Of a DNA stretch of 64,000 bases, positions 1-64,000 are shown one piece after another. Below the pieces are notes generated by a model. The model ran no database searches. It was not told where the DNA came from and saw only the letters and a program-made list of their open reading frames with translations. The stretch spans positions 62,001-126,000 of the forward strand of contig NZ_PIPM01000002.1 of NCBI RefSeq assembly GCF_003987175.1, in the 5' to 3' direction. The position numbers and the translations under genes are program-made. The stretch is from Aliidiomarina sanyensis. Its GTDB lineage: Bacteria; Pseudomonadota; Gammaproteobacteria; Enterobacterales; Alteromonadaceae. Numbering within the stretch: the first letter of the stretch is position 1; every line of letters starts with the position of its first letter.

Positions 1-792
1 ACCTGTGTCAACGGAGTAAAGAACGAAAGAGCTCTCCCCGTCCGCGACTAAGAGTGCAATCGGACGCTCTGCAGTGTTCGCTGCAACATTTGGTGTTGCG
101 GTTAAGAACAAGTCAGCACCCGCCGGAATTGCGATTTCGCCCGAGTCGAAAACAACAGCGTCTGCGTCACCTGAAACGGTAATGCGGACTTGATAGTCAC
201 CGCCAGGGATTTCGACTTGCGGCGTGAAGTCTTGATACGCCAACGTTGCAGCTGGTTGCTCAGCAGACAAGTCTGCGTCAAACTCGGTCAAATACACGTC
301 AACCGTTAGGTCGACTGGAACACCGTGCAAGACCTGGATGCGTGCGTTTCCACTTGCGATCTCATTGATCTCGTTGGCAACGATGAATGGCTCTAGCGAG
401 TCGTCATCAACACGACCTAGCGCAAACACGTCGTAGCGCATATTCTCTTCAAGGTCGAGCGAAAGTGGACCGATGACCGTTAAGGTGTCGCCACCCGGTA
501 GGATCGCGTCCACACCAATTTCATAAGTTCCTTCGTCAAGCGTAGCGAGTCCCGAAGCAACCTGATAATCTACGCCTTCAAGGAAATTATCACCATTCGC
601 CGTGATGTTTACAGCTGGAGCATCCGCAGAAGCATGGTGTACGCGAAGCTCAAACTGCCCCGGAGGTGGTGGCGGTGGTGGTGGGGTTGGTGGATTTGGG
701 TCAAGTATGATCGGACCCGACGAACTACTACCGCACGCGGCAAGCGCGAGGGCTACTGCAGAAGCACTTAGTACTTTTGTGATCCTGTTCAT
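1..792 (-). CDS. DUF4397-domain lipoprotein (3' end outside window)
   Basis: The minus-strand frame is open from an ATG at 792 to the window edge, so at least 264 residues are present and the C-terminus is missing. The N-terminus is a lipoprotein signal with lipobox LALAAC, followed by a serine/glycine stretch and a run of prolines that acts as a linker. The remainder contains repeated beta-rich segments of the type LRVHHASADAPAVNI, the hallmark of DUF4397 envelope proteins, whose function is unknown. It is probably anchored in a membrane facing the periplasm or the outside. The family call is from motif recognition; no enzymatic residues are apparent. Confidence 0.8.
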   Translation of the reverse strand, partial: MNRITKVLSASAVALALAACGSSSSGPIILDPNPPTPPPPPPPPGQFELRVHHASADAPAVNITANGDNFLEGVDYQVASGLATLDEGTYEIGVDAILPGGDTLTVIGPLSLDLEENMRYDVFALGRVDDDSLEPFIVANEINEIASGNARIQVLHGVPVDLTVDVYLTEFDADLSAEQPAATLAYQDFTPQVEIPGGDYQVRITVSGDADAVVFDSGEIAIPAGADLFLTATPNVAANTAERPIALLVADGESSFVLYSVDTG

Positions 793-916
793 GAGTATTT
801 CCTCTTAATGGGTTGTCAGCAACGATCAATTACGGAGGAAATTTCAGAACAGGATCACAAATTCCTAACATGGAGTGAGTTAAAGCAGTGTAAAGATAAT
901 GTAAAGGCATGAAATT

Positions 917-1522
917 ATGGCAAAAGCGGTCATTGCATTCTTAGTCGGTGTCTTACTTATATTCCTTGTCCTGCATTTAATTGCAGTCGATTCCCCGTTT
1001 GTTCGGCTCCCCCCCAGTACTGATGGCGTTCACGTCACTCCTGCATCGAATGATCGTAATTTAACAATCATTCCATCCGAAGAAAGACCGGACACGGCCC
1101 CTGAACCAAGCACAGACGAGGTACGTGCATCCCATGAGCGAGCATCTGCAGAAGCCTTGATTGATGCAGCGACCTCTGAAGACCTTGCAATCCGCCGCAT
1201 CATTGAATTAAACGTGTTGCTGTTAGCACATATTGAAACGAGCGCTGCTTTCGCCCACCACCGTACATTGACGGTCGCTCTGCATGAATTTAATGGAACG
1301 ACGATCCATTCATTGGTTTGCACGGGCACGCGTTGTAGCGGGCTTATTCGGACATCAACCCAAGCGCAAGCTGAATCACTCGGACTGTGGCTTACTGAGA
1401 GCAAACAGCTTGGGGATTTTATCGTGGATGGTACGTACCGCGTATTTGAAGAAGACGCAATGCAGTTTGTGCATGTGGTCTTGACGACAGACCCCGAACG
1501 GGGTCTGCCGATGCAAGACTAA
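917..1522 (+). CDS. hypothetical membrane-anchored protein
   Basis: A 201-residue protein with one hydrophobic segment at about residues 5-25 and a polar remainder. The topology suggests a single N-terminal anchor with a periplasmic domain. The linker at about 40-70 is rich in D, E, P and T. The C-terminal part has two cysteines (VCTGTRCSG) that could form a disulphide. I do not recognise the family. It lies divergent from the DUF4397 lipoprotein and convergent with nfuA, with only 12 bases to the nfuA stop codon, so it is probably its own transcription unit. Confidence 0.6.
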   Translation: MAKAVIAFLVGVLLIFLVLHLIAVDSPFVRLPPSTDGVHVTPASNDRNLTIIPSEERPDTAPEPSTDEVRASHERASAEALIDAATSEDLAIRRIIELNVLLLAHIETSAAFAHHRTLTVALHEFNGTTIHSLVCTGTRCSGLIRTSTQAQAESLGLWLTESKQLGDFIVDGTYRVFEEDAMQFVHVVLTTDPERGLPMQD

Positions 1523-1534
1523 GATGTCAGAAGA

Positions 1535-2113
1535 TTAATAGTACGAGTGCTCGCCCCGTTGATGTTCTGTGATATCACGAACACCTTTTAGCTCATTTGG
1601 GAACAAGTCGAGTAACTGCTTCTCAATCCCATCTTTCAAAGTGACGTCAACCATGGAGCACCCATTACAACCGCCTCCGAACTGAAGAATGGCCACGCCG
1701 TCGTTGGTGATTTCAGAGACCATCACTTGACCACCGTGGCTCGCGAGTTGGGGGTTAATCTGGCTTTGAATAATATAATCCACCCGTTCGATCAGCGGCG
1801 CATCATCTGCAACTTTCGGCGCTTTTGCGTTAGGCGCTTTTAGGGTAAGTTGCGATCCAAGCTCTTGCTGAACGAAATCAATTTCGGCCTCCTCCAAAAA
1901 GGGAGCACTTTCTTCGTCGACAACCGCGTCAAACCCGGAGAATGGAAGCCGGATATCCGTCTCCTCAACAGAATCTGCAGGACAATATGAAACGCCACAT
2001 TCAGCATTGGGGCGTCCCGGGTTCACAACAAAAACCCGAATACTGGTGCCTTCGTCCTGTCTACTCAAAAGTTCACGAAAATGAGCTTGTGCTGAATCTG
2101 AAATCGTAATCAT
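1535..2113 (-). CDS. nfuA: Fe-S biogenesis protein NfuA
   Basis: A 192-residue protein, the normal length for NfuA. The N-terminal half is a degenerate A-type carrier domain. The C-terminal Nfu domain carries the cluster-binding CxxC in [16 protein letters not shown] near residue 150. NfuA carries 4Fe-4S clusters in the cytosol and delivers them to target enzymes, particularly under oxidative stress or iron limitation. It is a single gene with a divergent neighbour (the M14 peptidase). In many gammaproteobacteria nfuA lies next to comF and bioH; here the M14 peptidase gene separates them. Confidence 0.95.
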
Positions 2114-2271
2114 GATGTAACAACCTTACCCTCGCAGCTGTTTGCTGCTATACCCGACTAAATTACTAGGGTTTATTCTATCGCATCTGGAATGCATTGC
2201 ATAGTAACCCGCTTGGTCAATTTTTCTGGAACTGGTAGGGTTCGAGTTGTTGTAAAACAGGGGAAACGACG

Positions 2272-4920
2272 ATGATTAGATATTTAAAAAAGAAAGTGGC
2301 CGGCTTCACGAGCGCTGTTGCCCTCGTCTTGGCAAGCCTCTCTGCCTCGGCGACTTACGTAGAGGACTTGGATCTCAGTTATTATCTACCGAGCCATGTC
2401 AGTTTTGATGAATCCATCCCGACGCCCAGAGAGATTCTTGGGTTTGAGGTGGGTGAATGGCATGTCCGCCCAGAACAAGTTCAGCGGTATTTTGAAGTCT
2501 TGGCCGATGCATCGGACCGGATGACGCTAAAGGTCACCGGCTACTCTCATGAGCGTCGCCCAATGCTCGTAATGAAGGTGAGTGCAGCTGAAAATCAGGG
2601 GCGCTTAGAAGAGATGCGTCAGCAGCACATGGCGGTTTCTGATCCAAGCCAGAACGTCAATGCAACAGAAGCGCCCTTGGTCGTTTACCTTGGATATAGC
2701 GTCCATGGCGATGAGCCTTCCGGCGTCAATGCGTCTTTAATCACTGCTTATTATCTTGCTGCAGCGCAAGGTGATGAAATTGATGCGTGGTTGGACAATA
2801 CGGTGATCTTAATTGACCCTATGTATAACCCGGATGGTATCGCGCGCTTCGCGAACTGGGTCAATCAATACAAATCCATGACTCCCCACAATGATCGGCA
2901 GCATCGCGAGCACCAACAAGATTGGTTGCGCGGTCGTCAAAATCACTACTGGTTCGATCTCAATCGAGATTGGTTACTGCTCCAACACCCAGAGTCTGAG
3001 GCGCGTATTGCAACCTATCAGCGCTGGTTACCAAATGTTCTAACAGACCACCATGAGATGGGAACCGATACCACCTATTTCTTTCAGCCGGGGATCCCAA
3101 GCCGTAAAAACCCGCTGACACCAGACGAAAATGTGCGTTTGACTGAAAAACTCGCCGAGTTCCATGCGGACGCACTCGATGAAATCCACAGCCTGTATTA
3201 CACCGAAGAGTCATTTGACGATTTTTATTATGGCAAAGGCTCAAGCTATCCGGACGCACAAGGCACCATCGCGATTCTGTTTGAGCAAGCCTCCTCACGA
3301 GGGCATCTACAAGAATCGATTAATGGCGATGTCTCGTTTCCTTTTACGATTAAAAACCAATTCGTTACGTCGCTATCGACAATCCGTGGCTCCATTGCAC
3401 ATCGGGATCAATTACTCGATTTCCAGCAACGCTTCTTCAAAGAGAATATGCAGCTGGCGGCTCGGGAAAGCTTCGATGGATACATGCTGAAGGAGGCGGA
3501 TGAAGGACGGATGCATGAACTGCTGCGTATTCTCACAGCACACAGCATCAATGCCTATCCGGTGACAGAAGAGTTCACGGTCGACAATGTGACCTACCGT
3601 CCGGGCGAAGCCTACTGGGTACCGATTCGTCAACGCAACTACCGGTTGCTGAAAGGCGCTTTCACCACCCGTCAGGACTTCCCAGACAACACCTTCTATG
3701 ATGTGTCGGCCTGGACCTTGCCGATGGCCTTTAATGTCGAGTTTAAAGAGCTTCGTCAGAATCGCCGCTTCCGCGTCAGCAACACGGCTTGGAATGCACC
3801 ATCTGACTTCAGTCCTTCTGAGCTCGGTGAAACCCGCGTGGGTTATGCCTTTAGCTGGGAACCGCATTTTGCACCGCGCGTCCTGACCCACTTGTTGCGC
3901 AACAATGTCCATGCGCGCCTCGCAGCGGATGATGTCACCATTCGCACACCGGAGGGAGAGCAGCGCTTTCCACGGGGCTCCGTACTCGTGACTCGAGCCT
4001 ATCAGGAGCGTCCTTGGAGTGAAGTGCAAGAACTGCTCGCACGCCTCGCGGGGGAAAACCGTGTGCCAGTGCATACCATTACAAGCGGCCTGACACCCAC
4101 AACGGGAATGGATATTGGCAGTCGCAGTGTTGATCCCGCCACCTTGCCCCATGTGTTGCTCGTCATTGGTGATGGAACCAATCTGCAAGAGGCAGGTGAA
4201 GCATGGTATTACCTGGATCGTGATTTGAACCTGCCCGTGACCATGATTGAGACGCAGCGGCTCGATAACTCAGATATCAACCGTTACACCCACATTATCT
4301 TGGTTGATGGTCACTACCGCACACTCAGCGATCGCTTCAGGAGTCGACTACAAACTTGGGTTCGCGAAGGTGGCACCTTGATTGGTCAGAAAGGCGGTGC
4401 ACGGTGGATGACCGAGAACAACCTCCTTTCAGCCAATATGGTCAGCCAAGACACCTTCCGGGCGAAATTTCCGAGCGAAGGCTTAAGCTATGGTGATCGG
4501 AGCGACTTTTTCGCGCAACAACGAATCGCGGGCGCCATCTTCAACACTCGCTTGGATCTCAGTCACCCGCTGACTGTGGGTTTCCCGCGCGCAAACCTGC
4601 CGGTGTTTAAAAACAGCACTATGGCGTTTGAGGCCAATCAGGCACCGTTCGTTGATGTTGCCCGCTATGTGGAGAATCCGGTGCTAGCCGGCTTTACGTC
4701 ACAAGGAAACCGCGAAGTCTTAAGCGGAAAGAGTAACATCGTCGCGCATCGCTTAGGCAGCGGTCGCGTCATCGGATTCTCAGACAACGTCAACTTCCGC
4801 GGCTACTTCTGGGGCACGACCAAGCTCATGGCAAATGCTTTGTATTGGTCACAGTACGCACTCGGAACCGGTGCCGATGATGAAGAGGAAGCGGTCGATG
4901 AGGATGCGCACGCTCATTAA
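2272..4920 (+). CDS. secreted M14-family zinc carboxypeptidase-like protein
   Basis: An 882-residue protein with an N-terminal signal peptide (lysine-rich start, hydrophobic core, ASA-type cleavage near residue 27). The M14 fold is indicated by the zinc-binding HxxE in YSVHGDEPSG (H145, E148) and a downstream histidine in LTDHHEMGTD. The second half resembles the long C-terminal region of large M14 proteins from marine bacteria, including a glutamine-amidotransferase-like part. The tail is acidic and histidine-containing. It probably removes C-terminal residues from peptides in the periplasm or outside the cell. The substrate is unknown. It is a single gene ending in a strong terminator. Confidence 0.85.
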   Translation: MIRYLKKKVAGFTSAVALVLASLSASATYVEDLDLSYYLPSHVSFDESIPTPREILGFEVGEWHVRPEQVQRYFEVLADASDRMTLKVTGYSHERRPMLVMKVSAAENQGRLEEMRQQHMAVSDPSQNVNATEAPLVVYLGYSVHGDEPSGVNASLITAYYLAAAQGDEIDAWLDNTVILIDPMYNPDGIARFANWVNQYKSMTPHNDRQHREHQQDWLRGRQNHYWFDLNRDWLLLQHPESEARIATYQRWLPNVLTDHHEMGTDTTYFFQPGIPSRKNPLTPDENVRLTEKLAEFHADALDEIHSLYYTEESFDDFYYGKGSSYPDAQGTIAILFEQASSRGHLQESINGDVSFPFTIKNQFVTSLSTIRGSIAHRDQLLDFQQRFFKENMQLAARESFDGYMLKEADEGRMHELLRILTAHSINAYPVTEEFTVDNVTYRPGEAYWVPIRQRNYRLLKGAFTTRQDFPDNTFYDVSAWTLPMAFNVEFKELRQNRRFRVSNTAWNAPSDFSPSELGETRVGYAFSWEPHFAPRVLTHLLRNNVHARLAADDVTIRTPEGEQRFPRGSVLVTRAYQERPWSEVQELLARLAGENRVPVHTITSGLTPTTGMDIGSRSVDPATLPHVLLVIGDGTNLQEAGEAWYYLDRDLNLPVTMIETQRLDNSDINRYTHIILVDGHYRTLSDRFRSRLQTWVREGGTLIGQKGGARWMTENNLLSANMVSQDTFRAKFPSEGLSYGDRSDFFAQQRIAGAIFNTRLDLSHPLTVGFPRANLPVFKNSTMAFEANQAPFVDVARYVENPVLAGFTSQGNREVLSGKSNIVAHRLGSGRVIGFSDNVNFRGYFWGTTKLMANALYWSQYALGTGADDEEEAVDEDAHAH

Positions 4921-4940
4921 CCTTCGAACTTCGTAAATCA

Positions 4941-4968
4941 AAGCCCTGCCATCTGGTGGGGCTTTTTT
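4941..4968. terminator. Rho-independent terminator shared by convergent genes
   Basis: A GC-rich hairpin (AAGCCC-T-GCC, loop ATCT, GGTGGGGCTT) is followed by a T run on the plus strand. It lies just after the M14 peptidase stop codon. The comF stop codon on the other strand overlaps the T run, so it may serve both directions. Confidence 0.8.
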
Positions 4969-5641
4969 ATGGCGTATAGGCAAAGGCCCACGCATCAATA
5001 ATGCAGCGCTGCGATTGATGTAAGGTCCTTCCTGCCGCACCCAGAGTAGCTCCCGAAGTAATAATATCGTCCACCAAGGCTATTCTCTCGAGTTTCAGTG
5101 GCACTGCCACCCGAAATGCGTTCTCTAGGTTCTGCGCTCGCTCCCGTGCTCCCATGGCTGTACTCGCGCGCGTGTAACGTCGCCGGAGGGGATACAAAAC
5201 CGGAATATCAAGCAATCGCCCGACCTCCTCAGCCAATAATCCGGCTTGATTATAACCACGCTGCCACCAACGCATCGTACTAAGTGGGATAGGAATAAGT
5301 GCTTGCGGCAAAAAAATTCGATTAATTCGGTAACAGCGGACGACATGAGCCGCAATTAAAGGGGCAAAATGCTTCGCCATTCCCGGCTGATGTGCGTATT
5401 TAAATGGCGCAAACCATCGGTCGACCGGCGTTTGGTAGCTCAGCGGCGCAAACCAAGCACGACACGGATGGCCGTTGATCGACGAGGGTTTGCAGCTGTG
5501 CGACGGCAAATAGGGTAAATCCATTGCACAGTCAGTACACAAACCATCCACCAATGGAACCGTTTGCTCACAGAGCCAGCACACACCGTGCGCGCAGACT
5601 TGTCGCCACGACTTCAATAGAACACTGAATTGCTTTACCAT
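4967..5641 (-). CDS. comF: ComF family phosphoribosyltransferase-like protein
   Basis: The protein has 224 residues when started at the ATG at 5641, which is preceded by AGGAG at good spacing; the open frame extends 14 codons further. The N-terminus has a zinc-ribbon pair CWLC and CTDC. The C-terminal half is a type I phosphoribosyltransferase fold with the PRPP loop VDDIITSGATL. ComF proteins act with the DNA-uptake machinery during natural transformation, probably handling incoming single-stranded DNA. It is divergent from bioH, a conserved gammaproteobacterial arrangement. ComM, another competence factor, is broken elsewhere in this window. Confidence 0.92.
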   Translation of the reverse strand: MVKQFSVLLKSWRQVCAHGVCWLCEQTVPLVDGLCTDCAMDLPYLPSHSCKPSSINGHPCRAWFAPLSYQTPVDRWFAPFKYAHQPGMAKHFAPLIAAHVVRCYRINRIFLPQALIPIPLSTMRWWQRGYNQAGLLAEEVGRLLDIPVLYPLRRRYTRASTAMGARERAQNLENAFRVAVPLKLERIALVDDIITSGATLGAAGRTLHQSQRCIIDAWAFAYTP

Positions 5642-5689
5642 AAGACGCTCCTGAATAGTCATTGAAGAGCTTAGCGAAAGCACTCACCT

Positions 5690-6502
5690 ATGCCGCTGTC
5701 CAACAAGAAAATCAGTCTTCACGTACACAATCCTGAAAGCGATGCACCTGCATTGGTCCTCCTGCATGGTTGGGGACTGAATCAAGCCATTTGGATCCCG
5801 CTCGTTTCCAATCTCACCCCTCACTTCCGAGTGATTACGCTGGACCTTCCTGGATTTGGGGAGTCTGGATGGCGGGCTGACCACGCGCACTTTGATCACA
5901 CCACCACAGACATCATGGCCGCAGTAAGTCAGGTTACGTCTCAGCCGTTCTTTTTAGCGGGATGGTCAATGGGTGGACTTTTTGCGACGCATCTTGCCCG
6001 ACAATATCCGACGTACATCCGCGGCTTAGTCACCATTGCAAGTTCACCCTGCTTCGTGGAGCAAGCACCGGACTGGCCGGGAATAAAGGAAGAAACGTTG
6101 GCGAGCTTTCGCTACCAGTTGAGTACGGACTTTAGAAAGACTTTGGAACGTTTTTTAGCAGTACAAGCGCTCGGTAGCCCCCGAGCGCGTGAAGAAATTA
6201 AAACCATGCGCGCCCTATTGGCTGAAAAGCCAGAGCCTCATCCGCAGGCCCTTGCGGCAGGATTACGTTGGCTTGCAGAAGTTGATTTACGGGCAGAAAT
6301 GCCTCTGTTGGAACCGCCGCTTCTCCGGCTCTATGGACGACTCGATAGCTTAGTGCCCCAACGCGCTCAAGCGGCCGTCGAACGTACGCTCACCAACCAG
6401 GATGATACCGCAGTGACCTTCACACAGAGCGCTCATGCGCCATTTCTTACCGAAACTGAGCTCTTGATAGAAACGCTCGTTGCCTGGTGTGAAAGCCGCT
6501 GA
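5690..6502 (+). CDS. bioH: pimeloyl-ACP methyl ester carboxylesterase BioH
   Basis: A 270-residue alpha/beta hydrolase. The nucleophile elbow is GWSMGG, the oxyanion region is LLHGWGLN, the acid is in YGRLDSLVP and the catalytic histidine is in SAHAPFL, all in the expected order. BioH cleaves the methyl ester of pimeloyl-ACP and so releases the pimelate moiety for biotin synthesis in the cytosol. The divergent comF neighbour supports the assignment. The stop codon is 12 bases from the convergent mutM stop. Confidence 0.9.
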   Translation: MPLSNKKISLHVHNPESDAPALVLLHGWGLNQAIWIPLVSNLTPHFRVITLDLPGFGESGWRADHAHFDHTTTDIMAAVSQVTSQPFFLAGWSMGGLFATHLARQYPTYIRGLVTIASSPCFVEQAPDWPGIKEETLASFRYQLSTDFRKTLERFLAVQALGSPRAREEIKTMRALLAEKPEPHPQALAAGLRWLAEVDLRAEMPLLEPPLLRLYGRLDSLVPQRAQAAVERTLTNQDDTAVTFTQSAHAPFLTETELLIETLVAWCESR

Positions 6503-6514
6503 AGCTTCTAAACT

Positions 6515-7324
6515 TCAGCGCTGACACCGAGTACAAAAAAAGCTGTTGCGTTGACCAATTCGTTGCTCAGCAATCTCACGTCCACAGGTAGGGCATGGTA
6601 ATCCCCCACGACCATAAACCGCCAACTCAAGACGAAAATAACCCGGCTGACCATCTGCACGAGTGAAATCACGTAAGGTTGTCCCGCCCTGTTCAATAGC
6701 CCGCGCTAGCACGTCTTTGATAGCATCTGTAAGCCGCGCATAACGCGCTTGGCTAATATTGCCGGCGGCCCGACGCGGATCAATACCAGTCGCAAACAAC
6801 GCTTCATTCGCATAAATATTGCCCACCCCAACGACCACGGCATTGTCCATAATAAAATTCTTCACTGGGCCTGTTTTCCCGCGGCTTAAGTGATACAAGT
6901 GATCGGCAGTCAATGCGTCGGTTAGTGGTTCGGGCCCCAACTGCTGAAGTTGTGGATGTAATTCTCCGGTCGGTTGCCAGAGCACTGCGCCAAATCGTCG
7001 CGCATCATTTAAGCGCAGACTCAGGCCATTCTCTAATTCGAGTTCAAAATGATCGTGCTTGACGCGGGGCGTTTCTGTGGGGACCACGCGGAGTTTTCCG
7101 GACATCCCGAGGTGCAAGATCAACGCACCAAACGTACTTTCGAGCAGTAAATACTTCGCACGTCGGTGGATTGCAGTAATCGGCTGTTGCTCCAGCAAGT
7201 AGACATCATCAGGAATCGGCCATCGGAGTGTCGGGTACCAGACTCGCACTGCTTGCACCCGCTGTTTTTCCACGTGGGGAGTAATCCCGAGACGACTCAC
7301 CTCTACTTCAGGTAATTCAGGCAT
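6515..7324 (-). CDS. mutM: formamidopyrimidine-DNA glycosylase MutM (Fpg)
   Basis: Started at the ATG at 7324 the protein has 269 residues and begins [13 protein letters not shown], where proline 2 (after Met removal the N-terminal catalytic proline) and glutamate 3 are the active-site residues. The longer open frame is not used. The C-terminus has the zinc finger CPTC...CTRC that binds DNA, preceded by the helix-two-turn-helix region (NIYANEALF). The enzyme excises 8-oxoguanine and formamidopyrimidines in base excision repair. Confidence 0.96.
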
Positions 7325-7443
7325 AATGTATCCAATTGAAAGAGTTTGCGTTTTTTCGCTATGCTGAAATAGCATGGGTGATTATAGTAAGGCACCCGAA
7401 TGGGTCCCATTATGCATGGCCATGTGCCTTGGAGCTAGTTTCA

Positions 7444-8151
7444 TTGACGCAGAGTTTGACGCCTACATCGAACCTTGATAACCCGGCACTCACCGACGCT
7501 TTTTACGATGCAACCGGCGGGGCGCTTACCTTTGACCCTGAGCAGTTTGACTTCTCGCCGCTGGCCGAGCGCGGCTATGTTATCTTCCCTGAGTTTCTCC
7601 CAAAAGATGAAGCACAAGCATTGTTTAATTATGCCCAGAATCTTGGTGAACCTGATTGGAACATTGCCGGCATTGGGCGAGAGCAGCAGCATACGGTTAA
7701 TACTCGAGTCCGCAGTGATCAGATCCGCTGGTTGCACCCTGAACATGCCATTGAGCAGAGTTACCTGAGCACCATGGATACGCTGCGGCAGTATCTCAAT
7801 CGACGCTTTTTTATGGGACTATTCGATTATGAGTGCCATCTTGCTCGCTATCAGCCAGGTGCGTTTTACAAAAAGCACCTCGATGCATTCAAAGGGCGTT
7901 CCAATCGTGTTTTGACCACAGTTTTTTACTTAAACCCGGAATGGACACCAAACGATGGTGGAGAGCTCATCATCTACGGCGAAAGCGATACGGTCTTAGA
8001 AACAGTTCTACCCCAGCAAAACACCTTGGTGATGTTCCTCAGTGATACCTTTGTGCATGAGGTACAAGTCGCCCATAAGGAGCGTTTTAGTATTACGGGG
8101 TGGTTCCGTCATAACACGTCTCTAGGCCCTCGTATCGACCCACCGCGATAG
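7444..8151 (+). CDS. 2OG-Fe(II) oxygenase family protein
   Basis: A cupin-fold oxygenase of about 235 residues. I chose the TTG at 7444 because GGAG lies nine bases upstream; an open frame continues to 7336. The iron-binding triad is visible as HLD in FYKKHLDAFKG and H in DTFVHEV, and the 2-oxoglutarate-binding arginine is in KERFSITGW. It resembles SM-20/PHD-like prolyl 4-hydroxylase-type proteins of bacteria. The substrate is unknown; related bacterial enzymes hydroxylate ribosomal or elongation-factor residues. It is divergent from mutM. Confidence 0.85.
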   Translation: MTQSLTPTSNLDNPALTDAFYDATGGALTFDPEQFDFSPLAERGYVIFPEFLPKDEAQALFNYAQNLGEPDWNIAGIGREQQHTVNTRVRSDQIRWLHPEHAIEQSYLSTMDTLRQYLNRRFFMGLFDYECHLARYQPGAFYKKHLDAFKGRSNRVLTTVFYLNPEWTPNDGGELIIYGESDTVLETVLPQQNTLVMFLSDTFVHEVQVAHKERFSITGWFRHNTSLGPRIDPPR

Positions 8152-8177
8152 ACACATCACGGTGGGCCACTCTGCCG

Positions 8178-9440
8178 TTACATTGCTTTTTTGAACGGTT
8201 GGCGCTGGCCGTAGGTCAGTGACCGCCACAACCACTCCGCAGGACCATACCGGTAGCGCTCCAACCACCATTGGCTTGCGAACAACTGACCCACATAGAA
8301 AATAATTGCCATGAACGTGGCGCCAGCGCGACCCACCTCCCCATACAGACCTAAACCATATCCGTAAAAAATAAGGGTAAAGACAATGCTCTGAAGCAAG
8401 TAATTCGTCAGGGCCATTTGACCTGCCGGCGCAAACACGCGCACCCATCGTTTACCGTAATGCATGAGCAGCACCAAGGTACTCAAGTACGCAAAGCAGA
8501 GCGCGATATTGGCAAGCTGTTGGAACACATAGAACACCGCTGCATCATAATTTGGGTAGAAAAGAACCAAGTCCGTTCCCCAGATCCCAAAAATCAGTGC
8601 AGCAGGAATACCAATCCCGTAGCCCAAAAATACTAACCGCTTGAACAAACTAATGTTGCCCGCAACATCTTGGAAGATTCCCGCTCGCGCACAGGAAGCA
8701 CCCAGCGCGAACAGGGCCAAGACCGACATCCCAAAAAACAAGAGTCCACCGCCTCCGTACAGAGCAATCATCTCATGCATCCGCCATTGAACAGCTTCCC
8801 AATAGCTCCCTTGCATATAAATCAGCTCACCACGCGCAATATCCCCGAGCAGCGCTTCTTGTTGCTCGGTGAACATCGCCATCACATTCTTCGGGTTGCT
8901 CTGCATCGCCATTTCGATCGACCACGCCCCGAGCCAGAACATAATCAGTGGAATGACGAGAAAAACGATGGCCCATTTCCATAGGCGAGATGCTGAGGTT
9001 TTGTGGAAGAAAAGGAGTAATAGAAAACCGGTTAATGCATAGAGTAATAAGATGTCACCGGACCAAATAAAAAACCCATGCAAAGCACCTATCAGCACTA
9101 AGATCAAAAGCCGCCGAGAAAACAGCCAACGGGGGCGGCTCACACGCGCACGGGCTCGGTCTAGGAAAACGACAAAACCGATACCGAACAGCAATGAAAA
9201 CAGGGTGTAAAACTTGCCTTGAATAAACACGAAAACAAACCACCCCACGGCGTAATTGATTCCGGTTTGGGTTTGATCAAGTCCCAACATGACCGCTTGC
9301 ATGGGCCGTTGGAAATATTCGATGTTCATCATTAAGATGCCGAAAAGCGCAAATCCCCGCAGAATATCAAGAATATGCATGCGCTCGTTGCCCTGAACCG
9401 GTGCGCTTGCACCCGCAGGAGGAAGGTTTATTTGAGTCAT
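8178..9440 (-). CDS. DUF418 family membrane protein (YeiB-like)
   Basis: A 420-residue polytopic inner-membrane protein with about ten hydrophobic segments. The N-terminal block RMHILDILRGFALFGILMMN and the C-terminal part with TNYLLQSIV followed by GPAEWLWRSLTY are characteristic of the DUF418/YeiB family. The function is unknown; it has been suggested to be transporter-like or acyltransferase-like. It is a single gene and its stop codon faces the stop of the oxygenase gene. Confidence 0.88.
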   Translation of the reverse strand: MTQINLPPAGASAPVQGNERMHILDILRGFALFGILMMNIEYFQRPMQAVMLGLDQTQTGINYAVGWFVFVFIQGKFYTLFSLLFGIGFVVFLDRARARVSRPRWLFSRRLLILVLIGALHGFFIWSGDILLLYALTGFLLLLFFHKTSASRLWKWAIVFLVIPLIMFWLGAWSIEMAMQSNPKNVMAMFTEQQEALLGDIARGELIYMQGSYWEAVQWRMHEMIALYGGGGLLFFGMSVLALFALGASCARAGIFQDVAGNISLFKRLVFLGYGIGIPAALIFGIWGTDLVLFYPNYDAAVFYVFQQLANIALCFAYLSTLVLLMHYGKRWVRVFAPAGQMALTNYLLQSIVFTLIFYGYGLGLYGEVGRAGATFMAIIFYVGQLFASQWWLERYRYGPAEWLWRSLTYGQRQPFKKAM

Positions 9441-9515
9441 TATTGTTATCTCACGCTATCGCAACGAGAAGAGTATAGCGGGACGCTGACAAAGCGCTAG
9501 AGCGTGCTCAAGAAT

Positions 9516-10739
9516 CTATGGCGCGCGGGCCGTAATGAGTATATTTCGGGGTGAAGTTGTTCGATCACAAAATTGCTGTAATGAAACATCATAGCCTTGC
9601 TCACAAAGGTACAAGGCGCGATCTAGGACAAGCCATAGTTCGAGTGGACGTCGCAGGATACTGCGCACGGCCTCAATGCGACGAATATGCACATAGTGCT
9701 GTTTTGCGCGTTCGAGGTACGGTTCCCAGCTAGGAGGAAGTGCCACATTTAATTCGTGTTGCTTCACAGCCCAGCGCGCAAAATCGTCATAGTCCCCCAT
9801 AAATAGCTGCTTGGGTGCTGACGAAAGCGGTCGATAAGTGCTCGAGCCCATCACTTCTTGGCGCCAGGATTCATATGCAAGCCGCCACTGCACCTCTTGG
9901 TGACGGAGTTTTTCAATCCGTGCCCCACCCGTCACTTGGCCTTGGACCGAAAATTTGAGCTGCTCGCGAGTGAGCGAGAGATTTATCGCTCGCCCCGCTT
10001 GAGAAAGTGGGCGATAGATCGCATCCGTGTGCAGATGATAGCAACAGGGCGCAATCGCGATCATGGGGAGCTGAGCCGCGATCGATGCCTGTAATAAGCT
10101 GACATGCAGTCCACCGCACGCATGGAGAGCAAATGCAGCATCGACCTCGTGGAATGGAAGGGCCGCATGTTGCTTGAGGACGTCTGCTTGCACAAACGTT
10201 TGGGGTAATGACCATTGGGATGCTGTCGACTCCCCCGCATCACATAAAGCTTGCTGCAGCTCCACACTGATGACTTTCATACCGTGATGTGCAGCGATGC
10301 GACCTAAGTACCCCTTTCCTGCACACCATTCCATCAGGAACTTTGGCTTACCCTTTGTTCCAACGGCAGCCAAGAATGCCTCAATTTGAGCTAGCTTTCT
10401 GCCCCCAATACCATTTCGTATCCAAAATGGGGTGGACGACGCTGAGGGAACCGCTTGCGCTGGTGCGAACAGCGCAGCCTCACATGACAATAAATTCTGG
10501 AGCCCTGGGAAAACATGCTCAAAATACGCAGATGCCCGCTCAGGATTCGATTCGATTTGTGTCAGCGCTTCCTGACCGAGCCCCAACGCTGCCTCACTTA
10601 GCGCTGCGTTTGTCCAAGGAAAAATTGGGCTTTGGGTGGCCCAATGCATGGGCTGAATCGCGAGCAGCTCACGATGCTCCTTCAACGCAGACGACAGGGT
10701 GTGAAATACGGTTTGGAAGACGGATGGGCTAGATGACAT
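9516..10739 (-). CDS. class I SAM-dependent methyltransferase
   Basis: A 407-residue protein. The SAM-binding motif I is EWCAGKGYLGRIAA at about residue 140, followed by the acidic end of the next strand (VISVELQ). Further motifs are ALHACGGLH and APCCYHL, as in a group of methyltransferases related to eukaryotic METTL25/RRNAD1-type proteins. An RNA or protein substrate is likely but cannot be named. It sits upstream of a strong bidirectional terminator that separates it from rpmG. Confidence 0.8.
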   Translation of the reverse strand: MSSSPSVFQTVFHTLSSALKEHRELLAIQPMHWATQSPIFPWTNAALSEAALGLGQEALTQIESNPERASAYFEHVFPGLQNLLSCEAALFAPAQAVPSASSTPFWIRNGIGGRKLAQIEAFLAAVGTKGKPKFLMEWCAGKGYLGRIAAHHGMKVISVELQQALCDAGESTASQWSLPQTFVQADVLKQHAALPFHEVDAAFALHACGGLHVSLLQASIAAQLPMIAIAPCCYHLHTDAIYRPLSQAGRAINLSLTREQLKFSVQGQVTGGARIEKLRHQEVQWRLAYESWRQEVMGSSTYRPLSSAPKQLFMGDYDDFARWAVKQHELNVALPPSWEPYLERAKQHYVHIRRIEAVRSILRRPLELWLVLDRALYLCEQGYDVSLQQFCDRTTSPRNILITARAP

Positions 10740-10766
10740 CGGACAGCTCGTAAGAAGCGTACTTAC

Positions 10767-10798
10767 AAAAAACCCGCAGCGCGACGCTACGGGTTTTT
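10767..10798. terminator. bidirectional Rho-independent terminator after rpmG
   Basis: Inverted repeat AAAAAACCCGCAGCG / CGCTACGGGTTTTT with a three-base loop and A/T runs on both sides. On the minus strand it follows the rpmG stop codon at 10827 and should end the rpmB-rpmG transcript. Confidence 0.85.
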
Positions 10799-10826
10799 GA
10801 TATTCCGTTCAATGTTCAAAAACAGC

Positions 10827-10982
10827 TTATTTGATTTTCGCTTCTTTGAACATCACGTGCTTGCGAACGACCGGATCGAATTTTTTGATTTCGAATTTTT
10901 CCGGCATGTTGCGCTTGTTCTTGTCTGTGGTGTAGAAGAATCCAGTACCAGCAGAAGAAACCAGACGAATTTTATCACGCAT
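10827..10982 (-). CDS. rpmG: 50S ribosomal protein L33
   Basis: A 51-residue protein beginning [19 protein letters not shown] and ending VMFKEAKIK, a full-length match to bacterial L33. This copy lacks the zinc-binding CxxC pairs, so it is of the zinc-independent type. It is the second gene of the rpmB-rpmG operon, 28 bases after rpmB, and is followed by a terminator. Confidence 0.96.
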
Positions 10983-11010
10983 CGTATTATTCCTTTCGTT
11001 CTAGCCGGTA

Positions 11011-11247
11011 TTAAACCCGGACGCCTTTTGCACGCAGATCAGAAAGTACCGAGTCGATACCTTTCTTATCGATGATCCGCATACCCTTTGTAGAGACGCG
11101 CAATTTAACAAAACGCTTCTCGCTTTCCACCCAGAAACGGTGGGTTTGCAGGTTTGGCAGGAAACGACGGCGGGTCGCATTGTTCGCGTGTGAGCGGTTA
11201 TTACCAACCACTGGCCGCTTTCCTGTTACTTGACATACTCGTGACAT
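11011..11247 (-). CDS. rpmB: 50S ribosomal protein L28
   Basis: A 78-residue protein starting [20 protein letters not shown] at 11247, the standard L28 length and N-terminus; nine upstream codons in the open frame are not used. It is a component of the large ribosomal subunit. It forms an operon with rpmG and is divergent in order from radC, which lies upstream on the same strand, the common radC-rpmB-rpmG arrangement of gammaproteobacteria. Confidence 0.97.
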
Positions 11248-11322
11248 GTTCGTTACTCCGAAATTGCTTTGCAAGCTCGCCTAATCGCCCTGATGGCCTT
11301 GCCCTATAAATCGAGGGCGCAA

Positions 11323-11351
11323 TTTATACTAAAAAACGCCGCCAAAAACAA
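11323..11351 (-). promoter_or_regulatory. likely sigma-70 promoter of rpmB-rpmG
   Basis: On the minus strand TTGTTT (-35) and TATAAA (-10) are separated by exactly 17 bases, about 75 bases upstream of the rpmB start. It was found by eye only. Confidence 0.5.
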
Positions 11352-11394
11352 GCTTTGACGGGCATTTTTTGTGCGAACCCTCATGAATTTTCAA

Positions 11395-12081
11395 TTACAA
11401 CCAACCGCGTTCTTTAAAGGAAACGGTCTCACCTGCACCAATCACGAAGTGATCGAGGAGGTTAACATCAATAGTTCTAAGGGCTTCCGCGATTCGATCT
11501 GTCACCCGTTGGTCTGCGTCGCTTGGCTCGGCTACACCCGAAGGATGATTATGGGCGAGAATGACTGCCGCCGCATTATGCCGCATCACAAGCTTGATGA
11601 TTTCGCGAGGATAGACCGGCGCCGCATTGATGGTGCCGTAAAACAGCTCGCAATAATGCAGCAAACGGTGTTGACTGTCTAGCAGCAAGACCACAAAAAC
11701 CTCACGGCCTTGGTGTCGCAATTGCATCGATAGATAATCTCGGACCATTTCCGGTCGAGTGAAGCCCTCGCCTTTTCGCAGAGTCGCCGCTAGGTATCGA
11801 CGGGTTAGTTCAAGAACCGCCAAAATCTGCATGCTCCGTGCGAGTCCGATACCCGGTATTTCGAGCATCTGCTTACCATCCATTGTCAGCAATCCGGCCA
11901 GACCACCCGCAGCTTGCAACACCTCGCGGCTCCACGTCAACACATCTTTGCCACCGGTCCCTGTCCCGAACATGACCGCCAATAACTCGGCTTCACTCAA
12001 CGCTGACGCGCCCTGTGCAGCGAGTTTCTCCCGGGGGCGTTCTTCAGGTGCCCAATCCTTTATCGCCTGCTTTTGTTGCAT
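11395..12081 (-). CDS. radC: RadC family JAB-domain protein
   Basis: A 228-residue protein from the ATG at 12081, which has GGAGG immediately upstream. The N-terminal helix-hairpin-helix-like part (ALSEAELLAVMFGTGT) is followed by a C-terminal JAB1/MPN+ metalloprotease-like domain with the zinc motif HNHPSGVAEPSDAD. RadC proteins were once linked to DNA repair, but the biochemical role is unsettled. It lies upstream of rpmB-rpmG and divergent from coaBC, a conserved neighbourhood. Confidence 0.95.
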   Translation of the reverse strand: MQQKQAIKDWAPEERPREKLAAQGASALSEAELLAVMFGTGTGGKDVLTWSREVLQAAGGLAGLLTMDGKQMLEIPGIGLARSMQILAVLELTRRYLAATLRKGEGFTRPEMVRDYLSMQLRHQGREVFVVLLLDSQHRLLHYCELFYGTINAAPVYPREIIKLVMRHNAAAVILAHNHPSGVAEPSDADQRVTDRIAEALRTIDVNLLDHFVIGAGETVSFKERGWL

Positions 12082-12181
12082 CTCGCCTCCTTGCGAACAC
12101 GTCATTCGTGATTGAGACGTGCCAATTCGATATTCCTCGTGGTATCTTTAAAGGTAAGGACTCACTCGCAGGGAAACAACC

Positions 12182-13423
12182 ATGGCAAGCCTTGCAAACC
12201 GTAAGTTATTGCTGATTGTGACTGGTGGTATTGCCGCCTATAAAACGCCTGAACTGGTTCGTCGCTTGAAAGACGAAGGCACCGATGTGCGCGTCGTCAT
12301 GACCCAAGGGGCGAAAGCATTTATTACGCCACTGACACTTCAAGCGGTTTCTGGCCACCCAGTGCACGATGATTTACTGGACCCAGCAGCAGAAGCGGCA
12401 ATGGGGCATATCGAACTCGCCCGCTGGGCCGATCTCATTGTGGTCGCCCCGGCCAGTGCAAGCGCACTGGCGCGTCTTGCGCATGGCTTCGCAGACGATC
12501 TATTCAGTACCCTTTGCCTGGCAACCGATGCGCCTATCGCGGTGGTGCCTGCCATGAATCGACTGATGTGGTCTGCTCCTGCAACCCAACGAAATGTCGA
12601 GCTGCTGCGCGATGACGGTAAGCTTATTTGGGGGCCCGCAGAGGGTTCGCAAGCCTGCGGTGAAGTTGGTGCAGGTCGCATGCTCGAGCCTCACGAAATC
12701 ATTCAGCATATTCAAGGCTTCTTGACCGGTACCAGCACACTCCATGCCAAATCTGCACAAGGCGCTTTGCTCGGCCGTCGTGTGGTAATTACCGCAGGAC
12801 CAACGCGCGAGGCACTCGATCCAGTCCGCTATTTGAGCAATCACTCCTCGGGAAAAATGGGGTTTGCCCTTGCAGCCGCCGCCCAAGAAGCAGGGGCAGA
12901 AGTAACCTTAGTTGCGGGACCCGTGCAATTAGCGACGCCACCCGGCGTACGCCGCGTTGATGTCATTACAGCAGAAGAGATGCTAGCTGCCAGTCAAGCG
13001 CAGCCTGCGGATATCTTTATCGGTTGCGCAGCCGTTGCCGATTTTCGCGCAGCCACCCCAGCCGAACAAAAATTAAAGAAAAAATCCTCTGAGTCTGAAA
13101 TGACGCTCACCTTAGTAAAAAATCCAGATATTCTGGCGCATATTGCACAGCAAGACCACAAGCCTTACTGCGTTGGCTTTGCGGCCGAGACGCAACAGGT
13201 CGAGCAATACGCCCAAGAGAAGATGAAGCGGAAGCACCTCGATATGATCGTTGCCAACGATGTCAGCCAACCCGGCATCGGCTTCAATAGCGATCATAAT
13301 GCGGTCACGATTTACTGGCAGAATCAATCAAAGCACTTAACGGCACGAAGTAAAGCAGCGATCGCCGCGGAAATCATTGGTTTGATAGCGCAAAACAGCA
13401 CACCGCAGGCAGACGAGCCATAA
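12182..13423 (+). CDS. coaBC: bifunctional phosphopantothenoylcysteine decarboxylase/phosphopantothenate-cysteine ligase
   Basis: A 413-residue bifunctional enzyme of coenzyme A synthesis. The N-terminal flavoprotein decarboxylase domain (CoaC) has GGIAAYKTPELVRRL and the substrate-recognition cysteine segment SQACGEVGAGRM. The C-terminal ligase domain (CoaB) has AGPTREALDPVRYLSNHSSG, the AAVADF motif and the KLKK lysine. It couples cysteine to 4'-phosphopantothenate with CTP and then decarboxylates the product. It begins a run with dut and slmA on the same strand. Confidence 0.97.
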   Translation: MASLANRKLLLIVTGGIAAYKTPELVRRLKDEGTDVRVVMTQGAKAFITPLTLQAVSGHPVHDDLLDPAAEAAMGHIELARWADLIVVAPASASALARLAHGFADDLFSTLCLATDAPIAVVPAMNRLMWSAPATQRNVELLRDDGKLIWGPAEGSQACGEVGAGRMLEPHEIIQHIQGFLTGTSTLHAKSAQGALLGRRVVITAGPTREALDPVRYLSNHSSGKMGFALAAAAQEAGAEVTLVAGPVQLATPPGVRRVDVITAEEMLAASQAQPADIFIGCAAVADFRAATPAEQKLKKKSSESEMTLTLVKNPDILAHIAQQDHKPYCVGFAAETQQVEQYAQEKMKRKHLDMIVANDVSQPGIGFNSDHNAVTIYWQNQSKHLTARSKAAIAAEIIGLIAQNSTPQADEP

Positions 13424-13459
13424 ATACACCCTTAAATTCGACACCACAGCGATACAAAA

Positions 13460-13921
13460 ATGATGAAAAAATCGATTGATGTGAAAATCCTCGACCCGCG
13501 CGTCGGCAAAGAATTCCCACTGCCCGCTTATGCAACGCCCGGCTCAGCAGGTCTGGATTTGCGAGCCTGTTTAAACCATGCAATTACCCTAGGGCCGGGA
13601 GAAACCGCGCTTGTTGGAACCGGCTTGGCCATCCATATTGCTGATCCAGGGCTTGCGGCCACCATCCTGCCCCGTTCAGGCTTAGGGCACAAGCATGGCA
13701 TCGTCCTCGGCAATCTGGTGGGGCTGATTGACTCTGATTATCAAGGTGAGCTCAAAGTCTCAGTTTGGAACCGGGGCAAAACAACCTTCACCATTGAGCC
13801 TGGTGAGCGGATCGCGCAGTTGGTGATAGTGCCCATCGTACAGGTCGATTTTAATCTGGTCGCAGAATTCAGCGACTCTGACCGAGGCGACGGCGGCTTC
13901 GGCTCGTCCGGACGCCACTAA
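13460..13921 (+). CDS. dut: dUTP diphosphatase
   Basis: A 153-residue trimeric dUTPase. All five family motifs are present in order: [42 protein letters not shown] and the C-terminal arm [10 protein letters not shown]. The enzyme cleaves dUTP to dUMP, keeps uracil out of DNA and supplies thymidylate synthesis. It lies 36 bases after coaBC and 86 bases before slmA, the conserved coaBC-dut-slmA order. Confidence 0.97.
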
Positions 13922-14007
13922 ACTAGACTCGCATTGCTTTGTTGCGACGCAGTCAAAAATAAGAAAACGCCAGCCCACAACTGGCAATAAAAATCAGGGA
14001 AAAAACG

Positions 14008-14601
14008 ATGACCACAACTCGGAAATCGAATCGTCGCGAGGAAATCCTCGGGACACTCGCACACATGCTCGAAACCCACATAGGGCAGCCCATTACCACG
14101 GCAAAATTAGCGGCGGAAGTGGGCGTATCAGAAGCAGCCTTGTATCGCCACTTCCCCTCAAAGGCACGCATGTTTGATGACCTCATCACCCATATCGAAG
14201 ATATTTTGCTTGGTGGCGTGAATAAAGTTCTCGAAAACGAAAAGCAAACTATGGAACGCGTTCGTCAAATTGTTGGCCTCGTCTTGCGTTTCACGGAACA
14301 GAGCCCGGGCATCACACGCGTTCTGACAGGGGATGCATTGATGGGGGAAAACGAGCGACTACGAGGACGTGTGATCAACCTTTTTGAGCGCCTTGAAAGT
14401 CAGATGAAGCAAATCCTGCGCGAGCGGCGGATGCGCGAGGGTGTCCAGTTTAATAGTGATGAAGGCATGTTAGCGAATATTGTGATGGCTTATGTCGAAG
14501 GTAAATTAAGCCAATACGTCCGCTCAGGATTCAAAAAGAAACCCTCCGAGAATTTTGCTGAACAATGGATCCTACTGGAGAAACAGCTCCTCGCCTCTTA
14601 A
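14008..14601 (+). CDS. slmA: nucleoid occlusion factor SlmA
   Basis: A 197-residue TetR-family protein. The N-terminal helix-turn-helix is in AEVGVSEAALYRHFPSKARM; the C-terminal domain is helical. SlmA binds specific chromosomal sites and blocks FtsZ ring assembly over the nucleoid. Identity rests on full length, the conserved N-terminus (SNRREEILGTLAHML) and the position after dut. The stop codon is directly followed by the 61-bp repeat array. Confidence 0.95.
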   Translation: MTTTRKSNRREEILGTLAHMLETHIGQPITTAKLAAEVGVSEAALYRHFPSKARMFDDLITHIEDILLGGVNKVLENEKQTMERVRQIVGLVLRFTEQSPGITRVLTGDALMGENERLRGRVINLFERLESQMKQILRERRMREGVQFNSDEGMLANIVMAYVEGKLSQYVRSGFKKKPSENFAEQWILLEKQLLAS

Positions 14602-14618
14602 CGACGCCATGCCCTCGC

Positions 14619-14911
14619 GATGATCGTAGCCAACGCACCGCGTTGGGTGCGAGGGTGGGAAACAATGCCATAGCCGGCCGATGATCGTAGCCAACGCACC
14701 GCGTTGGGTGTGAGGGTGGAAAACAATGCCATAGCCGGGCGATGATCGTAGCCAACGCACCGCGTTGGGTGCGAGGGTGGAAAACAATGCCATAGCCGGG
14801 CGATGATCGTAGCCAACGCACCGCGTTGGGTGCGAGGGTGGGAAACAATGCCATAGCCGGGCGATGATCGTAGCCAACGCACCGCGTTGGGTGCGAGGGT
14901 GGGAAGCCCAA
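14619..14911. repeat. 61-bp tandem repeat array of hairpins, about 4.7 copies
   Basis: Copies start at 14619, 14680, 14741, 14802 and 14863, a strict 61-bp period, with very few differences between copies. Each contains the perfect hairpin CCAACGC-ACC-GCGTTGG (7-bp stem, 3-base loop), flanked by GATGATCGTAG and GGTGCGAGGGTGG. The fifth copy is truncated. It lies between the convergent stop codons of slmA and gpsA. A GCCCAACGCACC segment follows the array. Spurious open frames run through it on the minus strand. Confidence 0.9.
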
Positions 14912-14936
14912 CGCACCATTACGCAACACGCACTGG

Positions 14937-15947
14937 TTACGAGCTTTCGGAAGTTTGAGCCCGGGACAGCAAGTCTTGGGCAACTTGCATGGGCTCTTTC
15001 CCTTCGTACAGAACTTTGTAGAGTTGTTCTGAAATAGGCATTTCTACATGATATCGCTTGGCCAATGCGACAACCTCGCGCGTGTTGCGATATCCTTCGA
15101 CCGCTTGACCAATCTCACGCATCGCTTCTTCGACGCCTTTGCCTTGGCCAATCGCGAGGCCAAACCGACGGTTCCGTGATTGATTGTCAGTGCACGTGAG
15201 AATTAAATCCCCCAGCCCCGCCATACCGGTAAAGGTTTCCGGTTTGCCACCGAGGGCAATTCCAAGCCGCGTCATCTCCGCTAAGCCACGCGTAATAAGC
15301 GCAGTCCGCGTATTGGCACCAAAGCCAAGTCCGTCCGCCATACCAGCCCCAATAGCGATGACGTTTTTTACCGCGCCACCGAGCTGCATACCGATAAAAT
15401 CATCGTTCAGGTACACACGGAAAGAGCGGTCGCAATGCAATGCTTGGGAGAGCTCATTGACAAATTCAGGATGGTTTGCCGCAACCGCAATCGCAGTAGG
15501 CACACCTTTCGCCATTTCACCGGCGAAGGTTGGGCCAGAAAGCACCGCCATGGCACGTTCTTCGCCCAAAATTTCAGTCGCGACTTCCGATAATAACCGC
15601 CCGGTTTCAGGCTCAAGACCTTTGGTCGCCCATGCAACACCAGCCTCAGGGCGTAAATGCGGGGCAATTTGGCTCAAAACCTCGGCAAAACCATAACTTG
15701 GCACTACCACTAAGATCGTGTCAGATGCTTTTACAGCCGCTTCAAGGGAGCCTTCAACTTCAAGTAAATCAGGGAATGGGCAGTCGGGAAGGTAGCGAGG
15801 ATTCGCCCGAGCTTCTTGCATCTGTGCCACTTGCTCTTGGTCACGCGCCCACAGAATTGTGCGCTGCCCTTTCCGAGCAATACAGATAGCAAGGGCGGTG
15901 CCATACGACCCCGCCCCTAACACGGTTACTGAGCTAAAATCAGCCAC
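14937..15947 (-). CDS. gpsA: NAD(P)-dependent glycerol-3-phosphate dehydrogenase
   Basis: A 336-residue protein when begun at the GTG at 15947, which has AAGGT seven bases upstream and gives the usual length; the open frame extends 30 codons further into secB. The Rossmann motif is [12 protein letters not shown]. Conserved active-site segments include [20 protein letters not shown] and [11 protein letters not shown]. It reduces dihydroxyacetone phosphate to glycerol-3-phosphate for phospholipid synthesis. It lies 10 bases after secB in a rhodanese-secB-gpsA operon. Confidence 0.97.
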
Positions 15948-15957
15948 AGAGGTGACC

Positions 15958-16473
15958 TTAGGCGTCAGCTTTTGGCTGCTCTTGTTGCTGCTGAGCTGCC
16001 GCTTGTTGTTGCATGTGTTGTGCGAACACAGCGTCAAAGTTGATTGGCGCCAAGTTCAGCTGTGGGAAGGTTCCTTTGCTCACCAAGCTCGCCACTGCTT
16101 CACGCGCATATGGGAACAAAATCGTTGGGCAGAATGCGCCAATTGTATGCGCTTTTGCCTGCTCTGGAATCTCATCAGAAATCGTAAAGATACCTGCTTG
16201 CGCCACTTCACAAAGGAATGCAACGTCGTCGCCCACTTTGTTTTTTACAGTCAGGGTCAACACAACCTCGTGAACACCGTCACCAAGTTTGTTGTTTGCA
16301 ACATTCATATCGACGCTCAACTCAGGCTTCCACTCTTTGCGGAAAATCTCTGGGCTGTTCGGCGCCTCAAAAGAAACGTCTTTAAGGTAAATGCGCTGGA
16401 TTTGGAATTGCGCTTTCTGTTGCTCGTTTTGGGCGGCACCGTTTGCCTGGGCGTTTTGCTGTTCGTCAGCCAT
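15958..16473 (-). CDS. secB: protein-export chaperone SecB
   Basis: A 171-residue protein. The core [22 protein letters not shown], and later [11 protein letters not shown], are diagnostic of SecB. Both tails are rich in glutamine and alanine, longer than in E. coli. The tetramer keeps preproteins unfolded and hands them to SecA in the cytosol. It is in an operon with the upstream rhodanese and downstream gpsA. Confidence 0.97.
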
Positions 16474-16528
16474 ATTACTTTCCTGCTCTTATTTAACTTA
16501 GATGATGTATTAAAACGAAACGTTGTTG

Positions 16529-16984
16529 TTACGCTTTTTTCTTATTTGATTTCTGCGGTTGCGCCTTGCTGACCGGCATGCTGGCATTCTGCCAACCTTG
16601 GAGGCCGCCTTGCAACACATACACCTGAGAAAAACCTGCCTTTACAAGGGCCGTACCCGCGCTGCGTGCAGTATTTCCATAGTTGCATACGGTTACTATG
16701 GGGGCGTCTTTAAATTTCTCAAGGATTTTTGTGTCCCCAGCGCGAATTTTCTCGAGTGGGAGATGTTTTGACCCTGCGATATGCCCTTTGGCGAAATCCT
16801 CGGCTCCACGCACGTCAACAAACACCCCGCCTCGGTTCGTCTTGATAACCGCTTCTTGGGGTTTGAGTGGAAGGATTGAAGAAAACCGCTTTTTGGCGAT
16901 ATCCATGACAAGCATAATGAACACAATCAGCCACAGGGTGCTCAGAATGTAGTGCTCTGTGACAAATTGAAAAAACTGTTCCAT
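16529..16984 (-). CDS. membrane-anchored rhodanese-like protein (YibN type)
   Basis: A 151-residue protein with one N-terminal membrane helix (about residues 10-28) and a rhodanese domain. The domain has DVRGAEDFAKGHIAGSKHLP and the catalytic cysteine loop VTVCNYGNTARSAGT. The C-terminal tail is lysine-rich. It resembles E. coli YibN, which also lies upstream of secB and gpsA. It probably acts as a sulfurtransferase or has a structural role at the inner membrane; the substrate is not known. Confidence 0.9.
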   Translation of the reverse strand: MEQFFQFVTEHYILSTLWLIVFIMLVMDIAKKRFSSILPLKPQEAVIKTNRGGVFVDVRGAEDFAKGHIAGSKHLPLEKIRAGDTKILEKFKDAPIVTVCNYGNTARSAGTALVKAGFSQVYVLQGGLQGWQNASMPVSKAQPQKSNKKKA

Positions 16985-17286
16985 GACCTCTCCTGACTTC
17001 GTTTGTCACCGCATCGGCTTCTTCGCGAACGTGCGAGAAACATCAAGGTCGGTGACGGTCACTTGTTCTCAACAGCACCGAAAAGGTGCAAAAAACGATA
17101 GCGCAAGAGTATACCGTGTCAGTCTATAGATGCCAGTAAAAGTTAACCAGAACGGATGCTTCGGGCCGCTAAATACAGTAAACTGTGAAGAAATTCTGAG
17201 CACTTCGATGATTCCTCGGGCGCGACTCTCCAACATTTTTCGCGCATCGCATCGAATTGACGAACTGAACGAGCAGAGGACCAGAC
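16985..17286. other. 302-bp intergenic region between divergent operons
   Basis: The region separates the minus-strand rhodanese-secB-gpsA operon from the plus-strand gpmI-envC pair and must hold both promoters. I see no convincing consensus pair and no coding frame likely to be real. The short AGAGGACC stretch before 17287 could be the gpmI ribosome binding site. Confidence 0.5.
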
Positions 17287-18831
17287 ATGACAGCGGTGAC
17301 CGAACCGAAAAAAACACTCGCGCTTCTTATTTTGGATGGCTGGGGCAGCCGCGGCGAAGCACCGGATAACGCCATTTTTCATGCCAATACACCGGTTCTT
17401 GATCGTCTCTATGAAACAGCGCCGAATACGGAAATAGATGGCTCTGGAATGGCCGTTGGCCTTCCTGAGGGGCAAATGGGTAATTCGGAAGTTGGCCATG
17501 TGAACTTGGGAGCGGGTCGTATCGTCTACCAAGACTTCACTCGGGTAACGAAGGCCATCGAAGACGGAGAGTTTTTCAAAAACCCGGTACTGACAGAGGC
17601 AGTCGATGGCGCAGTGAACGCTGCGAAAGCAGTTCATGTCATGGGATTGCTCTCCCCAGGTGGTGTGCACAGCCATGAAGATCACTTGTTGGCCATGGTC
17701 AAGTTGGCCGTTGAACGCGGAGCCAAAACTGTTTACGTCCATGCATTTTTGGATGGACGAGACACGCCACCCCGTTCTGCGCTCGCCTCGATCGAACGCT
17801 TTGAGAAAGCCTTTAAATCGCTTCCTGGCGCACGTTTTGGGAGTCTTTGCGGTCGCTACTACGCAATGGACCGAGATAATCGCTGGGATCGTGTGGAAAA
17901 GGCATGGCGCCTCCTAACCGAAGGGAACGGTGAGTTCACAGCGGCCTCTGCCACTGTGGGCCTCGAGCAAGCCTACGCCCGCGATGAAAGCGACGAGTTT
18001 GTCAAAGCTACATGGATAGATGGCGCGCAACCGATTCAAGATGGTGATGCAGTCTTTTTCATGAACTTCCGGGCGGATCGTGCACGGGAGCTTACTCGCG
18101 CGTTTACCGAAGAAAACTTCACGCATTTCACGCGCACATCGTTACCCAAGCTCAGCGCCTTTGTGCAACTCACCGAATATGCTGCGGACATCAAGGCTCC
18201 GGTCGCATTTCCGACCGTCTCACTGGATAACGTACTGGGTGAATGGCTCGCAAAACACAACAAAACGCAGCTCCGTATTTCGGAAACAGAGAAATATGCC
18301 CATGTCACATTTTTCTTCAGTGGCGGCCGTGAGGAAGAATTTGATGGCGAGAAGCGGGTCCTGATCCCATCTCCGCAAGTGGCGACTTATGATTTGCAAC
18401 CCGAGATGAGCTCTGAGGCACTCACCGACGCCCTCGTCGAAGCGATTGAGTCTGGCACCTATGATGTCATCATCTGCAATTATCCCAATGGAGACATGGT
18501 AGGCCATACCGGGAACTTCGAAGCAGCAGTAAAAGCCTGTGAGGCAGTCGATTCTTCCATCGGTCGCGTGGTTGAAGCACTCCAAAAACATGGTGGTGAA
18601 TGCTTAATCACGGCAGACCATGGTAACGCTGAACAAATGAGTGACCATGAAAGTGGGCAATCGCACACCGCCCACACCAGCAACCTAGTTCCGCTCATTT
18701 ACGTGGGACGTGACGCAACGCCAGTCGCTGGTGGTCGGTTATCGGATATTGCTCCCACCATGCTGCATCTACTCGGGATGGAAACACCCCCAGAAATGAC
18801 CGGCAAAGTCCTTATGCAGTTGAAAGATTAA
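17287..18831 (+). CDS. gpmI: 2,3-bisphosphoglycerate-independent phosphoglycerate mutase
   Basis: A 514-residue member of the alkaline phosphatase superfamily, the standard length. The N-terminal metal site is LLILDGWG, the phosphoserine is S67 in QMGNSEVGH and the C-terminal metal ligands lie in TADHGNAE and GQSHTAHT. It interconverts 3- and 2-phosphoglycerate in glycolysis and gluconeogenesis with manganese. EnvC follows one base after the stop codon, so the two are probably co-transcribed. Confidence 0.97.
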
Positions 18832-18832
18832 T

Positions 18833-20026
18833 ATGGGCGTCACTCGGACCATTCATTTACGCGGAGCGCGCTGGTTTTTGAGCCCGCTCCTTTACCTATG
18901 CTTGATGAGCATGATGGTCCTTGCTCCTCCCTCTATCGCGCAAAGTAATAATCCAGCCGAGGAAGCCGCGCGTGCAGAGCGTCAACTGCAGCAGTTGCAG
19001 CGCGATATCCAACAGCGACGTCAGAGTTTAGAGCGCAGGCAACAACGCTTGTCGCGGGGCGAGCGCGAATTGCGACAATTGGAAACACAAGTGCAACAGG
19101 CCACTCAAGCGTTGCAAGAAACGCAACAACGGATTCGTTCCGTCGAAGCGCATATCCAAGAGCTGGAAAAGGAACAAACACGGCTGCAATCTGAAGTCGA
19201 GCAGCAAGCGGCGCACCTGTCCGACCAAATCGAGAGTGCCTATCGCAGTGGTGATCACGGGTTCTTGAAAATGCTCTTGAATCAGCAAAGTCCTGCTCGC
19301 TTCGAGCGCATGATGGCCTATTACAGTTTCTTAAACGAAGCCCGACTCGAACAACTCGAGAAATTGCATGCGTTGGAACGCCAACTTGCGGCTGTCCAAG
19401 CCGAAGTGGGAGAGCAGCGCCAAGCGCTAGCAAGAACGCAACAGCAGCAAGAACGGCAGCGAACTGATCTTGCTAATAAGCGACAAGAACAGCAGCAACT
19501 CGTTGCCCGTTTAGAGCGAGAACAGCGGTCCGAGCAAGCGGAGCTCGATACCATGCTGCGCAATGAACAAGAGCTTAATGAAATGCTCACAGCGCTCCAA
19601 GAGGTCATGGCGCGCCAACCGTTTAATTTAACGGGGCTTGCCAATTTACGGGGCCAGTTGAGCTGGCCCGTGCAAGGGCGTATTCGGTACAACTTTGGCG
19701 ATCAACGAAGCGGCCAAGTACGTTGGCGTGGTGTCGTGCTCGACGCCCAAGCCGAAGCCGAAGTAAAAGCCATTGCCGATGGCCGTGTGCTGTATTCCGA
19801 TTGGCTGCGGGGCTATGGCATGGTGATTGTGGTGGATCATGGCGAGGGCGATATGAGCTTGTATGGCTACAACCAAGCGCTCCTCAAAAACGTTGGAGAG
19901 CCAGTGCGCCGTGGCGAGACCATAGCCTTGGTCGGACAAAGCGGTGGACGCAGCGAGCCTGCGTTGTACTTTGAGATTCGTCGTCAAGGGAATCCTGTCA
20001 ATCCGGCTCCATTTATCCGACGTTAA
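18833..20026 (+). CDS. envC: murein hydrolase activator EnvC
   Basis: A 397-residue protein. A signal peptide (about 1-36) precedes a long coiled coil of Q/R/E/L heptads (about 40-255) and a C-terminal LytM/M23 domain (about 280-397). The LytM domain lacks the metal-binding histidines (VDHGEGDMSLYGYN in place of the HxH region), as in E. coli EnvC, so it is a non-enzymatic activator. EnvC is recruited by FtsEX to the septum and activates the amidases AmiA and AmiB; ftsE and ftsX lie 3-4 kb away in this window. It is probably co-transcribed with gpmI. Confidence 0.93.
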   Translation: MGVTRTIHLRGARWFLSPLLYLCLMSMMVLAPPSIAQSNNPAEEAARAERQLQQLQRDIQQRRQSLERRQQRLSRGERELRQLETQVQQATQALQETQQRIRSVEAHIQELEKEQTRLQSEVEQQAAHLSDQIESAYRSGDHGFLKMLLNQQSPARFERMMAYYSFLNEARLEQLEKLHALERQLAAVQAEVGEQRQALARTQQQQERQRTDLANKRQEQQQLVARLEREQRSEQAELDTMLRNEQELNEMLTALQEVMARQPFNLTGLANLRGQLSWPVQGRIRYNFGDQRSGQVRWRGVVLDAQAEAEVKAIADGRVLYSDWLRGYGMVIVVDHGEGDMSLYGYNQALLKNVGEPVRRGETIALVGQSGGRSEPALYFEIRRQGNPVNPAPFIRR

Positions 20027-20035
20027 CTCGTGTAT

Positions 20036-21184
20036 TCATTGGCGCGTCGGTTGCACCCGAAGCCAACGGTGTAACACAGACTCTATTCTCGGATAAACCC
20101 GCGTTGCACCAAAGGCTTCGCTATTTCCTAAAACCATCACCAAGACTCCAAGCTCCGGGAATACGCGAACATCCGCTTCAAGCACATGCGTCAGACTCCC
20201 CGTATGAGCCACTTCCAAGAAGCCGTGTCCTTGATAAAGACTCCAGCCATACCCGTAATAAGCGCCTGATTCGCCTGACCGGTTTTCGGACACGTGTGGA
20301 GAGAGCATCCGCGTAAGCGAATCATCCGCCAGAACCTCTCCTGCAAAGAGCGCAGAAAGCCATTGCTGGAGGTCATCGAGGTCGGTCAATAAAGCGCCAG
20401 AGCCGCGATTGCACCAAAGCGGTCCCTGCGTTCCCCAAAACAGCGAGTGGAGTGTGCCCCACTCCGTTCCATCGGCTCGATAACCCATAGCTATCCGTTC
20501 GGTGTTGTCCCAGCGCGACGGGTCAATCCCAGTATTGCGTAAATTCAACGAAGAAAAGAACCACTCCGAGAGAATTGCCTCGTACTCCTGTTCATAAAGT
20601 ACTTCCAGGACTGCGGCGAGCACCTCGTAACCCGCGTTGGAATAATGAAAAGAGACTCCCGGTGAAGCCACAACAGGTGACGCCCAGACCGCATTTAAGA
20701 AGTCAGTTCGAGTCAAATCGCCTGCCTCTACCCGAGAGCATGGAACAGGAAAGTCAGCCAGTCCGGACTGATGTGTCAAAAGTTGATGAATCGTGATGAC
20801 TCCGTGTGAGTCGGGTATATCAGGGAATATTTTATCGAGCGATTGATGAAGCTCCAGATCACCTCGTTCGACTGCTCGCAAAACCGCGGCGGCCGTCCAG
20901 TGTTTCGACACTGAGCCAAGATGAAACACCGTATCTCTACCTATTGCGCGCTGTGTCTGACGATGACTCACACCGTGAAAAGAGTCAAAACGAGCACCAT
21001 CTGGGTAGACGATACGAACCGCACCAGTGAACCCAGCGGATTCTGCGTCATCAAGAATGGGAGCTAGTCGGGATTCGAGCCATGACCGCTGCGCCTCAAC
21101 AGAGAGACCAGCCGGTGATGTCGTGCAGCCTGGCAGGCAAAACAGAATGAGTAAAACGAGCAAAAGATGACGGGGAGCGCGCAT
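20036..21184 (-). CDS. beta-lactamase-like serine hydrolase lipoprotein
   Basis: The protein has 382 residues from the ATG at 21184; eight upstream codons in the open frame are less likely. A lipoprotein signal ends in lipobox LPGC. The class C/DD-peptidase fold is shown by the SxxK motif GSVSKHW, the YxN motif YSNAGYE and HTGSLTH in place of the KTG box. Such proteins are periplasmic or outer-membrane-linked esterases or peptidases; true beta-lactamase activity is not implied. It overlaps no gene but follows a YkgJ-type gene by 16 bases. Confidence 0.85.
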   Translation of the reverse strand: MRAPRHLLLVLLILFCLPGCTTSPAGLSVEAQRSWLESRLAPILDDAESAGFTGAVRIVYPDGARFDSFHGVSHRQTQRAIGRDTVFHLGSVSKHWTAAAVLRAVERGDLELHQSLDKIFPDIPDSHGVITIHQLLTHQSGLADFPVPCSRVEAGDLTRTDFLNAVWASPVVASPGVSFHYSNAGYEVLAAVLEVLYEQEYEAILSEWFFSSLNLRNTGIDPSRWDNTERIAMGYRADGTEWGTLHSLFWGTQGPLWCNRGSGALLTDLDDLQQWLSALFAGEVLADDSLTRMLSPHVSENRSGESGAYYGYGWSLYQGHGFLEVAHTGSLTHVLEADVRVFPELGVLVMVLGNSEAFGATRVYPRIESVLHRWLRVQPTRQ

Positions 21185-21200
21185 AAGACACCCTATTCCC

Positions 21201-21464
21201 TCAGCCAACTCCGACCGAGGTCGCCTGTTCGAGAGATGTCAGGAGGATCAACGCTTCATCTCGGGATGTACCGCAGACATCGGCTTGCGCACGGAATTGA
21301 TCACATACAAGCGGGCGCTCGGGCTTGCCAAAGATTTGGCAGCGGTACTGGTCATCAAGATGGATACAAGGGGTATTGGCAGGCTTACCGTGTGGCATCC
21401 CCGGGATGGGGCTAGAAATTGAGGGTGCGATGCAACAGGCACCGCACCCAACACGGCATTTCAT
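21201..21464 (-). CDS. YkgJ-type cysteine-cluster protein
   Basis: An 87-residue protein with eight cysteines: the N-terminal CRVGCGACC, then TPCIHL, YRCQIF and PLVCDQF. This is the zinc- or iron-chelating signature of the YkgJ/UPF0153 family, of unknown function. It sits six bases downstream of rpoH on the same strand and may be read through from it. Confidence 0.88.
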
Positions 21465-21470
21465 GGAGCG

Positions 21471-22325
21471 TTAAAGCATGGCAGAACGCAGTTTCTTCAT
21501 CGCGTTCTGTTCAAGCTGTCGAATACGCTCTGCTGACACTTGATAGTGATCCGCAAGATCTTGCAATGTTACTTTGCCGTCATCTAACCACCGAGCGCGG
21601 ACAATGTGTTGGCTGCGCTCATCCAAACTTGCCATGGCGTGGGCTAAACGGCGTTGCGTGTGTGAATCCCAGTTTTCGGCTTCGACAGTGGCAGCTACAT
21701 CTGCCGACTTGTCTTCCAAGTATTGAGAAGGAGCAAACGCGACATCACCGTCATCGTCATCTGCGTACCCATCGAAGGCCGCATCATGAGCACTCATCCG
21801 CGATTCCATTTCAAGCACTTCAGCTTGCGTTACCCCAAGCTCTTGCGCAACGGTGCTGACTTCATCATGGGTAAACCAACCAAGACGCTTTTTCGCTTTG
21901 CGTAAATTGAAGAATAATTTCCGCTGAGCTTTGGTTGTTGCGACTTTGACAATACGCCAGTTACGTAAGACGTATTCATGAATTTCTGCTTTGATCCAAT
22001 GTACGGCAAACGACACCAAGCGCACACCCACCGTCGGGTCGAATCGCTTCACGGCTTTCATTAGCCCGATATTACCTTCTTGAATCAAATCCGCTTGGGG
22101 TAACCCATAGCCTTGGTAGCTACGAGCGACATGCACCACAAAGCGGAGATGCGACATGATGAGCTGCTTTGCAGCCTGCAAGTCGCCATCTTGTTGTAAA
22201 CGCTCGGCCAGTGACTTTTCTTCTTCTGCACTGAGCATCGGAATACTATTCACCGACGCGATGTACGACTCGAGGCTTCCCGTTTTCGGGACCGTTAAAG
22301 CCATGTTTTGAGTATGTGCAGTCAT
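21471..22325 (-). CDS. rpoH: heat-shock sigma factor RpoH (sigma-32)
   Basis: A 284-residue protein from the ATG at 22325, with AGGAA upstream; the open frame extends a further 42 codons that have no support. Region 2 is [20 protein letters not shown], the RpoH box is [18 protein letters not shown] and the region 4 helix-turn-helix is [18 protein letters not shown]. It directs transcription of chaperone and protease genes. It follows ftsYEX as in many gammaproteobacteria. Confidence 0.97.
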
Positions 22326-22582
22326 TGCGTTCCTCACTACTTCAAGCGAACTTCGAAATCCAGATTCAGACCCTTTTTTATACGAAAAGTTCCTAATTTG
22401 GATCGGACATTTCTCTGTCGAAAAACCGCGCGGAGTCCTTTTCGCGGTCATTCATTCTAGCAATTCCGAAAGGGGTTGCAAGCCCTTTGTCGCGCACGAA
22501 TCATAGCGTGTATTGACATGCACGCCCGGCGAGATTACTCAGATTCTACAGCGTCAATATAACCATTTGATGACAGGCCAAA

Positions 22583-23569
22583 TTACCGCGGTTCGATCGC
22601 CGCCACATGCCGGCGCACAGCAATCCAAGAGCCTAGCAAACCCAATCCAATCGCGATCGCCCACACAACCATCATATCTTGAAAGTTTAACCCCGTCAGA
22701 CGGAATGAACTGTCGTACAGGGCGGCTAATCGAACAACTGAGGCGCTAATCCACCAAACCAGCAGGCTTGTTGCAATCCAGGCAATGATGCCACCAACCA
22801 CCCCATACCAGAACCCAGTGTATAGAAATGGTCGTTGAATATAGCCATCCGTTGCACCGACTAATTTCATGATCATGATCTCATCACGTCGATTCAAAAT
22901 GGCTAAGCGAATGGTATTTCCCACAATCAAGACGACCGCAATGCACAACAGTAAACCTAATCCAGCAAAACTGTTTTCGACCACCCGGACCAGTGCTTGC
23001 AATCGCTCCAGCCATTGCAAATCCAACGTTGCGCTGGTGACTTCTCGCTCCTGTTCGAGCTGTTGCAACAAGGCACGGGCCCGTTCGACCCCGCGGTACT
23101 CGGGGGTCGGCACCACAATCAATACGTCAGGAAGTGGATTGGTTTGCAAATAATCGATCGCTGAACCAAATCCGCTCGTCTCTCTGAATTCACGCAAGGC
23201 ACTATCGCGATCAACAAAGGTCACGGACTCCACTTGCTCTAACAGGCGAACCCGCTCCCGAAAACCTTGCAACTCCTGAGTTTGCAGGTCTTTTCGCAAA
23301 AACAAACTAATCTCTGCCGCCGTATCCCATTCTGCCGAAACCGCTTGGCTATTTTTCACAACAACATAGAGCGTTGAAGGTAAGGTAAGACTCAAACCCA
23401 GCACCGCAATCGTCATCAATGAGGACCATGGAGTACGCGACAAATCGCCCAAACTTCCAATCGCTTGCTGCAGGTTATTTACCCAAAACATTTTAAAACG
23501 GCGCCAGCGGGTAATGTGAACGGCCCGGGCTCCTTGACGCTGGTCATGATTCCGATTCAATAAGCCCAT
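22583..23569 (-). CDS. ftsX: cell-division ABC transporter permease FtsX
   Basis: A 328-residue protein with four membrane segments. A periplasmic loop of about 110 residues lies between the first and second (TLYVVVKNSQ to QALVRVVENS), and the cytoplasmic segment RRDEIMIMKLVGA is diagnostic of FtsX. It forms the FtsEX complex, which recruits and switches EnvC to activate septal amidases. The start codon overlaps the ftsE stop codon by one base. Confidence 0.95.
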   Translation of the reverse strand: MGLLNRNHDQRQGARAVHITRWRRFKMFWVNNLQQAIGSLGDLSRTPWSSLMTIAVLGLSLTLPSTLYVVVKNSQAVSAEWDTAAEISLFLRKDLQTQELQGFRERVRLLEQVESVTFVDRDSALREFRETSGFGSAIDYLQTNPLPDVLIVVPTPEYRGVERARALLQQLEQEREVTSATLDLQWLERLQALVRVVENSFAGLGLLLCIAVVLIVGNTIRLAILNRRDEIMIMKLVGATDGYIQRPFLYTGFWYGVVGGIIAWIATSLLVWWISASVVRLAALYDSSFRLTGLNFQDMMVVWAIAIGLGLLGSWIAVRRHVAAIEPR

Positions 23570-24270
23570 CAGAGATACTCCTCCGCGAGCGGATCGAAAC
23601 CACCGGCCTCTAACCCGTCATCAATCATCTCGCCATTTTTAAGTACGAGATTTCGATGATGCATCCGCGCAACCAAGGCTAGATCATGGGTCGCAATAAG
23701 AACGGACACGCCGACCTGATGAAAGGACTCAAACAAACGCATGATCTCGAGCGAGAGCTTCGGGTCCAGGTTTCCAGTCGGCTCATCCGCCAACAGTAAG
23801 GGTGGTTTATTGACAATTGCACGGGCAATTCCAACCCGCTGCTGCTCTCCGCCCGAGAGCATAATCGGAAACTTGCGCTCGTGCCCTGTTAAACCCACTT
23901 TATCCAATGCCGCTTGTACACGCTTCTTCGCTTCGGATTGAGTAAACCCTTCGATGTAGAGTGGTAGCGCAACGTTATCAAACACCGTCTTGTCCATGAG
24001 CAAGCGGTGGTCTTGAAAGATCATACCAATGTCGCGGCGTAGATAGGGGATTTGACGACGAGTGATCTTATTTAGGTCATGACCATTAATGAGCACGCGT
24101 CCAGCTGAGGGCCGCTCCATCAAGGCCACTAAGCGGAGCAGCGTACTCTTTCCCGCACCGGAATGGCCGGTAAGAAATGCAAGCTCTCCGGGAGGCAGCT
24201 CAAAACTTACTTTACGCAGGGCTTGGAACCCGCCGGGATAAGCTTTACTGACTTGCTCAAAACGAATCAT
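23569..24270 (-). CDS. ftsE: cell-division ATP-binding protein FtsE
   Basis: A 233-residue ABC ATPase. Walker A is GHSGAGKST, the signature is LSGGEQQR and Walker B is [12 protein letters not shown], all intact. It powers FtsX at the division septum. The gene lies between ftsY and ftsX, with 61 bases to ftsY, in the standard ftsY-ftsE-ftsX order. Confidence 0.97.
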
Positions 24271-24331
24271 GGCACATGCCTTTTATTGTTATCGTTGGCC
24301 TGCGTGCAGATTGCGACGATGACCGACTCGG

Positions 24332-25516
24332 TTACTCGTGTGCAAATAGTGCGTCAACAAACTCTTCAGCAACAAATGGCCGGAGGTCATCAAGACTTTC
24401 TCCGACTCCAATGTAGCGAATTGGAATCTTAAACTGGTCCGCGAGCGCAAAGATAATTCCGCCTTTCGCCGTTCCATCAAGCTTCGTCATCACAAGCCCA
24501 TTTACAGCCACAGCCTCGTTAAATAGTTTAGTCTGGCTGATGGCATTCTGACCGGTCCCTGCATCGAGGGTCAAGAGCACTTCATGGGGCATGTTGGGGT
24601 CTTGTTTTTTCATCACCCGGACAATCTTTTTCAATTCTTCCATTAAGTTTGCTTTGTTTTGTAAACGGCCCGCTGTATCGGCAATCAGAACATCAACACC
24701 GCGCGCTTTGGCTGCTTGGACCGCATCAAAAATGACCGATGCGCTATCTGCACCCGTATGCTGGGCGATCACCGGAATGTCATTACGTTCGCCCCATACT
24801 TGCAACTGTTCAACCGCTGCAGCTCGGAATGTATCACCCGCCGCTAACATGACCGATTTTCCTTCCCGCTGGAATTGACGCGCGAGCTTACCGATCGTGG
24901 TAGTTTTTCCAACACCGTTTACGCCGACCATCAAAATCACATAAGGGCCTGTCTGATTTGGAATTTCGAGGGGTTGGCTAACGGGCGTAAGCATCGCCGC
25001 CATATCCTCTTTTAATTTGGTGTAGAGTAAATCTGCGTCTTTTAATTCTTGACGGGATGCATGTTCTGTCAGCTGATCAATAATCTTAGTGGTCGTCGTG
25101 ACGCCCACATCCGCCATCAGCAATTGTGTCTCAAGCTCCTCAAACAACTCGTCGTCAATTTTTTTGCCGACGAATAGGCTTGCCAAACCAGAACCGACCG
25201 AGCTTGAGGTTTTTTTAAGTCCCTCTCGTAAGCGCTGCCACCAGCTTGTTCCAGTTGGCTTCTCTTGCGTTTCGGTGCGTGCTGTCGGCTGCGCGACTTT
25301 TGCTGCACGGGCCGCACTTTCGGCCATGGCAATCGCAGCATCCTCCGCCGCATCGGCAGGACGAGCCGGGACCTCCTCCGATTGCGAGGACTCCGTTGTC
25401 GTGGAAGACGTCTCTTCTTCAGTTTTTACCGCATCACCTTGGGTTTCTTCAGCAGCTGTATCCGCGGACTTTCCGCGACCAAACCAATTTGAAAATAAGG
25501 AGCGTTTTTCTGCCAT
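24332..25516 (-). CDS. ftsY: signal recognition particle receptor FtsY
   Basis: A 394-residue protein from the ATG at 25516. An acidic, T/S/E-rich A domain (about 1-95) precedes the NG GTPase domain. GTPase motifs are GVNGVGKTTTIGKLA, DTAGRLQNK and TKLDGTAKGG. FtsY receives SRP-ribosome complexes at the inner membrane for co-translational insertion. First gene of the ftsYEX group, divergent from rsmD. Confidence 0.97.
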   Translation of the reverse strand: MAEKRSLFSNWFGRGKSADTAAEETQGDAVKTEEETSSTTTESSQSEEVPARPADAAEDAAIAMAESAARAAKVAQPTARTETQEKPTGTSWWQRLREGLKKTSSSVGSGLASLFVGKKIDDELFEELETQLLMADVGVTTTTKIIDQLTEHASRQELKDADLLYTKLKEDMAAMLTPVSQPLEIPNQTGPYVILMVGVNGVGKTTTIGKLARQFQREGKSVMLAAGDTFRAAAVEQLQVWGERNDIPVIAQHTGADSASVIFDAVQAAKARGVDVLIADTAGRLQNKANLMEELKKIVRVMKKQDPNMPHEVLLTLDAGTGQNAISQTKLFNEAVAVNGLVMTKLDGTAKGGIIFALADQFKIPIRYIGVGESLDDLRPFVAEEFVDALFAHE

Positions 25517-25679
25517 GGAGTCGAATTCCGTTACTTCAGAAGAGAAAGCGATGGGCATTCATTCGATGCCCGTATCATGAGGTGGAATACTAGCATGGAC
25601 CGGGTGAATTGTGTACGCCATCGGGGTTTTCGCACACAACTTCAGCAGGTAGAATGAAGGGGAATCAGGAGACCACATC

Positions 25680-26318
25680 ATGCGTCCGACCGGCAAGCGT
25701 TCATCTCACAAATCCACCCAATCGACACGGGGCTCGCAGGCGAGTGCGACTAAACCAGCACGCGGGGCCGGTCACATTCGTATTATCGGTGGACGGTGGC
25801 GCGGTCGCAAACTACCGGTCCCCGATCTACCTGGCCTTCGACCTACCACGGATCGCGTCAAAGAAACGGTCTTTAACTGGCTACAATTCGAGGTACACGA
25901 CAAGCGGGTACTTGACGCATTTGCAGGGACAGGGAGTTTGGGATTTGAAGCACTCTCGCGTGGAGCACGGAGCGTTACTTTTGTCGAAAAGGCTCGGAGT
26001 GCGGCCGCTCAGCTGACCGCCAATGTGCATACCCTGAACGCACAGGCGAATACCCACGTTTGTCATCAAGATGCGTTGGAGTATCTCGCCCATACGTCTG
26101 AGACATTTGATTTGGTGCTACTTGATCCGCCGTTCGAACACGGATTCTTGAGCACGGCCATCGAACACCTGAAACTGCGTAATTTAGTGGTACCCGACGG
26201 CTGGATCTATTTGGAAAGTGAGTCTTCACTCACGGTCGTCGCTCCAGAAAACTGGCGACTGCACCGAGAGAAAAAGATGGGGCAGGTGATTTGTCGCTTA
26301 TATCAAGTGATGCACTAA
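25680..26318 (+). CDS. rsmD: 16S rRNA (guanine966-N2)-methyltransferase RsmD
   Basis: A 212-residue protein. A basic N-terminal tail precedes RIIGGRWRGRKLPVP, a signature of RsmD. The SAM motif is DAFAGTGSLGFEALSRGA and the catalytic motif is LLDPPFEHG. It methylates G966 of 16S rRNA on the small subunit. It is divergent from ftsY, a conserved neighbour. Its last four bases overlap the convergent DUF416 gene. Confidence 0.96.
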   Translation: MRPTGKRSSHKSTQSTRGSQASATKPARGAGHIRIIGGRWRGRKLPVPDLPGLRPTTDRVKETVFNWLQFEVHDKRVLDAFAGTGSLGFEALSRGARSVTFVEKARSAAAQLTANVHTLNAQANTHVCHQDALEYLAHTSETFDLVLLDPPFEHGFLSTAIEHLKLRNLVVPDGWIYLESESSLTVVAPENWRLHREKKMGQVICRLYQVMH

Positions 26319-26911
26319 CTCACAGCAAACCCTAGATTCGAGATCCCCTCTTCGCGGGCAATACTGCGCACTTCTCGGACGAGCTCTTTATTTAATCCCG
26401 CTGCATCCGTTAAGAAGTCGACCATGGCCTGTTGAATGTCGTGTTCGTACTGCATCAGTGGATGTGCATCAATTGCTTGGGCGCGCTCATCGTGCTGCGA
26501 AATTTCGCTTAATTCACCAAGCTCCAGAAAATGTGCAACAGCACCCTGAGAAATCTTACTGACATCTAAGTAAGCAGATGCGTCTTTTTCCTCCAGACCT
26601 TGCATTAGGCTGCTTAAACCCGTACAGGCTGCAATCGCAGGAAATACGCCAAGGACATCGAAGGTCTGTTCGTTCGGGGTGACGACTTCGAGCTTCTCTT
26701 GCCAGCGCTGCCAATCGGTTCCTTTGTTTACCGCGAGTTTATCCCAGGCTGCATCAAGCCCGCCTCGCAGTACTTTCGGATCGCCAAAGCCAGTGCTCTC
26801 AGAAAAGAGCCGGTAGTTCGGAAGCATGCGCTCACAGAGATACGCTGCAAGGAGCGCTTGCAGCGAAGGCTCAAGTGTCCGAATACGTTGGAATAGTTCC
26901 TTCTTCGCCAT
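26315..26911 (-). CDS. DUF416 family protein (YjaG-like)
   Basis: A 198-residue protein from the ATG at 26911. The sequence around LAAYLCERMLPNYRLFSE matches DUF416/YjaG, a helical cytosolic family of unknown function. Its start codon overlaps the stop codon of the upstream MarC gene as ATGA, so the two are translationally coupled. Confidence 0.88.
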   Translation of the reverse strand: MAKKELFQRIRTLEPSLQALLAAYLCERMLPNYRLFSESTGFGDPKVLRGGLDAAWDKLAVNKGTDWQRWQEKLEVVTPNEQTFDVLGVFPAIAACTGLSSLMQGLEEKDASAYLDVSKISQGAVAHFLELGELSEISQHDERAQAIDAHPLMQYEHDIQQAMVDFLTDAAGLNKELVREVRSIAREEGISNLGFAVS

Positions 26912-27510
26912 CACACGCCCCCCGCCTGCTCCATATAAGCCATGATGCCGTCTAAGAACATTTGGACCGCGATCATCACGAGGATCATCCCCATCAGTCG
27001 CTCAATCGCATTGAGGCCGCGTTGACCCAGAGCACGCAAAAAGACACTGCTAAACATCAAGATTGTGGCCGAAATACCCCAAGCAATAATACTCGCTAGC
27101 GTCCAATCAAACATGCGATCGGGCGAGTTATTCGCGAGTAGCAGTAAGGCGGCGAGCAATGAAGGCCCAGAGATTAAGGGGATGGCCAATGGAACGATAA
27201 AGGGTTCATCACCCGCTGGAAGACCTAAAACACCGCCGGGTTGAGGGAAAATAAGCCGCAGCGCGATGATAAAGAGAATGATACCTCCTGCGATGCTCAC
27301 TGCCTCTTGGCGTAACCCCAACCATTGCAAAAGACTCGTGCCGAGATACAAAAACAGCAACATAAAGAACAACGCAAAAAGCAGCTCACGGATGAGCACT
27401 TTTTTGCGTCGTTTGGGATCCACGTGGCGGAGCACCGAGATGAAGATCGGCAGGTTCCCCAACGGGTTCATAATCAGTAAAAGGGTGATGGCGGCGGTGA
27501 GGGTATCCAT
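26911..27510 (-). CDS. MarC family integral membrane protein
   Basis: A 199-residue inner-membrane protein with six predicted helices, started at the ATG at 27510 with GGAG upstream. The family motif NPLGNLPIF lies in helix 1, followed by GGIILFIIALRLI and the repeated IPLISGPS. MarC proteins were once linked to multiple antibiotic resistance, but that role has been withdrawn; the function is open. Coupled to the DUF416 gene. Confidence 0.9.
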   Translation of the reverse strand: MDTLTAAITLLLIMNPLGNLPIFISVLRHVDPKRRKKVLIRELLFALFFMLLFLYLGTSLLQWLGLRQEAVSIAGGIILFIIALRLIFPQPGGVLGLPAGDEPFIVPLAIPLISGPSLLAALLLLANNSPDRMFDWTLASIIAWGISATILMFSSVFLRALGQRGLNAIERLMGMILVMIAVQMFLDGIMAYMEQAGGV

Positions 27511-27612
27511 GCGTGCTCCGATTGTCTGTTCAGCCTTGGGATGAAACAAAACTGGTCTGTGAACAGGTGCTTAGTGTACTCTTAAACCGTGAAGTCCACC
27601 AGTCAGAGGGGC

Positions 27613-28593
27613 ATGTTCGTGACATCATGGCAGCACATCGCGGGTGCAGATGACCTTCATCTCAACCTGATCTTACGTGCAGAGAAGTTGATCGAACCTT
27701 ATATCGCGCAGACACCGGTTTTGAATTGTCCGGTGCTGGATCGTGAGGCAGGTGCTCGGCTGTGGTTCAAATGTGAAAGCCTACAAAAAACCGGCGCGTT
27801 TAAGTTCCGAGGTGCCTGCCACGCCCTCCTCCAACTTACCCCCGAACAACGTGCGGCAGGGGTATTTACAGTTTCATCAGGAAATCATGGCGCGGCACTT
27901 GCTCATGCGGGTCAGTTACTTGGAGTTCGCGTCCGGGTGGCCGTGCCTCACAATGCGCCCGAGGTAAAAAAAGAAAATATTGCCCACTTTGGCGCAGAGA
28001 TGACAGAAATAGAGCCAGGCATGGCAGCCCGCGAGGCACAAATTGCCCGGTGGGAGGCAGAGGGATCCCAGCTCTATATTCCGCCCTATGACCATCCGTT
28101 GATTATCGCGGGCCAAGGCACCGCAGCGCTCGAGCTTATCAAAGCGCACCCGGCGTTAGATGGGCTTATCAGTCCGCTCGGCGGCGGTGGTTTGTTGAGT
28201 GGAACCGCCATGGTAGGTCACAGCCAAGGCATTCCCGTGTGGGGTGTGGAACCGGAGCTAGCGGCCGATGGAAAGGCGTCCATCACAGCCAATGCGATTC
28301 AACCGGCAATGCCCCCCATTAGTATGTGCGATGGGTTACTAACCAACTTAGGACAGCATACCTTCCCGATTATTCGGGACTATGTCCGCGATATCTTGTT
28401 AGTCAGTGAGGATGAAGTGAAGTATGCGATGCACCGGATATGGCAACGATTGAAGATTACCGCAGAGCCTTCCGCAGCGGTGGTGCTGGCTGCTGTATTA
28501 AAACACCGAGCCTATTTTGAAGGACAGTCATTGGGGCTGATTCTAAGTGGTGGAAATGTCAATTTATCACGCCTACCTTGGCAAGAGGACTAA
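27613..28593 (+). CDS. PLP-dependent serine/threonine dehydratase
   Basis: A fold-type II PLP enzyme of about 326 residues. The PLP lysine is in KTGAFKFRGA, the phosphate-binding loop is SSGNHGAALA and the glycine loop is SPLGGGGLLSG. It deaminates threonine or serine to an oxoacid; a serine racemase function is also possible. The start is uncertain between ATG 27613, an in-frame GTG at 27619 better spaced from GAGGGG, and a GTG at 27589. It is six bases upstream of the DSD1-type gene, so the two probably form an operon. Confidence 0.85.
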   Translation: MFVTSWQHIAGADDLHLNLILRAEKLIEPYIAQTPVLNCPVLDREAGARLWFKCESLQKTGAFKFRGACHALLQLTPEQRAAGVFTVSSGNHGAALAHAGQLLGVRVRVAVPHNAPEVKKENIAHFGAEMTEIEPGMAAREAQIARWEAEGSQLYIPPYDHPLIIAGQGTAALELIKAHPALDGLISPLGGGGLLSGTAMVGHSQGIPVWGVEPELAADGKASITANAIQPAMPPISMCDGLLTNLGQHTFPIIRDYVRDILLVSEDEVKYAMHRIWQRLKITAEPSAAVVLAAVLKHRAYFEGQSLGLILSGGNVNLSRLPWQED

Positions 28594-28599
28594 CGCGTT

Positions 28600-29679
28600 A
28601 TGGCCATTAATTGGAACACGGTAACCGGCCCAGAAGTCATGGTGGATAGCCGCAAGGCAAAGCGCAATATCACACGCATGATCGACAAAGCGCAATCGGC
28701 TGGCGTCGATTTACGCCCCCATTTTAAAACCCACCAGTCACCCTTACTCGGAAAATGGTTCGGCCCCATCGAGCAAACGCCTATTGCAGTCTCTTCCGTG
28801 CCCATGGCACGTACCTTTGCTGATGCGGGGTGGCGCGATATTCTGATCGCAATTCCATTAAATCCACGTCAACTACCCGCATACAACCGCCTTGCGCAAG
28901 AATTGACGCTCGGCCTCACGATTGAGCATGCTGATGCACTTGAGACCATTGCCCGAATTCAGCATCCAGTCGATGTGTACGTGGAGGTGGATGCAGGATA
29001 TGGTCGCACCGGCATGAACTGGCGTGATCCGCAAAACATTTATGCCGTGCTAGAGCAAGCATTCAACATGCCGCAAGTCCGTCATCTCGGACTGCTACTC
29101 CATGCGGGGAATAGTTACTCGATGCGCGGAACCCATGGGATTGCGAAGATACATGAAGAAAGTCTCGGTCGCCTCGCGGAATTGCTGGCAGATTGCCCAA
29201 TCCCTCGCGACGCATTGCGGGTGTCGGTAGGTGATACTCCCACCTGCAGTCGCATGGACGCTTTCCCCGGTGCGGATGAGATTCGGCCCGGCAACTATGT
29301 GTTTTATGATTGGCAGCAGCAACGCATTGGCGCCTGCGAATGGTCGGATATCGCTCTAGCCCTCGCCTGCCCCGTCATAGCGCGTTACCCCGAGCGGGAT
29401 GAAGTGATCATTCATGGGGGAGCTGTGCATTTTAGTAAAGACTTTGTCACCGTTGACGGTAAACCGCAGTATGGCCAGGTCATGCGAATTACATCGGATG
29501 GATGGGGAGGCCCGATTGAAGGTGCTTTTGTCCATGGGCTCTCGCAAGAACATGGCAAGGTGAAAGTCCCTCCGGCTCTGCTCAAGGAACTAAAACTAGG
29601 CGATTTATTGGTGATTGTACCGGCACATAGCTGCTTGGTCATGGATGCCAGTAAAGGGGAATGCACGCTGATACGGTAA
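28600..29679 (+). CDS. DSD1 family PLP-dependent enzyme (D-threonine aldolase or D-serine dehydratase-like)
   Basis: A 359-residue protein. The N-terminal alanine racemase-like barrel has the PLP lysine in RPHFKTHQSP. The C-terminal D-serine dehydratase-like domain has the metal-binding H and C in PAHSCLVMD. Family members act on D-threonine, D-3-hydroxyaspartate or D-serine with a divalent metal. Together with the adjacent L-serine/threonine dehydratase this suggests use of hydroxy-amino acids of both configurations. The exact substrate cannot be read from sequence. Confidence 0.85.
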   Translation: MAINWNTVTGPEVMVDSRKAKRNITRMIDKAQSAGVDLRPHFKTHQSPLLGKWFGPIEQTPIAVSSVPMARTFADAGWRDILIAIPLNPRQLPAYNRLAQELTLGLTIEHADALETIARIQHPVDVYVEVDAGYGRTGMNWRDPQNIYAVLEQAFNMPQVRHLGLLLHAGNSYSMRGTHGIAKIHEESLGRLAELLADCPIPRDALRVSVGDTPTCSRMDAFPGADEIRPGNYVFYDWQQQRIGACEWSDIALALACPVIARYPERDEVIIHGGAVHFSKDFVTVDGKPQYGQVMRITSDGWGGPIEGAFVHGLSQEHGKVKVPPALLKELKLGDLLVIVPAHSCLVMDASKGECTLIR

Positions 29680-29688
29680 GAACGTGAA

Positions 29689-29712
29689 CGCCCATGTTAA
29701 CTGACATGGGCG
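29689..29712. terminator. intergenic hairpin, possible terminator
   Basis: Perfect inverted repeat CGCCCATGT / ACATGGGCG with a six-base loop, ten bases after the DSD1-type gene. It has no strong T run on either side, so it may be a weak terminator or a transcript-end stabiliser. Confidence 0.45.
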
Positions 29713-29753
29713 CTCAAAAGGACTCAATAACCCGTTACCGTTGAGCGATGCGA

Positions 29754-30173
29754 TTACTTCGCAAAAAGGTTACCGAGGTCTTTAAAGGCTTTGAATTCAA
29801 GTGCATTTCCTGCCGGATCGTAGAAGAACATCGTTGCTTGTTCACCCGGCTGCCCTTGAAATCGAATGTAAGGTTCAATCACAAACTCAATACCTGCCGC
29901 CTTAACCCGCTCGGCCAACGCCTGCCAGCGATCCATATCAAGCACCACACCGAAGTGAGGAACCGGCACGGCATGTCCATCGACCGAATTGGTCGCCGGT
30001 GGCAGCAGGCGATCGGGCGCCACATGGGTGACCAGTTGGTGTCCATAAAAGTCCCAATCAATCCACTGCTCTGCACTGCGCCCTTCCGCACAACCGAGCA
30101 GTTCGCCGTAAAACGCCCGAGCCTTCGCAAGGTCGTCCACCGGAATCGCTAAATGAAACGGAGGAAGACTCAT
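29754..30173 (-). CDS. VOC family protein (glyoxalase/bleomycin-resistance fold)
   Basis: A 139-residue protein with paired beta-alpha-beta-beta-beta modules. It opens [20 protein letters not shown] and has the metal ligand region [12 protein letters not shown] and [13 protein letters not shown]. Metal-dependent VOC enzymes include glyoxalases and dioxygenases; the reaction here is unknown. Its start codon directly abuts the stop codon of the upstream cystathionine gamma-lyase gene, so it is the last gene of that operon. Confidence 0.87.
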
Positions 30174-31346
30174 TTACATCGCCTCCAACGCTTGTGCGAG
30201 GTCGTCAATGAGGTCCTGAGTATCTTCAATTCCCACGGAAATCCGGACAAAGTTGTCGTGAATTCCAAGTTTCTGACGATTTTCTGCAGGAATCGACGCG
30301 TGTGTCATAATCGCCGGATGCTCGATCAAGCTCTCCACACCACCGAGTGACTCAGCCAATGCAAAAATTTCAACCGCCTCAAGGAAGCGACGCGCATGTC
30401 CCAAATCTCCGTCGAGGAAGATTGAAATCATTCCCCCAAAGCCTTCCATTTGCGATTTCGCAAGTTCATGCTGCGGATGACTTGGCAATCCTGGGTGAAT
30501 CACTTTCTTCACGCGCGGGTGCTGTTCAAGCCACTGAGCGATAGCCAAGGCGGCCTCGTTGTGATGCTTCATACGCAGTGCCAGTGTTTTAACACCTCGT
30601 AATGCAAGATAGCTATCAAACGGTCCGGCAACCGCGCCGATCGAATTTTGCAAGAAAGCCATTTGTTCTTGGAGTTCTTCACGATCACCGACAACCGCAA
30701 TGCCACCTACCATGTCCGAGTGACCATTCAAATATTTGGTTGCTGAATGCATTACGATGTCCGCACCGAGCTCCAATGGGCGTTGGTTATACGGCGTTGC
30801 AAAGGTATTATCGACGACGACAATCATGTCTGGGTTATGGGCGCGTGCCTTTTCTACAACCGCACGGATATCCACCAACTTCAGCATTGGGTTGCTCGGG
30901 GTTTCAATCCAAATCATTCGTGTTTTCGCGGTCAGGGCGGCCGCCACCGCATCTACGTCTGCCATATCCACGTAGCTAAAGGCCAAGCCAGCAGAACGCT
31001 CGCGCACCTTATCAAAAAGACGGAAGCTACCACCGTACAGATCATCCATAGCGACAACGTGATCGCCACTGTCCAACAATTCAAGAATCGTTGACGTAGC
31101 AGCCATTCCTGATGCAAATGCATAGCCACGGCTTCCACCTTCGAGATTGGCAACCGAGCGCTCCCACGCAAACCGGGTTGGGTTTTGCGAGCGTGAATAC
31201 TCGTACCCCGCATGCTCGCCAGGGCTCGATTGGATGTAGGTCGAACTGGTGACAATCGGCGGCATCACAGCACCAGTCGTCGGTTCAGGAGCCTGACCAC
31301 CATGAATGGTCCGCGTTGCAAATTTTAAGTGCTTCGTATCACGCAT
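30174..31346 (-). CDS. cystathionine gamma-lyase/gamma-synthase family PLP enzyme
   Basis: A 390-residue fold-type I PLP enzyme from the ATG at 31346. The PLP lysine is in MHSATKYLNGHSDMVGG, and the N-terminus (FATRTIHGGQAPEPTTGA) is typical of the Cys/Met metabolism family. The adjacent cystathionine beta-synthase-like gene favours cystathionine gamma-lyase, the second step of reverse transsulfuration, but gamma-synthase cannot be excluded from sequence alone. It lies 14 bases after the synthase gene. Confidence 0.9.
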   Translation of the reverse strand: MRDTKHLKFATRTIHGGQAPEPTTGAVMPPIVTSSTYIQSSPGEHAGYEYSRSQNPTRFAWERSVANLEGGSRGYAFASGMAATSTILELLDSGDHVVAMDDLYGGSFRLFDKVRERSAGLAFSYVDMADVDAVAAALTAKTRMIWIETPSNPMLKLVDIRAVVEKARAHNPDMIVVVDNTFATPYNQRPLELGADIVMHSATKYLNGHSDMVGGIAVVGDREELQEQMAFLQNSIGAVAGPFDSYLALRGVKTLALRMKHHNEAALAIAQWLEQHPRVKKVIHPGLPSHPQHELAKSQMEGFGGMISIFLDGDLGHARRFLEAVEIFALAESLGGVESLIEHPAIMTHASIPAENRQKLGIHDNFVRISVGIEDTQDLIDDLAQALEAM

Positions 31347-31360
31347 AACTCGATAACCTC

Positions 31361-32326
31361 TTAACCTAAATCCTGAGCAGCGAGCCACTCATCGTTGAAT
31401 AATTTCGATAAATATCGGCAGCCCGTATCACATGCGAGCGTTACAACCCGTTTCGGCTCGGTTTGCTCACGGCAGTACTGCAGAGCGGCGGCAATCAATG
31501 TGCCAGACGAAGAACCTACCATGATCCCTTCTTTCAATAGCACTTCACGCGCCACTTCGAATGATTCTTTATCGCTGATGGCGTAGGCCTTGCCGGCGAG
31601 GGCAATCTCACAGATGACTGGGATAAAATCTTCCCCAATTCCTTCCACGCGCCAGCTTCCTGCCTCAACTTCCTTGCCTTCATTAATCAAGGGCGCAAGA
31701 ATCGAACCATCCGGATCGGCCAGCACAAGGTCAACCCCCTCGTTTTGCTCACGCAAGTAGCGCCCCACGCCCGTTAGCGTTCCACCTGAGCCGACACCAC
31801 AAACAAAGGCATCCAACTTCCCTTCCATTTGCTGCCAAATTTCAGGTCCCGTTGTTTCATAGTGTGCTTGCACATTGGCCGGGTTTTCAAATTGATTGAT
31901 ATAAAACGCGCCACGCTCCTCTGACAAACGCAGTGCGAGATCTTGATAATATTCTGGATGACCTTTTTGCACGTCGGAGCGCGTCTCAATGACTTCAGCA
32001 CCCAAAGCGCGCAAGTTATAGAGTTTTTCGCGGCTCATTTTATCTGGCAGCACAATAATTAGTTTGTACCCTTTCTGTGCCGCCACCAAAGCAAGACCGA
32101 GGCCTGTGTTGCCCGCAGTCGCTTCAATCAAGGTATCGCCTGGCTTAATTTTGCCTTGCGCTTCAGCGGCCGCAATCATGGTCACCGCAATACGGTCTTT
32201 GATCGACATTCCCGGATTTTGCGTCTCCAGCTTCAAATATAACTCGCAAGGACCGGTATCAATATGATTCACCCGGACCATCGGTGTGTTACCGATCATT
32301 TCTAGTGCGTTAGCAAAAACCTTCAT
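31361..32326 (-). CDS. cystathionine beta-synthase-like PLP enzyme (catalytic core only)
   Basis: A 321-residue fold-type II PLP enzyme. K43 in MSIKDRIAVT binds PLP, EATAGNTGLGLALVAAQKG is the substrate loop and VGSGGTLTGVG binds the phosphate. The EATAGNTG loop and the C-terminus ACDTGCRYLSKLFNDEW point to bacterial cystathionine beta-synthase rather than CysK. It has no C-terminal CBS regulatory domains. It is the first gene of an operon with the gamma-lyase and VOC genes, so it makes cysteine from homocysteine by reverse transsulfuration. Confidence 0.85.
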   Translation of the reverse strand: MKVFANALEMIGNTPMVRVNHIDTGPCELYLKLETQNPGMSIKDRIAVTMIAAAEAQGKIKPGDTLIEATAGNTGLGLALVAAQKGYKLIIVLPDKMSREKLYNLRALGAEVIETRSDVQKGHPEYYQDLALRLSEERGAFYINQFENPANVQAHYETTGPEIWQQMEGKLDAFVCGVGSGGTLTGVGRYLREQNEGVDLVLADPDGSILAPLINEGKEVEAGSWRVEGIGEDFIPVICEIALAGKAYAISDKESFEVAREVLLKEGIMVGSSSGTLIAAALQYCREQTEPKRVVTLACDTGCRYLSKLFNDEWLAAQDLG

Positions 32327-32493
32327 CGGAATGCGGTTCCTTTCTTAATTTCAGTGAATTTGTACATAAACGCGCCTATTCTACTCATTCATGGGCAGAG
32401 TATCTATGCCAGTGCAATCTATGCTATGCCTTTTTAATCGGGGAAAATCTCGCTACAATCAAAAAATCGATAGAAAACAACGGGACACCATCT

Positions 32494-33147
32494 ATGCAAT
32501 CCAAGTTCGCGCATGTGACCACCGCAAGCGGGTTGAAGTTAACTGCAGCGGCCGCTACGGTCGGTCTGTTAGCCGCCTGTACTCCAGCTGAGCCGCACCC
32601 TCAAGATACTTTTTTCGAAACGCTACTGGCACATTGCGGTAATGCGTATGAAGGGCATGTCAGCCTCGGTGACCCAGAGCTGGATGACGAGTGGATCAAT
32701 AGTCGCATCGTTATTGAAGTGCGTGAATGTTCTGAGAATCGCATTCGGATTCCATTGCACGTCGGTGACGACCACTCGCGTACCTGGGTCATCACACGCA
32801 CCACCGCAGAGCGTGAGCTTGAACTGAAGCATGACCATCGACTTGAAGATGGAAGCCATGACCCACTGACGCTTTATGGTGGACACACCATTTCAGTGGG
32901 CACTGCGACCCAACAATCTTTCCCGGCGGATGATTACAGTAAACGTCTTTTCGCAGAACTAGGCTATACGGCTTCGATCGACAATACGTGGATTATTTCG
33001 TTCCCAGACCAGAATACCTTCCGCTACCGCCTCGCGCGTGAAGGCCGTGAGTTCCAAGTCGATGTTGATTTGACTGAAACCGTGGAGGCACCACAAGCGC
33101 CGTGGGGATGGGAGGATAACTACCAGTACCCACGTGCTCGGAATTAA
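32494..33147 (+). CDS. hypothetical lipoprotein
   Basis: A 217-residue protein with an N-terminal signal and lipobox LLAAC near residue 29. The mature part is polar and beta-rich, with HVGDDHSRTWVITRTT; the C-terminus WGWEDNYQYPRARN is aromatic. I do not recognise a family. It is divergent from the cystathionine beta-synthase gene and is followed by a strong terminator. Confidence 0.75.
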   Translation: MQSKFAHVTTASGLKLTAAAATVGLLAACTPAEPHPQDTFFETLLAHCGNAYEGHVSLGDPELDDEWINSRIVIEVRECSENRIRIPLHVGDDHSRTWVITRTTAERELELKHDHRLEDGSHDPLTLYGGHTISVGTATQQSFPADDYSKRLFAELGYTASIDNTWIISFPDQNTFRYRLAREGREFQVDVDLTETVEAPQAPWGWEDNYQYPRARN

Positions 33148-33159
33148 ATAGAAATGAAG

Positions 33160-33187
33160 AAAGGCCAGCGCATTTGCTGGCCTTTTT
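33160..33187. terminator. Rho-independent terminator after the lipoprotein gene
   Basis: Hairpin AAAGGCCAGCG / TGCTGGCCTTTTT with loop CATT and a T run on the plus strand. The convergent membrane-protein gene ends 18 bases away, so it may act on both transcripts. Confidence 0.85.
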
Positions 33188-33204
33188 CTTGGCAAGGGCA
33201 ACCG

Positions 33205-33831
33205 TTATTCGGGCCGCGGTGACTCACCCGAGAGACACTGTTCATACAATGCATTCACATCCAGCTCGGTATATCGTTGTTCACGCCCTTCAATTCGGTA
33301 ACTCGCTCTCAGCATATCGTTCTCAAAAACAAAGGCGACGTCCTCCACACCGGTGACCCGATCAATGTGAATCACGCGCTTGTAGATGCCTCGATAATCG
33401 CAACTCATGACAATAAAGAAGTCCCCCACCCCTTCGGATTCAATGACACTTCCAAGTGCTGTGACGGTATAACCATCCCCTTCGTATTTATCTGAGATCT
33501 CTTGGTTCCCAAAGGTATACACAAATAAGCTAAACAGGGTCAGTAATCCGATCATGCCAATCCAAATGAAAATACCCAATCGCAGAGTCTTCCACTGTGA
33601 CCAATCGCCGGCGCCTTTGCGCAAGATGAAGTAACCAAAGATTGCGGCCACCAGGAAGCCGACAGTAATCAGGCTTTCAAAAATAATCTGAGACTCGGTC
33701 CAACGCCAAAAGAATAGGTAATCACCGGGCAGCATCACCGCGTCAAACCAAACCACCATAGTGAGCAAAATGACCGCTAAACATATCCAAATGATACGTT
33801 GTTGCGGCTGCATAGGCTTTTCAGTCGACAT
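33205..33831 (-). CDS. hypothetical membrane protein
   Basis: A 208-residue protein with three hydrophobic segments in the first 115 residues (about 13-30, 50-67, 82-105) and a polar C-terminal domain with two cysteines (SCDYRG, YEQCLSG). It is probably an inner-membrane protein with a soluble C-terminal domain. I do not recognise the family. It is convergent with the lipoprotein gene. Confidence 0.65.
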   Translation of the reverse strand: MSTEKPMQPQQRIIWICLAVILLTMVVWFDAVMLPGDYLFFWRWTESQIIFESLITVGFLVAAIFGYFILRKGAGDWSQWKTLRLGIFIWIGMIGLLTLFSLFVYTFGNQEISDKYEGDGYTVTALGSVIESEGVGDFFIVMSCDYRGIYKRVIHIDRVTGVEDVAFVFENDMLRASYRIEGREQRYTELDVNALYEQCLSGESPRPE

Positions 33832-33908
33832 AACTACTCCAATTACGACGAATCAAAACACCGCTACACCTTACCTCGCTGACCCGCGAATTGCCAATTT
33901 CTGCTCGG

Positions 33909-34592
33909 CTATAGCGTCCGTAATTGGTTTAAAAGCACATCGAGTGCGCGAAAGCTCATTGCCTCGAGTAAGTGAGCACGCTGAATATCATCATTCGCCC
34001 CGAGATCCGCGATCGTTCGCGCAACACGAAGGGTACGATGGTAGGCGCGATGTGAGAGCTTTAGTGTCTCCATAGCCGCCACCAAGAAGGTATGATCGTC
34101 ATCGCTCAATGCAGCCACCGTCTGAAGTTGTTTCGGGCTTAAGTGATGGTTCAAACAATCCTGCCGCCGGTACTGCCGCGCTTGGGCCTGTTCAACAACG
34201 CTTCGTAATGTCGCACTGCTCTCCTCTGATTGGTCCGGTGGGCGTTGCGCGTGTTTCAAAGCATCTGGCTGTCGGGGAACATCGACCTGCAAATCAATCC
34301 GGTCCAAAAAGGGGCCCGAGATTTTATTCAGGTAACTGAGAATCTGATCGGGCGTCGCTCGGGAGGAGCGTAAGTCACCGTCGAAGGAACCACACGGGGA
34401 CGGGTTCAGTGCACACACCAACTGAAACCGTGCCGGAAATACAGACTGTTGTCGAGCACGACTAATACAGACCTGCCCACTCTCAAGTGGCTCTCGTAAA
34501 CTATCGAGCACATGCCGCGGCGTCTCAGTGAGTTCATCTAAAAACAAAATACCATGATGCGCCCGGGTAATTTCGCCTGGTTGCGGGATCGA
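33909..34592 (-). pseudogene. comM: comM (yifB) 3' part, separated by transposon insertion
   Basis: These 228 codons including the stop are the C-terminal part of ComM, a Mg-chelatase-like AAA+ helicase that extends heteroduplex during natural transformation. It starts at SIPQPGEITRAHHGILFLDE, which contains the Walker B region, and includes GPFLDRIDLQVDVPRQ. The 5' part lies at 59370-60218 beyond the transposon. Joining the two through one copy of the GCCAC duplication restores a 510-residue frame. An open frame enters it from a transposon ATG at 34688, so a chimeric product of 259 residues is possible. Confidence 0.93.
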
Positions 34593-34597
34593 GCCAC
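34593..34597. repeat. left target-site duplication GCCAC
   Basis: Five bases GCCAC lie directly outside the left terminal repeat and are repeated at 59370-59374. Five-base duplications are standard for Tn7-like elements. Confidence 0.95.
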
Positions 34598-34732
34598 TGT
34601 AAGATTGCAAAATAAATGATAATCTAACTACAGTAGTTCGCACTCTCTGTAGAGATTTTTGCAAAATAGATGATAACAAATCTAGCAAAATAAATGATTA
34701 TGGGTTTCTGAGTACACAAAATAAGTGATAAT
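34598..34732. repeat. transposon left end with four TnsB-type binding sites
   Basis: Sites with consensus GCAAAATAAATGATAAT occur at 34607-34623, 34661-34677, 34685-34701 and 34716-34732 (variants GCAAAATAGATGATAAC, GCAAAATAAATGATTAT and ACAAAATAAGTGATAAT). The last ends two bases before the tnsA start codon, so transposase binding should also cover the tns promoter region and repress it. Confidence 0.88.
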
Positions 34733-34734
34733 GC

Positions 34735-35442
34735 ATGCCAAAGTATGTTCAGCAACGAAAAATCAAACCGACTAGACTGAGCTTGTCCGGTTTTTACAGC
34801 TTTAGAGGCCAAGATTCGATTCCCTATGAATCCACTCTAGAGCGGGATTTCCTTACCATTATGGAAGCTAACTCGAGTGTTTCCAATATAATCCCACAGC
34901 CTGTTGAACTCAGCTATCAGCACAGTAACGGCAATAGGTACCGCTACACGCCGGACTTTCTCGTTCAGTTTGATTCGACGGAGAGTATTCGTTCATTCTC
35001 AGAGGTTAAGCCACTCCTCGTTGAGGTTAAACCGAGGGCAGAACTACGGCGAAACTTCAAAAAATGGAAGCCCAAATTCAAAGCTGCTATGCATTTCGCT
35101 AAGTCCGAGGGAATGATATTTCATATATTTGATGAACGACTCATCCGAACGCAAGTACTCGACAATATGAAGTTCCTGAGCCGGTACCGATTAAAACCCT
35201 ATATGAAAGCGCATCGTCCAAAAGAGCTTAAGCTTATCACCGAGCAAGTAGAGCTATTCGAGTTCGCAACCGTCCGAGATGTTGTTGAGAGTCTCTACAC
35301 CTCGTTTGATAGAAGAGCTTTGGCCTTAACTCAAGTCTGGCATTTGCTTGCCATAGGTATACTTGAATGTGATTTAAACGACCCCCTTAATCTTGATACA
35401 ACGGTGTGGGTAAACGCCAATGAGGATGTTTATGGAGAATAA
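34735..35442 (+). CDS. tnsA: TnsA-like transposon endonuclease subunit
   Basis: A 235-residue protein. The TnsA endonuclease fold is shown by YESTLERDFL (E36), YTPDFLV (D74) and VEVKPRAEL (E97, K99), a PD-(D/E)xK-type metal site. TnsA cuts the 5' ends of the transposon so that, with TnsB, the element leaves the donor cleanly (cut and paste). It corresponds to tniC of Tn6022-type elements. The tnsB start lies within its 3' end. Confidence 0.92.
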   Translation: MPKYVQQRKIKPTRLSLSGFYSFRGQDSIPYESTLERDFLTIMEANSSVSNIIPQPVELSYQHSNGNRYRYTPDFLVQFDSTESIRSFSEVKPLLVEVKPRAELRRNFKKWKPKFKAAMHFAKSEGMIFHIFDERLIRTQVLDNMKFLSRYRLKPYMKAHRPKELKLITEQVELFEFATVRDVVESLYTSFDRRALALTQVWHLLAIGILECDLNDPLNLDTTVWVNANEDVYGE

Positions 35443-37348
35443 GAAGCTTGAAGGAAATGCTCCGAAACGTGGCAAACTTTTTCTAAGGCCCGGACTACCC
35501 GTTAGTCTTGATGGTGAACTTCATATCATCAAGGATTTTCTCTCCAGCGAGCGCGTAGTCTGTAAAAGCATTGAGTCCGGTAAGAGTATCGCTGTAAATC
35601 TAACCGAATTAGAAGCGTATGAGGGGGACTCTCCCGAAACGCAACTATACAGTGACTTACACGCCATCGATTCTGAGGCGTACAACAATGCCATTAAACG
35701 CTATGAGATTATTAAGCCTCTATTGGCACTCGGCAGAGTCACATTAGCCGATGCCGAAGCGCGAGCAGAAGAAACTAAAGTCGGTGTTGCTTCCATTTAT
35801 CGTTGGTTAAAGAAATTCAAAGGGCAAGGCGTCATTTCAGCGTTAGTCGAAAAAAAGCGCGGCTGGAGAAGTGATAAAACACGACTCGACCCACGCATCA
35901 TTGAAGTCGTTGACGATGCGATTAACCGAGTCTATCTGAGCAAGCGTAGATACAGCATCAATAAAACTATTTTGGAAGTTGAGATTCAGTGTGAAAAGTT
36001 AAATCTCCCCAAGCCACATGCCGCTACTGTCCGCCGCAGAATAAATAAACTTTCTGCCAAACAGGTCCTTACACGCCGCGGTATGAACGACAAATATAAG
36101 AATGAGCTTAAGCCAGCTGCAGGTAAGTTCCCCGATGCAGATTATCCTCTAGCGGTCATTCAAATAGACCACACGCCCGTCGATTTAATCATTGTCGATG
36201 ATGAGTCCAGACAGCCCATTGGCCGCCCATGGATTACGGTCGCTATCGATATCTTTTCGCGCTGCATCACCGGCTATTACATTGGGCTTGAAGCACCGAA
36301 TGCAAACTCAGTAGCTATGTGCATTTCCCACTCGATACTTCCAAAGACCGCGTGGTTACATAAACACGGCATCACCGATACTGCTTGGGACGTATTTGGG
36401 TTCCCAGGAAAGATTCACGTTGATAACGGTGCGGACTTCAGAACAGAGACATTACGTCGCGCATGTCTTGAATATGATATTAATCTCGAATTTAGACCTG
36501 TTAGAGAGGCTCAGTACGGCGGACACATCGAACGTTTACTGGGCAGCTTTATGAAGCATGTACATGACTTACCCGGAACCACGTTTAGCGATGTAAAAAC
36601 GAAAGGTGATTACAAGTCAGAAAAATATGCGGCGATGACATTCTCAGAGCTTGAGGTTTGGCTTGCGAACCTCATTGTGCGCTACTACCACAACAAGGTT
36701 CATTCTTCTATCGGTATGGCTCCCATTAAGATGTGGGAAAACGCAATTTGGCAAGACGGCGGTAGTGGCATGCCGGCAATCCCGGAAGATCCTCTCACTG
36801 TCGAATTGGACTTTATGCCGCTTTACGAACGAACCATTCAAAAGAACGGCGTTTCGATTGATGGAGTCCGGTACTACGCGCCCATCATTGATCGGTGGAT
36901 TGGATTTCGAGAGGATAATTCGAAAAACCCGAAAAAGTTTATCTTCCGACGCGATCCGAGAAACATTTCTAAAATTTGGTTTTTCGAGCCTGAGTTAAAA
37001 GCCTATTTTGAAGTACCTTTTGCAGACCAAAGTCTCCCCGAAATGAGTAAATGGGAACTTGAAGAAGCCCGCAAGCATGTTAAACAACAAGGCTCCGATC
37101 CGAGAAATATTCATGAAGTTCGAAGAGGCATTGAAGAAATGCGCACTATCGTGGAGTCTTCGATGAAAGAAACGAAAAAGGCGCGACGAAAACAGCAACA
37201 GCGAAAGAATCATGCAATAGGAGAAACACCCGCTGCATTACTTTCTAAAGAAAAAGATGACTCCTCGAAACCACCAGATTATGAGTACGATGGAGACGTG
37301 GTATCCGATGACAATTTAGATGAACTTGAACCATTTGACGAGGATTAA
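35420..37348 (+). CDS. tnsB: TnsB-like DDE transposase
   Basis: A 642-residue rve-type integrase/transposase. The catalytic triad is D250 (IQIDHTPVD), D335 (HVDNGADF) and E371 (YGGHIERLLG), a D,D35E spacing. N-terminal helix-turn-helix regions (about 100-220) should bind the repeated end sites. The C-terminus is basic, then acidic, which in Tn7 contacts TnsC. It makes the 3' end cuts and joins. The gene overlaps tnsA by 23 bases; an ATG at 35432 is an alternative start. Confidence 0.95.
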   Translation: MRMFMENKKLEGNAPKRGKLFLRPGLPVSLDGELHIIKDFLSSERVVCKSIESGKSIAVNLTELEAYEGDSPETQLYSDLHAIDSEAYNNAIKRYEIIKPLLALGRVTLADAEARAEETKVGVASIYRWLKKFKGQGVISALVEKKRGWRSDKTRLDPRIIEVVDDAINRVYLSKRRYSINKTILEVEIQCEKLNLPKPHAATVRRRINKLSAKQVLTRRGMNDKYKNELKPAAGKFPDADYPLAVIQIDHTPVDLIIVDDESRQPIGRPWITVAIDIFSRCITGYYIGLEAPNANSVAMCISHSILPKTAWLHKHGITDTAWDVFGFPGKIHVDNGADFRTETLRRACLEYDINLEFRPVREAQYGGHIERLLGSFMKHVHDLPGTTFSDVKTKGDYKSEKYAAMTFSELEVWLANLIVRYYHNKVHSSIGMAPIKMWENAIWQDGGSGMPAIPEDPLTVELDFMPLYERTIQKNGVSIDGVRYYAPIIDRWIGFREDNSKNPKKFIFRRDPRNISKIWFFEPELKAYFEVPFADQSLPEMSKWELEEARKHVKQQGSDPRNIHEVRRGIEEMRTIVESSMKETKKARRKQQQRKNHAIGETPAALLSKEKDDSSKPPDYEYDGDVVSDDNLDELEPFDED

Positions 37349-37351
37349 AGC

Positions 37352-38236
37352 TTGAGCACCTTTGCCCATTTAAGTGAAAAATACAGACCGATTGCAGCGT
37401 TGCCCGATGAGCAGCGAATACACTTTATAAAGGCGCCACGGTGGATAGCGTATCCTACAGCCAAAAATGTCCTACGGGAGATGGAGGATTTATATAACTA
37501 TCCTCAACAGACCCGTATGCGCTCACTGCTCGTCACCGGCAACCCGAATAATGGAAAATCATCTATCTTAGAGCGTTTTTTAGAGCAGCACCCACCCTCG
37601 AATCTCAATGAGGATGAATACCAAATTCCCGTTGTGAAAATAGAAACATCACAAGCCAATCCAAAGCAGCTATACACCGAAATACTTCAACAGTTTCATT
37701 CGCCATTTAGGCCAAGCCAACCCCTTATTGAGCTTCAGCAACAAGCGGTGGATGTGCTACGCGAATGTAACGTAAGAATTCTCATGATCGATGAGTTTCA
37801 CTCGCTTCTGACCGGTACCCCAAAGTTACAAAGACAAGTGATGAACGAGATAAAGTACCTAACTAACAAGATAAAAATCTCTGTCATTGCCGCTGGTACC
37901 AAAGAAGCCGTTCAAGTGATTCAAACTGACTCCCAGCATTCCAGTAGATTCTCTGTCATTTCGCTGCCAAACTGGAAAATGGGTAAAGAATTTCAGCAAT
38001 TACTACTGAGCTTTGAGCGCGGGCTTCCACTTCGCAAAGAATCAAAGCTTAGTGAGCTAGAAAAAGCGAAGTTGATACTGAGCATCTCTCAGGGAATCAT
38101 CGGCAACATACATGAGCTACTGAAATTGTGTGCAACCGATGCTATTAGAACGGGTCGTGAGCAAATCGACATGAGCGTTCTGAGCAAATACCGATGGCAT
38201 ACGCCGACACAAGGCATGCGAAATATCAATGTATAA
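37352..38236 (+). CDS. tnsC: TnsC-like AAA+ regulator
   Basis: A 294-residue TniB-type AAA+ ATPase started at TTG 37352, three bases after the tnsB stop codon. Walker A is TGNPNNGKSS (about 62-71) and Walker B is ILMIDEFHSLL (about 143-153). It connects the target selector TniQ to the TnsAB transposase and enforces target immunity in the family. The tniQ frame begins inside its 3' end. Confidence 0.93.
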   Translation: MSTFAHLSEKYRPIAALPDEQRIHFIKAPRWIAYPTAKNVLREMEDLYNYPQQTRMRSLLVTGNPNNGKSSILERFLEQHPPSNLNEDEYQIPVVKIETSQANPKQLYTEILQQFHSPFRPSQPLIELQQQAVDVLRECNVRILMIDEFHSLLTGTPKLQRQVMNEIKYLTNKIKISVIAAGTKEAVQVIQTDSQHSSRFSVISLPNWKMGKEFQQLLLSFERGLPLRKESKLSELEKAKLILSISQGIIGNIHELLKLCATDAIRTGREQIDMSVLSKYRWHTPTQGMRNINV

Positions 38237-39336
38237 CAAGCATTGAACTCAGCAACCTTTCAATAAATTCGTGGCACATTCATACAGAGTTACTGCCCGA
38301 TGAGGCTCTATCATCTTGGCTTATTCGGGCAGGGCTTCGACACGCGATAGAGCCACTCGCGATTGGACGAATTATCTGGGGCCACTGGCGAGTATGGACA
38401 AGAGATATTGATCGCTGGCTCCCAAACCAGCGATTAGAAGAGCTCAGTCAAGAGATTCAAATTCACCGCGATTTACTTTATCACGTCACGCTTACCCCTT
38501 GGGCTCGGCAAATGAATCTCTCACCCCTTAATCCGCAGCAGCGCTGGTACTGGGTGACGTCACTCAGTCATCGAAATCGCTCTCGCCAATCAAGCTTTGC
38601 TTTTTGTCCACAATGCCTAGCCGAAGATGATATTCCATATATGCGAAAGTCTTGGCGTTTCTCATGGGTGACCACCTGTCCAACCCATAAAACGATTCTG
38701 AGTGAGGCTTGTTCACATTGTCATTATGCTGTCAACCTATCTCGGCACACCCTTTCGAGTAAAAGCCTACGCTACTGCACATCTTGCCACGGCGACTTAA
38801 CCGCTGTAAGCAACCAAGCTGTTGCATCAAAACAAAGCCATGAGATCCAAGGACAACTGATTGAAGCGCTCTATGCTAAAGAGCCGGTTGCGCAAGATTT
38901 TACGACGTTAAAATTCCTGATTAAGTTGATTCGCCAATCCCTCGCTTCTAAACGAAATATGCATAACTCTCCACTTCACACGTTCATTAACATTGCAAAC
39001 GATACTCGCAGCCCACTTTGCTCTATTTGTTTTACAGAGTTATCCATAAAGGACCGACACGCATTGCTTACTGCCGCCTTTAAGCTCATGTCGTTGAAGG
39101 ACTCTTCACTTGTTGATCTGCTCATCGAGACTGGCGTGACGCAATCCGCCTTCCTCAAGGACAAAACCGAGCTATCAAACAAAATCCTTCGCATCTCAAA
39201 GCAGCTTCCAACACATCAGCGCGTGCGACTAAGGCAAAGAGATGCGTCTATAAGATGGCCAGAGCCACGCTCATTAGAAGCGACGCAGCGCCTTATTAAA
39301 ATCTTACATAAGAGTATTCGCGCAGATGACAAGTGA
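38194..39336 (+). CDS. tniQ: TniQ/TnsD-like target selector
   Basis: A 380-residue TniQ-family protein. The N-terminal TniQ domain begins at ELLPDEALSSWLIRAGLRH, followed by zinc-binding FCPQCLAEDD...CPTHKTILSEACSHC and YCTSCHGDL. TniQ/TnsD proteins recognise the attachment site; here the target should be comM. It overlaps tnsC by 43 bases and the next gene by 11 bases, so the operon is translationally coupled. Shorter than TnsD of Tn7 (508 residues). Confidence 0.9.
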   Translation: MAYADTRHAKYQCITSIELSNLSINSWHIHTELLPDEALSSWLIRAGLRHAIEPLAIGRIIWGHWRVWTRDIDRWLPNQRLEELSQEIQIHRDLLYHVTLTPWARQMNLSPLNPQQRWYWVTSLSHRNRSRQSSFAFCPQCLAEDDIPYMRKSWRFSWVTTCPTHKTILSEACSHCHYAVNLSRHTLSSKSLRYCTSCHGDLTAVSNQAVASKQSHEIQGQLIEALYAKEPVAQDFTTLKFLIKLIRQSLASKRNMHNSPLHTFINIANDTRSPLCSICFTELSIKDRHALLTAAFKLMSLKDSSLVDLLIETGVTQSAFLKDKTELSNKILRISKQLPTHQRVRLRQRDASIRWPEPRSLEATQRLIKILHKSIRADDK

Positions 39337-40771
39337 GCTCAACAACGGCTTTAAACCACAGCCTGCTCAGAAACGTTGTGGAGAATGCGGGCGTTTGACG
39401 GCGACATTTCATAGCATCTATAAAGGCGATGGATTTTGCTGCGCGTGTTATGCCCGAGTATTCATAAGGAAAGAATGCCAGGCGTGTGGGCAGGGATATC
39501 GTATTCATCCAAAGCAAGACTTTGCATACTGCCGAGCCTGCCGCCCAAAGATGATTCCATGTTTTCGTTGCCATCGTACAAATTACCCGATTGGCTGCTA
39601 CTTCAAAGACAAGCCTGTCTGTAATACATGCGCGCCTCATTTCAAAACAGAGAAGGCATGCCCTCGGTGTGGCAAGCTCAGCGCGCATTTAGCTAAAGCA
39701 CTTGAGTTTGGTGTCACCGAAGCTATCTGTAAAAGCTGCATTAGTGCTTATTACAACCCATGTGAATTATGCGGTAGAGCAAGACACCCGTTAAAAGAAA
39801 AGGATGGACATCATTTATGTAGCAAGTGTTACCGGCTTGGTTTGATACCCTGCCCTGATTGCGCCGATGATTACCCTGCAGGCTTAGGCTTGCGTTGTCG
39901 GGATTGCTACCTTAAGAAGCTAACCCGAAGTAAAGCGCAAATAGCGATACACCTTTATGAACAAAAGAGTACTCAGCACGATATCATCGCGTTTGCAGAG
40001 TGGCTTCTTTGTCATACCACACCACTAAAAGCAGTCGTGAGCGTAAATAGATTTCATCCGCTTTTCAAAATCGTTGATGAAAGCCCTGATGAATGGTTTC
40101 TGAGCGCGCATATACTTGCACCGCTTGACAAAGAGCTACTTCGAAAAGATGGGTATGCTCGCTTATTCTATGAGTCCCTCGGTAAAATCATTCCCGCTGA
40201 AGTGCTTGCGGACGTATCAACATGGCGCTCTATTTACAAGCATTTAGAATATATTTACCAGCCAAACTCCTATCCACTCTCAACGGAAGCTCAGCACTAT
40301 GCAAAACATTGTCGGACTCGAATCGAGCGCAACGAGATAAAATTACGAACACTCAAGCAGCAGTTAAGCGCTGTTGTCTCATTTACTACGTACCTAAAGC
40401 GCTGCAACAGGCAGCTCAGTGAAGCTTCCGTTTCAGAGTTTTTAAGGCATTATCCCGGACTTGAAGCCTCCCTTACCGGATTCCTTGTTTTCTTTAACGG
40501 ACCTAGAGCGCCAATAACTGCAAAACGGAAACGATGCAAAACATCCAGCAAGTCCATCTTAAAAGCGTATCTACGACAACCAAAACAGGAAGAAAAACGC
40601 CCACCCATTAAAGTTATTTATGCGGCTCTCAACTACTTGCACGGCGTTCCAAAATCGTTACTGCCTCAGGTCACTATGAAGCATGTCTATCACGATAACG
40701 AAACTGGATTGGAGGTCAGAATTAAGGGGCTTAGGTACATGTTAACGCTCACGCACGATGACTCTGATTGA
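39326..40771 (+). CDS. zinc-finger-array protein, fifth gene of the tns operon
   Basis: A 481-residue protein. The first ~195 residues hold about ten CxxC-type pairs (CGECGRL, CCACYAR, CQACGQ, CRACRP, CFRCHR, CNTCAP, CPRCGK, CKSCIS, CELCGR, CPDCAD, CRDCYL), a row of treble-clef or ribbon fingers. The middle (about 320-420) is helical and faintly like the core-binding domain of tyrosine recombinases (LRTLKQQLSAVVSFTTYLKR); no catalytic R-H-R-Y set is seen. It occupies the position of tniE in Tn6022-type elements; homology was not tested. Its overlap with tniQ argues for a role in transposition, most likely DNA recognition. Confidence 0.75.
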   Translation: MTSELNNGFKPQPAQKRCGECGRLTATFHSIYKGDGFCCACYARVFIRKECQACGQGYRIHPKQDFAYCRACRPKMIPCFRCHRTNYPIGCYFKDKPVCNTCAPHFKTEKACPRCGKLSAHLAKALEFGVTEAICKSCISAYYNPCELCGRARHPLKEKDGHHLCSKCYRLGLIPCPDCADDYPAGLGLRCRDCYLKKLTRSKAQIAIHLYEQKSTQHDIIAFAEWLLCHTTPLKAVVSVNRFHPLFKIVDESPDEWFLSAHILAPLDKELLRKDGYARLFYESLGKIIPAEVLADVSTWRSIYKHLEYIYQPNSYPLSTEAQHYAKHCRTRIERNEIKLRTLKQQLSAVVSFTTYLKRCNRQLSEASVSEFLRHYPGLEASLTGFLVFFNGPRAPITAKRKRCKTSSKSILKAYLRQPKQEEKRPPIKVIYAALNYLHGVPKSLLPQVTMKHVYHDNETGLEVRIKGLRYMLTLTHDDSD

Positions 40772-40781
40772 AATGATAAAC

Positions 40782-42662
40782 TTACGTTTCTGCTTTGCTC
40801 GCGCCTTTTTTACGCTTTTGTTTGCCTGTTTTGAGTTCCGGTTGCATACCCGGTAATTTCTCTATAGCGGCTGTTATAGACCGAGCCATCATGGCTTCTG
40901 TGGGGCTGCCAACGTGTCGATATGGATATCGCGGACCAGTGTTGCTTAGCGGCACTTTGCTCCACACTCCCTTGCTGAGAACTAAAGATGCGATAAGTGT
41001 ATCAAGCTCTTCTGAACCAAAGCCGGTAGGTAGCCCAAGGAAAACGCAGCCTTTTAGATTGCCATCTGAGTTTCCTTTTCGGTTGATTCGAGGTTGAATT
41101 TCACAGACAAAGACCTCTTCTCCGCCGTTCAAGGTTAGTTTAGCAACCACCAATAATCGTCGGTCATTCGGATCTTTGCCATGATACGACCAAACATCGG
41201 ATACCTCGCCGGAAAATTCGAGCGCCTGAAAGCTTTTAGTTAAGTAGTAGTCGCCTTCGGTTCCTCCGATAAACTGAAAATCGCAGAGAGCACCAATGCC
41301 GTGCAAGCTTTCTAATGCCTTCTCAAGAAGGCCTATAACGTCTTTGGTAAGCCTTTTGCCGTTTGCAGATGCCTTCTTCGAATCATCGTCTTTTTGCGGC
41401 TCTTGCTGCTCTCTAGCTTTTGCAATGTCATCATTGTCTGAGAATGCTTCGGAGGTACTTGTCGATTCATACCCCACCCCGTAGTGCTCTTTGTCTGGTC
41501 GCCCACCAGTCACTTTAGACTTTCGAATCGCTTTAGTGATTTCCGGCTTAGCTCCTAAAATTGAAATCGGTGGAGCCGAATATGAGACCATACCTGCGTT
41601 ATGGCCAGGTGGATATTGCGAGTCACGCTCGTCTTCTTTCCCGTCATGTGGATACCCATAAGGACCATTCCACCCAGGTGGCTTATCGTCGCCCTCATCG
41701 TTAATGTCATCATCATTGGTATAGGTGGTATTGCTCCTATCAAGGAAGAACGTTGGAAAGCTGGGGTAAGATAGACCTAGTATGTCGTAAACAAGAAAGC
41801 GCGCTTTTCCACATTCAGTAGTATATGGCACACCTCTAACCTGCAATCGCATCGTTCCTTTAAACCACATTGGGACCTTCAGGTAAACACCGTGCTTAAG
41901 CTGGGTATTGAGTTGATGTCGAATAAAACGATGCACACCTTTGAAGTAATCAGCCTCGAGCAACTGGTGAATAAATGGTGAATCATCGTCATACATTTCT
42001 TTGCTCAACCCGATTACATAATCACTCGGATCAGGACGGTTTTCCAACTTGTTTAGGTCGACAGGGAAAATCATTTTTCCAAGAGCAAACTGTAACTTGT
42101 AGTTTAAAAAGTACTCCTTAAAACGTTTTGAAGCTCCATACATGCGAAGAAATATGGTCAATGAAGGAATAAGCACCTGAGTCCCATTCACTGCTGTCAC
42201 ATCAAGATAGTTTGTTCCAGCTAGCCTTTTATTCACTTTTAATATTTGGGGCGGGATTACATATCGATTTGGCCTGGATGATGGTGCCGCGACTTTCTGC
42301 TTTTGGGCGCGTTCAAGCGCTCTATTCCAAGCTAGCTCTTCAGCCTCCTCGTCCTTGCTGTAAGCCTTTATAAAGCTGCTCTCGTTAAGTTCTGTAATTT
42401 CTAGTTTGAATGTTTTAATGACTACCTGATTTTGGTCTGGATAACGGACTCTCTTTTGCCCTCTCCAATAGCTCCCGATGGGAATTTCGAGCGCATCAAA
42501 CAGACCGATTTGTACAATCCGTTGCTCTCCAGTTTCTTGAGCTACGAGCTGAATATCAAGCGAGGGCGCGTCAGGAGTTTTAATAGAGGAGCGGAGCTGC
42601 CCATAGGCAGTGACACTCCACGTAAATTTATCATTAGGTAATACGGTGAATTTTAAAGGCAT
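40782..42662 (-). CDS. large transposon protein, possibly TnsE-like
   Basis: A 626-residue protein from the ATG at 42662, which has AAGGA seven bases upstream. It begins with a beta-rich N-terminal third, then RYVIPPQILKVNKRLAGTNY, a disordered D/G/P/S-rich linker (about 330-450) and a C-terminal domain containing LLVVAKLTLNGGEEVFVCEI and YRHVGSPTEAM. The layout and the C-terminal domain recall TnsE of Tn7, which targets replicating DNA, but the resemblance is by eye. It converges on the tns operon with ten bases between stop codons. If not TnsE-like it is an unknown cargo gene. Confidence 0.5.
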   Translation of the reverse strand: MPLKFTVLPNDKFTWSVTAYGQLRSSIKTPDAPSLDIQLVAQETGEQRIVQIGLFDALEIPIGSYWRGQKRVRYPDQNQVVIKTFKLEITELNESSFIKAYSKDEEAEELAWNRALERAQKQKVAAPSSRPNRYVIPPQILKVNKRLAGTNYLDVTAVNGTQVLIPSLTIFLRMYGASKRFKEYFLNYKLQFALGKMIFPVDLNKLENRPDPSDYVIGLSKEMYDDDSPFIHQLLEADYFKGVHRFIRHQLNTQLKHGVYLKVPMWFKGTMRLQVRGVPYTTECGKARFLVYDILGLSYPSFPTFFLDRSNTTYTNDDDINDEGDDKPPGWNGPYGYPHDGKEDERDSQYPPGHNAGMVSYSAPPISILGAKPEITKAIRKSKVTGGRPDKEHYGVGYESTSTSEAFSDNDDIAKAREQQEPQKDDDSKKASANGKRLTKDVIGLLEKALESLHGIGALCDFQFIGGTEGDYYLTKSFQALEFSGEVSDVWSYHGKDPNDRRLLVVAKLTLNGGEEVFVCEIQPRINRKGNSDGNLKGCVFLGLPTGFGSEELDTLIASLVLSKGVWSKVPLSNTGPRYPYRHVGSPTEAMMARSITAAIEKLPGMQPELKTGKQKRKKGASKAET

Positions 42663-42824
42663 TCTTAATTCCTTAAGGTCAACACCAACTTTGCACAATC
42701 ATCCTTGACTGCAGCATCCGAAAATTGGCGGATAAGATAGGCCAAGCTCGAGAGTCAATCTCAAATTTATCGGCCTTCGTGCGACTAGATCGATTAGGCC
42801 CCTGCGATTGACGTACGTTGATTT

Positions 42825-42856
42825 AATGCGCCTCCCGCTTACACAGGAGGCGCATT
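42825..42856 (-). terminator. hairpin terminator in cargo
   Basis: Inverted repeat AATGCGCCTCC / GGAGGCGCATT with a ten-base loop, followed by a short T/A stretch on the minus strand. It lies just downstream of the gene relic at 42868-42960 and was probably that gene's terminator. Confidence 0.6.
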
Positions 42857-42867
42857 CATAGCGCTAG

Positions 42868-42960
42868 CTATTTCTCTTTTCTGACACCCTTAAACGGTGT
42901 TCCATCGGACTTTACATCCATGAAGCGACCGGCCCCGGTTGTGGAATCCCACCCAGCTTT
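42868..42960 (-). pseudogene. 3' relic of an unidentified gene
   Basis: The minus-strand frame reads KAGWDSTTGAGRFMDVKSDG and continues PFKGVRKEK before a TAG stop; it is open for only about 31 codons and is preceded by a stop, with no start. The composition and the terminator right behind it suggest the tail of a once-functional gene. I do not recognise the family. Confidence 0.4.
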
Positions 42961-43107
42961 TATTTATAATTTGGTATCTGTTAGTGACCTGTATTATCGT
43001 CAGTTAAGACATTCATTGCGAATCTGCCCAGTGAATGACCATACGCATTGCAAGTCAGCTCGCTCGGATTTGAGTTCTCAAGGAAATTAGTATTCGGGCA
43101 CAAAGGT

Positions 43108-45747
43108 TTATTCGCTCTCTTTAGTACCGACTATACTTTCTAGGCACTCACTAAACTCATTAATCCAAGGCGCAGCGTTATTAAAGAAAGGAAGACCAAG
43201 TATTCTGTAATCTCTGCCTTGAAAGATGACGTGCATCTTCGCCTCATAGTTAACTTGTTTTAGAAATTCCTGCTTCCATTTTTCCTGTTCCGCGAGGTGA
43301 AGACCTTTGGGTTCAATGAATAGCTGCATAACGCTTTCACTTTCCCACTCAGTGCGTCTTAGAAAGAGAATAAAGTCAGGCTCAAAAGCCTGCCCGCTCT
43401 CGAATGAGAATAGTTTTACCGCCTTGTCGTTTCGAAGTAGATGAAAATCATCATACAATCCTAGTAATCGATCAGCATGGTCATTAAGATGCCTGATGAA
43501 GTGCTTCTCTTGGTCGGTTCCGTAACAATCATCATAAGCATACCAGTCCTTGGTTGTCAGGTCGATCTGATCTAAATCTGGTACATTACTCTCGCCTTTG
43601 ACCCAGCTTAATCCAGTCTCGCCTTCCATACGGAGTTTTAGTGTTTTGTCTATAAAGCATTCGCTAATTTTCTTAGGTTTAAATTCCTTTGTGCCTACAT
43701 ACTCAACACTCTCGCGTTTAATGCCGGTTTCGATTTGATTCAGAGTGTATTGCACAATAGATAGCTTTTGACGTGCTGTTAAATTATCTAAGTCTTCGGG
43801 CAGCCCACGCACGCTAACTGTTGCGCCACCAAGATATAAGTCGGAACTTATAAATTCCGAAACACTTGCGAGCTTCGGAAAGTAGTTCCGCAGATTTGTA
43901 TAGTGAAAAAACTCGTTCGCATCCATGGCAGTACCCAGAATGGACTTGCTGAAATTTGCCACTACGAAATCGCGGGACACGGGTTCTGTGCTCGATCGTT
44001 TACGCTTTAACTCCCCACCACTAAAGGCTGAGGCTTCCGTTATCCGCCCTGTCATAAGGTTAGGATAGATAAAGTGGTTTTCGATTTTGTATGAATCGAG
44101 CCCCATCACGTCGTCGCGTGGGTTTCTCACCCGATCATTTACCCATACATGTTCAGACAAGTAAAACGCAGATTGTTTAAAACTTTGCTTGAGTCGCAGC
44201 TTCACGGTTCGGGCCGAGTCATCCAGCATCCCGGTTTCGCGAAGCGCGTTGCGTATATCCTGAATGTACTTCGGATTGTGAGAGCAGTGGTAATGTAACT
44301 CCTCCAAGATCCGCAGAGAAGTATCCAACGCGCTGTCGTACTTACGTTTTTCACGCGCTGCGTCTGGCTGATCTGGAGCTACAAAAGGGAAGTATCTCGC
44401 CCCGCGTCCGATCAACTGCGCTTCGGCCATAGTAGTCTTGCCCACCTTATTCGCCTTGCCATCGCGGGTATCGTACAACCGCACAATATCGAACAAGTTC
44501 AACACGTCCCAGCCTTCGTTTAGCTTATCAACTGCAAAGATGACCCGTATTTCGTTGTCGTGCTCCTCCAATGCGTTCAACTCAATCTGCCTACTTTCCA
44601 AATCCTTGGGGTTGTTGACATTTACCACCTTTTCAGGCGAAAAATCGCCTTGTAGCTCAAGGGCAAAATCCGCGCCGCTCATGGCCCGCGTGTCCATAAT
44701 AAAGGTGAACGCCCTCGAAAGAGTTTCATCTCCCTCTGAAGCTTTTTTGAGCGTGTCCAGTGCCTCACCTGTCAGTTCAGCTACCATCGAAGTGAACGCA
44801 GCTTCGTTCTCTGCACTGTCTTTAATTGTCTTGGATTTCATCAAGATAACGGGCTTGCAATGGAGCCCATGTGCTTCGGCGACTTTACGGCGGTATTGGC
44901 TCAACACCACCGCCTGCATCATTCTATCTTTAGGCGGCAAGTCAGCTTGTCGAAGTTCAATGTCCTTAGAATAGCCTTCCTCACGAAATTGTTTAAGCGA
45001 GTAGTCGTAAAGTATCTTATCGTGGTACTTTTTCCGGATCGCCTCGTGGCTCAAATCCACGGTCGCAGTAAACTCCAACAACATGTTCTCAGGATGCTGA
45101 CGGAAAATCTCGGACACTGTGCTTTCCCAGCTGGCCTTATCCTGGGCTTCTCCCTTGGTAAGGGTATTCTTGGTCTCGGCGTTCAAATGGTGCGCTTCAT
45201 CCGAAATCATCACTACCTTGTAGTTACGGAAATCCTCGATGCTGACGGAGTTCTCTTTCGGGGCTTGGATCCGTGTGTGTAGCCCTTGAATTGTGGTAAA
45301 ATGAATATTAATCGCATCGTTTGATACCGCGTCGAAAGTTTCAACTGCGCGTATCTCAACGGGTTTCTCATCGATCCGAACCGTAGGCGAGAAGAGGTGC
45401 TTTGACGATGCCGGATTCATAAAGTTTTCTTTGGTCTTCTCGATGATCTGGGCGGAATTCACAAAGAATAAGAAATTGCGATAACCGCGCCGATAGAGAT
45501 CGAGGATCAGTGTCGCCATCAACACCGTTTTGCCGCTGCCTGTAGCCATGTGGAACAGCAGATGCGGTGCCTTAGGACGTCCATCATACTTGTCGATGTA
45601 GAAGAGCCAGCGCTCTATCGCTGCACGTTGATATGGACGTAACTTGATGTTAGACGCAAGGTTGGTCGTGATGTCGTCGGGGATGTCCGCCTTGAGCATC
45701 CCAAACTTAGCAACCGCATCTATCTGTTCATTGAGAGTCTGACTCAT
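43108..45747 (-). CDS. type III restriction enzyme, Res subunit
   Basis: An 879-residue protein. The SF2 helicase/translocase has Walker A ATGSGKT (68-74), DEAH (183-186) and helicase motif VI (QLIGRGARYFPF). The C-terminal endonuclease core is visible as FEPDFILFLRR with LFIEPKG. Together with Mod it cuts DNA that has two unmethylated sites in inverse orientation. It overlaps the mod gene by four bases. The frame is intact. Confidence 0.94.
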   Translation of the reverse strand: MSQTLNEQIDAVAKFGMLKADIPDDITTNLASNIKLRPYQRAAIERWLFYIDKYDGRPKAPHLLFHMATGSGKTVLMATLILDLYRRGYRNFLFFVNSAQIIEKTKENFMNPASSKHLFSPTVRIDEKPVEIRAVETFDAVSNDAINIHFTTIQGLHTRIQAPKENSVSIEDFRNYKVVMISDEAHHLNAETKNTLTKGEAQDKASWESTVSEIFRQHPENMLLEFTATVDLSHEAIRKKYHDKILYDYSLKQFREEGYSKDIELRQADLPPKDRMMQAVVLSQYRRKVAEAHGLHCKPVILMKSKTIKDSAENEAAFTSMVAELTGEALDTLKKASEGDETLSRAFTFIMDTRAMSGADFALELQGDFSPEKVVNVNNPKDLESRQIELNALEEHDNEIRVIFAVDKLNEGWDVLNLFDIVRLYDTRDGKANKVGKTTMAEAQLIGRGARYFPFVAPDQPDAAREKRKYDSALDTSLRILEELHYHCSHNPKYIQDIRNALRETGMLDDSARTVKLRLKQSFKQSAFYLSEHVWVNDRVRNPRDDVMGLDSYKIENHFIYPNLMTGRITEASAFSGGELKRKRSSTEPVSRDFVVANFSKSILGTAMDANEFFHYTNLRNYFPKLASVSEFISSDLYLGGATVSVRGLPEDLDNLTARQKLSIVQYTLNQIETGIKRESVEYVGTKEFKPKKISECFIDKTLKLRMEGETGLSWVKGESNVPDLDQIDLTTKDWYAYDDCYGTDQEKHFIRHLNDHADRLLGLYDDFHLLRNDKAVKLFSFESGQAFEPDFILFLRRTEWESESVMQLFIEPKGLHLAEQEKWKQEFLKQVNYEAKMHVIFQGRDYRILGLPFFNNAAPWINEFSECLESIVGTKESE

Positions 45748-47762
45748 TTGTCCACCCCATAGAAAGAACGAGTCATACGAACGTTTTCATCGGAGATGTC
45801 GTAGTCTGCATCACCAAGCGATCCGAAGTTGACATAGAGATGGTTGGTGTCAAGGATATCCATCAACGCCTGCTTGCCATCCTCTAGAGAAAGCGCAGCG
45901 AAATCATCGGTGTTAAAACAGCTCAGGTCTGCGTCATAACGAATATATCCGGTGGCTTGGATGTCGGCATATATGATTTTGAGCTCCGCCATATCTGTGG
46001 CTTCCCGGATCCGGTCTGCAAAGGTAGAATTCGATGCCGCGAGTTCTGCATAGACAAACGAACCACCACCTTGCCAACCAACCGCTTTTGAAATGCCTCC
46101 CTGTTCACCCTCAATGACATTTTTAAGACGTTTGTCCGTCAGACCATTGACGTAGCTCATCTGCTCAATAGCTATCCACTGTCGAGACATTTTATGTGCC
46201 ACTGCGCTTGTTGTATTTGAGCCCGCAAAGAAGTCCAAAACAATATCGCCAGGTACGGTCGAAAGCTCAATTATTCGCTTTAACAATGCTTCCGGTTTTT
46301 TACCTCTATTCAGGGTTACACCACCTTCATTTGCGAGGTCTGCTTTTGGTATCGAACGATGACTCCAAAATTGAGATACTTGATTTGTCTTGTTAACAGT
46401 GCCCTTTTCTTTGACGGCCGTATCCTTCAACCATGCTGTCACCGATTTGTTTAAATAATAGGAGGTGACAACCTTTCCCTTGTCGCGACCGCGACTAACG
46501 AGGTATTCAGCTGAATATAGCCCACTACTACATTTATCCAGAATCTGGTTTTGAAAGGTGTTCTCTTTTTGAACGCTTGTTGTTCTGAAGACTAAGTCGA
46601 ACTTGTCAAATACTTCTTTGATTATCTCCGGCTTGCGATCATCAAAAGACCTCAGAGAGATCGTATCAATCTTAGCATTAGGGTGTTTCCTGATAATGAC
46701 GTCCTCACCTGTGGCTGGGGATTTGAATTTTGTAACCAGCTCACTATCGCCCGCGTCAACGAAAACTTTGTTGTAGCGCTTCAATACTTCGAAATCTATT
46801 TCTTCCGATACGAAGCTATCATTAGTTTTTGATTTTCCCTTATCCTTTGCATAGAGCAGAATGAATTCATGAGTGTTGGTCAGGTGGGCACCGCCTTGCC
46901 CAAGTCCGCTAACGCCAGAACGCTCGTAAGCAATGCAAGCTATAAAGTTTTCCCGTCCCATCACTTCATCGAGAAGAACTTTCAAGTATGCGTGTTCAGA
47001 GTCATCTACCTGTATGTAAATATGCCCATCATATCTTAGTAACTCTCTAGCAACAGATAATCTGTTTTTCATGAAAGAGAGCCATGTTGAATGACGAAAT
47101 CGATCGTTATATCTGAAGCTATCATCTCCAGTATTATATGGCGGATCTATATATATCAGCTTCACTTTGCCCGAATAACGGGCTTTTAGGGAATGTAACG
47201 CTAGCAGGTTGTTTCCTTTGATCAGCAGATTGTCGTCCTCCAAAATCTGGCCTACGGACTTAGCCTTGCCAGCTTCCACGGCTTCGGCATCCCAGCGCTT
47301 CCAGCCAGCCAACACCTTGGGCTCGAACAGACGCGTGATGTCGTCTGGAGCCAGCGTCGTGTTCCAAAACACCTCGTCGCGTTTAATGTCTTCTTTGGTC
47401 ATACCGCCTTCCAGAACACAGTCTTTGTAGGGCCAGTCCAGAACTACTTCATGTGATTGACTCAAGTAGTTGCCTCGTCCGCCCGTGAGGCCAATACGGT
47501 TCTTGAAAGTGGTGTAGCTATCGGGCAGGAAAGCTTTATTAGACACAAAGTCTTGAAACTTAGTCTTATCAAAGACCATTGCTCCCCCAACTTCAGTAAA
47601 AAAATGAGCCTTGATAGTCTCGGATTCTAAAAGAAGTGCTAACAACCGAACATCCATTTTAAGCGCAGCTTCGATCACCGAATTCTTGAGAATCGCCCCA
47701 TCCGAAATGAAAGACTGGTCTCTGTGCAAGAGATCTTCGAGTTCTTTAAGTAAATTTTGCAA
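45744..47762 (-). CDS. type III DNA N6-adenine methyltransferase, Mod subunit
   Basis: A 672-residue beta-class N6-adenine methyltransferase. The catalytic DPPY is at 206-209 in YIDPPYNTGDD and the SAM motif VLDFFAGSNTTSAVA follows at about 516, the order expected for this class. Between them lies a long target-recognition region. It modifies the recognition site and is the specificity subunit for Res. Target sequence cannot be predicted. No simple repeat that would make it phase-variable was seen. Confidence 0.94.
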   Translation of the reverse strand: MQNLLKELEDLLHRDQSFISDGAILKNSVIEAALKMDVRLLALLLESETIKAHFFTEVGGAMVFDKTKFQDFVSNKAFLPDSYTTFKNRIGLTGGRGNYLSQSHEVVLDWPYKDCVLEGGMTKEDIKRDEVFWNTTLAPDDITRLFEPKVLAGWKRWDAEAVEAGKAKSVGQILEDDNLLIKGNNLLALHSLKARYSGKVKLIYIDPPYNTGDDSFRYNDRFRHSTWLSFMKNRLSVARELLRYDGHIYIQVDDSEHAYLKVLLDEVMGRENFIACIAYERSGVSGLGQGGAHLTNTHEFILLYAKDKGKSKTNDSFVSEEIDFEVLKRYNKVFVDAGDSELVTKFKSPATGEDVIIRKHPNAKIDTISLRSFDDRKPEIIKEVFDKFDLVFRTTSVQKENTFQNQILDKCSSGLYSAEYLVSRGRDKGKVVTSYYLNKSVTAWLKDTAVKEKGTVNKTNQVSQFWSHRSIPKADLANEGGVTLNRGKKPEALLKRIIELSTVPGDIVLDFFAGSNTTSAVAHKMSRQWIAIEQMSYVNGLTDKRLKNVIEGEQGGISKAVGWQGGGSFVYAELAASNSTFADRIREATDMAELKIIYADIQATGYIRYDADLSCFNTDDFAALSLEDGKQALMDILDTNHLYVNFGSLGDADYDISDENVRMTRSFYGVDK

Positions 47763-47891
47763 GATTAAATTTCCATTTTGTTTAAAAAGGCTTTGTAAAT
47801 GCCATATTTATATCACAGAGTTGTAGTAAAGCGACTGATTCGCACGAGGGCGCGAATGATCCTATTCACAAATTAGTTCTGATTGAAAGAC

Positions 47892-48317
47892 TTAATCACC
47901 CCTATAATAAATCAACAGAGTTCTTGCTTCAGAAAACCTGCTTATTGCGCTTTCGTCAACTTGCCAGGACTTGAATGCCTCGCCCCCAATCTTACGCAAA
48001 CATGCATCATCGGGCGAAAAGTTGTGTTGATTTCGGACGCTTTTAATTTCCTCAAGCAAAGAGCCTTCATCGGCAAATTCTCGCTTCTCTTCATATGGAT
48101 CCCAATCGGCTACAAATAGCGCTCGAATGCCCGTGGGAAGATGGTTTGCAAATATGATTGCATCCTCTAATTTGAGCCGTCGCCTAAAAGCTTCTAGAAC
48201 CCCTACAACCATATTCCAAGCCATATTTGTGGTTTGGAGGTCTGCTACATCTCTTGCATCGAGCATGAAATTTTCGAATTGCTCAGTCGCATGATAGTAA
48301 TTTCTCGGTACCGGCAT
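47892..48317 (-). CDS. DUF2267 family protein
   Basis: A 141-residue protein. The central part VLEAFRRRLKLEDAIIFANHLPTGIRALFVADWDP matches the DUF2267 core (paired helices with the LP..R.L...WDP signature). The function is unknown. It lies 129 bases upstream of mod on the same strand and may be part of the restriction-modification transcription unit or a separate cargo gene. Confidence 0.75.
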   Translation of the reverse strand: MPVPRNYYHATEQFENFMLDARDVADLQTTNMAWNMVVGVLEAFRRRLKLEDAIIFANHLPTGIRALFVADWDPYEEKREFADEGSLLEEIKSVRNQHNFSPDDACLRKIGGEAFKSWQVDESAISRFSEARTLLIYYRGD

Positions 48318-48524
48318 TTACGTCACCACTTCATTAAAGCTGATACTGTTAAAACCAATCTCTGAACTGCAAAGGCCTGTTAATTATAATGGATTATTCA
48401 AACATGAGTAACTGGGGTGAGGCTGCTCGAAAAAGCCTTAATGATAGCGATGTTATCGCACTATTGTTGCCGTTCCAGCATAATAGTTCTAAGGTATCAA
48501 TGTGTTTTCTTGGGGACTAGGCGA

Positions 48525-48938
48525 ATGAGTTACGCTCTAAGTGTAAATCCGATAGTGTTCAAGGAGCGCAACAACGCTTACACATTGAACGATGACCAAG
48601 TGGCCGTTTCCCGGTTTAAACGCATTCTTGAGGAATGGGGCGTTCAACCTGCGCTTTGGGCAAACATCCTAGTAGGCATTTCAATTCAAACGATAGAGGC
48701 TCCAGAGCAAAAGCTCGACCAACGGTTAACGCCGGACCAAAGAGAGCGCCTATTTCTAGTTGCAAGTTACGATGACGCATTAAAAGCTCTTTTTCTCCAA
48801 GAGCAACACCGCAGAGAATGGATACAAAACAAGCACCAATCACTGGATGGGTATTCGCCTTTAGACATTTTAACGTGCGGCTCGCTACTTGCGATGGATG
48901 AACTCAATGACTATCTACAAAGAATTATTCGCTCTTGA
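48525..48938 (+). CDS. MbcA/ParS/Xre-type antitoxin-domain protein, orphan
   Basis: A 137-residue protein from the ATG at 48525; the open frame extends upstream without support. The C-terminal segment SLDGYSPLDILTCGSLLAMD is like the toxin-binding domain of Xre/MbcA/ParS antitoxins (LDGRSPLELL), and the centre looks helical. Such antitoxins usually precede a RES- or ART-fold toxin; none follows here. The next gene is an 82-residue zinc protein, so either that is the partner or this is an orphan regulator. Confidence 0.6.
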   Translation: MSYALSVNPIVFKERNNAYTLNDDQVAVSRFKRILEEWGVQPALWANILVGISIQTIEAPEQKLDQRLTPDQRERLFLVASYDDALKALFLQEQHRREWIQNKHQSLDGYSPLDILTCGSLLAMDELNDYLQRIIRS

Positions 48939-48966
48939 ATTTCAGCATTCAATCTGAGGCGTTTGT

Positions 48967-49215
48967 ATGAAGAAAGAAACAAATCAAGCAACTACCGTTA
49001 TCGAAGATATTATCTGCGACATCTGCGGCGAGAGCGTCATACCCAATGTACTAAAGAAACATCTTAAAAACGCCAATGACTTTTCTGACTATGCCAAGCT
49101 CACAGCATCCTTTGGCTACGGCTCAAAACGTGATGGTGAGCGCTTTGACTTCGATTTCTGCGAGTCGTGTTTCGAAAAGATTAGAGCAAAAGTGAGAGAG
49201 TTACAGGGCAAGTAA
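48967..49215 (+). CDS. small zinc-ribbon protein
   Basis: An 82-residue protein with two CxxC pairs, CDICGES near the start and CESCFEK near the end, a plausible zinc ribbon. The middle is charged (FGYGSKRDGERFDFDF). It starts 28 bases after the antitoxin-like gene, so the two may be an operon. Small proteins of this sort occur as accessory genes of mobile elements; function unknown. Confidence 0.6.
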   Translation: MKKETNQATTVIEDIICDICGESVIPNVLKKHLKNANDFSDYAKLTASFGYGSKRDGERFDFDFCESCFEKIRAKVRELQGK

Positions 49216-49385
49216 CTGAGGATATAAAAGCGAAGCTGGTCGAGAGAGAAGTACCATAAATCAGCGATTGCTTACAAGTTACCCTATTGAGCGAGCTCTA
49301 AATTTACACTAGGCTTAAACGCACACTGATGCCGCGTATATTAAGCCGCTGACATCGGAACACAAACCTAAGCAATGGAGGCTTT

Positions 49386-49568
49386 ATGTTAATTCTAACA
49401 AGACGAATCGGCGAAACCTTAATCGTGGGTGATGATATCACCGTCACTATTCTGGGTGTAAAAGGCAACCAAGTGCGCATAGGTATTAATGCACCAAAAG
49501 ATGTGCCTGTGCATCGTGAAGAGATATACACCCGAATTCGTAACGAAGAACCTGAAAAAACCGGTTAG
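49386..49568 (+). CDS. csrA: CsrA/RsmA-type RNA-binding regulator
   Basis: A 60-residue protein, the normal CsrA length, with a GGAGG ribosome binding site. The start [20 protein letters not shown] and the C-terminal RNA-contacting [10 protein letters not shown] are full matches to CsrA. As a dimer it binds GGA-containing leaders and blocks translation or changes mRNA stability. A copy carried by a transposon may act on its own cargo or on host post-transcriptional networks. The host presumably has its own chromosomal csrA outside this window. Confidence 0.93.
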
Positions 49569-49609
49569 ATTTTATCGACTTCCAACTGAAGCCCGCTGAG
49601 AAATCTTTG

Positions 49610-50143
49610 ATGGAAAAGCCCTTTCTAATCGTAGACCTTGAAGCAACATGCTGGGACGGCAACGTCCCCGAGCATGAGCGCACTCAAATAATAGAGGATA
49701 TGGAAATTATCGAGTTTGGTTGCGTTATTACCGATAGAAACGGAACTATCTACGATTCTTGCTCTTTCCTTGTGCGCCCAGTCCTTCATCCGCAGTTAAG
49801 TGGCTTTTGCACGTCATTAACCAGCATTGAGCAAACTCAGGTAGATAAGTCACCTACCTATGTAAACGTCGTGCCGAAAATCGATTCATGGCTTGAAGAT
49901 TTTAATGTCGAATTCTGGGGCTCATGGGGTAACTACGACAAGAATCAAATTCAAGTCGAGTTTGAGCGACAGAAGGTCGCACCTAAGTTCTTTTCATTAA
50001 AGCATGTAAATCTGAAAAAACTATGGCGAAAGGGAAAGCCGGGCGGTCGTTCCTCAGGATTGAGAAGCGCACTTAAATACCATGACTTAGAGTTTGAAGG
50101 CACTTACCATCGAGGCATTGATGATGATCTTAACATTTCATGA
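49610..50143 (+). CDS. DEDDh 3'-5' exonuclease (ERI-1/KapD-like), shortened by a stop codon
   Basis: A 177-residue RNase H-fold exonuclease. The acidic motifs are DLEATCWD with the following E, SWGNYDKNQ, and HRGIDDD with the catalytic H and D, so the active site is complete. It ends at a TGA (50141) just after HRGIDDDLNIS, where relatives continue with another helix. The same frame stays open after the TGA for 22 more codons (to 50212), reading SMSKIDWNKVNEGVKSPKHQ, which looks like the lost tail. This is probably a nonsense mutation. Substrate may be RNA or DNA. Confidence 0.8.
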   Translation: MEKPFLIVDLEATCWDGNVPEHERTQIIEDMEIIEFGCVITDRNGTIYDSCSFLVRPVLHPQLSGFCTSLTSIEQTQVDKSPTYVNVVPKIDSWLEDFNVEFWGSWGNYDKNQIQVEFERQKVAPKFFSLKHVNLKKLWRKGKPGGRSSGLRSALKYHDLEFEGTYHRGIDDDLNIS

Positions 50144-50275
50144 TCGATGTCGAAAATCGACTGGAATAAAGTCAATGAAGGCGTTAAAAGTCCGAAACAT
50201 CAAAACCCTTGATTACTCTTGCAAGTAAAACTCGCTAGAACCTGCAGGTTGGTAGTTCATCTTTGTGGATACGAT

Positions 50276-51004
50276 ATGATTAGAAACCTTTACTGTCCTT
50301 ATTGTCGCGGGTTACTCAATGAAGAGCCCAACTCACCAAAGAAGAGCTCTGTGGAACACATGATTCCTAATGCCGCTCTTTCACGGAAGCGCGGTAAAGG
50401 TGATGGTGACTTTTTCGCCTGCCGAAAGTGCAATGGCCACAAAAGTAATATGGATTACGTAATAGGAGTTATCTCGAAATCTCAATCTGCTAACAGCAAT
50501 CTAGTCGTTGATAGCTTGACTCGTGCAAGTACTCAAACAGATGGTCGTGAAAAGCGTTTTTTGGATATGATGAGAACAGCTGTTCGTAAGCCAGATGGTA
50601 ATATTCATTTAAAAATCCCAATCCATGCGGATGACCTTATATCCTATATGCGATACCTCGGAATGGGGCAGTATTTCAAGATTCACAAAAGACCTTTCAA
50701 TCCTGAACGTTACGTGATGCATTTAGAGTTTATCAATAAGCAGGTGACACAGACATTCCAAGCGTCTTATCAGGATACTCATCATTCCAATCCGTTTTTG
50801 GACATTCAAGAAAACCCTCATGCTGAGGTTATAGGCGATGGAGAAGTGATTATCTGGTACAAAAAAGATGCCTACCTTTTTCTATTTCACCATTATGTTG
50901 GTTTCTTAATTGATATCAAAAAGCGCTGTCGCAGGCACGTTGCGCGAGCAGAGCAAAAGGAAGCTTATATTCGAAAACACTTCAGGTACGGCAAGTTGAA
51001 CTAG
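50276..51004 (+). CDS. HNH endonuclease-like protein
   Basis: A 242-residue protein from the ATG at 50276 (an upstream TTG would add 19 residues). The HNH core is at the N-terminus: CPYC, then SVEHMIPNAAL with the catalytic H, and CRKCNGHKS, a zinc-bound beta-beta-alpha-metal fold. The C-terminal 170 residues are unknown and include aromatic segments (YLFLFHHYVGFLI). It may be a nuclease effector of a defence system with the neighbouring genes. Confidence 0.7.
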   Translation: MIRNLYCPYCRGLLNEEPNSPKKSSVEHMIPNAALSRKRGKGDGDFFACRKCNGHKSNMDYVIGVISKSQSANSNLVVDSLTRASTQTDGREKRFLDMMRTAVRKPDGNIHLKIPIHADDLISYMRYLGMGQYFKIHKRPFNPERYVMHLEFINKQVTQTFQASYQDTHHSNPFLDIQENPHAEVIGDGEVIIWYKKDAYLFLFHHYVGFLIDIKKRCRRHVARAEQKEAYIRKHFRYGKLN

Positions 51005-51100
51005 GTAGGTTTTGCGAAATGAGCTTTCACTCAATAAATTATAAGATCTTACCAACCGGTCGCCGCCAAGAATTAATTTTAACTCAGTTTGGAGAAGCTT

Positions 51101-51751
51101 TTGAGAGAGTCAACAGAGCGACAAGTTTTAGAGAACATGCAGAATGATACCCGCTTGGCCAAAAGTCGTAGAAACTTGCTGGCCGTTTCAGCGGTGCTTA
51201 TCGTTATGACATTCGCTGGAGCAAGTCTCACGCAGGTTAATGGTTTGATTTTTGAGTTAACTTTTGACAGTCCTGAGCGTTTACTCACGGTACTATGTAT
51301 TGCCTCTATTCTGCTTACAATTCGTTATTACAATCATGCATCAAAATATCATTCGGCTATTAGAGAGCGATGGACAAAAAGGCTAACTCATGACAATCGT
51401 GTAATATCGAAGCATGAGCACACTGATGAATGGGACGGCATTGCCTACTTAATCGCCCCAAGCGAAGCTGATTATGACCACCCTTCGGGCGAGTACCCCA
51501 CCCTAGATTTCCATCCGCAATACTTTTTCAACGCCGAGTTTGAATACGCAATTGATGTTTCACATGACGTAATTATCCGACGAGTCAATATCCGAGAATT
51601 ATGGAAAGAATCTAAACGTAAGTACTTGTTAGTGCTTGGGTTGATTCTAAAGTATTGGTTCGACGAACAACTTAACGAACCTGATTCCCTCTTCCTCTTC
51701 TCGCCGTACTTACTCAGTATAGTTGGCGTAATGCTCTATCTTTGTATTTAG
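51101..51751 (+). CDS. hypothetical membrane protein in cargo
   Basis: A 216-residue protein started at TTG 51101, which has GGAG seven bases upstream. Two hydrophobic segments (about 26-45 and 60-78) are followed by a charged part (RWTKRLTHDNRV...) and a further hydrophobic stretch at the C-terminus (SPYLLSIVGVMLYLCI). I do not recognise the family. It lies between the HNH gene and the AlbA-type gene on the same strand; the short gaps support one transcript. Confidence 0.55.
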   Translation: MRESTERQVLENMQNDTRLAKSRRNLLAVSAVLIVMTFAGASLTQVNGLIFELTFDSPERLLTVLCIASILLTIRYYNHASKYHSAIRERWTKRLTHDNRVISKHEHTDEWDGIAYLIAPSEADYDHPSGEYPTLDFHPQYFFNAEFEYAIDVSHDVIIRRVNIRELWKESKRKYLLVLGLILKYWFDEQLNEPDSLFLFSPYLLSIVGVMLYLCI

Positions 51752-51801
51752 AGTATGCTTGGCTTAGTAGGTAACGAATAAATTTGGAGCTGCAAAGACT
51801 T

Positions 51802-53787
51802 ATGCGCATAGATAATGAGCTAACAATTATTTCCGAACTTAAAGAATCAAATGAACTTGAATTTAAGCGTGCGCAAAGTGAGCTCCCTACTGACTTTTGG
51901 CCAACCTATAGTGCTTTTGCTAACACAAATGGCGGAATCATTTTACTTGGTATTACAGAAATTGGAGCAGGTAAACATAAGTCTATCGAAGTCACTGGCG
52001 TGAAAAATCCTGAGACGATTTTAAAGCAGCTTTTTGACCAACTAAATAACTCACAAAAAGTCAGCTGCAATCTCCTGACAGATGAGAGTGTCGAAAAAAT
52101 CATCATTGATGAGAAAGTGATATTAAAAATATCTATCCCGAAAGCTGACCGAAAACTGAGACCTGTTTTCATTAAGCAGAATCCCAAGCTTGGCACATAC
52201 GTACGTCACCATGAAGGCGATTATCAGATCACTGGCGAAGCATTGCAAAGAATGTATGCAGAACAAGGCAGTGAGTCGAGGGACGCGCAACTACTTCGCA
52301 AATTCGATTTAAGTGATCTCGATAAAGATACATTACAGCGATACCGCCAGCAATTCTCCAGCAGAAATCCAGAGCATCCATTCAATGGCTTAGAGAATAA
52401 AGAGTTCCTTCGACAGTTAGGTGGGTGGAAAATTGACCGAGAAACTGGGGAGGAAGGGCTTACACTAGCTGGGCTCCTAATGTTTGGACGCGCAGCGAGT
52501 ATTAAAGACCATCTAAGCCATTTTCATTTAGACTACCTTGAACGAGAGGAAGCTGACCGTACTTCCAGGTACATCGATAGGGTTACAATAGACGGCACTT
52601 GGTCAGGAAATCTTTTTGATTTTTACCTTAAAGTTTACCGTAAGCTAACTGAGAATCTGAAAATAACATTTCGCATTAAAGAAGGCACTCGGAGCGACTC
52701 TAGTCCTGTCCACGTAGCAATTCGCGAGGCATTGGTAAACACCCTAGCGCATGCAGACTTCGCATGCACAAAACCCGTAACTGTAGTTAAGAGGCCTGAT
52801 ATGTTTGGCTTTCGGAATCCCGGGTTGATGCGAATTCCTATTGAAAGAGCAATTGAAGGCGGCTTGTCAGATTGCCGCAACTCTAATATACACGATATGT
52901 TCCGAATGATCGGGCTAAGTGAGCGGTTGGGGAGTGGTGTTAGTTCAATATACCGAAGTTGGTCAACACAACACTGGCAACCTCCAAAGCTATACGAGAT
53001 GTTAGATTCCGAGCAAACTTTGTTGGAGCTCCGAATGATAGAGCTCGTGCCTGCAGAGATTCTAGACGAGCTCTATCAGCGTTTCGGAGAGAGCTTCCAT
53101 ACTCTTAGCTCTCTTGATAGAACAATCATCGTCACAGCAGCATGCGAGAAATGGGTCAATCATGAACGAGTAATGCAACTGACTTCTGAGCATTCTAGAG
53201 AAGTTACGTTAGCTCTGCCTCGCTTAGAGAGGAACGGCTTTCTCACTTCAACAGGGTCTCAAAAAGCTAAGTTCTATACATTACCAGGCGAGAGCGTCGC
53301 AACTGTTGACGAGATCTTCCAAGGCTCCCAAGCCTCGCGCCAAACCTTCGAAGGTAGCTCCGAAGGTTTGAATGCTAGCTCCGAAGGTTTGAGTTCATTA
53401 GGGAGTCATTCTAACGGTGAAGGTGACGTAAGCACTCCTCCGAGAGATTCATTTGGAAGGCTAATCATTGAGGGATTAGATAAGCCGTTCATAGATGATT
53501 TGAATGAGCTACATGGAGAGTTCCGAGAAAATCTCTACCAAATTGCTCAAAAAGCTCATCAGACACGAAAATTATCAAAAGATACAATGCACGAACTAAT
53601 ATTAAAGTTATGCGAGGAGCAATACCTATCGAGAACTGTCCTAGCAACGCTACTTTCACGCTCACCTGATGCTTTGAGACAAAGCTACTTAACTCAAATG
53701 ATCAGAAATGAAATCTTATATTACGCTTTTCCACAACAGCCTACGCATGAAAAGCAAGGATATATAGCAAGTCCTAAAAAACAGTAG
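51802..53787 (+). CDS. AlbA_2/Schlafen-type DNA-binding ATPase-like protein
   Basis: A 661-residue protein from the ATG at 51802. It opens with an AlbA_2 (Schlafen-like) domain: ESNELEFKRAQSELPTDFWP and AFANTNGGIILLGITE. A GHKL-type ATP-binding segment follows (VAIREALVNTLAHADFA, then RNPGL, and GLSERLGSGVSSIY). A winged-helix part and a serine/glycine linker with a three-fold short repeat (EGSSEGLNASSEGL) precede the C-terminus. Such proteins occur as regulators and in defence loci. The role here is unknown. Confidence 0.85.
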   Translation: MRIDNELTIISELKESNELEFKRAQSELPTDFWPTYSAFANTNGGIILLGITEIGAGKHKSIEVTGVKNPETILKQLFDQLNNSQKVSCNLLTDESVEKIIIDEKVILKISIPKADRKLRPVFIKQNPKLGTYVRHHEGDYQITGEALQRMYAEQGSESRDAQLLRKFDLSDLDKDTLQRYRQQFSSRNPEHPFNGLENKEFLRQLGGWKIDRETGEEGLTLAGLLMFGRAASIKDHLSHFHLDYLEREEADRTSRYIDRVTIDGTWSGNLFDFYLKVYRKLTENLKITFRIKEGTRSDSSPVHVAIREALVNTLAHADFACTKPVTVVKRPDMFGFRNPGLMRIPIERAIEGGLSDCRNSNIHDMFRMIGLSERLGSGVSSIYRSWSTQHWQPPKLYEMLDSEQTLLELRMIELVPAEILDELYQRFGESFHTLSSLDRTIIVTAACEKWVNHERVMQLTSEHSREVTLALPRLERNGFLTSTGSQKAKFYTLPGESVATVDEIFQGSQASRQTFEGSSEGLNASSEGLSSLGSHSNGEGDVSTPPRDSFGRLIIEGLDKPFIDDLNELHGEFRENLYQIAQKAHQTRKLSKDTMHELILKLCEEQYLSRTVLATLLSRSPDALRQSYLTQMIRNEILYYAFPQQPTHEKQGYIASPKKQ

Positions 53788-53918
53788 TAACTTATCGGAA
53801 ATAAGCAATGACGACGCACCACTTACCGATCTCATAGCACCACAGACTATACAATTTTCGACCGAGAGAGCCAAAACGCAAGCTTTTAATATTTATAATT
53901 TGAAAGAGAGTGAATTAA

Positions 53919-54740
53919 ATGTCTGAAGACAAAGCTAGAAATTTCCTCAATCAAAATGTCTTTCTCGGACTTTTGTTCGGATTTATTTTATTAGTAGCAA
54001 GTATTGTCCTCTTCGTGTATCTCATGGCCTCAGAGCGCACATTTACCGCTAATCACGAGCATATTTATTGGTTCGCAGGTATCTTCAGCGGAACCTTTGG
54101 AACTTTGGTCGCAGCGGTTGCTGCTATTCTTTTTGCAAAAAGCTTAGAGCAAATCAATGAAAGCAATAAACTACTTGCTGCGAGTGCTACCGCATCAAAT
54201 AGGGCTGTCACAGAAAACACAAAAGCGTTCCAACTCAACGAGTATCGTTATGCTATAAAAGCCATAACAGATCAGATTCTTCAGAAGAACAAATCAGTAA
54301 AAGTTTGGCAGCCAGAAGGGAACGATAAGAACCCTCTCTATAATATTAATATTGAAGTTAAAACGAACTTTTGGGACCTGTTTCACGGCTCACTTTCCGC
54401 GCTCTACCCAGGAATTGATATTGAACGTGTCATTGTAGCTCAAGCTGGTTGGGCTGATTTATTCGATAAGTTAGACGATGAAGATAAGAGCGATTTGATT
54501 TCATTTGGGAAATTATTAGCAAGACAAAGAGCTTTAATCAAAGAATACATACACCTTGGGGGCAACCCTTCAATCTATCTGGACGATATCGAGAACTCCG
54601 AGTACTCGGTAAAATACCTAAATAAACCATGCAAATTTTATAACCCCCCTCCCTTTCTAGACAGACTTCCTCATGTTTTTTGCTCCGTTTACACGGCCTC
54701 AATAGATCTAGTCGAAACAATTGATAGACTCACGGAATGA
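53919..54740 (+). CDS. membrane protein with coiled coil, AbiC-like topology
   Basis: A 273-residue protein with two membrane helices (about 14-35 and 51-68), a coiled coil (about 70-115, SLEQINESNKLLAASATASN) and a soluble C-terminal domain. This layout recalls the putative phage abortive infection (putAbiC) family, but no diagnostic motif is certain. It sits among defence-like genes 131 bases after the AlbA-type gene. Confidence 0.55.
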   Translation: MSEDKARNFLNQNVFLGLLFGFILLVASIVLFVYLMASERTFTANHEHIYWFAGIFSGTFGTLVAAVAAILFAKSLEQINESNKLLAASATASNRAVTENTKAFQLNEYRYAIKAITDQILQKNKSVKVWQPEGNDKNPLYNINIEVKTNFWDLFHGSLSALYPGIDIERVIVAQAGWADLFDKLDDEDKSDLISFGKLLARQRALIKEYIHLGGNPSIYLDDIENSEYSVKYLNKPCKFYNPPPFLDRLPHVFCSVYTASIDLVETIDRLTE

Positions 54741-54829
54741 GTTCTTCCCTAAGAATGGTCACATGACACCCAGAGAAAGTTTGCTATCATTGGAGTTGTT
54801 AAACAGGTGATACAAGAGTTTTAGAGTTT

Positions 54830-55057
54830 ATGAGAAATATAAACGTCCAAATCGAAGACTGCTTTTGCACTATAAAAGTTCCAAGTGATCAATGTGAACT
54901 TACAGAAATGAAACTTACAAATGGAGAAAATCTAGAGGTCTGGTGTAATTCGACAAGTCGTTGTTGTAGCATGAAAATACAAGAGTTAAATAGTGCGCAC
55001 ATAAAACTAAAAAACTCATGTGGTTATTATTCAGATACCCATGTTATATATTTTTAA
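54830..55057 (+). CDS. small cysteine-rich hypothetical protein
   Basis: A 75-residue frame with seven cysteines (DCFCTI, DQCEL, VWCNSTSRCCSM, SCGYY), no signal peptide and a weak ribosome binding site. Cysteine spacing does not match a known zinc finger. It could be real and expressed with the preceding gene, or a relic. Confidence 0.35.
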   Translation: MRNINVQIEDCFCTIKVPSDQCELTEMKLTNGENLEVWCNSTSRCCSMKIQELNSAHIKLKNSCGYYSDTHVIYF

Positions 55058-55461
55058 TTATTTGCAGAGCGGTATAACTACTACACCCAGTTAGGTAGAG
55101 AGCTTTTTGATAATCCATCGCGCGACATGCGTCAGCGAAACTATAAAGTTGCGCCCGCACCAAGTCAATTGGATCATGTTTGAGCTCTATTCTGAAAGTT
55201 TGACATTGTCTTCTCGGGATAAAGCATTTGCAAAATCGGATTTCGGGAAAGCTGTTCTAAAGAACCAAGTTTAGCCATTTCACTTGAATTTTAACCATTC
55301 TAAAATACAACTCTTGCCTGTTGCTGCTCTTGAAGTGCTTAATTTACTGGACTTACAGGCTTCCTCGTTTAAAATAATTTGTTAGCGCTTATTGTGGGAA
55401 TTTAGCATTTATTGTGGAAATTGACACATTGGTCCTATTTTAAGGGATGCTTACAAAGTGA
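55058..55461. other. 404-bp cargo intergenic region
   Basis: No plausible coding frame. It is AT-rich and contains the 20-bp tandem repeat described at 55382-55426, which looks like the end of another Tn7-like element. The rest holds nothing I can identify. Confidence 0.5.
55382..55426 (-). repeat. probable end of a second, older Tn7-like element
   Basis: Two tandem 20-bp units, TTAGCGCTTATTGTGGGAAT (55382-55401) and TTAGCATTTATTGTGGAAAT (55402-55421), match at 17 of 20 positions and are followed by TGACA. Read on the minus strand this is TGTCA followed by two CACAATAA-type sites, which mirrors the outer element's TGTAAGA plus CAAAATAAATGATAA layout. The other end was not found, so it is probably a relic. 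Confidence 0.55.
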
Positions 55462-58400
55462 TTACGTATCTTCTTCGTTGACTAATCGTTCTTGAATTAA
55501 CTTATGATTTGCAATGCTGGAGAGGTGCGCTTTTATTTTATTGTTGTTGTTTAAAAGTTCGATCAATTCATCTAGCTTTTCGCTACTCCATTTACTCAAA
55601 TTCGCGTCTTGAGAGTCTAGCCACTTTAAAAACCCTTCATCATCTCGTCCGACTTGTAAAAGATATAAGAGTACTTCCGCGGCCTTTTCAACATCACTAA
55701 AATCAAATGTGATCTCAACTCCAAAGTGGCTCACTAGCATGATTTTGTAGTCCGGTGGGTAATTATGAATATTGAACACGGATTGAGCCGCCGAAATCAC
55801 ACGCCGACGACTAGGACCAGTTAAGATCTCTACCAGCATGCTGAGCCATTTTTTTTCTGCAGTTTTTAATCGCTCCTTATCTGAAATAATGGTTATAATT
55901 GCAGCGGTTAAATTGCCACATTGTTTGAATGATTTTCCTTTTTGCAAAAAGCAAGCTGTAACGAAGTGTCTGATATTCTCATGCGGAATTTTTATTTGGC
56001 TTTCCCACCATGCTTCATTTTTCGCGCCTAACAGGTTGCGTATATGTTCTGCGAACGCATCTCCCGATGGGCTTTCGCTCACCGCATCGATAAAGCTCTT
56101 GGGCGCACTTAGTACGTGAGGGAGTGTTATATCTGTCACATCCCAGCGCTTCAGCCAGAGTAGAATCTCTTCGCTTGGCAATTGGGATAACAATAACAAC
56201 TCAAATTTTTCGATCGCATCTCCAATGACTAGAGTGTCCACTTTGTCATCAATGATTAAAACCTTTAAAGCTCTTGCTACAGGGACTAAATGATCTTCTA
56301 GGGCCAATTCCTGATATACGTCTTCCAACGAGCACTGACTGGCTAAACAAGATGCTAAATAAGCATAGTCAGTCTGATCTTCGCTTCTTACGTCCTGCGG
56401 AGGCCTTTGTTTAGTTATTAGGCAAACCGTAATAATTTGAGCCCACAGCTTTGATTTTGCGTCTTCATTGGTAAGGCTCTGTAATTGTTTCAGCATTTCT
56501 CCAATTTGAACCTGAGTCCATGCCACTTTGAAAATATTTCGGGTAAGTCTTTCTGGATCCTTGTCAGCGTCTGAGATTTTGACAAGCGGCTGAGGTTTTT
56601 TTGATTCGAATCGCTCCCAGCTCAATCGATACGACGTTAAAATATGCTCAAACAGTTCATTAGTGTGTTCAGCTATCGCAGCTAAGGCAGTCCCATCAGA
56701 TTCATCATAGGGGACTTGGTCTAACTCATTGAGGAGAGCAATCGCCTGCTCTTCCTCTAACTCGATATCCTCGATACTCCAATAAGGTGTCTTGTTTCGA
56801 TTAGGCCATAATAGGGTGACATAAGTCACGGCATTAAAATCCGAAATAATTGACGGCATTACTTTGAGAATGGTGCTTAGCGTATATAGTAGCTCAAGGT
56901 TTTCATCTTGAATTTTATGGGCTTTATTGTTCAGTGAATTGTATATTCTAAGAAGTTTTGCGTCCGATACTTGATAGCCGGCTTTGTGAACGGTTTGCCA
57001 TGCACTTGTGTATTTAACGCTGTCATTTAACTCCTGCGAATCAGATTTTGTTTTGTCATTAATTACCGGTAAAAACTTGCTCATCCAGACATGCCCCGAC
57101 TCTTGAGTGGCTTTATCCTCAAGCATGTGTGCGGCTGTTACAACAATATCTTCCGTGCCAATCTGATCAATCGCATCCTCTAAAATGGATTCATACCCTA
57201 GAATCCCTTGCTTGCTCAACAGTGCTTTAGGTGCGTTCTTACGTAAAGCACTTTCTATTGGTTTTATAAGAAACTCACTTTCCGCGATTTCATAGCTTGT
57301 TTGAAAGTGTATTGACGCTAAATCCAATGTAATGTCCTGAAGGGGAATACCACTCTTTAGCACTTTCATGCTTTGAACGATTCTGTCGTCTACTACCGAA
57401 CTTCTTGGCACTTCAGCCTCTGCGTAATCACTAGCTACTTGATCGAGAGGTATGCCGCCTAAGTAAACGGCCAGGTAATAATAAAATGCAGTGGCGGATT
57501 TTATTTCCTCTGCTTCTAATAGCATTGAACTCACAACCAAATTAACAAGACGCTTAAGGTATCGTGGCGTTATTTCATCGTCATCTCCGGTCCAAATGCC
57601 AATCAATTTTGTCGCCATGTCAACTTCAATTGTTGGCATTTTAGGTATAGATTCTTGAGCCATTCGCTCAAGCTCTTTTCTCCAGTCGGCAGTGACCAGT
57701 GGTGAAACTCGGAACGTGATCGGTATTCGTTTCGAAATAAACTCTCTCCCGATGGCAGCATGCTCTTGTTTGGCTTCTTTATTCAAGATGGCTTCTACAT
57801 GGACAGCAGAATAGGGAATTAAAACTTGTATTTGCGTATTCGCAATTGACTTGAAAACATCAATATCACTCCAGACTTCCCGTAGCTTGTCATCTGTCAC
57901 TCGATCAATATTGTCTATCACCAAAATGATTTTGACATCTTCTTTGAGTGAGTGTTGAAATTCCTTTAATGCTTCCTCAAGCTCGTAGGGCCCTACTTCG
58001 CGCGTAATATCGAATGTCTCACTAACTCGGTCGCTACCGGTACGTTTGAATAAGTTTGAGATTGATGGGATGTTTAATCTTTCTACTTTTAGGTAGGAGA
58101 GGAAGAGAATCACAAACGGCGATAGGAAAAAGAAAACTGCTAGACCGTGTTTAAAGCTGGGCTCGTGGCTTTCACGTAAAACGACGAACTCTAGAAAATA
58201 TCCTAAACCTGTCAAACCGTCTCTTGCAGCCCCAACAGCAAATAAGACAGCAATTGCAAATGCGATTGTCCAAGCGCTGAAATGGCTGTTGACGTCGATG
58301 CTGTAATCGAGTTTATTGCCTAAGGCGATTTGTTTTGCTTTAAGTGCTCTCTCAGTGCAGCCTGGTTTAAAATGGCGGTTTATATTGTCATAGATAGTCT

Positions 58401-58677
58401 CGATTAGTGCTTTTTTTGTGGCGCCATGCTGATATTTTTCAACATTAAAATCTATGATCTCAAAAGTCTTGTGCTGAGGATTACCCTCTAATTTCTGACG
58501 TATTAACTCAATAACGGTGCTTTTCCCGGATCCGAGCGGCCCCTCAATACCAACTATATTTATACCATTATCTTCAGTTAGAGTGTCACATACAGCGCTC
58601 GCAGCGCGTTGATGTCCGCCTCCTAAAAATCGGTCTTCTGCTGACGGAGATTCATCCTGAAATCGATATTTATTCAT
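55462..58677 (-). CDS. KAP-family P-loop NTPase with membrane segments
   Basis: A 1071-residue protein. Walker A is GPLGSGKST (46-54), two membrane helices follow (about 134-150 and 178-197), inserted in the NTPase domain as in KAP ATPases, and Walker B is ILVIDNIDRV (251-260). The C-terminal ~600 residues are helical and unknown. KAP NTPases are cytosolic-face membrane ATPases often found in mobile elements and defence loci. It stands alone on the minus strand at the right end of the cargo. Effector is not visible in the gene itself. Confidence 0.85.
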   Translation of the reverse strand: MNKYRFQDESPSAEDRFLGGGHQRAASAVCDTLTEDNGINIVGIEGPLGSGKSTVIELIRQKLEGNPQHKTFEIIDFNVEKYQHGATKKALIETIYDNINRHFKPGCTERALKAKQIALGNKLDYSIDVNSHFSAWTIAFAIAVLFAVGAARDGLTGLGYFLEFVVLRESHEPSFKHGLAVFFFLSPFVILFLSYLKVERLNIPSISNLFKRTGSDRVSETFDITREVGPYELEEALKEFQHSLKEDVKIILVIDNIDRVTDDKLREVWSDIDVFKSIANTQIQVLIPYSAVHVEAILNKEAKQEHAAIGREFISKRIPITFRVSPLVTADWRKELERMAQESIPKMPTIEVDMATKLIGIWTGDDDEITPRYLKRLVNLVVSSMLLEAEEIKSATAFYYYLAVYLGGIPLDQVASDYAEAEVPRSSVVDDRIVQSMKVLKSGIPLQDITLDLASIHFQTSYEIAESEFLIKPIESALRKNAPKALLSKQGILGYESILEDAIDQIGTEDIVVTAAHMLEDKATQESGHVWMSKFLPVINDKTKSDSQELNDSVKYTSAWQTVHKAGYQVSDAKLLRIYNSLNNKAHKIQDENLELLYTLSTILKVMPSIISDFNAVTYVTLLWPNRNKTPYWSIEDIELEEEQAIALLNELDQVPYDESDGTALAAIAEHTNELFEHILTSYRLSWERFESKKPQPLVKISDADKDPERLTRNIFKVAWTQVQIGEMLKQLQSLTNEDAKSKLWAQIITVCLITKQRPPQDVRSEDQTDYAYLASCLASQCSLEDVYQELALEDHLVPVARALKVLIIDDKVDTLVIGDAIEKFELLLLSQLPSEEILLWLKRWDVTDITLPHVLSAPKSFIDAVSESPSGDAFAEHIRNLLGAKNEAWWESQIKIPHENIRHFVTACFLQKGKSFKQCGNLTAAIITIISDKERLKTAEKKWLSMLVEILTGPSRRRVISAAQSVFNIHNYPPDYKIMLVSHFGVEITFDFSDVEKAAEVLLYLLQVGRDDEGFLKWLDSQDANLSKWSSEKLDELIELLNNNNKIKAHLSSIANHKLIQERLVNEEDT

Positions 58678-59343
58678 TGGTTTACTGGCTCCATGTAAAG
58701 AATATGGCGTCGATGCTGATGCATGGTTAGAGGTCTGTTGCTCAACAATACGTTATTACGAATTGAATTTGTAGATTTTTAAAGCCTCTCCCGGGCACCG
58801 ATCAAATGAGCGCTTTGATATTGCTTGTTCATACATTGTGACACCAGTCTAAATGGAGTTCGAATTCAATCTTTAACGGTCCTCATCTCGAGTGCTGAAT
58901 GAGGTAGGACTCATCGTTGCTTGCTGAAAGAAGTTTAAAGGGGACTCCAACCAGACAACCATCTGCGCTTCGAGTCGCGATCGCTTCGCCTGAAAGTTTG
59001 GCACATACCAAAATCCCTATCGCTCAGATATTCAATAGAAAGTCTTTCGATGGAGATATAGGGAGACCCGAGCGGCTCCGTGCGGTGACTATTGTGCATT
59101 TTATTATTCTTGTGAGACTCGTTGAGTTGGGCTACGTCTCGTCCCATCATTTTTTTCGATCTATGCCGACGGTGGTATCAATGGTATCGACAGTATCTGT
59201 ATGTGGATCATGCGGAGATGGACCAGTAGTAATTCCCCACGTATTTCGCTCTATCGCACCTGTTGTGAAAGTTAACAGCAATTGCAGATAGCATTGAATA
59301 GACAACATAGCACAACGATACCCATTATCATCTATTTCGCCTC
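58678..59343. other. right-end non-coding region of the transposon
   Basis: About 670 bp with no gene I can support. A 124-codon frame at 58917-59291 has no recognisable domain, and an opposing frame overlaps it. The KAP gene promoter must lie in its left part. Confidence 0.5.
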
Positions 59344-59369
59344 ATTATCATTTATTTTGCAATCTTACA
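59324..59369. repeat. transposon right end with two TnsB-type binding sites
   Basis: The inner site ATTATCATCTATTTCGC (59324-59340) and the outer site ATTATCATTTATTTTGC (59344-59360) are 20 bp apart and inverted relative to the left-end sites. The outermost 26 bases (59344-59369) exactly complement the left terminus. Confidence 0.92.
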
Positions 59370-59374
59370 GCCAC
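59370..59374. repeat. right target-site duplication GCCAC
   Basis: Five bases GCCAC directly outside the right terminus, identical to 34593-34597. On the coding strand it is GTGGC within the VGGGS region of ComM. Confidence 0.95.
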
Positions 59375-60218
59375 CACCCACCAAAGCGGCTGCAGAACAC
59401 GAATGATGAGGGCTCCGAAATGGCCGCAAGCGCCAACGCTCGGGCGCAAAAGAAACTCCGGATAAAGACTCGATGGCCGCCACTTCCAATGCTTGGCTTT
59501 CATTGAGCGGCGGCATGAGCGTCGCGAGCCGCTGGGCGAGCATGGTTTTTCCCGTCCCGGGAGGCCCAACAAAAAGCACATGATGACCACCTGCGGCGGC
59601 GATCAAAAGTGCCCGCTTCGCAATCGGTTGCCCTCGCACATCTTGCATATCTCCGGCTTTCGCCGGAATGTAGTTCAATTCACAGGGAGTCACCTGAGGC
59701 AAGGCCTCGTACTTTTGAAGATGTCGTACAGCCGCGAGTAGTGAACTCACCAATAACGCGTTGGGCTCACGTAAAAGCGCCGCTTCCTCTCCGTTACCGG
59801 CTGGGATAATCCCCTGATGACCCGCCGCTTGACATGCTAAAAGGGCGGGTAGCGTCCCATGCATTGGTCGGATCGCGCCATCAAGAGCAAGCTCACCAAA
59901 GCACTCCAATCCCGCAAGCTCTGACTCATCGAATTCCTCACTGGCTGCGAGGATACCTAGGGCAATGGCTAAATCGTATCGTGCGCCTTGTTTCGGTAAT
60001 TCCGCAGGAGATAAGTTGATCGTAATCTTTGCAGAAGGGAACGTCATTCCGCTATTGAGAATTGCTGTTCGCACTCTATCCTTCGCTTCGCGAATGGTAA
60101 TTTCCGGCATGCCAATAATCTGAAAAGCCGGCACACCACGCGCAACATTCACTTCAACGCGAATTAACGGTGCATCCATACCCATTTGTGCTCGCGTCAG
60201 CACCACCGCAAGTCCCAT
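59370..60218 (-). pseudogene. comM: comM (yifB) 5' part, separated by transposon insertion
   Basis: 283 codons from the ATG at 60218 (GAGGAG upstream) to the insertion point. It contains the Lon-like N-terminal domain (MGLAVVLTRAQMG) and Walker A VGPPGTGKTMLA, and stops at AAALVGGG; the frame then runs six codons into the transposon to a TAA. ComM promotes branch migration of incoming DNA during natural transformation, so this strain probably has reduced transformation. The 3' part lies at 33909-34592. Confidence 0.94.
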
Positions 60219-60846
60219 AAACGACTCCTCTTTCATCCATGAAAACTGAGACTAAGAGTGTAGAAGGGTTGCAACGCCACGAGTAGTACCCATGCAGGAC
60301 TTCCGCGAAAGCTTACACCTTTCTTATTCTTGGGTACTTCGGTCGCTCCCGACTACGTAGTTCTCAACTAGAAGAGCTACTAACTCATCCATATTATCCA
60401 TCGCGCCTTCCAGTTCTAGGAACTCCAATAACTCATGATGCTTGCCTTGGGCCTTCAATGTCGGCAAAGTGGTCGGTCAGCGAAGTCAGGCTCATCGGGG
60501 CTCTCCGTATAAGAGAGTATATGATCACGACTGGAACTGATCGTCAAATCAATCATTTAGCAGCTCAAGTGCTCAATAGATGTTCGCGATCCAACCATAG
60601 GTTTCTGCGACGCTTACTTCTCAACGACTAATGTAGCGTGGAACGCTTTTTTGTGCGGACACCTAAGAAATTTATTTACATCTCAAGAGAAAATGTGACT
60701 TTTATGAATAGTGAGCTTATAAAGTACACGTGAAAATAATCTCTTCAGTAGGGGCTCAGGTAGAAAGTAAAAAATGTTTGACTTTTCTACTTCCCACGGT
60801 AGCTTATAATATTCAAAATGATCAATCGGGAAATTAAGGAGCGTAT
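60219..60846. other. intergenic region after comM, with possible relic
   Basis: About 630 bp without a convincing gene. It includes the short relic at 60433-60495 and an AT-rich stretch before the next gene. A TATAAT at 60805-60810 may be the -10 box for the gene at 60847, but the nearest TTGACT is 21 bases away. Confidence 0.5.
60433..60495 (-). pseudogene. possible N-terminal relic of an ISAs1-like transposase
   Basis: A 20-codon minus-strand frame reads MSLTSLTDHFADIEGPRQAS, like the start of ISAs1-family transposases (DHF..I.DPRQ). It meets a stop at once, and a neighbouring frame continues for about 45 codons. It is too short to be sure. Confidence 0.3.
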
Positions 60847-61398
60847 ATGACACGGAAGAATATTTTGTTAAGCATATTGTATATGGTGTTTATTCTAAAT
60901 TTCACCAGTGCAAGTGCAACCAGCGAAACGACCGATTGTGTGGATATTAAAGCTCTGAATTCTGTCATTACAGACTTAGAGTCATCCAATGATTTCATGA
61001 ATTGTTTTAGTACAAATGAAATCCCGCAAGGGAATGAAATTGTATTCAACGTAGTATCTATGAATCAAGCAATCCCATTTAAAGTATTGATTTACGATAT
61101 GAGTGGAAGCACTGCCGTTGAAATAAAGCAACTAAATTCACCATCGGGTGAAACAATTCAGTATCAATCAACGGTAGAGGTATCGAGAATTGGCTTTCGT
61201 GTCGTTCCTGCATCGAGTGTCACTGCGGATGTGCGAATGACATTGGGCTTCGGGATAACTGAGAATGCCGGTGGTATCTTTTTCATAAATTTAGACTATG
61301 CTCCAGACGACACTGGTGGAGGCAGCGAAGCGCTGTCCACTTCCCCCTACTCATCCATGAAGCTCTCTAGCTTAGAGCGGGCTACCGATTCCTTCTAG
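60847..61398 (+). CDS. hypothetical secreted protein
   Basis: A 183-residue protein with AAGGAG five bases before the ATG. It has an N-terminal signal peptide (KKNILLSILYMVFILNFTSASA-type core) and a beta-rich mature part. Two cysteines lie at about residues 32 and 52. The C-terminus is rich in serine and glycine. I do not recognise the family. It is next to an IS relic, so it may be recently acquired. Confidence 0.65.
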   Translation: MTRKNILLSILYMVFILNFTSASATSETTDCVDIKALNSVITDLESSNDFMNCFSTNEIPQGNEIVFNVVSMNQAIPFKVLIYDMSGSTAVEIKQLNSPSGETIQYQSTVEVSRIGFRVVPASSVTADVRMTLGFGITENAGGIFFINLDYAPDDTGGGSEALSTSPYSSMKLSSLERATDSF

Positions 61399-61404
61399 CA
61401 CTCG

Positions 61405-61626
61405 CTACCTATTTCCGTGAAAGCGTACAATGTAGTGGTCGAGGCTGGCTTTTGAAGCCCTACCGGCGCGTTCTTCTCGCAGCTGCTTTACCGATTTTCT
61501 AAGCGTGGAATACCCAACGCACATGGCATCGGCGGCTTCCGTGTGAGAATACCTTTGGTCGACGACTAACCGTGCTATTTCCAGTCTAAATGCCGGGTTG
61601 AAGTTAGGGCGGTTCTTCTGTGTCAC
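61405..61626 (-). pseudogene. IS3-family OrfA relic
   Basis: 73 codons from GTG 61626 matching the N-terminal helix-turn-helix of IS3/IS911-type OrfA: MTQKNRPNFNPAFRLEIARL, then the AADAMCVGYSTLRKSVKQLR helix-turn-helix. The leucine-zipper C-terminal part and OrfB are missing, and the tail SLDHYIVRFHGNR is unrelated. It is an old, truncated insertion. Confidence 0.8.
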
Positions 61627-61739
61627 TTTGTCACCTAATTTTGCTATGCTGTCATCATGACAGCCCTAATCAGGTGGCCAAATTCACTATGCCACTGCAG
61701 AAAACTTCCCCTTGCAGCCAAAATAAAGAACTTAAAATT

Positions 61740-62282
61740 ATGAAATTAAAAAATCAGATTTATGCATTCACTCTAGCCATTTATATCGCCAGTATTACAA
61801 GCGGGTGCAGTAGAGCAGGCATTGATGTAGAACAAGAGATAGAACGTTTTCATAAACATCGAGAGTCTTTTGAGACACTCTCGAAATTAGGCTGTGACGC
61901 TCGAGAAGCAATGAATAGCAGATTTTTCCGTTACCCAGTTGATGTAAGCGGTAATGAACCAGAGCCAGCGCGAAAAGCCTTTAATGATATGAGGAGACAA
62001 CTGAGATCTATTGGATTAGATAGCGTCATACTTCGTCGTTTTGAGGGGATTGAGTGCTCTTTATACGTGGGAATTTCTGGTAGTTCATTTCTTGGTGAGG
62101 GATATAATTTCGGCTACTGGTACCAACCTGAAAGCCTTGGGAACTACGAATACACTGAGGGTTTTTTTAGCTCGGAAAATGTGGAGTACAGAGATGCGAA
62201 TCGAGTGCGAGGCGAAGAACCTGTAAAGTTCTCGATTGAGTTAACCGGTGGTTGGTATCTTCAATACTACCGTTATCCGTAA
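61740..62282 (+). CDS. hypothetical lipoprotein
   Basis: A 180-residue protein from the ATG at 61740; 40 upstream open codons are not supported. The signal ends in the lipobox ITSGC. The mature part is charged, with cysteines in LGCDAREA and GIECSLYV, and aromatic residues toward the C-terminus (YWYQPESLGNYEY). No family recognised. A perfect 17-bp palindrome (61648-61664) lies upstream. Confidence 0.7.
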   Translation: MKLKNQIYAFTLAIYIASITSGCSRAGIDVEQEIERFHKHRESFETLSKLGCDAREAMNSRFFRYPVDVSGNEPEPARKAFNDMRRQLRSIGLDSVILRRFEGIECSLYVGISGSSFLGEGYNFGYWYQPESLGNYEYTEGFFSSENVEYRDANRVRGEEPVKFSIELTGGWYLQYYRYP

Positions 62283-62368
62283 AGCGAATATCAAATCACA
62301 GGTTGCCACCCTTTCGATTGGCCGCTTTCACTTTAATCATGGTCGTTGCCAACTACCGAGGAGATCTG

Positions 62369-62662
62369 TCAATGAGAGTCTGCGTGGGCGGTTCGGCTTT
62401 TCTTATATTGAAAAAACTCTTTGAGCGTGATGACAGCTGCCAGAAAGATCGCCCAAGAAAAGAGCTTAAGGAGTTCATCCATCGATGAAAGATCTAACGT
62501 ATTCCGAGAGCCCAGTGCCGTATACAGACTGTGAATGACCATAAAGAGGCCGAGTGTCGATAGCATATTGATTACAAATTTTCTTAAAAAAGAATTTTCA
62601 TGAGAGTATTTAGCTATTGGTGCTGCTACGGCAAAGCAACCCTTTTCAATTGATTGTCCCAA
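62369..62662 (-). CDS. small hypothetical membrane protein
   Basis: A 97-residue frame with two hydrophobic segments (about 29-50 and 65-83) and a basic C-terminal tail (QYKKSRTAHADSH). The start is uncertain. It could be a real small inner-membrane protein or a remnant of a longer one. Confidence 0.4.
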   Translation of the reverse strand: MGQSIEKGCFAVAAPIAKYSHENSFLRKFVINMLSTLGLFMVIHSLYTALGSRNTLDLSSMDELLKLFSWAIFLAAVITLKEFFQYKKSRTAHADSH

Positions 62663-62854
62663 ATTCCGAGATACAAAGCTTTGCCATGCTGGGGAAACCG
62701 TATGCTTTTACGAAATAAAGCATCTAGGCAGTATCAGGTCCAAACCCAACAATAGATTACGGTCGACAAATTCTCAATAACTAGTCAATATGATATCTCG
62801 ATTTTGTTAAACCACTTCGTGACAACAGATCGCGAACACGCCAAGGAAGTGCAA

Positions 62855-64000
62855 TTGAAATTCTTATTAACCCTCCTGCTAACGGCTTCTTTTGCTGCAT
62901 ATTCGGCAGACCAAATTACTGAATTCTATATTGGCGATGATGGTCGACTTATTAATTGGCGAGTTTCCGATGACCGCGCGGTTACACTTGACTCTGCGAT
63001 CCGTTATGAAGAGCAAGTTAGCATTAGGCTAGACAACGACCGTTTTCGTGCCTCAACGAATCATGTACTGCGTTCGTTCCCTCTGAATTTCGAGGCTGAA
63101 ACCATTGAACTAAGAGCTAAGCTAAAGACGAAAGGTACAGGCGCCTATGCAGGCGCAAATATTTTTCTTCGGCAGGATATTTCACGCAACGCCATCGAGT
63201 TTTCAAATAGCCAACCCTTTGTATCTGCAAACGATGACGAGTGGCACGCGGTCCGGGTCGCGCAGGTCATAAACCCACATGCTGATTCGATCGTGATCGG
63301 GGCTTTCTTGTCGGGTCCCGGTACGGCATGGGTAACGGATGTTCAACTTTGGGTTGACGGAAAACAACTCAGTGAACTTCCGAACACTGAGCTTGCATCA
63401 ACCGTGTCATCAGCGCGCAATATGAACGACTTGCAAGAACTCTCCGTTAATTGGCAAGAATTGAATGAAGATACTATCAACAACCTCGTACGGTGGATGA
63501 AAGTTTGGGGTTTTCTTAAGTATTTCCACCCTGAGGTAGCGCAAGGGAACTTCGATTGGGATCTGGTATTTATCGAAGTCACGAGGTCTTTAGTGTTGGG
63601 GGAGGCGTTAAATCAGTCTATCAATGCTGTGTTAGACGACATTAGCGCTCCGAATACCTTAACATCGTCGAATACCGACTTAGAAAGTCGTAGTACTTTG
63701 GAATCCGCACCTTCTTGGTATTTAACAGATACAACTTATAGCCGCGATATTGTGGCGGCGTTGGAGGCCCTTCGTTTAAACCGGCACTCGTTTAACGATA
63801 GTGTTTACGCTTTTAGCGACCAAATGGCTCTCCCAGAGTTCGCTCGTGAAAAGCAACTATCGTCAGAACACCTACCAAACGAAATACGATTATTGATGCT
63901 CGCACGACTATGGAATGTACTCGAGTATTGGTTTCCTTATCGTGAAGAAATTCAATCTGATTGGTACGCCGTGCTAAACCAGCTAACGGCTAAAACGCTA
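62855..64000 (+). CDS. secreted S41-family peptidase-like protein (3' end outside window)
   Basis: The frame is open to the window edge (382 codons). I chose TTG 62855 because AAGGA lies seven bases upstream; a GTG at 62849 is too close to it. A signal peptide (MKFLLTLLLTASFAAYSA) precedes a beta-rich domain. Then WMKVWGFLKYFHPEVAQGNFDWD and RLLMLARLWNVLEYWFPYR appear, which are typical of the N-terminal part of secreted S41 (C-terminal processing) peptidases. The catalytic domain lies beyond the window. Confidence 0.8.
   Translation, partial: MKFLLTLLLTASFAAYSADQITEFYIGDDGRLINWRVSDDRAVTLDSAIRYEEQVSIRLDNDRFRASTNHVLRSFPLNFEAETIELRAKLKTKGTGAYAGANIFLRQDISRNAIEFSNSQPFVSANDDEWHAVRVAQVINPHADSIVIGAFLSGPGTAWVTDVQLWVDGKQLSELPNTELASTVSSARNMNDLQELSVNWQELNEDTINNLVRWMKVWGFLKYFHPEVAQGNFDWDLVFIEVTRSLVLGEALNQSINAVLDDISAPNTLTSSNTDLESRSTLESAPSWYLTDTTYSRDIVAALEALRLNRHSFNDSVYAFSDQMALPEFAREKQLSSEHLPNEIRLLMLARLWNVLEYWFPYREEIQSDWYAVLNQLTAKTL

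Follow-up and report, generated by a model that had tools for sequence, protein, structure and literature searches.

A solo end of a second comM-associated Tn7-like lineage in the cargo of a Tn7-like element of Aliidiomarina sanyensis

Results

The window analysed here, a stretch of 64,000 nucleotides from Aliidiomarina sanyensis, carries a Tn7-like element inside comM, and the cargo of this element contains an end that belongs to another: by its sequence, layout, terminus and lineage, the block at 55365–55426 is the tns-distal terminus of a second comM-associated Tn7-like lineage. Probably, an element of the second lineage inserted into the cargo of the first and its tns side was later deleted. 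We refer to the two ends of an element as 'tnsA-proximal' and 'tns-distal'; in the Tn7 convention, as given in the available part of PMC11406308, the end upstream of the tns genes is the right end, and the stranded end is a left end.

Table 1 Features of the window that bear on the stranded end (window coordinates)
Feature	Position	Strand	Remarks
Two tandem 20-bp TnsB-type binding units with terminal TGTC (plus strand TGACA)	55382–55426	−	Terminal part of a TGTC-type Tn7-like tns-distal end; TnsB binding putative
62-bp conserved end block	55365–55426	−	55/62 against the comM-borne end of G727; 53/62 against P. planktonica (G657) and against G722
CATTG, the five bases just beyond the terminus	55427–55431		Expected target duplication of the lost element; not comM; without a partner copy beside another TGTC end
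Interior side without an ORF of at least 100 aa	54741–55364		Coding-looking fragment at about 55063–55380 over two frames
KAP-NTPase cargo gene	55462–58677	−	3' end 36 bp outside the stranded end
Outer Tn7-like element, 24,772 bp, inside comM	34598–59369	+	Perfect terminal inverted repeat of 26–27 bp, TGTAAGATTGCAAAATAAATGATAAT; 5-bp duplication GCCAC on both sides
Outer tnsA, tnsB, tnsC, tniQ (ORFs 34735, 35420, 37352, 38194)	34735–39336	+	Sole tns set found in the window
481-aa cysteine-pair-rich protein	39326–40771	+	Position and zinc-finger pattern as for Tn6022 TnsF; putative TnsF
638-aa conserved protein, possible remote TnsE	40782–42698	−	PF18623 TnsE_C, E 0.019 (weak), in one of six aligned relatives; no match for the window's copy
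tns-distal end of the outer element	59321–59369	−	Two tandem 20-bp units, sequence unlike the stranded end

Two tandem 20-bp units, identical at 17 of 20 positions and followed by TGACA, had been noted in the first-pass annotation, and direct reading confirmed them: the minus strand of 55382–55426 is TGTC followed by AATTTCCACAATAAATGCTA and AATTCCCACAATAAGCGCTA. Adjacent 20-mers with at least 17 of 20 identities occur at only two places in the 64 kb, here (55382/55383) and at 59321, where the outer element has its own tns-distal end; no such tandem site appeared in 40 first-order Markov sequences of 64 kb each with the composition of 34598–59369. With up to three mismatches allowed, the exact 20-mer of the stranded end matches the window once, against an expectation of 0.01. 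The layout had been likened to that of the outer element's own ends; this is true of the tns-distal end, with its two tandem sites, but not of the tnsA-proximal end, which has four spaced sites. The difference in sequence that had been pointed out (CACAATAA versus CAAAATAA) is real, and under one alignment scheme the two outer ends score 4 and 7 against the 62-bp block, compared with 60 for the Pseudidiomarina planktonica end described below. As at the borders of comM-borne elements, a terminal TGT is combined with tandem TnsB-type sites. For the coding-looking fragment on the interior side, no relative was found in PHROGs or plasmids.

The outer element is Tn6022-like in that it carries tnsABC and tniQ and is inserted in comM. 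Pfam matches to TnsA, Mu C-terminal, TniB and TniQ were obtained, and Mg-chelatase/ComM halves flank the element on the right and left. With the comM-targeting Tn6022 group (tnsA-tnsB-tnsC-tniQ-tnsF-tnsE) it shares the target and the order of the first four genes; its cysteine-rich protein may correspond to TnsF and its 638-aa protein possibly to a remote TnsE, the comparison covering target and gene content. The end primers of AjTn6022, reverse-complemented, read as if its terminus were TGTCATTT (available portion of PMC10293859). Library searches with the 481-aa protein gave no informative match, and NCBIfam gave no name for any of seven proteins. The 638-aa protein may, judging from sequence, be a remote TnsE; searches of the PDB with its family gave no TnsE relative, the single protein having one unrelated match (E 0.099) and the profile none.

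A scan of genome contigs with the terminal unit led to contig NZ_FXWH01000001.1 of P. planktonica (G657 and G697, one genome that we counted once), in which an apparently intact Tn7-like element, its tnsA, tnsB, tnsC (TniB) and tniQ identified by Pfam, splits comM. Its tnsA-proximal end begins TGTCAATTCCCACAATAAATGCTAA and reads TGTCAATTCCCACAATAAATGCTAAC, followed by the four genes in this order; some 30 kb from it lies the tns-distal end, TGTCAATTCCCATAATAAATGCAAATTTCCCATAATAAGCGCAAATAAATGATTTTGAACGA, which again adjoins comM. This tns-distal end has the same two tandem 20-bp units and the terminus TGTCAATT, and it aligns with the window block without gaps (BLASTN E 6e-16 against a 34-kb region); the nearest end found was that of G727. 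The P. planktonica element differs from the window copy in having both ends, tns genes and GAACC flanks in comM, whereas the copy in the window consists of one end lying within another element. Because its TnsB is just 39% identical to that of the outer element, the P. planktonica type represents a second lineage, which we call the TGTC type. Both this lineage and the outer element, whose TGTAAG type is also found in G253, are Tn7-like, reside in comM and have two tandem 20-bp units at the tns-distal end; besides TnsB, they differ in that the outer units are CAAAATAAATGATAA and not CACAATAAATGCTAA. TnsB-bearing relatives of the P. planktonica element in G727 and G722 are bounded by the same end, which bears out the earlier proposal that the repeat is the end of a second Tn7-like element. 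In all four comM-borne TGTC elements with both ends read, the 5-bp flanks match (GAACC in G657, GAGCC in G722, GAGCC in G028 and AGCCC in G727, the last over two contigs).

TGTC-type TnsB had matches at E ≤ 1e-100 in 28 of 395 family genomes, eight of which (49–100% identity) were taken as belonging to the TGTC lineage. The window's genus contributed just four matches at this threshold, with 37–41% identity, and the window's own genome one.

When four TGTC-type tnsA-proximal ends were compared with the window, they matched only the solo end at E ≤ 0.05; weaker matches at 20249 (E 0.10) and 57060 (E 0.36) were taken as chance. Six proteins of TGTC-type elements matched only the outer set at E ≤ 1e-3. 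Neither a matching opposite end in inverted orientation nor a cognate TnsA/B/C set in cis was found in the window. With no opposite end there, what remains is a solo end and not an element. The annotation had proposed that an element inserted here and has since decayed; the window agrees with this in lacking an opposite end and a second tns set, while nesting and decay themselves we infer, the former from the non-comM sequence outside the terminus and the latter from absence.

To see how common such ends are, a sequence model, R1, was built from seven tns-distal ends and run on 26 chosen genomes including 17 of the window's genus (15 with a match at E ≤ 0.1), and then on two further genera (4 of 26 and 5 of 19 genomes with a match at E ≤ 0.001). 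Among the 33 matches of the first run, 13 were dropped as single sites of tnsA-proximal ends (G727, G722, G657, G028 and G690, the last probably so from its position) and six weak ones (E 0.012–0.093; G165, G656, G690:C6, G654, G657:C5:156157 and G000:C47) were left out; G165 and G656, on inspection, had no end-like terminus. At least 14 tns-distal TGTC-type ends were found in 62 genomes of three genera, a lower bound as the best 150 candidates were scored per genome, and seven of the 14 built R1 and so fit it by construction.

Eight ends adjoin the N-terminal part of comM (G727, G657, G722, G072, G291, G690, G682 and G028), and all eight have the two-unit layout. The other six lie away from comM: the window copy, two in G059, one each in G286 and G204, and a second one in G291. 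One 20-bp unit is absent in three of these six but in none of the eight at comM (Fisher p 0.055), as direct-repeat slippage would give once the end was no longer needed. The six copies share one end point, although the terminus is TGCC in G291 and TGTA in G204, and their outside sequences begin CATTG, CCTTT, CCTTA, CTAGC, CGAAT and CAAAT; over 1.5 kb, these outside flanks have nothing in common at E ≤ 1e-3. All six have C just beyond the terminus, giving TGACAC or a similar reading across the border, while this base is G or A in each of the eight copies at comM; the difference does not fit simple nesting, nor does the C.TT.GGT shared by G000 and G059A1 outside the terminus.

Five copies lie inside comM islands, one in the window, two in G059 and one each in G286 and G291. 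All are oriented like the tns-distal end of their host, at distances from it of 3943 bp in the window, 2783 and 5267 bp in G059, 3791 bp in G286 and 3584 bp in G291. Random insertion would give the same orientation in five of five with a probability of 1/16, two of the five being in one island, and the co-orientation and the 2.8–5.3 kb clustering are suggestive, the cases being few. The host in G291 is itself a member of the TGTC lineage in the broad sense, and its inner copy is the most diverged one. In G204 (L091/L164, about 1327–1368), a one-unit TGTC-type end lies outside comM in a chromosomal setting; its neighbours, read by eye, are an IS3-like integrase fragment and a lipoprotein gene.

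Other searches were also carried out. Exact and degenerate scans of viral contigs for the stranded end gave nothing, and plasmid BLASTN with a 171-bp query gave 15 records with E of about 6 and at most 19% of the query covered. The genome-contig scan gave four records, namely Prevotellaceae, Flavobacterium, one Aliidiomarina contig and P. planktonica, the first two of which were treated as chance. The terminal 18 bases were found in five of 295 family genomes, four of them foreign; none of the foreign matches had a second unit behind it, and these too were put down to chance. The two-unit pattern with three mismatches was found in seven of 394 genomes of the order, and none of the six foreign matches was end-like; a further pattern search in the family (six of 295 genomes) led to G072 and G204, the match in G216 not being end-like. 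A resemblance to an IS21-family end was considered and dropped, the genes bordered in G657 being tnsA, tnsB, tnsC and tniQ; there, where the genes were read, no IstA/IstB or other IS transposase lies beside the end.

Discussion

We infer an insertion followed by a deletion because the terminus is abrupt, the sequence outside it is not comM, and neither a partner end nor a second tns set accompanies it. By analogy with Tn7 biochemistry, the two tandem 20-bp units would have served as binding sites for the TnsB of this lineage, which would also have linked the TGT terminus to the target DNA. A TGTC-type element would have inserted into the cargo of a TGTAAG-type comM resident with its distal end toward the tns-distal end of the host, and a later deletion would have removed the tnsA-proximal end and the tns genes, so that a solo end remained, perhaps with some cargo to its left. 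That non-comM sequence lies outside the terminus favours this order of events, and abrupt termini in different settings, being the outcome of transposition, favour insertion into the cargo of a resident. However, the single orientation and the 2.8–5.3 kb spacing in five copies are unlike random nested insertion, and no intact nested copy, partner end or target-site duplication was found. One speculative addition is a TnsE-like, replication-oriented pathway, which would account for both the non-comM target and the fixed orientation. In Tn7, insertion directed by TnsE is strongly biased in its orientation relative to replication (PMC5371812, available part), and TnsE relatives are present in Tn6022-like elements according to the accessible text of PMC10293859.

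An alternative that we consider unlikely, though it fares best among the rivals, is that elements inserted side by side at comM and were later fused by deletions, so that an element that had come earlier or lay in the middle left its distal end stranded. Such a history fits the co-orientation of all five interior copies and their clustering near the tns-distal end of the host. The TnsF of Tn6022 reads the Walker B region of comM (PMC10293859, in the part available), and in the window this region, as read from the sequence, is on the tnsA-proximal side, so that re-insertion at comM is conceivable. It predicts, however, a comM-derived 5-bp flank and the end of another element past the terminus, which none of the six non-comM copies has, and no fewer than two insertions and two deletions are required for TGTAAG to stand at both outer ends.

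Several events have left their mark on the neighbourhood. The tns module of G253 is 96% identical to that of the window, but the KAP side is absent in G253, where roughly 0.6 kb takes the place of the stretch from about 49660 to 58817; since the KAP side is missing despite a near-identical tns module, we regard the neighbourhood as a mosaic of several events. The 96% identity to G253 breaks off abruptly at 42948, a breakpoint of cargo exchange or deletion; it lies within a small conserved region that follows the tns genes and extends further in G253 and G286. Exchange of cargo blocks is clear further on: 48887–49658 is 98% identical in G253 and 48009–49659 is 86% identical in G059, and the two matches end within one base of each other. 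An RNase_T 3'-5' exonuclease-like gene (49607–49659) that is full length in the window is reduced to its first codons in G253 and G059, which diverge within one base of each other. One could therefore imagine that the block with the stranded end arrived by homologous or illegitimate recombination between comM islands and not by transposition at this spot. This strikes us as improbable, because block exchange should sometimes carry flanks along, but the flanks of the six non-comM copies are unrelated while the terminus point is constant.

Insertion and subsequent deletion also has to be set against a KAP-linked regulatory or intergenic repeat, or chance, a reading with practically no standing that comM-borne elements have already refuted: the KAP gene does lie close by, and a regulatory repeat upstream of KAP genes had been named as what would refute a transposon end, but the repeat is downstream of the gene, the same block bounds comM transposons in two other genera, and the similarity to the P. 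planktonica end is far beyond chance. The KAP protein has relatives at E ≤ 1e-60 in two of 395 genomes, the window's own and G001 (34% identity); in the flanks available for the G001 gene, a single loose match of 12 bases was seen, but no end of this kind.

Of greater interest than the single end is the recurrence of stranded ends that share one orientation. Stranded ends in near relatives suggest that the islands were built from the remains of several elements. We tentatively raise the possibility, more doubtful than the insertion and deletion themselves, that comM islands of Aliidiomarina and its relatives grow by same-way insertion of one Tn7-like lineage into another's distal cargo, perhaps through a TnsE-like pathway sensitive to the direction of replication, and that loss of the inner tns genes leaves cargo and a solo end. 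If so, stacked solo ends would be a readable record of cargo accretion, and should a larger sample bear out the shared orientation, cargo gain by Tn7-like elements would become testable from sequence alone. Other mobile elements nested in Tn7-like cargo have already been described (PMC8649781, in the portion available). In the accessible portions of the open-licence PMC literature, we found no solo ends of one Tn7-like lineage inside another, weak evidence of novelty. Boundary-finding for Tn7-like elements relies on arrays of TnsB sites (available text of PMC8649781) and could be misled by solo ends of a foreign lineage in the cargo; such ends also record how defence-rich cargo was gathered.

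Two further observations concern the islands and their contents. The comM of one genus hosts three Tn7-like types, with ends TGTAAG, TGTGATA and TGTGAGA and TnsB 51–57% identical between types (loci L045/L046 in G059, L047/L048 in G286 and L043/L044 in G253), and the G059 island has a second short TnsB-like match beside its own TnsB (L045 18466–18723; 28% identity, E 6e-5), possibly a remnant of another transposase. In the window, the cargo includes defence-like genes (43108–47762, 51784–53787 and 55462–58677), namely a type III restriction-modification pair, a Schlafen AlbA_2 protein and the KAP NTPase, the last with partial PADLOC matches to PifA and QatA, and a 261-aa protein at 50219–51004 has weak PtuB matches (E 8e-5).
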